A stretch of 32,227 nucleotides of DNA from Desulfobulbaceae bacterium (GTDB lineage Bacteria; Desulfobacterota; Desulfobulbia; Desulfobulbales; Desulfobulbaceae). A model generated the notes under the pieces. The model ran no database searches and was not told the origin of the DNA. It was given only the letters and a program-made list of their open reading frames with translations. Shown in pieces: positions 1-32,227 of the stretch; positions within the stretch are counted from its first letter, which is position 1, and each line of letters opens with the position of its first letter. Where the stretch lies: NCBI GenBank assembly GCA_019163135.1, contig JAFLKR010000035.1, positions 1 to 32,227 of the forward strand, in the 5' to 3' direction. A program made the position numbers and the translations under genes.

Positions 1-1
1 T

Positions 2-61
2 GGGCTCGAGCCAGGTATCGGTGTGCAGGCCGTCAATGATTAAGCAGAACAGTTTGGACAT
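2..61 (-). CDS. N-terminal fragment of a possible alkaline-phosphatase-superfamily protein
   Basis: Only the first 20 codons are inside the window; the gene continues past the left edge. The start is the ATG at 61-59, with a weak purine stretch (GAGAG) upstream. The visible residues begin MSKLFCLIIDGLHTDTW. A short hydrophobic strand ending in I-D-G close to the N-terminus is how many alkaline-phosphatase-superfamily enzymes present their first metal-binding aspartate, so a phosphatase, phosphodiesterase or phosphonate hydrolase is possible. It is divergent from the DUF1045 gene, a family often found with phosphonate genes, which fits but does not prove the call. Twenty residues are too few for a firm assignment. 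Confidence 0.35.
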   Translation of the reverse strand, partial: MSKLFCLIIDGLHTDTWLEP

Positions 62-300
62 GGGGGACTCTCGTTGAAGAATTGGCTGATGTAGAGCCGT
101 CAGCTGAAGGAATCCTGCAACCGTTCAATTTGTGCCCACTCTTCTACCCCCCGGCTGTTACGGGTGGATTAAACTGTTGTTACGATTTGTTCAGGACCGA
201 TACGCGATAGGCCGGGGCATTCTGGCTCGGTAGAGCCTGATGCAATCGTAACCGTTTCATAACTTGGGATTAAAACAACATACTCATAATAGGAGTAACA
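62..300. promoter_or_regulatory. Divergent intergenic region
   Basis: This 239-base stretch separates two divergently transcribed genes and should hold promoters for both. I see no convincing -35/-10 pair, large hairpin or RNA gene. The right end carries a clear Shine-Dalgarno sequence, AGGAG at 291-295, five bases before the ATG at 301; it decides the start of the next gene. Confidence 0.4.
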
Positions 301-1149
301 ATGGAACGCGGCGGAAGGCCTGCTGCAGATGAACAATTTCTCGTCCCCTTAAAGAAACGGCTGATTATCCTTATGCGCTATGCCATCTCTCTTGCTCCAC
401 CCACAGCCTCTCCCCTCTGGCAACGGGGCAGCCAGTGGCTCGGTCGGGATGCCTGCAACGGACAATACCTGCCCCCGCCCCGTTTTCGTGGGATTGACCC
501 GGAGCGTTTTGCAGAGCTCACCCGCACCCCGGCTCACCATGGCTTTCATGCCACCATCGTCCCGCCTTTCCGCCTAGCGGAACGGGTCAGCGAAGCCGAC
601 TTGTTGCAAGATCTTGACAATTTTGCTGCCCGCCAACGACCGTTATCTCTGGCTCCCCTCGAAATCGCTCTGCTCAGTAACTTTTTTTGCCTGCGGCCCG
701 CAGGTCATTGCCCAGTTCTCCAGACGCTCGCGGCCCTCGGCATCCGTGCCTTCGAGCGCTTCCGTGCACCCTTGACCCCCGGAGAACTCGCCCGGGGCAA
801 GGCCGTCATGCTCAGCGGTCAGGAAAAGAGGAATCTGGAGATTTGGGGGTACCCCTATGTCTTTGAGGAATTCCGCTTTCATTTCACCCTGACGACGCGC
901 ATGCCCGAGGGTCGTGAAATGGATTTGCTGCACAACGCGCTGCTTGAGACCTTCACCCCACTGCTCTCCGATCCGCTGCTGATCGATGATATTTGCCTTT
1001 TCATGGAAGCGGATGCCGGTAAGCCGATGCGTTGCCTGTACCGCTTTCCCTTTCCCCCAATTTCTTCCGAACCCGAGGAACGCACCCATCATGCCCCGCA
1101 GCTCCTCCAAAAAAACATTCATCCTGGATACCAATGTCATTCTGCATGA
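301..1149 (+). CDS. DUF1045 family protein (2H phosphoesterase-like)
   Basis: The 282-residue product resembles DUF1045 proteins, which in other bacteria often lie in phosphonate-utilisation clusters and belong to the 2H phosphoesterase superfamily. Two H-x-T motifs expected of that fold are visible, HAT (HGFHATI) in the first half and HFT (FHFTLTT) in the second, so a 2',3'-cyclic phosphodiesterase-type activity is plausible; the substrate is unknown. The start at 301 is supported by AGGAG at 291-295. The family-like sequence (MRYAISLAPP) begins only at codon 25 (373), so a start there is possible. The last 59 bases overlap the PhoH gene and the tail looks unlike the family. No C-P lyase genes are visible in the window. 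Confidence 0.75.
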   Translation: MERGGRPAADEQFLVPLKKRLIILMRYAISLAPPTASPLWQRGSQWLGRDACNGQYLPPPRFRGIDPERFAELTRTPAHHGFHATIVPPFRLAERVSEADLLQDLDNFAARQRPLSLAPLEIALLSNFFCLRPAGHCPVLQTLAALGIRAFERFRAPLTPGELARGKAVMLSGQEKRNLEIWGYPYVFEEFRFHFTLTTRMPEGREMDLLHNALLETFTPLLSDPLLIDDICLFMEADAGKPMRCLYRFPFPPISSEPEERTHHAPQLLQKNIHPGYQCHSA

Positions 1150-2428
1150 TTCGTCTTGCATTACCCATTTTCAGGAGCACGACGTCGTCGTTCCCATCAC
1201 CGTTCTTGAGGAACTGGACCAGTTTAAAAAAGGCAATCTCACCCTGAATTATCATGCCCGTGAATTCGTGCGCGCTCTCGATGGGTTGAGCGCTGGCAAA
1301 TTGTTCAACGGCGGGGTGCGGATCGGCGTGGGCAAAGGGCGGGTGTCGGTCAAACTGGAACAGGCGCCCCACGAGGATCTGCGGCAGCATTTCCCGGCAG
1401 CGGGCAAGCCCGATCACCAAATCCTCAATATCGGCTATCACCTGGCCAAAGCGGACGGTTCGCGCAAATACATCCTGGTGACCAAAGATGTCAACCTGCG
1501 GATGAAGGCCAAGGCGGTCGGTCTGATGGCTGAGGATTACACCACCGATCATGTCAAGGATATCGGCTCTCTCTATACCGGTTGCCGCTATCTGGATGGG
1601 GTTGCACCCGAGTTGATCGAGACCCTGCATCGCGAGGAGCAGGGGAGCGATTCCGGACCGTTGCAGCTTGATCCGCCCCCGGTGGCCAACGAATACCTGA
1701 TTGTGCGCAATTGTAAAAAATCGGTGCTCGCTACCTTCCGGCCAGGTGATGCCAAAGTCTGCAAGATTCACCGCAAGAGTGTGTACGGCATCACGCCCCG
1801 CAACGCCGAACAGAGTTTCGCGATCCATGCCCTTTGCAACCCGCAGGTCCCGCTGGTTACTATTTCGGGCAAGGCAGGCACCGGTAAAACGCTGCTGGCC
1901 CTGGCGGCGGCGTTGGAACAGCGTGCCCAGTATCGCCAGATTATGCTAGCCCGACCGATCGTGCCGCTGTCCAACAAGGATATCGGCTACCTGCCCGGCG
2001 ACATCCAGTCGAAAATCAGCCCGTACATGCAGCCTCTCTACGACAACTTGGCGGTGATTCGCAGCCAGTTTCCCGAGCAGAGCGAGATGAGCCTGTTGAT
2101 CGGCCGTCTGCTGGACGACAAGAAATTGGTTATCGAGCCCCTGGCCTATATCCGGGGCCGCAGCCTGGTGAAAATGTACATGATCGTTGACGAGGCCCAG
2201 AATCTCACCCCGCACGAGGTCAAGACCATCATCACCCGGGCCGGCGAGCAGACCAAGATTATCTTCACCGGCGACATTCACCAGATTGACCATCCCTATC
2301 TCGATAGTCATTCCAATGGGTTAAGTCATCTCATCGAAAAGATGCGGGGACAGCCGATTTACGCGCATATCAATTTAGAAAAAGGCGAGCGTTCCGAACT
2401 CGCCATGCTGGCCAGTGAACTGCTATGA
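1091..2428 (+). CDS. PhoH family protein with N-terminal PIN domain
   Basis: The product is 445 residues. An N-terminal PIN nuclease-like domain starts with FILDTNVILHD around residues 10-20, including the first acidic metal ligand D13. A PhoH-type P-loop ATPase follows, with Walker A GKAGTGKT at 260-267 and Walker B MIVDEAQN at about 364-371. This PIN-PhoH (PhoH2/YlaK) architecture is linked in other organisms to RNA unwinding and cleavage, so a cytoplasmic RNA-processing role is likely. The start at 1091 was chosen over upstream in-frame starts because the PIN domain begins there and GAGGA lies at about 1074-1078. Its 5' end overlaps the DUF1045 gene and its stop overlaps the next start in an ATGA, so all three are probably co-transcribed. 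Confidence 0.9.
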   Translation: MPRSSSKKTFILDTNVILHDSSCITHFQEHDVVVPITVLEELDQFKKGNLTLNYHAREFVRALDGLSAGKLFNGGVRIGVGKGRVSVKLEQAPHEDLRQHFPAAGKPDHQILNIGYHLAKADGSRKYILVTKDVNLRMKAKAVGLMAEDYTTDHVKDIGSLYTGCRYLDGVAPELIETLHREEQGSDSGPLQLDPPPVANEYLIVRNCKKSVLATFRPGDAKVCKIHRKSVYGITPRNAEQSFAIHALCNPQVPLVTISGKAGTGKTLLALAAALEQRAQYRQIMLARPIVPLSNKDIGYLPGDIQSKISPYMQPLYDNLAVIRSQFPEQSEMSLLIGRLLDDKKLVIEPLAYIRGRSLVKMYMIVDEAQNLTPHEVKTIITRAGEQTKIIFTGDIHQIDHPYLDSHSNGLSHLIEKMRGQPIYAHINLEKGERSELAMLASELL

Positions 2429-3105
2429 AATCAAACCTGCCCGATCATTCCCTGGTGCGAGCCATCCTGCCCTTTGGTCTGCTTATGCTGCTGCTGGCAG
2501 CGGCCAGCCCGGCGTCCCAGATCTTGCGTTACCGCGAGCAGACCGGTGAGAGCAGTTTCACCTTTCTCTGGCGCTCGGAGCAGGATCGATCCGGGGTCAC
2601 CATTATCCAAGATCAGGGGGACGAAACCTACAGCAGTGTTTGTACCCCGGAGGGCACGACCCTTTCCTGGCGTTACCTCCGTCCGCCGGATACCGATGTC
2701 CGGGCAGAACGGATTGGGGACCGTATCCAGCTGAGCGGCCGACTGGCCGGCAAGGCGATTAACCAAAGCCGGACCATCGATAGTCGGCCCTGGTTCCAGC
2801 CGCTGTCCTTCTCGTTGCAGCGGATGGTGGCCCGTAATGCGCAAACCGCCACGTTCTGGACTATCCGTCCGGACACCCTCGAAATTATCGCTATGCAGGC
2901 GCAGCAATCAGGCCGTGAGCAACTGCCTGCGGGTGAAGCCAGCCAAGCAGCGGATAAGGTGGTGATCCGTCTGGATGGTCTGTTGTCCGGGGTTTGGCAT
3001 GCCGATTATTGGTTCCGGCAAAGCGATAACCTCTTTGTCGCGTACCGGGGGACCCATGGCCCGCCGGGGACAGCGGAGACCTCCATCCGTCTGCTTACCC
3101 CTTAA
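2425..3105 (+). CDS. Secreted or membrane-anchored protein of unknown function
   Basis: I do not recognise this 226-residue protein. Residues about 12-32 form a hydrophobic segment ending in AAASPASQ, which looks like a signal peptide, so it is probably exported. The rest is rich in alternating polar and aromatic residues (FTFLWR, WHADYWFR), suggesting beta structure of the type seen in periplasmic DUF3108-like proteins; that comparison is weak. The start overlaps the PhoH stop by four bases (ATGA at 2425-2428), implying translational coupling. It ends 18 bases before the stop of the convergent glycosyltransferase gene. Confidence 0.7.
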   Translation: MKSNLPDHSLVRAILPFGLLMLLLAAASPASQILRYREQTGESSFTFLWRSEQDRSGVTIIQDQGDETYSSVCTPEGTTLSWRYLRPPDTDVRAERIGDRIQLSGRLAGKAINQSRTIDSRPWFQPLSFSLQRMVARNAQTATFWTIRPDTLEIIAMQAQQSGREQLPAGEASQAADKVVIRLDGLLSGVWHADYWFRQSDNLFVAYRGTHGPPGTAETSIRLLTP

Positions 3106-3123
3106 GTTAAGAAGAGCGGCGAC

Positions 3124-4119
3124 TCAGCAATTGACCGCCAGGTTGTCGAGGAACTGGCGGGTGCAGACTTCCCAGGAATAACCGGCGGCAAAGTCACGGC
3201 AGCCGCTCCGTGGCACGGTCATGGCTCGCAGAGCGGCAGTGCGGAGATTGGTGTCGAGGCAGCCGTTGATGCCTTCGCGGACGATATATTTCGGCCCGGT
3301 CACCGGAAAGGCAGCCACCGGTACGCCGCTGGCCATGGCCTCAAGCAGGACAATGCCGAAGGTGTCGGTCAGGCTGGGAAAAACAAAGACATCCGCCTGC
3401 GCCAGATGGACGGCCAGATCCTCTCCGCCTTTGGCACCGGTGAAATAGACCTCCGGATAGTCGCGGCGCAGAGTTTTCAGGGCCGGCCCGTCGCCGATCA
3501 CCCATTTTTTCCCCGGTAGTTCCAGATCAAGAAAGGCGGGCAGGTTTTTTTCCATGGCCACGCGGCCGACATAGATAAAAAGCGGATGGGGAACGGCCGA
3601 TTGCGAAGGACGCCGAGGTCGGAACAGGGTGGTGTCCACCCCCCGCGACCAGGGCACCAGATGGGTGAAATCCTTGGCCGCCAGCTCATCAATAATGGTC
3701 GGCGCCGCCATGGTTCGGCGGGCTGGCCGATGAAAGCCCCGGATCAGGGCATAGCTCATGGCCAGCGGCACGGGGGCGCGCATGCGGACATATTCGGGAA
3801 AGCGGGTGTGGTACGAGGTGGTAAAGGCGAGATCCAGTTTCCGGCAAGCGGCCCGGGCTGTCCAGCCCAAAGGACCTTCGGTGGCGATATGAATCGCCGC
3901 AGGTCCAAACCCCGTGAGCATCCGGCCGATGCTTGCCGGAGTGACCATGGAAAGCCGGATCTCGGGATAGGTGGGACAGGGAAAGGTTTCGAATCGATCC
4001 GGGGTGATCATCATCACCTCATGCCCCCAAGCTTGCAAGGTCGCAGCGGTCCGACTCAGGGTCGTGACGACGCCGTTAATTTGGGGATGCCAGGCATCGG
4101 TTGCGATACAGATCTTCAT
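3124..4119 (-). CDS. GT4-family glycosyltransferase
   Basis: A 331-residue retaining glycosyltransferase of the GT-B fold. The N-terminus MKICIATDAWHPQINGVV is the typical first strand and glycine loop of GT4 enzymes acting on lipids (mannosyltransferases, SqdX-like enzymes). The C-terminal donor-binding half carries YVGRVAMEKN and DTFGIVLLEAMASG, the usual E/D-x7-E region. It most likely transfers a sugar from a nucleotide donor to a membrane lipid at the cytoplasmic face; donor and acceptor are unknown. The ATG at 4119 was chosen because the domain begins there; an upstream in-frame extension lies wholly inside the neighbouring gene. The 5' end overlaps the LpxH-like gene by 44 bases, so the two are almost certainly expressed together. 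Confidence 0.88.
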   Translation of the reverse strand: MKICIATDAWHPQINGVVTTLSRTAATLQAWGHEVMMITPDRFETFPCPTYPEIRLSMVTPASIGRMLTGFGPAAIHIATEGPLGWTARAACRKLDLAFTTSYHTRFPEYVRMRAPVPLAMSYALIRGFHRPARRTMAAPTIIDELAAKDFTHLVPWSRGVDTTLFRPRRPSQSAVPHPLFIYVGRVAMEKNLPAFLDLELPGKKWVIGDGPALKTLRRDYPEVYFTGAKGGEDLAVHLAQADVFVFPSLTDTFGIVLLEAMASGVPVAAFPVTGPKYIVREGINGCLDTNLRTAALRAMTVPRSGCRDFAAGYSWEVCTRQFLDNLAVNC

Positions 4120-4891
4120 AGGCTTTAACGGCGACCGCCTCCTCCAGGGGATATTGATTGCGCCACTCGACGATGCCGAGTTGGCCGGTGTGGTTTTCGG
4201 CAAGTGCCGTGCAGCTTTCCACCCAGTCACCGGCGTTGGTATAGAGCATGTTTTCGATCTCCCTGATCCCGGCCCGATGGATGTGGCCGCAGATCAGGCC
4301 CTCAACCTGATGTTCGACCGCTTTCCGGACGATCACCTTTTCAAACCGGCCCAGGACGTTAACCGCGATTTTCACCCGATGCTTCATCCAGGCAGAAAAC
4401 GACCACTGCTTCCGGTTGGACTGACGTCGATTAAGGTGCCGGCGGCTGTTGATTTTCAGCAAAATTTCGTAGATCGTACTGCCGATACTGGCCAGCCAGG
4501 GGCAGTGTTGCACGACGGGATCGAAGGTGTCGCCGTGCAGAACCAGGTAGCGGTGGCCGCCGACGGTCTCATGGATCACCTCGTTTTGGATATGGATGTT
4601 GTTGAAGGTGCTGCCGTTGAATTTACGCAGCATATGGTCGTGATTGCCGGGCAGATAGAAGACCTTGGTGCCGTTTTCGGCTTTTTCCAGGATCGTTTTG
4701 ACGATCCGGTCATTGATCTTGGGCCAGTGCCATTTTTTTTGGGCCTGAAGCAGGTCGAAAATATCGCCGACCAGATACAGAAATTCGGATTCGCTCTGCA
4801 GGAGAAAATCGAGCAATTGTTCGTTCTCCAGGTTTTGGGTGCCAAGGTGGAGGTCGGATATCCAGATGGATCGGAAATGAAGTCGCGGCAT
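4076..4891 (-). CDS. LpxH-like metallophosphoesterase (UDP-2,3-diacylglucosamine diphosphatase family)
   Basis: This 271-residue calcineurin-like phosphoesterase has the full dinuclear metal motif set: DLHLG (13-17), GDIFD (42-46), GNHD (82-85), HGD (119-121) and GHIHRA (202-207). The overall pattern matches the UDP-2,3-diacylglucosamine pyrophosphatase group. True LpxH makes lipid X for lipid A, but the pairing with an overlapping GT4 gene leaves open another lipid pyrophosphate or phosphate substrate. The start at 4891 is backed by AAGGAGGG six bases upstream. A decayed second copy of its C-terminal region (about residues 211-240) lies at 15510-15680. Confidence 0.85.
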   Translation of the reverse strand: MPRLHFRSIWISDLHLGTQNLENEQLLDFLLQSESEFLYLVGDIFDLLQAQKKWHWPKINDRIVKTILEKAENGTKVFYLPGNHDHMLRKFNGSTFNNIHIQNEVIHETVGGHRYLVLHGDTFDPVVQHCPWLASIGSTIYEILLKINSRRHLNRRQSNRKQWSFSAWMKHRVKIAVNVLGRFEKVIVRKAVEHQVEGLICGHIHRAGIREIENMLYTNAGDWVESCTALAENHTGQLGIVEWRNQYPLEEAVAVKAYEDLYRNRCLASPN

Positions 4892-5088
4892 GAGTCCCTC
4901 CTTCGGGTGTGCGCCGGTTGCGGGGCAGAAGCAGGCGGTTGTTCAAACGTTTTTCTGCTGCCTTGCCCCAAGCATACCTTCCCCCTGTTATGTCCCGGTC
5001 ATGATCCAATTTTTTTCCGGTTGGCGGATTGTTTTGATTGGATTGGGGCGCTCGTCCTTCAAGGAAAAAGGCTGTATTGGTGGAGCGT
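4892..5088. other. Intergenic gap with imperfect hairpin upstream of the LpxH-like gene
   Basis: This 197-base gap splits the leftward envelope block into two transcription units or hosts an internal promoter. An imperfect inverted repeat lies at 4922-4969: GGGGCA (4922-4927) pairs with TGCCCC (4964-4969), and AGCAG (4930-4934) with CTGCT (4955-4959). On the minus strand it would fold in the leader just upstream of the strong RBS of the LpxH-like gene. No T-run follows, so a classical terminator is unlikely. Confidence 0.35.
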
Positions 5089-6141
5089 TCAGATGCGATC
5101 CTGCCGCACTGTAAACGAGAGAGTGGCCTCGGTGACCATGCTGCGGCCGAAGACGAAGAAGAGGCCAAACCAGAGCAGCTGCAGGCCGAGGAGCAGCATG
5201 GGATTGAGCAGCAGGCGCATCCCGGCGGCGATGGCAGGGAGAGGCAGCGGGGAGGAGGACGGCAACAGGCAGAGCCCGCAACCGTAGACAATCGCCGCCA
5301 GGCTCATTTTTTGATAGGCCGAGATGCTGGTGAATCCCCTGAAATCGGCACGGAGCATTTCCGAGAGTACCCGCCAGATCTGGGAGACCAGCAGGCTGAG
5401 GAGAAAGGCGGTCCGGTAGTGCCCCTGGAAAAATAAATGGCAGGCGAGCAGGGCGGTGGCGGTGTAGAGCAGGCAGGTCAGCCCCTGGACTGGCACCAGC
5501 TTGACCCCGGCAAGTCCCCCCTCGTAGACCGCCTTCTTGGTCGCGCCGGTAAAGACAAAGGCCAGGCGATTGAACAGTCGTGTGGCCAGAGCGCCGCATT
5601 GGTGCAGCGGTTTGCCGTAACAACAGCCGAAACTGATACACGCCAGCCGGCCGAGCCCCTCGCCCAGAATATAGCCGATACCGAGTGCAGCCAGCGTCAC
5701 CTGCATATTAAGGAGCGGAACGTTCAGCAACAGGCAGCCGCCATTGACCAGGAGGATGAGCAATGGCGTGGCCGCCAGTCCGCAGAAAAACGAACCGCCG
5801 ATCGTGAAGGTGTATTGTTTTTTTTCCACTAGTCGGGCCACCAGTCGAGCCGCAGGCAGGCAAAGACCCACGATCAGGGCGAGCAGCAGCACCATCGGCG
5901 CCGGGTCGGTATGGGCGGCAACCGCGAGGATGAGGACGAAGAGGACGGCAATGGTAACCGCAGAGGCGGTCAGCGCCCCGTAGGCGGTGAAGTTGATTCC
6001 CCGCCACTGGGAACCGCTTCTCCTGGCGACCGGCACCGAGGCCAGCACCTGATAGCGTTCACCGGGCAGCAGCCGCCAGCCGAGCACGATCAGCAGGGTG
6101 AAAAGGCCGGCGGCGGTAAGGAGAAAAAACCATTCATTCAT
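5089..6141 (-). CDS. Lgt-like (prolipoprotein diacylglyceryl transferase family) membrane protein
   Basis: A 350-residue polytopic membrane protein with roughly eight to nine hydrophobic segments. The central signature GRLACISFGCCYGKP (residues 164-178) resembles the G-R-x-x-C-x-x-x-G-C-C-Y-G motif of Lgt-family paralogues, which differ from true Lgt. Canonical Lgt moves diacylglycerol from phosphatidylglycerol to a lipoprotein cysteine in the inner membrane; a related lipid-transfer reaction is a reasonable inference here. A cytoplasmic loop of charged residues at about 22-47 and other extra segments distinguish it from housekeeping Lgt. Its start overlaps the stop of the decarboxylase-like gene in an ATGA (6138-6141), indicating coupling. 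Confidence 0.7.
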   Translation of the reverse strand: MNEWFFLLTAAGLFTLLIVLGWRLLPGERYQVLASVPVARRSGSQWRGINFTAYGALTASAVTIAVLFVLILAVAAHTDPAPMVLLLALIVGLCLPAARLVARLVEKKQYTFTIGGSFFCGLAATPLLILLVNGGCLLLNVPLLNMQVTLAALGIGYILGEGLGRLACISFGCCYGKPLHQCGALATRLFNRLAFVFTGATKKAVYEGGLAGVKLVPVQGLTCLLYTATALLACHLFFQGHYRTAFLLSLLVSQIWRVLSEMLRADFRGFTSISAYQKMSLAAIVYGCGLCLLPSSSPLPLPAIAAGMRLLLNPMLLLGLQLLWFGLFFVFGRSMVTEATLSFTVRQDRI

Positions 6142-7199
6142 GGCATCATCCTCCGGAAGGCTTGCGGGATTGTGGGGGCGGGCTGCAGGCTGCCGGCGGC
6201 TAGCCCCGGTCGTTTGATCGCAATGGTTGAGCGGACCTTGACATCGGTTTCCACCAACGGTCGGCCCAGTCCGGAAGAGAACCGGCTCTGCACGTCGCGG
6301 CGGACCACGTTTTTCCGCAGGTCCTCACTGAAAACGATGCTGTCCTTTTCAAAAAGGAGGATGTCGGTGGAACTGCCGGGTCGGTACAGGCTTTTGGGGC
6401 AGCCTTTGGTGAGCCGCATGCCCTTGACCACCGGGACGGGATGGTCGTACTTGGTGTCGGAGTAGCATTGGACGATATCGCCGATCATCAGGGCCACGAC
6501 CTCGATCATCGCCACCAGGCCGATGCCGCTGCCGCCGATCACATCAGTATCGATGATGGTGACCACCCGCCGGTTCTTGGCGTGGAGCGAGGCCAGGGCG
6601 ATCAACGCTTGCGGATTGCAGGAGTGATAGCCGCCCTCGAGTTCATAGATGTCGACCACCTCGCCGCTGACCGGGATATGATTAAAATGGTATTTATCCG
6701 GGGTCAGGCGAAAGATAGCGAAATCGCCCCCCGCAAAAGAGGTGTGCCACGGCGAGTCGCCCAGCAACTCCATGGTCGAGAAAAATTTTTCCTTGATGAA
6801 CAGTTCCGGGGTTTCCTCCAGGGTACCGATCAGGACCTTGGCATCGGCAGGGGCGGCTATGGCTTGCGGGTCTGGATCCATGGGGCGGCAGTCCCAATAA
6901 CGAATCTGCCGTTCAAAGACCTGACGGGCGCTGGTGAAGCTGTGATGCGGGGCCAGGCATTCCCGCCAGTCGACCCCCATTCGTTTGAGCAACGCCAATC
7001 CTTGATCATGGCAAAGCGGGAGATTGAGGTCGAAATGGAGAAATCCCAGCCAACCGGACATCCGTTTGGAGGTCAAGGCCTGAAACAGGCTCGGGGCATG
7101 TTCACGTAAACGGTTATAGAGCAGGGCGATGGTCCGGTCGGCGATGAGCTTCTCGCTGATGATGGCGCCGGTCTCGCGGGCAATATACTGATGTGCCAT
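6138..7199 (-). CDS. Phosphatidylserine decarboxylase-like pyruvoyl enzyme
   Basis: The 353-residue product matches the Psd-related family. Recognisable parts are PADAKV (about 117-122), the histidine loop KYHFNHIPVSG (169-179) and the self-cleavage site RPGSST (273-278), where chain cleavage between G275 and S276 would create the pyruvoyl group. The canonical motif is LGST, so G-S-S is a variant. The alpha chain is long, about 78 residues, and ends in a block with GRPLVETDVKVRS, typical of a Psd-like subgroup rather than housekeeping Psd. The start at 7199 has GGAGA just upstream; a longer in-frame extension would run into the upstream gene. It should decarboxylate phosphatidylserine or a similar amino-acid-headed lipid at the membrane. 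Confidence 0.8.
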   Translation of the reverse strand: MAHQYIARETGAIISEKLIADRTIALLYNRLREHAPSLFQALTSKRMSGWLGFLHFDLNLPLCHDQGLALLKRMGVDWRECLAPHHSFTSARQVFERQIRYWDCRPMDPDPQAIAAPADAKVLIGTLEETPELFIKEKFFSTMELLGDSPWHTSFAGGDFAIFRLTPDKYHFNHIPVSGEVVDIYELEGGYHSCNPQALIALASLHAKNRRVVTIIDTDVIGGSGIGLVAMIEVVALMIGDIVQCYSDTKYDHPVPVVKGMRLTKGCPKSLYRPGSSTDILLFEKDSIVFSEDLRKNVVRRDVQSRFSSGLGRPLVETDVKVRSTIAIKRPGLAAGSLQPAPTIPQAFRRMMP

Positions 7200-7219
7200 A
7201 GGTTTTCTCCAGTTTCGGT

Positions 7220-9583
7220 TTACGCTTCGCCGCTCGCCTGTCTTTCCCCGTGAATGATCAGCAGGGTCAAAAGAATGAGGGCGTGGATTTCTCGGTCCGT
7301 GGCCTCGCCGGCCAAAACCCGGCTGCCGGTTTCTCGAATGAAAAGGGCGGCCGGAGCCTTGCCGGTTATTTGTTGTTGCAGTTCCACCACCTCGCGATCG
7401 CGGCAATGGTCGAGCCGGCAGCCGTCCTGCACCAGGGTTTCCAGGCCATTGGCCAGATGCAGGTTGCAGAGATCCTTGCGGTAATAGGTTTCCACCGCCC
7501 GGTTGAAAGTTTTCGCCTCGACCTGCATCGGATCGATGGCTCGGCCGTGCCGATTGAGAATAGCCCCGGTCAGGCGCTGTGCCGCTGTTGGTAATGCGCC
7601 CTTGAGCATGGCCTCCAAGGTATTGAAAGTTTCGGTCACCCCTTTACTCTCGCCGATCCCGCCGCAGTCCCGCTTCAGCAGGTCGAGGCAGGCCTGCTGA
7701 TAGGCCGCCACCTCGATGCGCAGGTAGCCCTTGTAGCGCCGACTGGGACGCTGCCGCTCCACCAGGGCGACGATGCGCCGCAGTACCTGATTCTTAGTGT
7801 CGGCCCGAATGAAGACCGTGGGAAGGCCGATGGCCGCAGCAAAAAAGATCTGCCGACGTTCGCTCTCGGTGCCGGGATCGTCGGGGATATCGGCATGCTC
7901 GACCTTGCCGTCGATCACCCATTGATAGGCCAGGGCGGTGACGATGGTCTGCAAATCGACCGACAGGGCCAGGGTCTCTCGCAGATCCGGGAAAATCGAA
8001 TAATGGCGCCCTTCGAAACCGGAGAAGCCGTAGGCGGCATGGGCGCGCATCCGGTAGGGCAGATAGATAGCCATGCGGCTGTCGAAAACCCCCATTTCGG
8101 TCAGATCCCGCTTGAGCCGCTCGTGATTGTATTCGACACCGTTGAGCGCCGGGCTCTGTTCGACGCTGTGCAGGGCCACCAGGTAATCGACCAGACGGAC
8201 ATCCGGCAGGTAATCGCCGCGCAGCCGCAGCAGACCACTGGTCAATCGGTCGAGCCAGAGCGGTCCCAGGGGGGTGAAGCTGTGACCGCAGAAACGTAAA
8301 TCCGCTTTTTTCTTCCAGCGCCGCCAGAGCATCCGCAGGTGGGTGTAGTCGAGTTCGTGCGGCAGATAGCCCAACACCTTTTCCGGGTGAAAATCGCTGA
8401 ATCCCAGGCGATGGGGCGCCGCCGAGCAGGTGGTGACAAACAGCGGCAGGAAGTGCTCGACAATCTTGATCACCAAATCACCGAAATATTTTTCGAAACG
8501 TCCGGCGCCCGGTTCACGGTAACAGCGGCTGAGCGTGCGGCTGCCCAGGGTGATGTGGGTGCCGTTGTTGGCCAGCGAGGTGCTGGAGGTATTGGGCAGA
8601 ATCACCAGATTGTTGACGATGATCCCCGCCTCCTTGAGTTTGGCGATGGTGTTGAGTTGGCTGCGGGAGAGCGTCCGATGGCAGAGGCCCATGTACTCTT
8701 TTTTCGCTTCGCCCCGCTGCCATCCGGAGAGGCAGGGGTTGAGGAACAACTCCCGGTAGAACTGGTCGGAAATGAGATCGTTGAGTTGTTTTTGCCGGGC
8801 CGGAGGATTGGGGGCCAGGTACATCCGGCAGGTCTGACCGTGGTGTTCCAGGCGAAACGCCCGGTTGGCGTGCTGGATAAGCAGGTGGAGCAGAAAAAAT
8901 CTGCGGCTGGTCTCACGGGCGGTGTTGCGGCCGGGAAGTTCGTCGGCATCGCCGCTGCTCAGGCTGAAGGAGATCACCTCCGGCGAACAGTTGTCGCTGA
9001 TCAGATGATCCATTAATCGAACCCCGGTTCGGCGCAGGAGCGAGTCGGCGTGGTCGGGCTGGCCGATGGCTTCGGCCAGCGAGAGCTTCAGCAGGTAGCT
9101 GACCGGAACCCGCAACCAGGGCTCCCCCTCTTTGACAAAAAGAAACTGGTCGGCATCTTGACGAACCGGGGCCTGCGGATCTGCTTTATCAGCACGCAGA
9201 TCAAGGGTCAGGATGGAGGCGGCGTACTCTCCCAAAAATTGGCGGGGGAAACGGACCCAGGAATTTTCCCAGATTTGCGCTTGCTGTTCATTGAGAAAGG
9301 CGTCAAGTTCATTGAGCACGTGGGGTGAAAGATCGCCGCGCCGGGCCCGCAGAGCCAGGTTTTTATAGTAACCGGAGTCGAGGATGGTCTGCGCCAGATC
9401 GACATCGTTCTTTTTTCCCTCGACCACCACCTGGAACTCATTCTCCACGCCAACGGTGGTATCGATACCGGAGAACGGTTGGTGCTCCAAACCCTGGAGG
9501 ATCTGCCGCCGGAAATCGCGGGATTGGTCGGCGAGCGTGGGTTCGGAAGGGTTTTGGGTCTTTTGAGGCAGAGGAAGGGTCAT
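7220..9583 (-). CDS. Large protein of unknown function in lipid operon
   Basis: I do not recognise this protein of about 787 residues. It has no signal peptide or evident membrane segments, so it is probably cytoplasmic. Near the N-terminus is TVGVENEFQVVVEG, faintly like the G-V-E-x-E-F start of glutamate-cysteine-ligase-like (GCS2) enzymes, and a later YLRIEVAAY could be a matching strand; this is weak. Other conspicuous segments are NNGTHITLGSRTL and GHSFTPLGPLWLDRL. It lies 20 bases upstream of the decarboxylase-like gene in the same direction and is likely the first gene of that operon. The ATG at 9583 begins MTLPLPQK; an alternative in-frame start at 9646 adds 21 residues. Neither start has a strong RBS. 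Confidence 0.75.
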   Translation of the reverse strand: MTLPLPQKTQNPSEPTLADQSRDFRRQILQGLEHQPFSGIDTTVGVENEFQVVVEGKKNDVDLAQTILDSGYYKNLALRARRGDLSPHVLNELDAFLNEQQAQIWENSWVRFPRQFLGEYAASILTLDLRADKADPQAPVRQDADQFLFVKEGEPWLRVPVSYLLKLSLAEAIGQPDHADSLLRRTGVRLMDHLISDNCSPEVISFSLSSGDADELPGRNTARETSRRFFLLHLLIQHANRAFRLEHHGQTCRMYLAPNPPARQKQLNDLISDQFYRELFLNPCLSGWQRGEAKKEYMGLCHRTLSRSQLNTIAKLKEAGIIVNNLVILPNTSSTSLANNGTHITLGSRTLSRCYREPGAGRFEKYFGDLVIKIVEHFLPLFVTTCSAAPHRLGFSDFHPEKVLGYLPHELDYTHLRMLWRRWKKKADLRFCGHSFTPLGPLWLDRLTSGLLRLRGDYLPDVRLVDYLVALHSVEQSPALNGVEYNHERLKRDLTEMGVFDSRMAIYLPYRMRAHAAYGFSGFEGRHYSIFPDLRETLALSVDLQTIVTALAYQWVIDGKVEHADIPDDPGTESERRQIFFAAAIGLPTVFIRADTKNQVLRRIVALVERQRPSRRYKGYLRIEVAAYQQACLDLLKRDCGGIGESKGVTETFNTLEAMLKGALPTAAQRLTGAILNRHGRAIDPMQVEAKTFNRAVETYYRKDLCNLHLANGLETLVQDGCRLDHCRDREVVELQQQITGKAPAALFIRETGSRVLAGEATDREIHALILLTLLIIHGERQASGEA

Positions 9584-9891
9584 GAACTCACTGTCCGTTG
9601 AAGCTGTGTAGGGGGTCGCTTTCTGAACAGCAACGTACCAAGTCATTGTTACAATCAGGCCATGAATGCGTCACATTTTCATCAGGCCCGACGGGTCCAA
9701 AAAATCATCCTACCGCAATATTAACGGTGCCCTGTCGAGACAGTAATCGCATCCTAACAACCCTCCGGTAATGCTTGGTGCAGACGCGGCTCTCAAGGTG
9801 TTGCAGCCTGGGCGACGTCGTCGGGAGGCTGCTGGAACAGGCGGTCTAGGCCCATGGAACTTTGGGGAATGAACCTTATATGGAGGGAACA
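9584..9891. promoter_or_regulatory. Divergent intergenic region upstream of the alkaline phosphatase
   Basis: About 300 bases lie between the leftward operon and the rightward phosphatase gene and must contain both promoters. A perfect 7-base inverted repeat, GCAGCCT (9803-9809) with AGGCTGC (9826-9832), encloses a GC-rich loop that is itself partly palindromic (CGACGTCG). A smaller inverted repeat, CTGTC-GA-GACAG, lies near 9733-9744. I found no Pho-box-like direct repeat and no riboswitch signature. The RBS GGAGGG precedes the ATG at 9892. Confidence 0.4.
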
Positions 9892-11472
9892 ATGAAAGCA
9901 AAAAGGATGATTTGTCTCGCAACCTTTGCAGCGGTGACCTTTGCGTCAACCGCGGTTTGGGCTGAGACGCCCAAGTACGTCTTCTTCTTTCTGGGAGACG
10001 GTATGTCAAATGCGCAGATTCAGGCTACCGAGGCCTATCTGACCACCAAGAACGGCGGATCAGCCACCCTGGCCACCGATCTGATGAAATCTGAAAATCG
10101 GTTGAATATGAGTAAATTACCGGTTTTGGGGATGCAGACCACCTATGATGCTCATGCCCTGATGACCGATTCCGCCTCTGCGGGCACGGCCTTTGCCAGT
10201 GGCGTCAAAACCATGAGCGGTACTATCGGCATGGATGAAACCAAAACCATCAGCTACAAAAGTGTTGCCGAGCTGGCCGCGGAACAGGGCAAGCGGGTCG
10301 GGATTATTTCCAGCGTTTCTTTGGATCACGCTACCCCGGCGGCATACTACGCCAACGTCCCCAGTCGGAGCGACATGAACACCATTGCCAAACAGATGGC
10401 GGCCTCAGGATACGATTTCTTTGGTGGTGGCGGTCTGGCGGCTCCTGAAGCGAACGCTGTTACAGCTGCGATGCAGGCGGATGGCTACACCATCCTCAAT
10501 GATCGGGAATCCATTCTTGCCCTGAAACAGAACCCCAAAAGCAAGGTGGTGTGCATCAACCCCTATCTGCAGGACGCCGCTGCCATGCCCTATGCCATCG
10601 ATCGTCCGGCTACGAACCTGTCGCTGGCCGAGATGACCGAGGTTGCTATCGACTCGTTGCTCACCAGAAAGAAAGACACCAAAAAAGGAGGATGGGGCCA
10701 CAAGGATGAGGGCTTCTTCCTGATGGTCGAAGGCGGCAAGATCGACTGGGCCTGCCATGCCAACGACGCCATGGCCACCATCGGCGATACCCTGGATTTT
10801 GATGATGCTGTCGGTGTCGCGCTCGAGTTTTATCGGAAATACCCGAACCAGACCCTGATCGTGGTCACCGGCGACCATGAGACCGGCGGCATGACTGTTG
10901 GCCACGCCACCACCGGATACGCTGCCTATTATGACCGACTGCTTGGCCAGACCATGAGTTTCACCGCCTTTGGTCAGAGCGCGGAGTGGCAGGCCATCAA
11001 AAGCAAATATGACCCCCAATCTTATGCCAACACAGACAATAACCTGGCCAGCGACGCTGCCATGCTTGATTTGATGGAAAAGGCTTTTGGCCTCAATTTG
11101 AATGAGGATCCAGTAGCCTGTAAGACGGATAGCAAACTAATATGCTTAAACAGCTTCCAGAAGAAAAAACTCGAGGACGCATTTGACAAATCGATCACGG
11201 GTATTGATAAGAATGACCCGGAAAGCAAACTGCTCTATGGCGGGTATGAGCCCCTCGCGGTCACCATCACCCACCTTCTCAATGAAGTTTCCAGCATCGG
11301 CTGGACTTCCTATTCCCATACCGGCGTGCCGGTGCCGGTTTTTGCCATCGGCCCGGATGCAAAGCGTTTTGCCGGGTTTTACGACAACACCGACATCGCC
11401 AAGCAGATAGCCCGTTCCATGGGCATCTGGCAGCAGTTGCCGATAGAAAAAAAGATGGCAACTGTTAACTGA
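9892..11472 (+). CDS. Periplasmic alkaline phosphatase (PhoA family)
   Basis: A 526-residue alkaline phosphatase. A Sec signal peptide covers residues 1-24, with a cleavage site after A-V-W-A. The mature enzyme shows FFLGDGMSNAQ with metal ligand D36, and MTDSASAGTA with nucleophile S94. A downstream GDHETGG block carries the zinc-binding D and H. It hydrolyses phosphomonoesters in the periplasm and releases phosphate. The start at 9892 follows GGAGGG by a good distance; an earlier in-frame ATG at 9862 would place extra residues before the signal peptide and is rejected. A hairpin after the gene suggests it is transcribed alone. Confidence 0.92.
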   Translation: MKAKRMICLATFAAVTFASTAVWAETPKYVFFFLGDGMSNAQIQATEAYLTTKNGGSATLATDLMKSENRLNMSKLPVLGMQTTYDAHALMTDSASAGTAFASGVKTMSGTIGMDETKTISYKSVAELAAEQGKRVGIISSVSLDHATPAAYYANVPSRSDMNTIAKQMAASGYDFFGGGGLAAPEANAVTAAMQADGYTILNDRESILALKQNPKSKVVCINPYLQDAAAMPYAIDRPATNLSLAEMTEVAIDSLLTRKKDTKKGGWGHKDEGFFLMVEGGKIDWACHANDAMATIGDTLDFDDAVGVALEFYRKYPNQTLIVVTGDHETGGMTVGHATTGYAAYYDRLLGQTMSFTAFGQSAEWQAIKSKYDPQSYANTDNNLASDAAMLDLMEKAFGLNLNEDPVACKTDSKLICLNSFQKKKLEDAFDKSITGIDKNDPESKLLYGGYEPLAVTITHLLNEVSSIGWTSYSHTGVPVPVFAIGPDAKRFAGFYDNTDIAKQIARSMGIWQQLPIEKKMATVN

Positions 11473-11502
11473 GATTTTCATCCTTTTTATCCCATCCGCT
11501 AA

Positions 11503-11537
11503 ACCCATGGTGCTGCCCTTTTGGCAGTGCCATGGGT
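11503..11537 (+). terminator. Hairpin terminator after the alkaline phosphatase gene
   Basis: ACCCATGG (11503-11510) pairs perfectly with CCATGGGT (11530-11537). The inner TGCC/GGCA pairing and CTTTT loop extend the stem. The following sequence is pyrimidine rich (CTTGCCTTTCTCT) rather than a pure T-run, so termination may be incomplete. Confidence 0.6.
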
Positions 11538-11558
11538 CTTGCCTTTCTCTGAGTGCCC

Positions 11559-12671
11559 ATGTACCCCTATCGCCGCGAACTGCTCTTCTCCCTGATTCTT
11601 TTCCTACTCTGCACCGCGTTGTTGTTCCTCGACATTGCCCATGTTCCGCAGGCACCGAGCGGCATCCGCTGCCGTGCCCTGATCACCGCTGTCGATAATT
11701 CGAAGGTGCGGACCAACCTGATCGTCAAAACCAACATCCAGTCCCTGACCGTTCAGCTGCTCTCCGGACCGCACGAGGGCCAGCCTCTCGACGTGGTCAA
11801 CATGCTCACCGGCAAGATGGAACTCGATGAATTCTATGAGGCGGGCACCACCATTCTGGTCGAATACAGCGCCCCGGACGGGAAACCGGTCAATGCCGTC
11901 GCCCGTGGTTCCTACCGATTGGGGTTGATGCTTTTTCTCATGGGTCTTTTTGCCCTCCTGCTGGTCGCGGTCGCCGGGGTTACCGGTCTCAAGGCAGGGC
12001 TTTCCTTTGTTTTTGCCGCCCTGGTGCTGTGGAAGCTCTTTTTTCCACTGCTGCTGTTGGGCTATCCGCCATTGCCCACCGGGCTGGGGATTGTCACCCT
12101 GTTGACCGGCGCCATCTGTTTTTCCGTGGGGGGGCTCACGCGGCGGGGCCTGGCCACCTTCGCCGGTTCGATGCTGGGCATCCTGCTCACCTGCGGTCTG
12201 GCCACGCTCTTTACCCACCTGTTCCGGCTGCACGGCGCGGTTCGGCCCTTTGCCGAAATGCTATTGTATTCGGGCTATTATGATTTGAATCTCACCGATA
12301 TCTTCATTGCCAGCGTCTTCATCGCCTGTTCCGGGGCGGTCATGGATCTGGCCATGGACATTGCCGCCACCATGGATGAAATCAAGTTCCAGCAGCCCGA
12401 CATTGGTCTTTTCGACCACATGCGCTCCGGCTTGCGGGTCGGGCGGGCGGTCACCGGCACTATGACCACCACCCTGCTGCTTGCCTACTCAGGCAGTCAC
12501 ATCACCATGTTCATGGTCTTTCTGGCCAAAGGCCTGCCCCCTGCCAACCTGCTCAATGCCCCCTTCGTCGCCGCCGAGGTGCTCAATATTCTGGTGGGGA
12601 GTTTCGGGGTGATCGTCGTTGCCCCCTGCACGGTGGCCATCGCCGCATTGCTGTATCGTACCAAGGCCTGA
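11559..12671 (+). CDS. YibE/F family membrane protein
   Basis: A 370-residue inner-membrane protein of the YibE/F-like family, whose substrate has not been established. An N-terminal transmembrane segment (about residues 8-27) is followed by a soluble beta-rich domain (roughly 35-115) and then about seven membrane segments. Family-like signatures include LLLVAVAGVTGLKAGLSF and the region around AMDIAATMDEI and GTMTTTLLLAYSG. The ATG at 11559 is used; a GTG two codons upstream at 11553 is equally possible, and no strong RBS is seen. The next membrane-protein gene begins one base after the stop, so they probably form an operon. Confidence 0.87.
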   Translation: MYPYRRELLFSLILFLLCTALLFLDIAHVPQAPSGIRCRALITAVDNSKVRTNLIVKTNIQSLTVQLLSGPHEGQPLDVVNMLTGKMELDEFYEAGTTILVEYSAPDGKPVNAVARGSYRLGLMLFLMGLFALLLVAVAGVTGLKAGLSFVFAALVLWKLFFPLLLLGYPPLPTGLGIVTLLTGAICFSVGGLTRRGLATFAGSMLGILLTCGLATLFTHLFRLHGAVRPFAEMLLYSGYYDLNLTDIFIASVFIACSGAVMDLAMDIAATMDEIKFQQPDIGLFDHMRSGLRVGRAVTGTMTTTLLLAYSGSHITMFMVFLAKGLPPANLLNAPFVAAEVLNILVGSFGVIVVAPCTVAIAALLYRTKA

Positions 12672-12672
12672 C

Positions 12673-14115
12673 ATGAAACGAGAAGTACCGCCCTGCCCAG
12701 AAGCCTTGCATACAGGGGAAAGCCTGTCGGCGATGAATTCGCTCTCCCCAACCAGGACCGTCATCGCCGGGCTGCTCTGTCTGGTGGGCAGTCTGGCCAT
12801 ATTGCTGGCTCCCGCCTTGTGGAATGGATTTGCCCTCGTCTTTTTCGATACCGGCGGGTATGTCGGCCGGGTGCTGGACATGACCCTGGCTCCGGGGCGA
12901 TCGCTCTTCTACGGACTCTTTCTGTGGGCGACTTCGCTGGGTTGGCAGAGCTTTTGGGGGCCGGTGCTGTTGCAATCGCTGGCGACCTTGTGGGTGCTGC
13001 ATCTTGTCTTTCGCTGCCATGACCTGCCAGCCGGACCGCTTGCCATCGCGGCTTTTTGTCTGGGACTGGGCGCCTTAACCGGTATTTCCTGGTACACCAG
13101 CCAGTTGATGCCCGACATCCTGGTGCCTCTGGTGGTGCTGGCGTTCTGGCTCTTGGGGTTTCGTTGGGAGCTGCTGAGCGGGGGGGAACGGATGGGGCTG
13201 GCGGCTGTGGCTCTGTTGGGGATACTGGCGCATATGTCCTGCATGGCCCTGGCCTTGGGATTGGTGGCGGTCACGCTCGTTGCCCGGTTTATTGTGCCCA
13301 GAAGCGGATGGACCCTTTCAGTGTGTTGTTCTGCCCCGACGGCAGTGCTGGTTGCCAGCCTGCTGCTGATGCCGTTGCTGCATCTGGGTCTGGTGGGCAA
13401 GGCGGTTTATACGCCGGGAGGTCCGGTCTTTCTCTTCGGGCGGTTGGTCCAGGACGGCATTGCCCAGCGCTGGCTGGCGGAACATTGCCCCGCACCCGGC
13501 ATCAAGCTCTGTGGGTTGCAGGACCGCATCCCCAAAACCGCCGATGATTTCCTCTGGAGTGATATTTCGCCGTTTCAGGACCTTGGCGCATGGAGCGGGG
13601 CCGCCGATGCCGAATTGGGATATCTGGTGCGAGCCAGCGTCAAGGCCTATCCGGCAGCGGTCGTCTGGACCTCCCTGCGGGCAACCCTCGAGCAGATGGC
13701 CAAGGTGGCAACCGGCGACGGCCTGGATGAATTTCAGGCCGCAGCGCGCGGAGTTTTTACGGTTTTGCTGCCTCGTACGTCCGATGCCTTCAACGCTGCC
13801 CGCCAGCAGCAAAGACAGATCACCCAGCCGTTGTTCGATGCTTTGAACAAGGTGCACATTCCGGTGGCGTACCTATCGGTATTGGGGTTGCTAGTGGCCC
13901 TAGGCTGGGGCCTTCGCACGGGCCAACACGATCTGGCGGGGCTGGCGCTCTTTGTTGTGCTGGCGCTCCTGGGCAATGCCTTTATCTGCGGGGCGCTCTC
14001 CAATCCCCACGACCGCTATCAAAGCCGGTTGATTTGGCTGGCGAGTCTTGTGGTCGGCATGGCAATGATGCGCTGGTGGCAACGTTGGTCCGGGTGGCCA
14101 ACGATGGGTCGATGA
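12673..14115 (+). CDS. Polytopic membrane protein of unknown function
   Basis: This 480-residue protein has around ten hydrophobic segments and no recognised domain. A long hydrophilic loop in the middle (from about GGPVFLFGRLVQDG to RQQQRQITQ) may be periplasmic and contains three cysteines (EHCPAPGIKLCG and a nearby one). Near the C-terminus is HDRYQSRLIWL, a motif I associate with uncharacterised proteobacterial membrane proteins. The start at 12673 lies one base after the preceding stop; the ATG at 12733, 20 codons later with AGGGGAAA upstream, would place the first membrane segment nearer the N-terminus. It is likely co-transcribed with the YibE/F gene. Confidence 0.75.
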   Translation: MKREVPPCPEALHTGESLSAMNSLSPTRTVIAGLLCLVGSLAILLAPALWNGFALVFFDTGGYVGRVLDMTLAPGRSLFYGLFLWATSLGWQSFWGPVLLQSLATLWVLHLVFRCHDLPAGPLAIAAFCLGLGALTGISWYTSQLMPDILVPLVVLAFWLLGFRWELLSGGERMGLAAVALLGILAHMSCMALALGLVAVTLVARFIVPRSGWTLSVCCSAPTAVLVASLLLMPLLHLGLVGKAVYTPGGPVFLFGRLVQDGIAQRWLAEHCPAPGIKLCGLQDRIPKTADDFLWSDISPFQDLGAWSGAADAELGYLVRASVKAYPAAVVWTSLRATLEQMAKVATGDGLDEFQAAARGVFTVLLPRTSDAFNAARQQQRQITQPLFDALNKVHIPVAYLSVLGLLVALGWGLRTGQHDLAGLALFVVLALLGNAFICGALSNPHDRYQSRLIWLASLVVGMAMMRWWQRWSGWPTMGR

Positions 14116-14169
14116 ATACCGGCGTAAAGGGTAGTTACTGCGGGTTTCGGTGGGTTGGCAACCTGCCCC

Positions 14170-15405
14170 TTATTTGTCTTGGTTAAACAAACGGAGATCA
14201 AGCGATGCTGCCATTGCGGCATACCCGGCATCGTTTGGATGCAAATGATCGCCGCTATCAAAGGCGGGTAGGAAACGATCGGGGTGAGTTGGGTCGCGAA
14301 TCACTCGATCAAAATCTACGACCGCGTCGAAGGTGCTGCCGGTACGAATCCACGCATTGACGATTTGGCGTTTTGCTTCGGCCTCTTCCATGTGCGCTGA
14401 TTGCATGGGACTTTTAAACGGAAGCAAGGTGGCGCCCCAAATTTTCAGGTCCTTTTCATGGGCCTGCCCGATCAGCACTTGGATGCCGTCGATAATTTGT
14501 TGGGCCGAAACGTGACCTTTGGGCGTTGCCAGCAGGCCCGCGGCACTGATGTCGTTTATCCCTGCCATGAACAGAATCCAGCGTACCCCGGGTTTGCTCA
14601 GGGCATCGCGATCAAAGCGCGATAGCACGCTCGGACCCATGAATGGCTGCCCGGCTCCATCATTGAGAATGCGATTGCCGCTGATGCCGGCATTGACGAC
14701 AGCGATCGACGCAAGTTCCGGATCGCTTTGGAGTCGTGCGGCGAGCGCATCCGGCCAACGCCTGTTAGCGTCTGCCGTTGAACCCACCCCGTCGGTAATA
14801 GAATCGCCGACCATAACAATGGCACGAGCGTCTGCGCCGGAAAGCACCTCCACATCGGTCAAGAAAAAGCGATTTTTGACAGTTTCGCCAGCGGGAAATA
14901 TCTTTGCCGCGGTGGCATCACCGATCCGTGTAATGTACGCAGTCTGGAGTGCTATGCCATGTATGGTTGAAGGCCCTGTGTGCGTGGGCAGATACAAACT
15001 CACCGCCAACTCTTGCAGCGCTGTGACCTCCATTTTGACGGGATCACTCAAGGCACTGTCACCCTTGGCAATGGTGACGGCCGACTTGCCACCGAACGTC
15101 AGCGCACGATCACTGCCCGGTGCAATGGCTGCGTCGTCGTCATGCAAGGCTACATGCACGGGTCCTATGATTACCGGTGCAGTGCCCAACAAATTGGAGA
15201 GGCGGATACGCAGGCTAGAACCGCCGAGGCTGGTTCGTATGATCTGGCGGACCGTCTGTGTCTGCAGCGGCGGACCTGCGGAATCCGGAACTGCTGCCCA
15301 GGACGCAACCCATTGATCGTCCGCTGCTGACTGGGCGGGCATCGCCGCGGCAAGCAAGCAGAGGAGTAAGCCGAAGACTGCGTGTATCGACCTTGAATGA
15401 AACAT
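14170..15405 (-). CDS. Secreted SGNH/GDSL-family hydrolase
   Basis: A 411-residue exported esterase. Residues 1-27 are a signal peptide with cleavage near A-Q-S-A. The N-terminal beta domain begins QWVASWAAVPDS, common in two-domain SGNH hydrolases. The catalytic domain has all blocks: GDSITDG (200-206, nucleophile S202), NAGISGNR (238-245), GIND (282-285) and DHLH (386-389) supplying the catalytic Asp and His. Carbohydrate or lipid ester hydrolysis in the periplasm is expected; the substrate is unknown. The RBS at 15405 is weak. It converges on the membrane-protein gene and lies next to a decayed gene remnant, so a local rearrangement or transfer is possible. Confidence 0.9.
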   Translation of the reverse strand: MFHSRSIHAVFGLLLCLLAAAMPAQSAADDQWVASWAAVPDSAGPPLQTQTVRQIIRTSLGGSSLRIRLSNLLGTAPVIIGPVHVALHDDDAAIAPGSDRALTFGGKSAVTIAKGDSALSDPVKMEVTALQELAVSLYLPTHTGPSTIHGIALQTAYITRIGDATAAKIFPAGETVKNRFFLTDVEVLSGADARAIVMVGDSITDGVGSTADANRRWPDALAARLQSDPELASIAVVNAGISGNRILNDGAGQPFMGPSVLSRFDRDALSKPGVRWILFMAGINDISAAGLLATPKGHVSAQQIIDGIQVLIGQAHEKDLKIWGATLLPFKSPMQSAHMEEAEAKRQIVNAWIRTGSTFDAVVDFDRVIRDPTHPDRFLPAFDSGDHLHPNDAGYAAMAASLDLRLFNQDK

Positions 15406-15490
15406 AATTTGGCAGCCTGACGAAAAATAAAAATCTTATCTGGCCAAGGATGGAAAGATGTGAAAAATGGAAAAGTAATGATTTGCTGGG

Positions 15491-15532
15491 GCAGCGTTGA
15501 CTGACTTTTTTAGTGTCTGTTCGCAACGCTGC
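15491..15532. repeat. Inverted repeat (possible terminator) downstream of the LpxH-like remnant
   Basis: GCAGCGTTG (15491-15499) is perfectly complementary to CAACGCTGC (15524-15532) across a 24-base loop that includes ACT/AGT pairing around a run of T. On the minus strand it would end transcripts coming from minCDE. No long U-tract follows on that strand, so its terminator role is uncertain. Confidence 0.45.
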
Positions 15533-15680
15533 GCAACAGCTTGTTCAAATTTTCGATGCCATTTTTTTCCTCAAGTTCCAACCTCAAGCCTGCCGGAGTG
15601 GTTTTCGGCGAGCGCGGTGCAGTTCTCCACCCAGTCTCCAGAGTTATTGTACAGGATGTTCTCGATTTTTATGATGCGGT
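15510..15680 (-). pseudogene. Decayed 3' end of an LpxH-like metallophosphoesterase gene
   Basis: In the minus-strand reading, residues such as KIENILYNNSGDWVENC and TALAENHSGRLEV closely match residues about 211-240 of the intact LpxH-like protein at 4076-4891 (REIENMLYTNAGDWVESC and following). Nucleotide similarity to that gene is also obvious over about 15590-15675. The metal-binding upstream two-thirds is absent: similarity stops near 15680, about 55 bases from the end of minE. After GRLEV the frame hits a stop; shifting by one base continues as LELEEKNGIENLNKLL to a TAA at 15512-15510, consistent with a frameshift. This looks like the relic of a paralogue or of an older gene order. Confidence 0.7.
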
Positions 15681-15733
15681 TGACTCCTTGTTGAATAGAG
15701 TAGAGCGCGGCAGCGCTTTCGATGGATTTCTGA

Positions 15734-15994
15734 CTACTTTTTACCAGGATCGGAGAGGGAAATATTAAGCTCGAGCACCTCGCAGTCTCCATTCCGATCT
15801 ACCGATAATTTGATCTGATTTTCGTTGATCTGAATATATTTCCTTACAACCTCGAGAATATCTTTTTGGAGACTCGGTAGAAAATCGGGGGTAGACGGAC
15901 GCCGCCGTTCATGTGACACAATGATTTGGAGGCGTTCTTTTGCTATTGAAGCAGAACTTGGCCGTTTAGATCGGAAAAAATCTAGAAATTTCAT
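15734..15994 (-). CDS. minE: Cell-division topological specificity factor MinE
   Basis: The 86-residue product has the MinE layout: an amphipathic N-terminus MKFLDFFRSKRP that touches membrane, a MinD-binding stretch around AKERLQIIVSHERR, and a C-terminal dimerisation domain ending LNISLSD. MinE stimulates MinD ATPase and drives pole-to-pole oscillation that confines MinC inhibition to the poles. The start at 15994 lies one base after the minD stop, so translation is probably coupled; no separate RBS is evident. An in-frame upstream extension lies inside minD and is rejected. Confidence 0.92.
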   Translation of the reverse strand: MKFLDFFRSKRPSSASIAKERLQIIVSHERRRPSTPDFLPSLQKDILEVVRKYIQINENQIKLSVDRNGDCEVLELNISLSDPGKK

Positions 15995-15995
15995 A

Positions 15996-16808
15996 TTATT
16001 GAGTTCTAAATAAGCGGGAAAGGAAACTTCTCTTGGGGACATCCATAAAGCGGAAAGGACGATCCTGACCAAGGAACCGGTCTACCATGTCGAAATAGGC
16101 TTCGCCTGCATCACTATCATCGGTCAAGGTTACCGGTATCCCTGAGTTGGATGCGGCAAGTACTGACTTGGACTCGGGTACAACACCTAGGAAAGAAATG
16201 GCTAGAATTTCGTGCACATCATCGGCGCTGAGCATATCCCCCTTATTGACCCGGATAGGATCATAACGAGTAATGACCAGGTGCTCCTTTACCGGTGGAA
16301 GGTTCTGCTCTGCTCGTCGGGTCTTGCTTGCCAGCATGCCGATAATGCGGTCTGAATCCCGTACTGAGGATATCTCAGGGTTGGTTACTACCAGCGCCTC
16401 ATCGGCAAAATACATAGCAGTCATCGCTCCTTTTTCAATGCCCGCAGGAGAATCGCAGATAATGTAATCAAAGCTCTCCTGTAATGTCGAGATGACTTCA
16501 CCGACACCTTCCATTGACAAGGCGTCTTTGTCTCGGGTCTGCGAGGCTGGCAGGATAAAGAGGTTACTCACCCGTTTGTCCTTGATCAGCGCTTGGTTCA
16601 GGGAGCCTTCACCGTGAATGACATTGAGCAGATCGTACACGACCCTTCGCTCGCAGCCCATAATGAGGTCGAGGTTGCGTAAGCCCACATCGAAATCAAT
16701 AACAACGGTCTTGTATCCTCGTACCGCAAGGCCCGCTGCAAAGGCGGCGCTGGTCGTAGTTTTGCCTACCCCACCCTTACCGGACGTAACGACTACCACT
16801 TTGGCCAA
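15996..16808 (-). CDS. minD: Septum-site determining ATPase MinD
   Basis: A ParA/MinD-type P-loop ATPase with deviant Walker A GKGGVGKTTT near the N-terminus (residues 10-19, both lysines present), the switch region IDFDVGLRNLD, and a C-terminal amphipathic membrane-targeting helix (PKRSFLSRLFRTQ). It recruits MinC to the membrane and is released by MinE. I place the start at the TTG at 16808, which has AAGAAG upstream and yields 270 residues, the usual MinD length beginning (M)AKVVVVTSGKGG. Starting at the ATG at 16847 adds 13 charged residues and has no RBS. It sits between minC and minE in an apparent operon. Confidence 0.95.
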   Translation of the reverse strand: MAKVVVVTSGKGGVGKTTTSAAFAAGLAVRGYKTVVIDFDVGLRNLDLIMGCERRVVYDLLNVIHGEGSLNQALIKDKRVSNLFILPASQTRDKDALSMEGVGEVISTLQESFDYIICDSPAGIEKGAMTAMYFADEALVVTNPEISSVRDSDRIIGMLASKTRRAEQNLPPVKEHLVITRYDPIRVNKGDMLSADDVHEILAISFLGVVPESKSVLAASNSGIPVTLTDDSDAGEAYFDMVDRFLGQDRPFRFMDVPKRSFLSRLFRTQ

Positions 16809-16891
16809 TTTCTGTTCTTCTTTTCGGGTAACTCTATCTTCAATCATATTTAAAAAAAATAACACCAGGTTGAACTATTAATAAATCTCGT

Positions 16892-17689
16892 TCATGTAAA
16901 AGGATTGAACGAGCCAATAACCTCAAATTTCAAGCGACTGTCCTCAAGCGAGATCAATACACTCTGGTTGACAAGAGCCTCATCCAGCAATTCGTTCACC
17001 AAATATTCCCCGGCCACCGCAACCAATTCCGGGTTACACTGCAAGCTAAAAATTCGGGCAGTCGCATCACCATTAATACCAGCCATAGCCCGACCGCGCA
17101 GCGCACCGTAAATATGGATGTTACCTGCAGCCAGGACCTCTGCCCCAGCATTGACCGAAGAGAGGATAACCAGGTCTCCTTGAGGGGCAAACACTTGCTG
17201 CCCAGAGCGAACGGGGAGAGTGATCACCTTCGTTGGGACCACGATTGGCCCCTGACTTGTACTCTTGTCCGATGAGTCAGGCTGTTCTTTTTCATGGAGT
17301 GATTCAGGTTCAGGAGATTGTTGGTCGACATAAGCATCGACCATTCTCTCTGTTTTGATGGCTGGCAGCAGACCCAAGCCAGCTTGAAGCACCCTTTCGG
17401 CCTGACATGCGGTAGCGCCGCGAACACCGACGGGGACCACTCCTAGCTCGCGTAGAGTGTTAATGAGAAGCTTGTAGTCCAGAACTGCTTGGCCTTCCTC
17501 GGCCACCGTGCTTAGGTCTATCAACACAGGGGCGTTATTGAAAAAGGATCGTGCTTGACCTATTTTCTTTTCCAACTGCGGATAGAACCGGTCCGCGTCG
17601 GTATCGTTGATATGCAGCACTATTATGGTTAGTACGCTGCCTTTCAACTCAAAGAGGGGTTTTTCGCTGGAGGTATTGATCGGTTTCAT
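16892..17689 (-). CDS. minC: Septum-site determining protein MinC
   Basis: The 265-residue product has a MinC N-terminal FtsZ-inhibiting domain (to about residue 110, with FELKGSVLTIIVLHIND), an acidic and serine-rich linker, and a C-terminal beta-helix domain (about 155-260) with QQVFAPQGDLVIL and AAGNIHIYGALRGRAMAG, typical of the MinD-binding MinC_C domain. Together with MinD it blocks Z-ring assembly at the poles. The start at 17689 (MKPINTSS) is preferred over an in-frame start 23 codons earlier; neither has a strong RBS. minC, minD and minE run in the usual order. Confidence 0.93.
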   Translation of the reverse strand: MKPINTSSEKPLFELKGSVLTIIVLHINDTDADRFYPQLEKKIGQARSFFNNAPVLIDLSTVAEEGQAVLDYKLLINTLRELGVVPVGVRGATACQAERVLQAGLGLLPAIKTERMVDAYVDQQSPEPESLHEKEQPDSSDKSTSQGPIVVPTKVITLPVRSGQQVFAPQGDLVILSSVNAGAEVLAAGNIHIYGALRGRAMAGINGDATARIFSLQCNPELVAVAGEYLVNELLDEALVNQSVLISLEDSRLKFEVIGSFNPFT

Positions 17690-17765
17690 CGGGAACGGTA
17701 TCGGCTCGGGGGAAAATTCAAAAACTAGAATTATACTTAGTCCTTTAACGAATCTCAAGGATTAA

Positions 17766-17984
17766 CTATTCTGCCGTTACCATAACGCAGGCATCTTGCA
17801 CTGGACAGGGCGTAACGTTTTGGCAATATCCCTTCGCCTCGCTAATCCCACCATGCCCACCGAATTGCAGAGGCAGGTAGGCACGTAAGTCTTTATTATT
17901 ATTATAACTGCTTCTGGTTCCTATTGGGTTTATGTGTTCCTCATGTGGTATTCTATAGGATAACGGGCAAGAAAAGACCTGCAT
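17766..17984 (-). CDS. Small cysteine-containing protein of unknown function
   Basis: This 72-residue ORF has a strong ribosome binding site, AAGGAGAGA (17999-17991), six bases before its ATG at 17984, so I regard it as a real gene. It is not recognised. The N-terminal part contains C6 and a polar segment with SSYNNNKD; the C-terminal part has three evenly spaced cysteines, C54, C60 and C66 (C-x5-C-x5-C, in GYCQNVTPCPVQDAC), which could bind a metal or cluster or form disulfides. No signal peptide is apparent. It lies 76 bases upstream of minC in the same direction and about 110 bases after the U32 gene. A longer in-frame start at 18047 is less likely. Confidence 0.6.
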   Translation of the reverse strand: MQVFSCPLSYRIPHEEHINPIGTRSSYNNNKDLRAYLPLQFGGHGGISEAKGYCQNVTPCPVQDACVMVTAE

Positions 17985-18093
17985 GGCGATTCTCTCCTTG
18001 ATCCTGGGGAAAATGGGAAAGTGCGCAACTGGTTTAAAAATAACCAAGGCATAGGGATTTACCGAGAATTGCGTGGAGATAAGCGCTGATTTT

Positions 18094-19938
18094 TTACGGC
18101 GTTCCTTTTTTCGTAATGGTCATTTCACACTTGTCGCAGTCAAAACCTAAGGCATAATTGCCGGTATTGTCAGCAATGGTCAAAGGTTCTGCCGGGGGCT
18201 CGTTCTTTATCTTCGATTTCGGACACATTCCCAACTGCGCTTTTATGCAATACTTTGTCGTCATCAAAGCACAGTCCTTAACATCGCCAGCCCGTAGAAT
18301 GTGAGGATCAACTTGCTGGACACCGTGATGCCGGTAAAATTCTGCTGCTTTTTTATTGGTGATATTGTCAGCGTAGTTCACCGCAGTGGTCGGCCAGGGG
18401 TAAGTATTGGGACTGCGCAACTGGGTAGTGACGGCGTACGATGAAAGCCTCAACTCCAGATGGCTGTTAAAGGCCTTTCTGCGAAGATCATTGAAAACAG
18501 CGGAGGGGAAAAAAAGATCAGGGGATAATTCGATAGCAACCTCCTCTACCGAAAAGACCGTGCCACCGCTTTTCTTCAGTTGCTGAAGCGCTACGGGTTC
18601 AATTGCTCCGATTTTTTTGGCTTTTTGTTTTTCTACGACGAGCGTTGTTGTTGATACAATTCCATCCTCATCAGTAAGTTGCAACTGCAACCCATCGGCA
18701 ATTTCCACCAACGCCATCTGTACGACAAATTTTCGACAGAGCTCACTTTGCGCCAACATCTTATTAAAGTGGGTGTCTGCATTTCGAAATATTTCTGATC
18801 CTACCGATAGCTGCAACGGCGCAACGCCATCTTTGGGGTATATTTTTCGGCCTTCAACACGATTCACTCTCATGCCAACAAGGGTATTGTTCTGATTGAA
18901 AAAGCAGAGGCCGTCACCATTGTGAACGGCTTCGTCGGCTGCCAGCGTAAAATACCTCGCCTCGACTTCAGCCACCCGGCCGAGTTTCTGGCCAATTGAT
19001 TTAGGGGTGCGAAGCTCGCCCACCATATTTCTTGCCTTATTAAGAAAGTAGTCGGTTTGTCCACGGCTAAATGACCTCGAAGGGTCTGGCGTAAATCCAA
19101 ATTGACAACGCCCTGACGAGGCCCGCCGCAAGTCATCTCTCGCATCGATAATCTTATCAAGGGCCAGGCGGTAGGTTGCGGTCACATTTTTTACATAGTG
19201 CTCATCTTTAAGGCGGCCTTCGATTTTAAACGAACGGATCCCGGCATCAATAAGCGGCTCAAGGTGACTCGACAGGTCCAAATCCTTAAGGCTTAACAAA
19301 AAACGGTCTTTCTCCAGAATCCGTCCATTTTTATCCAGCAGATTGTATTGATGACGGCAAAATTGGGCGCACTGCCCTCGGTTTGCACTCCGGTCAGCCA
19401 TAACTTCACTGATATAACACTGCCCGCTGTAGGCGACACACAGCGCCCCATGCACAAAAAATTCAAGGGGTACCGAAGTTGCGGCACGAATATTTTTAAT
19501 CTGGGCAAGACTGAGCTCCCGTGCGAGCACGACTTGGGTAAAGCCCACCTTTTCCAAAAACTTTACCTTCTCCGCCGTTCGGTTATTCATCTGGGTTGAA
19601 CTATGGAGGGGAATGGGGGGCAACGCGGCTTCTAACAGGCCAACATCCTGAATAATAAGGGCATCAGCGCCCAATCCGTACAGTTGATGGCAGAGTTCCA
19701 CCGCCTGGTCGAGTTCATCGTCATACAAGAGCGTATTGAGTGCGACGTATACCTTCGCACGAAACTGATGTGCATAGGCCACCAGTTTTTCTATATCGTT
19801 GAGACTGTTGGCCGCTGCGGCTCTTGCGCCAAAGAGCGGTCCACCGATATAGACGGCATCAGCACCGTGATTAATGGCCGCAATGCCACAGCAAATATTT
19901 TTGGCAGGAGCCAGTAGCTCAATTTCTTGTGAAAGCAT
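18094..19938 (-). CDS. U32 family protein (RlhA/YegQ-like)
   Basis: The 614-residue protein begins with ELLAPAKN, the conserved start of U32 family proteins formerly called collagenase-like peptidases. Cysteines C167, C174, C190 and C194 lie in GALCVAYSGQC and RGQCAQFCR, the conserved cluster-binding set of the family. Characterised relatives such as RlhA hydroxylate 23S rRNA or other substrates without oxygen, using prephenate, so RNA or cofactor hydroxylation is more likely than proteolysis. The C-terminal half matches the extended U32 architecture and ends in a second cysteine-rich tail (LGFDCDKCEM). The ATG at 19938 is used; a TTG six codons upstream is an alternative. Confidence 0.87.
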   Translation of the reverse strand: MLSQEIELLAPAKNICCGIAAINHGADAVYIGGPLFGARAAAANSLNDIEKLVAYAHQFRAKVYVALNTLLYDDELDQAVELCHQLYGLGADALIIQDVGLLEAALPPIPLHSSTQMNNRTAEKVKFLEKVGFTQVVLARELSLAQIKNIRAATSVPLEFFVHGALCVAYSGQCYISEVMADRSANRGQCAQFCRHQYNLLDKNGRILEKDRFLLSLKDLDLSSHLEPLIDAGIRSFKIEGRLKDEHYVKNVTATYRLALDKIIDARDDLRRASSGRCQFGFTPDPSRSFSRGQTDYFLNKARNMVGELRTPKSIGQKLGRVAEVEARYFTLAADEAVHNGDGLCFFNQNNTLVGMRVNRVEGRKIYPKDGVAPLQLSVGSEIFRNADTHFNKMLAQSELCRKFVVQMALVEIADGLQLQLTDEDGIVSTTTLVVEKQKAKKIGAIEPVALQQLKKSGGTVFSVEEVAIELSPDLFFPSAVFNDLRRKAFNSHLELRLSSYAVTTQLRSPNTYPWPTTAVNYADNITNKKAAEFYRHHGVQQVDPHILRAGDVKDCALMTTKYCIKAQLGMCPKSKIKNEPPAEPLTIADNTGNYALGFDCDKCEMTITKKGTP

Positions 19939-20278
19939 AGCCGTTGAGGTGGTCAAGAAGAAGGGATAGAAAAAAAGAGGATAGTAAAAAATCCAGGTCG
20001 AAGAAGGACGCTCGCATCAAGACCGGAGGACGACCGGAGGACGAATAAGGACTCAGAGGAATTTGATAAATTCTTAACAACTGGGTACGCCGGGAGGGCG
20101 TCGAAGCCTAGCAGGCAGCTGCCCTTGTCCATTCTGTAACGCAATAAATTTTATAGTAAAAAATGGAAATGTGCTACGATTACCCTCGTGAAAGAAAAGG
20201 GATGGAACCCTATTATATCAGTTCCCTAAAGAAAACAGGGGGTTCGGGTAAAAGTTGAGAGCAAGGAATCTTTCGTTG
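19939..20278. other. Intergenic region with tandem repeat and palindrome
   Basis: About 340 bases lie between the U32 gene and fdhE; both are leftward, so this region should hold the U32 promoter and the end of the fdn-fdhE transcript. A tandem 11-base repeat, GACCGGAGGAC, occupies 20021-20031 and 20032-20042. At the fdhE end, CTTTCGTTG (20270-20278) and CAACGAAAG (20280-20288) form a nearly perfect palindrome overlapping the fdhE stop codon. No further gene or clear promoter was recognised. Confidence 0.45.
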
Positions 20279-21151
20279 TCAACGAAAGGTATTCCATTCA
20301 CATTCAGCCATCGGCAGGAAACCTTTTTCTTGCAGGATAAGGTCCAGGTGGGCGAGGCTGAACGCGATAAGATCGGCATGGCTCTGGCGGAGATTGCCTG
20401 ATTGGTTGCTGGTGATCAGGTATTTCCGGCACTTGCCGCAGATAAACGCCGTGTCCTCTTTCTCTCCCTCCACAAAAAGATAGTTGGTTTCTTGCGGATC
20501 TTCGTGGTCGCAATGCGGGCAGGTTAAACGGGAAAAGGACCATTGGTGACTGCAGGTGGCGCATTGCAGCCATCGTTGACCTTTTTCCCGGATGATGGCC
20601 AGGTGCGGGAAGCTGCCGCAAATCGGACAATAACCTTTTTTCCAGGGCAAGGAGGCGAGCTCCGCCGCCATGTCCTGCGCCTTTTTGGTCAGCAGCAACC
20701 GGGTCAGGTAGCGTTGAAAGAGTTGCAGGGAAACCGGTTCGATGCCAAGTTTTTGGGCGGCAACGGTGCGCTGATCGCGGTCATCGACCGTATCGCTCAG
20801 GGGGAAACCGTCATATGTTTCATCCTTGATTTCTTTTGAGAGCCGGCGCATATCTTCTGAAAATTGGGGGAACCCCTGGCCGATGGCGTTTGCAACGGAC
20901 AGGCCTGCTTCCTGCCAGGGATCATCCGCCAGCAAAAGCTGGTATTGTTGGCACAGCGGTATCCCACCTTGAAATTTGAGTGGATCGACCGGGAAGGTGC
21001 TGATAGTATCCTGCCTGTTCTGCAGCCAACGATGCTGGCCCAGCAACAGGGGGCCAAAGGCCTGAAACAGACTGGAGGCATGAGGATTTTCAGTCGCCAG
21101 TCGATCAATTTCCGCCGCCAGTTCCTTGATATCAGTCGTGATGCTTGTCAT
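20279..21151 (-). CDS. fdhE: Formate dehydrogenase accessory protein FdhE
   Basis: A 290-residue protein with the four C-x2-C pairs of FdhE in its C-terminal half: YCPICG, QCATCS, TCPHCD and ICGKCR, a rubredoxin-like metal-binding fold. FdhE binds formate dehydrogenase catalytic subunits in the cytoplasm and aids maturation before Tat export. It is downstream of fdnGHI in the same direction, which supports the call; a terminator-like hairpin lies between fdnI and fdhE, so its expression may be partly separate. The start at 21151 (MTSITTDIKEL) is chosen over an in-frame TTG at 21190. Confidence 0.92.
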   Translation of the reverse strand: MTSITTDIKELAAEIDRLATENPHASSLFQAFGPLLLGQHRWLQNRQDTISTFPVDPLKFQGGIPLCQQYQLLLADDPWQEAGLSVANAIGQGFPQFSEDMRRLSKEIKDETYDGFPLSDTVDDRDQRTVAAQKLGIEPVSLQLFQRYLTRLLLTKKAQDMAAELASLPWKKGYCPICGSFPHLAIIREKGQRWLQCATCSHQWSFSRLTCPHCDHEDPQETNYLFVEGEKEDTAFICGKCRKYLITSNQSGNLRQSHADLIAFSLAHLDLILQEKGFLPMAECEWNTFR

Positions 21152-21214
21152 GAGGGGGGCAACCTTGAGTGGATATGCAGCGTTATGCAAATGCTAGCCG
21201 GTCGAAACAAAAGA

Positions 21215-21241
21215 GACCGGAGCGTGGAGAACGCTCCGGTC
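21215..21241 (-). terminator. Rho-independent terminator between fdnI and fdhE
   Basis: GACCGGAGCG (21215-21224) and CGCTCCGGTC (21232-21241) form a perfect 10-base stem with a 7-base loop. On the minus strand the stem is followed by TCTTTTGTTTCG, giving a U-rich tail, so it would stop or attenuate transcription coming from fdnGHI before fdhE. Confidence 0.75.
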
Positions 21242-21306
21242 CCTGACGATCGACGGATACCGGAGCGTTACGAGCATGGCTTCAATGCAAGCGGCTCTCA
21301 GCAGCT

Positions 21307-21975
21307 TCAGCTGCTGGAGATCTTATTACTGCCCTTGCCGCCGTAAACCTCTAACGTACCGTTTTCCTCCATTTCCTTCAACCATTTCGGATGCTGCTTC
21401 TTCATCCAGCCTCTCGTCACCCAACCGGTGAACATCGCCGGGGCGGAACCAGGCGCACCGATGGTAACCAGATAGAGGTGCACGAATATAAAGGCAAAGA
21501 TAATCAAAAATCCGAGGGAGTGGACGACATACATCGTCCGGACCAACTGCTTACTGAAACTGAGCGGGAACCACATAATCAGTCCGCTCGCCAGCATGGC
21601 AGCGCCGCCCAGGGCGACCACCCAAAAGAACATCTTCTGTCCGGGGTTGTATTTGCCTACTTCCGGAATATCATCGACGTGCCAGAGGAAACCGCCGGCC
21701 TCTTTTATCCACGGCCAGTCTTCCTTGGAAGAGAATCGGCCCGCATCCTTCCAAAATATGCCGATGGCAACGAGCAGGCTCGCGCCGAAAAAGAGACCAC
21801 CATAGTGGTGGAGCATTCTCAGGTTGGCCATGCCGCCGATAACGGCACCGATAAAGTTCAGGGAGTGGTACATCGTGCTCATTCCGGTGATACACAGAAG
21901 AAAGCAGGAAAGAGCCAAACACCAATGCACGACGCGCTCGAAGGGCCGAGTGGCCTTAATCATTCCTTTTTTCAT
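21307..21975 (-). CDS. fdnI: Formate dehydrogenase N cytochrome b subunit
   Basis: The 222-residue product has four membrane helices of the FdnI/FdoI cytochrome b556 type. Likely heme ligands include H17 in the first helix (ERVVHWC), H56 or H57 (LHHYGG) in the second, and histidines in the last helix (YVVHSLG, FVHLYL). It takes electrons from the iron-sulfur subunit to reduce quinone, anchoring the enzyme so that formate is oxidised on the periplasmic side. Its start overlaps the fdnH stop in an ATGA. A 7-base-stem hairpin (21299-21316) overlaps its stop codon. Confidence 0.92.
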   Translation of the reverse strand: MKKGMIKATRPFERVVHWCLALSCFLLCITGMSTMYHSLNFIGAVIGGMANLRMLHHYGGLFFGASLLVAIGIFWKDAGRFSSKEDWPWIKEAGGFLWHVDDIPEVGKYNPGQKMFFWVVALGGAAMLASGLIMWFPLSFSKQLVRTMYVVHSLGFLIIFAFIFVHLYLVTIGAPGSAPAMFTGWVTRGWMKKQHPKWLKEMEENGTLEVYGGKGSNKISSS

Positions 21976-22769
21976 GATTTGTCCCCTCCTTCACTGGTGA
22001 TTTCCTCTTCAGGCATCTTGGGGCCATGGGTGATGTAGTGGAGGAAGGCGCCTGCCACGACCGCACCGGCGACCATAAGTCCGGCTGGTTTCAGAAATTC
22101 TTTCCAGACAATGATCTGCAGAGGAATTTTGGGATCCTGGGGAAGATGGTCATAGACGTCGGCTTTCTCCGGCAGCACATAGACGACATGGGTGCCGTCG
22201 ACGAACTTGTCGCCATAGACGCTGGCATCGCCTCCCAACGCTTTCGCCCGCTTGTAGGCCTTGGTAAGCATGATATCCTTAGGCCCAATCTGCAGAGCTC
22301 CGGTCGGGCAGGAAAGCACGCAGGCCGGTAGTTGATTGCCCTGAAGGCGGGTATAACAGAGATCGCATTTGTAGATTTTATTGGTGGCGGCATTGAATTT
22401 TGGCACGCCGAAGGGACAGGCATACATACAGGCTTTACATCCGATACACTTGTCGACATTGAGGCTGACATTGCCGAATTCGGTGTGATACAAGGCCTCG
22501 GTTGGGCAAACCTTCACACAACCTGCATCGGTGCAGTGCATGCAGCCGTCTTTCCGAAACAACCACTTGACGTTGCCGCTCTGATCTTCATGCTCCTGGA
22601 AACGGATGAGCGTCCAGGTGTTCCATTGAAGATCAGGGGGATTTTGATAACTGCCGGTATTCTTGGTTCTGGAGGCCGGCAACTCGTTCCACTGTTTACA
22701 GGCGATCTGGCAACCGCGGCAGGCGGTACAGCGGGACAGATCGATCAATTTGATAAGTTCTTGTGACAT
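21972..22769 (-). CDS. fdnH: Formate dehydrogenase N iron-sulfur subunit
   Basis: A 265-residue ferredoxin-like subunit. Cysteine motifs for four [4Fe-4S] clusters are present: CTACRGCQIAC, CMHCTDAGCVKVC, CIGCKACMYAC and CDLC...CVLSC. A hydrophobic segment near the C-terminus (LMVAGAVVAGAFLHYI) is the membrane anchor seen in FdnH. It carries electrons from the FdnG molybdopterin/Fe-S subunit to cytochrome FdnI. A good RBS, GGGGAAGG, precedes the ATG at 22769. Confidence 0.95.
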   Translation of the reverse strand: MSQELIKLIDLSRCTACRGCQIACKQWNELPASRTKNTGSYQNPPDLQWNTWTLIRFQEHEDQSGNVKWLFRKDGCMHCTDAGCVKVCPTEALYHTEFGNVSLNVDKCIGCKACMYACPFGVPKFNAATNKIYKCDLCYTRLQGNQLPACVLSCPTGALQIGPKDIMLTKAYKRAKALGGDASVYGDKFVDGTHVVYVLPEKADVYDHLPQDPKIPLQIIVWKEFLKPAGLMVAGAVVAGAFLHYITHGPKMPEEEITSEGGDKS

Positions 22770-22781
22770 ATCCTTCCCCCC

Positions 22782-25700
22782 TTAAGCCTTGCTGACGTTA
22801 ACCATGAATGCCTTATACTCCGGACAGAAAGTATTGGGGCAACCCACGGCTGGGGTCAGGTGGTTGACAGAATCGTCTGCGGTCTCTACAGGGTTAAACC
22901 AGCCATAATTGCAAGGCATACCCACTTGATGGATGACCTTGCCTTCCACCTCAAACGGTTTGAGGCGCTTGGTGACCATGGCCACACAGGTTACTTCTCC
23001 CCGAATAGAGGCGACCTTGACGCGTTCGCCGTTCTTGAGCCCCAGCTTTTCGGCGAGCTTGTTACTTATTTCGATATACGCTTCAGGCATCGCCTCCAGG
23101 AGCCACGGCTGCCAGCGAGTAAATCCGGAACACCAGTGTTCAGTGGCAGAGTAGGTCGTGCAGACATAAGGATACTTCTGGTCGGCATTGGCGACCTTAT
23201 CAAGATCACTCTTGAAGACCGTGACGGCTGGATTAAGGAGCTGACCAGAGATGGGATTCTTGGTCAATGGTCCTTCCAGAGGTTCGTAATGTTCCGGGAA
23301 AGGGCCCTCGACCATGCCCGGACCGAAAATGGCACCCACGCCGTCCGCCTTCATGATGAAGGGGAATTTGCCTTTTTCCTTGTCCGCCAGCGGCGGCCAG
23401 GGCCCGTCGGCGACATCGCCGACCCATCGGTCGCCAACCCACTCCAGCAGTTTCATCTTGGGATTGTATGGCTTTCCTTGCGGATCGCAGGAGGCGCGGT
23501 TGTAGATAATGCGCCGGTTGAGCGGCCAGGCGAAGGCCCAGTCGGGATAGAGGCCCAACCCGGTGGGATCCTCCTTGCCGCGCTTGGCCATCCTGTTTTC
23601 CCCCTTTTGATCGAAGCTGCCGGCCATCAGCCAGTTGCCGCAGGCTGTTGAGCCGTCGGTCATCAATTTGGCAAAGGAAGGCACGGTTTCGCCTTTCTTG
23701 TTGACTTCCTTGGCACCCGTGACCTTGTCTTCGATGACCAGATCCCTGGTGTAGTGACCGTTGATCTGCTTGGCAACCTTCAGCGGATCAAAACGGCCCA
23801 GGCTGTTACGATAATCCCATTTCAGATTGAGGATCGGTTCCCAACAGGGCCCTCCTTCTTCCCGGTAGAGCGCGCGGATTGCATCCATGATCAGCATGGT
23901 GATCGTGCCGTCGGACATGGCCTCTCCCGGCGGATTGGCGGCCCGATACCGCCATTGGACCCAGCGGCCGGAGTTGCTCTGGCTGCCAGCCTTTTCCATG
24001 CTGGCGGAAGCCGGCAGGAGGAAGACCTCGGTGTCGACCGCCTTCGGATCGACGCCGGGCCCTTTCCAGAATGACGAAGTCTCATTATCGAAGAGATTGA
24101 CATTGACCATCCACTTCAACTTCTGCAACCCTTTGCGGACTTTGTTCGAGTTCGGGGAACTGACCGCGATGTTGGAGCCATAGGCAAAGAACCCCTTGAT
24201 CTTGCCGGCGTACATCGCGTCGATGGTGTGCATGGCGGAGTAGTGTTTACCTTCGTCCAGCTTGGGCAGCCAGGAGTAGCCGAAATCGTTTTCCGGGGTG
24301 GCTTCATCGCCCCACATCGCCTTGAGAAAACTGACCGTGTATTTAGGGTAGTTCTGATACCAGTTCGCCGACTGGGGATCAGTGGATTTGGAAGTATACT
24401 TTTCATTATACTTGGTGAGCGTGTCCAAAGAACCCGAGGGCATCTTCAGATAGCCGGGCAGGATATTGTAGAGAATGGCGTGGTCGGTCGAACCCTGGAC
24501 GTTCGGCTCGCCGCGCAGGGCATTGATGCCGCCGCCGCAGACCCCCATGTTGCCAAGCAGCAACTGGATGATCGACATGGCCCGGATGATCTGGCTGCCG
24601 GTGGTATGATGCGTCCAGCCCAAGGCGTAACATTCGGTGCCGGCCTTGTCCGGAGCGCCGGTGGCGCCGTACTCCTTGTACACCTTGAGCAGGTTTTCCT
24701 TGGAGACCCCGGTAATCGAGGACACCTTTTCCAGGGTATAGCGCTCGTAATGCTTTTTCAACATCTGGTAGACGCAGCGCGGGTTCTCGAGGGTGTAGTC
24801 GCGGACGGGGATACCCTTCTCGTCCTTTTCGGTGGTCCAGGTTTTTTTATTATAGCTCCGCTTTTCGGCATCAAAGCCGGCAAACAAGCCGTCCTGGAAA
24901 TCATAGTTGGCGTTGATGATCTGCGAGGCATTGGTGTAGTACTTAACGTACTCGTCCTGAATGAGATTGTTGTCGATGATGTACTTGATCATCCCGCCCA
25001 GAAAGGCGATATCGGTGCCGGAACGAAGCGGTACATGGTAATCGCAACGGGCCGAGGTACGGGTATAACGCGGGTCGACGTGGATGATCTTGGCGCCCCG
25101 GTCCTTGGCACGGAGGATCCATTTGAAGGCGATGGGGTGATTCTCGGCAGCATTGCTGCCCATGATCAGGATACAATCACTGTTCTTCAGGTCAATATAA
25201 TGGTTCGTCATCGAACCCCTGCCAAACGACTCTCCCAGAGCCGCTACGGATGGACTGTGTCAGACACGGGCCTGGTGATCGATGTTAACCAGGCCCATGG
25301 CGCGGCAGGCGATGCTTAAGCTCCAGCATTCCTCGTTACCGATGTTGGAGGTTCCATAGTGGCCGATGGTCTCCACCCGGTTGACCAGCTCGCCTTTCTC
25401 ATTATGGGTGATGAAATCCTGATCGCGGGTGTCCTTGACCAAGCGGGCGATCCGGTTAAGAGACCACTCCCAGTCTTTTTCTTCCCACTTGTCGCTTTTC
25501 GGCGCCCGGTAAAGCACCTTGCGCAGGCGGTGCTCATTGACCTCGGTCAGGCCGAAGATCCCGGCGCCCTTGGCGCAGAGCGATCCTTCGTTGATCGGAT
25601 GATCGGGATCACCTTCGATGTTGAAGATCTTGCCGGTCATATCGGTGCTGCAGATCAGACCGCATCCCACGGAACAGTAGCAACAGATGGTGGTCGACTG

Positions 25701-25844
25701 TTTGGCTCTGCGGATCCGGTCTGTTTTGCTCAGTTCGGCGGCATGCGCCTTCAAAGCGGTGAGATCGATTCCTAGCGCGGTTAGGGCTATTCCTGATCCA
25801 ATCGACCCGGATACGGACAGAAAACTCCTCCTGGTAATTTTCAT
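22782..25844 (-). CDS. fdnG: Selenocysteine formate dehydrogenase N catalytic subunit
   Basis: This is one 1020-residue protein read through an in-frame UGA at 25262-25260 as selenocysteine 195. The residues either side, ARV-U-HSPSVAALGESFGRGSMTNH, are the classical Sec site of FDH-N/O enzymes. The twin-arginine signal TRRSFLSVSG (R5-R6) directs Tat export with FdnH. C54, C57, C61 and C90 bind the [4Fe-4S] cluster, and the rest is a molybdopterin/tungstopterin bis-MGD fold. It oxidises formate to CO2 in the periplasm. The start at 25844 has the strong RBS AAGGAGAGA. Length is close to E. coli FdnG. Automated callers may split it into 22782-25211 and 25260-25844. Confidence 0.95.
25226..25262 (-). 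promoter_or_regulatory. UGA selenocysteine codon and SECIS-like hairpin in fdnG
   Basis: The UGA is at 25262-25260. Fifteen bases downstream on the minus strand, GCGGCTCT (25244-25237) pairs with AGAGTCGT (25233-25226), including two G-U pairs, around a GGG loop. An 8-base-pair stem with G in the first loop positions at about this distance fits the bacterial SECIS element bound by SelB. Confidence 0.8.
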
Positions 25845-26014
25845 ACGCTCTCTCCTTCTGGTTTGAGTTGATGGTCATTCCTGGAAGTTTTGGTTGAAGA
25901 CCAGGAGTGTTTTTCCCAACACGTTCCAATAATTCGATCTGTAATCAGGTGCGATATGATATCTATTGGGGAAGGTGAATCCCGGGGAGCCGTCCTTGTA
26001 GTTAGTTTTATTAT

Positions 26015-26034
26015 TATAATGTTATAATGTTATA
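26015..26034. repeat. Tandem TATAATGT repeats forming overlapping palindromes
   Basis: TATAATGT occurs twice in tandem (26015-26022, 26023-26030) and continues as TATA. Within it, ATAATGTTAT occurs at 26016-26025 and 26024-26033; each copy is an inverted repeat of ATAA/TTAT around TG. It lies about 170 bases upstream of fdnG and could be an operator or promoter region. A weak promoter candidate on the minus strand is TTGTCA (26055-26050) with TAACAT (26032-26027). Confidence 0.45.
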
Positions 26035-26341
26035 TCGATAGGTTAAGTGTGACAACAATCGTTTTTGTATTTGATGGGGAAAGGGGGGTCGGTAACCTCT
26101 CTTCCCTGCCGGTAAAAAAATGGCTGAAATATGGGGAGAACAGATTGCACGAAATCGGCTATACACTGCCATTCGGTAAGGGCTGTTTTGGGTAGTTTGA
26201 GAGGGGCCCGACGCCGGTGCGGTCGTCTTTGGCAACGTGCTCATTGCGGAGTCGTTGGGCCTCTTTGGGGAGGCAAGGGATGCGGTGGTCTGCAGAGTAA
26301 TTTCTTGTTGCTCCACTTCAGTTCCTTTAAAAAGAATGACT

Positions 26342-26374
26342 GAGTGACCGCTCGATTTTTTCGAGTGCTTGCTC
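26342..26374. promoter_or_regulatory. Twin operator-like palindromes spaced 21 bp apart
   Basis: GAGTGACCGCTC (26342-26353) and GAGTGCTTGCTC (26363-26374) share GAGTG at the left end and GCTC at the right end and are 21 bases apart, two helical turns. Each is an imperfect inverted repeat. The pair sits inside a larger inverted repeat (ACTGAG 26339-26344 with CTCAGT 26372-26377; CTCGA 26351-26355 with TCGAG 26361-26365). A dimeric repressor such as a TetR-type protein could bind here. Confidence 0.4.
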
Positions 26375-26479
26375 AGTAACCGTAAACGATCCCTCTTGCC
26401 GTCGTCAAGAAAAAATGTGGATTGAGCAAGAAGGAGGCAATACTGACCCCGGAGGGGCCGGCTGGACTCCGTTGCGATT

Positions 26480-26512
26480 GCCCCCGCCGACGGCAAGGGG
26501 CCTGAATTTTTT
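26480..26512 (+). terminator. Terminator-like hairpin in the gene-poor region
   Basis: GCCCC (26480-26484) pairs with GGGGC (26497-26501); the loop contains GCCG-A-CGGC as a second small stem. After CTGAA there are six T at 26507-26512. No protein-coding gene precedes it on the plus strand, so it might end a small RNA; a CCCC-GGA-GGGG hairpin lies some 25 bases upstream. Confidence 0.4.
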
Positions 26513-26703
26513 GTATCGAAATCACCTGGAAAACAGGATAGTTCTCTTAAAAAATGAGGATTTGCCGTCTTGGTAGCGTCGAAAATTAAAAAAGTGCGCG
26601 CTCGGCATCTACCGAAAAGGCGACCTCGGCTTGGAGAGAAGGTGGGCATTGGTAGAGTTGAACGGCAGGATGTGGTAACTAACCTGTCCCCCTTTGGTTT
26701 TCC

Positions 26704-26731
26704 TTGACCTTCAACGATAGGCAGTTAACAT
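26704..26731 (+). promoter_or_regulatory. Candidate sigma-70-type promoter for the DJ-1/PfpI gene
   Basis: TTGACC (26704-26709) and TAACAT (26726-26731) are separated by 16 bases, close to the housekeeping consensus, about 140 bases before the ATG at 26869. Confidence 0.4.
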
Positions 26732-26806
26732 AGTTCAATCGGTAGTGGAAATGGACTCCTCAAATTTTCCCGTCACTGAAGGGAACCAGGGGGAATTTTC
26801 AAAGCC

Positions 26807-26828
26807 GAACCAGGTCTGAACCAGGTCG
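26807..26828. repeat. Tandem 11-base direct repeat upstream of the DJ-1/PfpI gene
   Basis: GAACCAGGTCT (26807-26817) is followed directly by GAACCAGGTCG (26818-26828), with a partial third copy (GGAACCAGG) near 26782. The unit length equals one helical turn and it lies in the 5' leader, so a regulatory site is possible; slippage duplication is the simple alternative. Confidence 0.55.
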
Positions 26829-26868
26829 AATCGGGGTGCTGAACAATAACAATAGCAAGGAGTTGATT

Positions 26869-27450
26869 ATGAGTGCAAAGAAAATTTTGATGCTGGTGGG
26901 CGACTACGTGGAAGATTACGAGGTCATGGTACCTTTTCAGGCACTCTTGATGGTAGGGCATACCGTTGAAGCCGTTTGTCCCGACAAGAGGGTCGGCGAG
27001 AAGGTCCGCACCGCGATCCACGATTTTGAGGGGGACCAGACCTATAGCGAAAAACCTGGCCACAACTTTACGCTGAATGCTACTTTTGCAGAGATCAAAG
27101 TCGAAGACTACGATGCGCTGGTCATCCCCGGTGGGCGCGCACCGGAATACATTCGCCTCAACCAGGACGTCCTGAAGATGGTGCGCCATTTTTCGCAAAC
27201 CAACAAGCCCATAGCGGCTATTTGCCATGGCGCGCAGGTGTTGGCGGCAGCCGGGGTCCTGAAGGGCAAGGCGTGCTCCGCCTATCCGGCGGTGGGTCCG
27301 GATGTCATCCAAGCGGGTGGAAAGTATATCGATATTCCAGTGGATAAGGCCCACGTGGATGGCAACTTGATCACCGCTCCAGCTTGGCCTGCTCATCCTG
27401 ATTGGCTCGCTAAATTCTTGCAAGTGCTGGGTACCAAAATTGAACCATGA
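26869..27450 (+). CDS. DJ-1/PfpI family protein
   Basis: A 193-residue class I glutamine-amidotransferase-fold protein. The nucleophile elbow is [10 protein letters not shown] with C119 and H120, and an N-terminal acidic residue (in VEDYEV, about E18) supports the cysteine as in the PfpI group. Family members act as glyoxalases, deglycases, chaperones or peptidases in stress responses; which applies here cannot be told. The C-terminal segment [12 protein letters not shown] replaces the T-S-R-x-P-x-D of YhbO/PfpI, so it belongs to a different subgroup. The start at 26869 follows AAGGAG by six bases. It appears to be monocistronic. Confidence 0.88.
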
Positions 27451-27460
27451 TGCCAGGGGG

Positions 27461-27535
27461 AAGGGGTGGCGCGCTATTGCTCACGGCATGGCTCGGGTGG
27501 CATCAGAACATCGACATCCTTGCCCACCACCCCTT
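27461..27535. repeat. Long-range inverted repeat upstream of the V4R gene
   Basis: AAGGGGTGG (27461-27469) is perfectly complementary to CCACCCCTT (27527-27535), enclosing 57 bases. It could close a structured RNA at the 3' end of the DJ-1/PfpI transcript. I could not match it to a known riboswitch, and no U-tract follows. Confidence 0.4.
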
Positions 27536-27563
27536 TGGTAGAATTTACATCGCCGATTTTATA
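27535..27563 (+). promoter_or_regulatory. Candidate promoter of the V4R-diguanylate cyclase operon
   Basis: TTGGTA (27535-27540) and TTTATA (27558-27563) are separated by 17 bases, about 40 bases before the ATG at 27605. Position and spacing suit a sigma-70-type promoter. Confidence 0.45.
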
Positions 27564-27604
27564 AACAAATAAATGGGTCAGTATTGTAATGGGAGAGAAA
27601 AATC

Positions 27605-28129
27605 ATGGCAGATCGAAAATATGCTTTTTCGTGGGATCTTATCGGAGATATCGCACTCGGACGCCCTAACCTTGGCCCGACGACCCGCATCGAGGTGTAT
27701 CGTCTCATGCAGTTTATCTTTCGGGATGTGCTTGAGCGGCATTATGGCACCAAGGCGGCTGATGACTTGTTTTATGAGGCCGGCAAGATGGCTGGGAATG
27801 AATTCTTCAAGCATTTCTGTGAAGGGATCACCGATCTCAATGCGTTTGTGCTGACCCTGCAGAACCTGCTCAGAGAATTGGGTATCGGCATCCTGCGGGT
27901 GGAATCTGCCGACCTGGAAAAAGGCGCGTTTGTCATCACCGTATCCGAGGACTTGGACTGTTCGGGGCTGCCGGAACTTGACTCGGAAATCTGCGTGTAT
28001 GACGAAGGTTTTATTGCCGGCTTGATGGAAAGCTTCACCGGTAAAAAATTCAAGGTCAAGGAAGTGGATTGCTGGTGCACTGGGGACCGAACCTGCAGGT
28101 TCACCGCAGATGCGGTGGAGGGCGAGTGA
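27605..28129 (+). CDS. V4R domain protein
   Basis: A 174-residue soluble protein of the V4R (4-vinyl reductase) family, a small-molecule-binding fold. The C-terminus has the usual cysteine cluster, DCWCTGDRTCRF (C156, C158, C164), with more cysteines at 119 and 130, which may bind zinc or another metal. The ligand is unknown. GGGAGA lies upstream of the ATG at 27605. Its TGA overlaps the GTG of the diguanylate cyclase gene (GTGA at 28126-28129), so the two proteins are made together; the V4R protein is probably a sensor that controls the cyclase. Confidence 0.85.
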   Translation: MADRKYAFSWDLIGDIALGRPNLGPTTRIEVYRLMQFIFRDVLERHYGTKAADDLFYEAGKMAGNEFFKHFCEGITDLNAFVLTLQNLLRELGIGILRVESADLEKGAFVITVSEDLDCSGLPELDSEICVYDEGFIAGLMESFTGKKFKVKEVDCWCTGDRTCRFTADAVEGE

Positions 28130-29481
28130 CTCCGGACCAGAAACATTTTGTCGAACTGCTGCGCCAGGTCCTGCATGACAAGGCTCCGCCTGTATCATTG
28201 CCCGAGGATGTAGCGGATCAAAAAGAACTCTGCATGCTTTATGATGAACTCATTCAGTTGCGCCGTTTCATTATGGATGTGGCTTCAGGCGATCTATCCG
28301 GGGGGATTTCGCTGAAAGGCTATACTGCCGGAGCGCTGAAAACACTGCAGGCCAATCTGAAACACCTGACTTGGCAGACCCAGATGATTGCCTCCGGTGA
28401 TTTCAGCCAGCGCCTCGATTTCATGGGCGACTTCTCCCAGGCGTTCAACTCTATGACCGCGCAGTTAGAAAACTCTATCCGCATCATTAAAGATAAGGAA
28501 CTCGAACTGAGCACCACCAATTCCGGCCTGTTACGCGAGATTGAAATCCGTAAACAGACCCAGGCCGCCCTGGCTCAAAGCGAGGCGTATTACCGCAATC
28601 TCACCGAAACCATGAAGGATGTGGTTTGGATTCTCGATACCGCAACCTTACGCTTTTCCTATGTCAGCCCCTCGGTCCAAAAGCTGCGAGGATTTACCTC
28701 TGAAGAAATTATGGCCCAGCCGATGGCTGCATCCCTGACCCCTGAATCGACCGTATATGTCGAGGAGAGGATTCAGAAACTTCGTGACGATTTTCTGTCT
28801 GGCAAGATGCCTGCGGACCAATTTTACACCTCCGAAGTTGAGCAGCCTTGTAAAGACGGCACGACAGTTTGGACCGAGGTTATCGCACGCTTTGTGCGCA
28901 ATGAGAAGACAGGATCCGTTGACATTCATGGCGTCACGCGCGATATCTCTGATCGTAGAGCTTTGCGGATGGAGTTGCAGCGCCAAGCCAGTATCGATGA
29001 GCTTACAGGGATTTACAACCGGCGTTATTTTTTGGCTTGTGCCGAAAAAGAAATACAGCGCTGTCAACGCCATGGGAGAGCGTTGTCTTTTTTGATGCTG
29101 GACATTGACCATTTCAAGCTGGTAAACGACATCTGCGGCCATGCTGTGGGCGACTTGGCGCTGCAAGCTGTGACCCGGGCCTTTTCCGAGCTGCTGCGCA
29201 GTTCAGATAGTGTTGGTCGTCTGGGGGGTGAAGAGTTCGCCATGATTCTGGTTGAGACGAATACGGTCAACGCCCTGGCGGTGGCAGAGCGAATCCGGCA
29301 GCAGGTGGAGCAAATTTCCCTGACGACGACCAGCGGCCAGCCGGTCCTACTGCGGGTAAGCATTGGCGTGGCTGCATATCGTCCCGAATCCGACACCCTG
29401 TCTGCTCTAATGATGCGAGCTGATCAAGCGCTTTATCGGGCCAAGCAAACAGGCCGAAACCGAGTCGATTGCATGGATTGA
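28126..29481 (+). CDS. PAS-GGDEF diguanylate cyclase with HAMP-like N-terminus
   Basis: The 451-residue protein starts at the GTG at 28126, preceded by GGAGGG. Residues about 50-115 resemble HAMP-type signalling helices (DVASGDLSGGISLKG, IASGDFSQRLDF), although no transmembrane segment exists; a coiled coil (115-150), a PAS domain (about 152-275) and a GGDEF domain (about 286-448) follow. The active site is GGEEF (367-371), compatible with activity. RSSD (358-361), five residues before it, is a product-inhibition I-site. It should make c-di-GMP from two GTP in the cytoplasm, controlled by PAS and probably by the coupled V4R protein. Confidence 0.92.
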   Translation: MTPDQKHFVELLRQVLHDKAPPVSLPEDVADQKELCMLYDELIQLRRFIMDVASGDLSGGISLKGYTAGALKTLQANLKHLTWQTQMIASGDFSQRLDFMGDFSQAFNSMTAQLENSIRIIKDKELELSTTNSGLLREIEIRKQTQAALAQSEAYYRNLTETMKDVVWILDTATLRFSYVSPSVQKLRGFTSEEIMAQPMAASLTPESTVYVEERIQKLRDDFLSGKMPADQFYTSEVEQPCKDGTTVWTEVIARFVRNEKTGSVDIHGVTRDISDRRALRMELQRQASIDELTGIYNRRYFLACAEKEIQRCQRHGRALSFLMLDIDHFKLVNDICGHAVGDLALQAVTRAFSELLRSSDSVGRLGGEEFAMILVETNTVNALAVAERIRQQVEQISLTTTSGQPVLLRVSIGVAAYRPESDTLSALMMRADQALYRAKQTGRNRVDCMD

Positions 29482-29485
29482 GTTA

Positions 29486-31609
29486 TCAGGTCTCGCGCAG
29501 GGAAAGCGCGATCCGCCCTCGCTTGGCATCCACTTCAAGCACACGCACTTGGACCTGCTGTCGAACCTTGACCACTTCCGCCGGGTCTTTGACATACCGG
29601 TCGGCCAACTGACTGATATGGACCAGACCATCCTGATGCACCCCAATATCGACAAAGGCCCCAAATTTGGTCACATTGGTGACGATACCGGGAAGGCGCA
29701 TTCCGATCTCCAAATCTTCTACACTGTTAACCCCTTGCGCAAAGGCAAAGGCCTCAAATGATTGCCGGGGATCGCGCCCTGGTTTGCCGAGTTCGGTCAT
29801 GATGTCATTTAAAGTCGGTAACCCGACTTCCTCATCAACATAGCGCTCGAGGTCGATTTGTTGCTGCAGTTTTTCATTCTGCATCAGCTCCGACACACTG
29901 CAACCGCAATCCTTGGCCATTTGCTGGACAATGCCATAGCGTTCCGGATGTACGCCTGAACGATCCAGGGGATTTTTACCATCATGGATACGCAAAAATC
30001 CGGCACATTGCTCAAAAGCCTTTTTCCCAAGACGCGGAACCTTTAACAGTTGCCGCCTCTCTGTAAACGGCCCCTGTGCATTTCGGCAGGCAAGGATGTT
30101 GGCGGCCAACGTTTCCCCCAGTCCGGAAACAGAGGTGAGGAGTTCTCGACTGGCGCTGTTGACTTCGACCCCAACTTTATTGACGCAGCTGATGACCACA
30201 TCTTCCAGGCTTTGTTTGAGCGCTTTTTGATTGACGTCATGCTGATACTGACCGACGCCGATGGCCTTCGGGTCAAGTTTGACCAGTTCTGCCAAAGGAT
30301 CCTGCAATCTTCGCCCGATGGAAACGGCACCCCGGACCGTGATGTCGTGATCGGGAAATTCTGCGCGGGCGACGTCTGAGGCGGAATAAATGGAAGCGCC
30401 GCTTTCATCGACCATGGTTATAACCATTTCGGCCGGAAGGGCTAAGCCACGCACAAAGGATTCTGTCTCCCGACCCGCGGTACCGTTACCAATCGCGATG
30501 GCCTCAATTTGGTATCGCGTGCACAACTGGAGCACCGTGTGCGCCGCGTCCTCCTGTTGTTTGGGGGAGAGCGCCGGATAAATGGTGCAGAAATGCAGCA
30601 ACTCACCCTGGTTGCCCAGACAAACCAATTTTGCCCCGGTCCGAAACCCCGGGTCTAAAGCCAAGGTACGTTTTTGCCCCAGCGGGGGGGCCAGCAGCAA
30701 TTCGCGCATATTTTCTGAAAAAACAGTGATGGCTTCCAGGTCGGCCTGTTTTTTCAAATTTCCGCGCAGCTCATTTTCCAGAGAAGGGGCAAGCAGCCGT
30801 TTATAACTCTCCTCAACGGCCAAGGCCACTTGTTGCCCGGAAAAGCTCTTGGAATGGACAACCTGGCGATGCAGGATTTCCAACGCTTCCGTCTCGGGAG
30901 GTCGAAAGGAAAGGCTCAGCACTTTTTCATTTTCACCTCGGAACATGGCCAGCAGTCGATGTCCGGCCACCTTGCCAACCGGCTCCTGCCAGTCAAAGTA
31001 ATCCCTGAATTTACTGCCGCGCTCCTCTTGATTTTTAACGACGGTTGCGGTGATCATTGCTTTGCGCTGGAAGAGCGTTCGGAGCCGAGCGCGAAGAGCG
31101 GCATCTTCACTGATCCATTCGGCGATGATATCACGGGCACCGTCCAGCGCCTCCTCAACCGTCGTCACCTCCTTGTCTTGATTGATAAACGCTTCCGGCT
31201 TCACCTGCTGTGTATCCTGCCTGAAGAGCATTGTTGCCAAGGGCTCCAGCCCTTTTTCCCTGGCAAGTTGCGCGCGGGTTCTTCGTTTGGGACGGTAGGG
31301 CAGGTAAATATCTTCAAGGGCGGCAAGGTCAGCCGCCGCGTTGACCGCCTGCTGCAGGGCATCATGCAGGAGCTCACGCTCACCAAGCGAAGCAAGGATA
31401 GCGGAGCGGCGTTTTTCCAAATCGGCCAGTTCGCCTCGGCGATCACGAATAGCGGTGATTTGGACCTCATCGAGAGAGCCGGTGGCCTCTTTACGATACC
31501 GGGCAATAAACGGAACCGTCGCGCCATCATCCAGCAAAGCAGCGACGGTTTGCACCTGGTCGGTGCTGATCTGCAATTCATTGGCAATAATTTGTAGGTA
31601 TGGTTGCAT
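29486..31609 (-). CDS. tex: Tex family RNA-binding transcription accessory protein
   Basis: A 707-residue protein with the Tex layout: helical N-terminal region (VPFIARYRKEATGSLDE), a YqgF/RuvC-like domain (LALDPGFRTGAKLVCL), a helix-hairpin-helix domain around VSGLGETLAANIL and VPRLGKKAFEQC, and a C-terminal S1 RNA-binding domain (about 636-705, GIVTNVTKFGAFVDIG). Tex binds RNA and influences transcription and gene expression broadly. Its start at 31609 has GGAGAGA upstream. It converges on the diguanylate cyclase gene with a four-base gap, and lies 26 bases downstream of the sigma-54 activator gene. Confidence 0.95.
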   Translation of the reverse strand: MQPYLQIIANELQISTDQVQTVAALLDDGATVPFIARYRKEATGSLDEVQITAIRDRRGELADLEKRRSAILASLGERELLHDALQQAVNAAADLAALEDIYLPYRPKRRTRAQLAREKGLEPLATMLFRQDTQQVKPEAFINQDKEVTTVEEALDGARDIIAEWISEDAALRARLRTLFQRKAMITATVVKNQEERGSKFRDYFDWQEPVGKVAGHRLLAMFRGENEKVLSLSFRPPETEALEILHRQVVHSKSFSGQQVALAVEESYKRLLAPSLENELRGNLKKQADLEAITVFSENMRELLLAPPLGQKRTLALDPGFRTGAKLVCLGNQGELLHFCTIYPALSPKQQEDAAHTVLQLCTRYQIEAIAIGNGTAGRETESFVRGLALPAEMVITMVDESGASIYSASDVARAEFPDHDITVRGAVSIGRRLQDPLAELVKLDPKAIGVGQYQHDVNQKALKQSLEDVVISCVNKVGVEVNSASRELLTSVSGLGETLAANILACRNAQGPFTERRQLLKVPRLGKKAFEQCAGFLRIHDGKNPLDRSGVHPERYGIVQQMAKDCGCSVSELMQNEKLQQQIDLERYVDEEVGLPTLNDIMTELGKPGRDPRQSFEAFAFAQGVNSVEDLEIGMRLPGIVTNVTKFGAFVDIGVHQDGLVHISQLADRYVKDPAEVVKVRQQVQVRVLEVDAKRGRIALSLRET

Positions 31610-31635
31610 CCTGTCTCTCCGAAAGCGATCGCGGG

Positions 31636-32227
31636 TTATTGAGCCCGGCGATAACGAATACCGAGCTTGTTGATTCGAGCCCGTAGTGTGTTGGGGTTGA
31701 TATGGGGCAATGCTGCTGCTCCATCGGGGCCGCTTTCCGAAGTGGAAAATTTCTTTAACGCTTCGGAGGTATGGGGCAAGGAGTCGAAAGTAAGCAGCCC
31801 TTCCCGTTGCAGGATCAATTCCCTCTCCGCCGTATTTTCCAACTCACGCACGTTGCCGGGCCAGTTGTACCACCTCAGTCGTTCCAGAGCGCCCGGGGCA
31901 ATCGCCGGAAGATTTTTGATCCCCATCTCTCGGGATTTCTTACTGATGAAATGAATGGCCAAAGTCGGAGTGTCCTCTTTTCTTTGCCGTAAAGGAGGCA
32001 GGATGAGGGAAAAGACGTTGATCCGGAACCCTAAATCTTCGCGGAATTTGTTTTTCTGGACCATGTTTTCCAAATTGCGGTGGGTGGCGGCGATTACTCG
32101 TATATCGATGGGCACTGCCTTGTGCCCGCCCACTCGCTCGATCTCTCGATTTTGGCGAACACGCAATAACCGTATCTGGGCCTGGGGGGCAGTTCGCCGA
32201 TTTCGTCAAGAAAGATCGAGCCCTGAT
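31636..32227 (-). CDS. Sigma-54-dependent activator, C-terminal part, apparently frameshifted
   Basis: The gene is cut by the right edge of the window. On the minus strand the first residues read GSIFLDEIGELPP, the Walker B end of a sigma-54 AAA+ domain; then a one-base shift is needed to reach RLLRVRQNREIERVGG, and the rest follows in one frame: IDIRVIAATHRN, FREDLGFRINVF, NWPGNVRELENTAERE, and a Fis-type helix-turn-helix at the end (NPNTLRARINKLGI). The shift falls in a run of six G at 32184-32189 (plus strand); a seventh would restore the frame. This is either a sequencing error or a real mutation that inactivates the protein. The sensory domain lies outside the window, so the regulated genes are unknown. 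Confidence 0.88.

Follow-up and report, generated by a model that had tools for sequence, protein, structure and literature searches.

Whether five genes that lie in one direction at positions 3124-9583 of a Desulfobulbaceae contig (the window, the whole analysed stretch of 32,227 nucleotides) act in a single lipid pathway, as an earlier sequence-only reading proposed, is the question raised by this locus. Our analysis revealed that the five genes are two modules: a core trio encoding a protein of 787 residues (U787), a Psd-like decarboxylase and an Lgt-like membrane protein, and a pair encoding a PlcP-type phosphoesterase and a GT4 glycosyltransferase. The trio recurs in many bacteria, often close to genes of phosphate starvation, and has the look of a pathway not yet described, in which a ligase of a new kind, a decarboxylase and a membrane enzyme that transfers lipid together produce a membrane lipid.

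Organization and conservation of the two modules

All five open reading frames of the earlier reading are present on the minus strand, with the spacing that it gave. The gene of U787 (7220-9583, with a further open ATG at 9646) is followed after a 20-base gap by that of the Psd-like pyruvoyl decarboxylase (6138-7199; PF02666, 5e-35), which overlaps by four bases the gene of the Lgt-like membrane protein (5089-6141; PF01790, 1e-8). A gap of 197 bases leads to the gene of the PlcP-type phosphoesterase (4076-4891; Pfam Metallophos, 4e-10), whose 3' end is overlapped by 44 bases by the gene of the GT4 glycosyltransferase (3124-4119; Pfam GT4 domains), which has an ATG start at 4119 and a second open start, GTG, at 4230. 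Scans of the window found no Rfam family and no tRNA, and the promoter and terminator scans gave hits at chance level only.

The arrangement of the first three genes is conserved well past chance, whereas that of all five is not. U787 is encoded in 31 of the 297 sampled genomes of the phylum, rather than 32, because a marginal match in G014 (73 residues, E 3e-4) was scored as absent, and all 31 genomes carry the trio in one order on one strand. The earlier reading had named scattered homologues as the outcome that would speak against it; the trio homologues are co-located. The commonest junction between the U787 and psd-like genes is a 4-base overlap (40 loci). Pairwise distances of the three proteins correlate with r of 0.83-0.89, values reached in 0 of 999 permutations, although shared descent alone suffices for such correlations.

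Apparent gaps in the trio mostly coincide with the ends of the stretches. In a set of 95 loci, six have no Psd-like match, five of which stop at contig edges within or just past U787, and the sixth (L003, from G057) is a short stretch of a genome whose longer stretch carries the gene. An Lgt-like match is missing from 17 of the 95, comprising these six, ten further loci in which the stretch stops inside, soon past or, in L008 (from G202), short of the distant gene, and L076. The latter, a Desulfuromonas record, has the U787 and Psd-like genes with no Lgt-like gene within 8.5 kb downstream; this absence is real, in a 16.7 kb stretch free of N, and the trio is thus not unbreakable. Conversely, the sole Lgt-like match without U787, in G118, adjoins the Psd-like gene of that genome at a contig end. 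Ordinary Psd and Lgt genes are found outside the trio in all 21 trio genomes checked (the window's own genome and 20 of the 30 others), so the Psd-like and Lgt-like proteins of the trio are extra paralogues.

A defence or phage origin was also considered and rejected, with no PADLOC or PHROG match to the three trio proteins at E 0.01. U787 has no match in the plasmid collection.

The phosphoesterase, described in the earlier reading as LpxH-like, is better assigned to PlcP, a phospholipase C linked to phosphate starvation. It shares 44% identity over 238 residues with a Sinorhizobium meliloti homologue encoded beside AHL genes, which we take from these neighbours to be SMc00171 (PlcP), compared to 26% with Escherichia coli LpxH. 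Its score against TIGR01854, about 57.7 bits, is far below the cut-off of 190, and LpxI is present in the window's genome; an LpxH identity was rejected. The GT4 protein is 28% identical to a glycosyltransferase encoded beside a Thiodictyon PlcP. The pair of plcP and agt is a phosphate-starvation arrangement described in PMC4796936 and PMC8528852, the former of which gives the order plcP-agt, and the matching order makes the GT4 protein a candidate Agt, a glycosyl-diacylglycerol synthase.

This pair is a separable, appended module of an already described type, and only certain genomes of Desulfobulbus type have it next to the trio. The plcP and GT4 genes follow the trio in three Desulfobulbus loci (L032, L033 and L034) and in G088, and G280 (locus L115) has a GT4 of 48% identity near the trio with plcP absent. 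These recurrences, the common strand and the short gaps favor a single pathway of five genes. However, PlcP was detected at E 1e-40 in two of the 31 sampled trio genomes only (the window's and G088) and is missing from 29, whereas G117 and G171, both of the window's own genus, encode PlcP without the trio. The co-location proposed earlier therefore stands for the first three genes, and their union with the PlcP-GT4 pair in one pathway is highly improbable.

On the other side of the pair, a 226-residue protein (2425-3105, plus strand) matches neither Pfam nor NCBIfam; a relative adjoins the plcP-GT4 pair in L032 (60%) and in G088/L110 (38%).

Predicted folds and conserved residues of the trio proteins

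U787 has no Pfam match at E up to 1 and no NCBIfam family match, and its profile found only four chance matches, near E 1, among PDB sequences. Its AlphaFold (AF2) model has a pLDDT of 89 and a pTM of 0.92. Structural comparison of the model using VIA-align gave Z scores of 17.1 for GshAB, 16.9 for GshA, 16.4 for YbdK and about 14 for Dop/PafA, a superfamily range of about 12-17, compared to 4.1 for the first unrelated row. The top five Foldseek rows all belong to the same GCS/YbdK/Dop-PafA superfamily, with E-values of only 0.006-0.08. As judged from the model, U787 is a new family with the glutamine-synthetase-like carboxylate-amine ligase fold of GCS, YbdK and PafA. The residues Glu47 and Glu49 are kept in 50 of 51 sequences, and Asp197, Glu202, His343, Glu524 and Arg526 in all 51. 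These conserved ExE, D/E, H and ExR residues sit on strands and follow one another as the motifs of GshA do, which makes them putative metal- and ATP-binding residues. Profile comparison of U787 with GshA found no similarity, so the match of the active sites rests on fold and motif order. Altogether, we infer from the predicted structure that U787 is an ATP-dependent amide ligase. The earlier suggestion that this protein may supply the head group is in keeping with such a fold.

The Psd-like protein contains the PF02666 domain with the catalytic histidine pair and an autocleavage serine. His171, His174 and Ser277 of a PGSST motif are present in 44 of 44 sequences; alignment with the E. coli enzyme points to residue 276 for the autocleavage serine, yet the invariant one is 277. 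These residues correspond to His144, His147 and the pyruvoyl serine described for E. coli PSD in PMC7952604. Ser166 of E. coli PSD is kept in 39 of the 44 sequences, whereas the position of Tyr137 is occupied by Arg164 in all of them and by Phe in the ordinary Psds of the alignment, which covers the 16 of the 30 fetched Psd loci that passed the search (eight trio and eight others). The best NCBIfam equivalog score is 130 bits, compared to a cut-off of 371. The profile matches tryptophan decarboxylases as well, so that the substrate may be soluble.

The AF2 model of the Lgt-like protein (pLDDT 93) superimposes on E. coli Lgt (PDB 5azb) with a Z score of 13.4 and an RMSD of 4.0 over 235 aligned residues, and the next row has a score of 6.8. 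Arg165, Arg257, Glu261 and Arg264 are found in 46 of 46 sequences and correspond to Arg143 and Arg239-Glu243-Arg246 of Lgt, which the available text of PMC4728403 describes as essential or highly conserved. The same text gives His103 of the HGGL motif as essential; at this position the 46 Lgt-like sequences have Val, Leu, Cys, Ile, Thr, Phe, Ala or Ser, and none has His. No substitute for His103, the proposed base, was identified in the Lgt-like protein. The loss of His103, while the Lgt fold and the key arginines stay, suggests a diacylglyceryl transferase with a different acceptor.

On another reading, the product of these three proteins is soluble or bound to protein, such as a decarboxylated γ-glutamyl peptide, with the Lgt-like protein lipidating an unusual peptide or protein and the bulk membrane lipid unchanged. 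The soluble substrates of the tryptophan decarboxylases matched by the Psd profile, the fold that U787 has in common with the protein ligase PafA, the action of Lgt proper on peptides and the absence of the Lgt-like gene from L076 all point this way. On the other hand, the trio loci share no fourth gene of at least 80 codons, and no open reading frame of 25-79 codons within 1.5 kb, such as could encode a small peptide partner like that of the Pup ligase, recurs in more than six of 74 loci. Moreover, His103 and the HGGL motif, proposed as the peptide site in the available text on Lgt, are lost. We consider this reading unlikely.

Phosphate-type neighbors and the proposed pathway

In the window, the trio operon is divergent from the gene of the alkaline phosphatase PhoA (9892-11472, plus strand; PF00245, 5e-71), with a putative control region between the two (9584-9891), and phoA is also divergent beside U787 in L031. 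Further Pho-type genes, as assigned by Pfam, neighbor plcP. They include those of a PIN-PhoH protein (1091-2428, plus strand; PF02562, PF13638), whose PhoH2-like assignment scores 272 bits in NCBIfam, under the cut-off of 680, and of a putative phosphonate-metabolism protein of DUF1045 (376-1149, plus strand; PF06299, 3e-50), at 234 bits slightly below the TIGR03223 cut-off of 249. The PIN-PhoH gene is close to the block in L032 and L034 as well, and in L057 the genes of PstS, PstC, PstB, PhoU and PhnW, each above its cut-off, lie beside the trio.

Phosphate-type genes were found in 11 of 30 trio stretches and in none of 38 controls (Fisher 3.6e-5), a comparison whose queries were picked after viewing other, partly overlapping loci and whose controls are largely contig starts. 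The strictest count, which omits the plcP of L110, a locus with PhoH only and two weak PstS matches, is seven of 30 (p 0.002), and no phosphate-type gene was found in 19 of the 30 stretches.

E. coli-type Pho boxes occur upstream of U787 in 12 of 81 regions, compared to 1.9 expected from shuffles; the U787-phoA intergenic region of the window has none. With near-duplicates removed and real genes as controls, boxes scoring 11 of 14 are found in seven of 72 upstream regions and six of 350 controls (p 0.002), whereas no significant excess is seen at a score of 10 (16 of 72 and 50 of 350, p 0.11) or 12 (one of 72 and none of 350, p 0.17). Perfect 7-base direct repeats spaced as in a Pho box, at 11, are present in eight of the 72 regions and six of the 350 controls.

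We propose, with not quite even confidence, that the trio is one pathway, probably operating under phosphate scarcity, that makes an amino-headed glycerolipid with an amide head group and a diacylglyceryl unit from phosphatidylglycerol. The proposal draws on the strict co-conservation, the predicted ligase-type and Lgt folds, the catalytic residues kept and lost, the extra paralogues and the phosphate-gene neighbors, from which the substrates, the order of steps, the lipid product and the control by phosphate are inferred. U787 would use ATP to activate a carboxylate, by analogy the γ-carboxyl of glutamate, and join it to an amine, forming an amide-linked head group. The Psd-like protein would strip the α-carboxyl from the head-group amino acid to leave a free amine, and the Lgt-like protein would transfer the diacylglyceryl unit of phosphatidylglycerol to the head group. 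Glycerol phosphate would be freed in this last step, so the product would be free of phosphorus and the phosphate salvaged. In Desulfobulbus-type genomes, PlcP may additionally cut phospholipid to diacylglycerol, which the GT4 protein would glycosylate.

The same enzymes could instead modify a phospholipid, in which case the Psd-like protein produces an amine-headed phospholipid, U787 ligates the carboxylate of an amino acid to this amine, the role of the Lgt-like protein is to provide or transfer diacylglycerol, and the phosphorus is kept. This scheme agrees with the Psd-like family, in which the two catalytic histidines of the E. coli enzyme are kept in all 44 sequences and its Ser166 in 39, and with the ligase fold of U787, which would suit the ligation of a carboxylate to the amine of a lipid. 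However, the neighborhood leans towards phosphate scarcity, under which a phosphorus-containing product is costly. The Arg in place of the phosphate-contacting Tyr137 in all 44 sequences is a weak objection, as ordinary Psds have Phe there. Phospholipid modification is in our view improbable.

Extended further, the phosphorus-free reading would make the trio the source of a new class of glycerolipid, through a new family of ATP-dependent ligases that assembles its amide head group and an acceptor-switched Lgt relative that takes diacylglycerol directly from phosphatidylglycerol, as a phosphate-sparing route independent of PlcP in bacteria of several phyla, most of them anaerobes or nitrifiers; this is possible but rather doubtful. 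If the proposed pathway is right, an unannotated 787-residue protein of about a tenth of the sampled phylum genomes would gain a role, and three genes could be linked to a lipid, as yet unidentified, of nitrifiers and of bacteria from sediment and groundwater. Such a pathway would also carry Lgt-type chemistry beyond lipoprotein synthesis and bring lipid head groups within the range of the glutamate-cysteine-ligase fold, and an extra route of lipid replacement under phosphate stress in sulfate reducers becomes open to direct testing.

Comparison with known systems

By title and the start of the abstract, no paper on the U787-Psd-Lgt gene combination was found in the open-licence PubMed Central literature. 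The ornithine, glycine, glutamine and betaine lipids (OlsBA/OlsF, GlsB, GluB, BtaAB) resemble the proposed product in being phosphorus-free and amino-headed, and some are made under phosphate stress. Betaine lipids are built by SAM-dependent enzymes. The ornithine, glycine and glutamine lipids are built by N-acyltransferases according to the available part of PMC11631085, in which a ligase, decarboxylase and Lgt route like that proposed for the trio is unmentioned. The PlcP-GT4 pair resembles the PlcP-Agt lipid remodelling system of phosphate-starved bacteria in that a GT4 gene comes after that of a PlcP homologue on the same strand, beside phosphate-type genes; the likeness of the GT4 to Agt is one of gene order, and the available parts of PMC4796936 and PMC8528852 do not mention the trio.

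The Psd-like protein shares with phosphatidylserine decarboxylase the PF02666 domain, the catalytic histidines and the serine of the cleavage motif, but differs in the Arg for Tyr137, in PGSST for LGST and in the second Psd present in each tested trio genome. Similarly, the Lgt-like protein has the fold of Lgt with Arg143 and Arg239-Glu243-Arg246, whereas His103 is lost and the positions of Asn146 and Glu151 are Cys in 46 of 46 sequences; it exceeds E. coli Lgt in length by about 60 residues and is an extra paralogue. U787 has the fold of the GCS/YbdK/Dop-PafA superfamily and the order of its putative metal- and ATP-binding motifs, but differs from it in its undetectable sequence similarity, its large insertions within 787 residues and its lack of a Pfam family. 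Unlike that superfamily, U787 is found together with Psd-like and Lgt-like genes.

Gene order and distribution of the trio

The five open reading frames, with their overlaps and gaps as described by the sequence-only reading, were confirmed in the window. Pfam searches revealed PS_Dcarbxylase, LGT, Metallophos and GT4 domains in four of them, namely the Psd-like gene (6138-7199), the Lgt-like gene (5089-6141), the phosphoesterase (4076-4891) and the glycosyltransferase (3124-4119). The fifth, the 787-residue U787 (7220-9583, minus strand), has no Pfam match at E up to 1 and none in NCBIfam, and no Pfam family matched more than one of its 51 homologues.

U787 matches were found in 32 of 297 genomes drawn from the phylum, or 31 after setting aside the marginal G014 (73 residues, E 3e-4). 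The Lgt-like family occurs in 32 of the same genomes, namely these 31 and G118, in which a 12.8-kb contig ends with the Lgt-like and Psd-like genes. U787 and the Lgt-like gene share one contig and one strand in 31/31 genomes, with the Psd-like gene placed between the two in 30/30 fetched stretches as well as in the window. A scan of genome contigs gave 65 further loci from Desulfobulbus, Desulfosarcina, Nitrospira, SAR324, Lentisphaeria, Kiritimatiellae, Deferribacteraceae and others, with labels taken from the records themselves, many being metagenome bins and some genomes occurring in both sets. Of the 95 loci combined, the Psd-like gene is seen in 89 and the Lgt-like gene in 78. Loci without one or the other are short or truncated stretches, apart from L076 (Desulfuromonas record, 6814-16710), which has U787 and the Psd-like gene and no Lgt-like gene in 16.7 kb. 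The commonest spacing between U787 and the Psd-like gene is a 4-base overlap. The trio is interrupted in G057 (L111) and G202 (L116), where 3.6 kb and 6.0 kb separate U787 from the Lgt-like gene, compared to about 1.1 kb. Even close relatives may lack the trio, whose occurrence is thus patchy: it is absent from G014, G052, G117, G171 and G281, five genomes sampled from the same genus as the window.

The proposal of a single five-gene block holds for the trio, which is co-located in the sampled genomes, but the phosphoesterase-GT4 pair is separable, giving two modules. Loci where the pair adjoins the trio are limited to the window, L032, L033, L034 and G088. At E 1e-40 the phosphoesterase occurs in 7/297 genomes; two of the seven belong to the window's genus and lack the trio. 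G280 has a GT4 (48%) near the trio and no plcP there.

The PlcP-GT4 pair and phosphate-related context

Over 238 residues, the phosphoesterase shares 44% identity with a protein of S. meliloti whose gene adjoins those for an acyl-homoserine-lactone synthase and a LuxR-type regulator; from locus order, we take this protein to be SMc00171. SMc00171 is described as a Pho-regulon phospholipase C (PMC3596328). The earlier LpxH-like assignment was abandoned, as the protein falls far under the LpxH cut-off, shares 26% identity with E. coli LpxH, and is encoded in a genome that has LpxI. The commonest neighbour of plcP in isolates is reported to be a glycosyltransferase gene (PMC4796936), and glycolipids to be missing from an agt mutant of Desulfovibrio alaskensis under phosphate limitation (PMC5193443).

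The C-terminal part of a second plcP survives in decayed form at 15481-15762 (minus strand; 35% identity over 96 residues, E 5e-12), between a GDSL-lipase-like gene and min genes, named by eye. In Desulfopila aestuarii (L069), a 30-residue plcP N-terminal remnant (9699-9788, plus strand; 60% identity) is found about 130 bases upstream of U787, which suggests that plcP once preceded the trio there. A 226-residue protein without a Pfam family (2425-3105, plus strand) is related to proteins encoded next to the plcP-GT4 pair, one in D. elongatus (60%) and one in G088 (38%). Elsewhere in the window, a formate dehydrogenase catalytic subunit, named by eye (22782-25844, minus strand), is open through a single in-frame TGA, likely encoding selenocysteine at residue 195, and is followed by iron-sulfur, cytochrome and FdhE-like genes.

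The window block is surrounded by a DUF1045 phosphonate-type gene, a PhoH-domain gene and phoA. At L057, PstS, PstC, PstB, PhoU and PhnW, all above their NCBIfam cut-offs, lie near the trio, together with PhoB-like and PhoR-like genes under theirs. A phosphate-type gene occurs in 11/30 fetched trio stretches (551,550 bases) and 0/38 controls (605,821 bases; p 3.6e-5), where the controls come from the same genomes and are mostly contig starts, some short, and the queries were taken from loci already seen, partly overlapping the counted stretches. Excluding four of the 11 (plcP of the block itself, PhoH only, and two weak PstS matches) leaves 7/30 (p 0.002). Exact 7-base direct repeats at spacing 11 are present in 8/72 upstream regions and 6/350 controls, an excess largest at this spacing among 8-22; no E. 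coli-type Pho box was found upstream of U787 in the window.

Structural features of the three enzymes

The AlphaFold2 model of U787, built from 51 homologues, has a mean pLDDT of 89 and a pTM of 0.92. Foldseek against the PDB gave glutathione synthetase/glutamate-cysteine ligase and Pup ligase as the best five matches, with modest E-values of 0.006-0.08. VIA-align gave Z-scores of 17.1 for GshAB, 16.9 for E. coli GshA and 16.4 for YbdK; the best Dop/PafA matches scored about 14, glutamine synthetase 8.3 and the first unrelated match 4.1. No small peptide gene recurs at the loci, which counts against a Pup-like protein target. The conserved blocks GxExE (E47, E49), DNxSPE (D197, E202), NNGTH (H343) and FEGR (E524, R526) follow the order of LERE, TDFAEALLE, SGVHYNF and IEVRS in GshA, the roles of these GshA residues being presumed here. 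Profile comparison with GshA found no similarity. We therefore assign U787 to a new sequence family that has the fold of carboxylate-amine ligases, with putative ligase activity.

Another Psd and another, far stronger Lgt match are encoded elsewhere in the genome of the window; likewise, 20/20 tested genomes, of the 30 other trio genomes, have a Psd outside the trio and an ordinary Lgt. In G228 only the ordinary Lgt exceeds the family threshold, the trio member being found by alignment.

In the Psd-like family, 44/44 sequences keep residues equivalent to H144 and H147 of E. coli PSD, as well as Ser277 of PGSST, and 43 keep Ser276, which aligns with E. coli S254. Y137 of E. coli PSD, reported to contact phosphate (PMC7952604), is replaced by Arg in 44/44. 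Since eight other aligned Psds have Phe there, loss of the Tyr alone says little; judging from the alignment, the Arg is particular to the trio within this sample.

The Lgt-like model (pLDDT 93) superimposes on E. coli Lgt with a Z of 13.4 across 235 residues, the next match being 6.8. The equivalents of R143 and R239-E243-R246 are kept in 46/46 sequences. No sequence (0/46) has His at the position of H103, a residue that is described as essential to Lgt and has been proposed as the activator of the peptide cysteine (PMC4728403, PMC8689077), and the N146 and E151 positions are Cys in 46/46. Thus, the Lgt-like protein seems to have kept its handling of the donor and changed its acceptor.

A candidate lipid head-group pathway

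One reading, the simplest to account for all the features kept and lost, is that the trio forms a lipid head-group pathway, which we propose tentatively, at a little below an even chance. U787 would form an amide, the Psd-like enzyme would decarboxylate it, and the Lgt-like enzyme would transfer diacylglyceryl from PG. As Lgt chemistry sets free glycerol phosphate, such a route would spare phosphate without PlcP, which fits the independence of the trio from plcP. The trio might instead modify a phospholipid or make a non-lipid product. The Psd-like profile has its best match in E. coli PSD, with weaker matches to tryptophan decarboxylases; these weaker matches, together with L076 and its missing Lgt-like gene, count against a lipid route.

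Our search of the open-licence PubMed Central literature found no paper joining ligase-fold, Psd-like and Lgt-like enzymes, and the consulted passages of a 2024 aminolipid review mention no such three-enzyme combination (PMC11631085). Altogether, all three enzymes of the trio fall in known superfamilies, whereas their combination and the U787 ligase family are new as far as tested.
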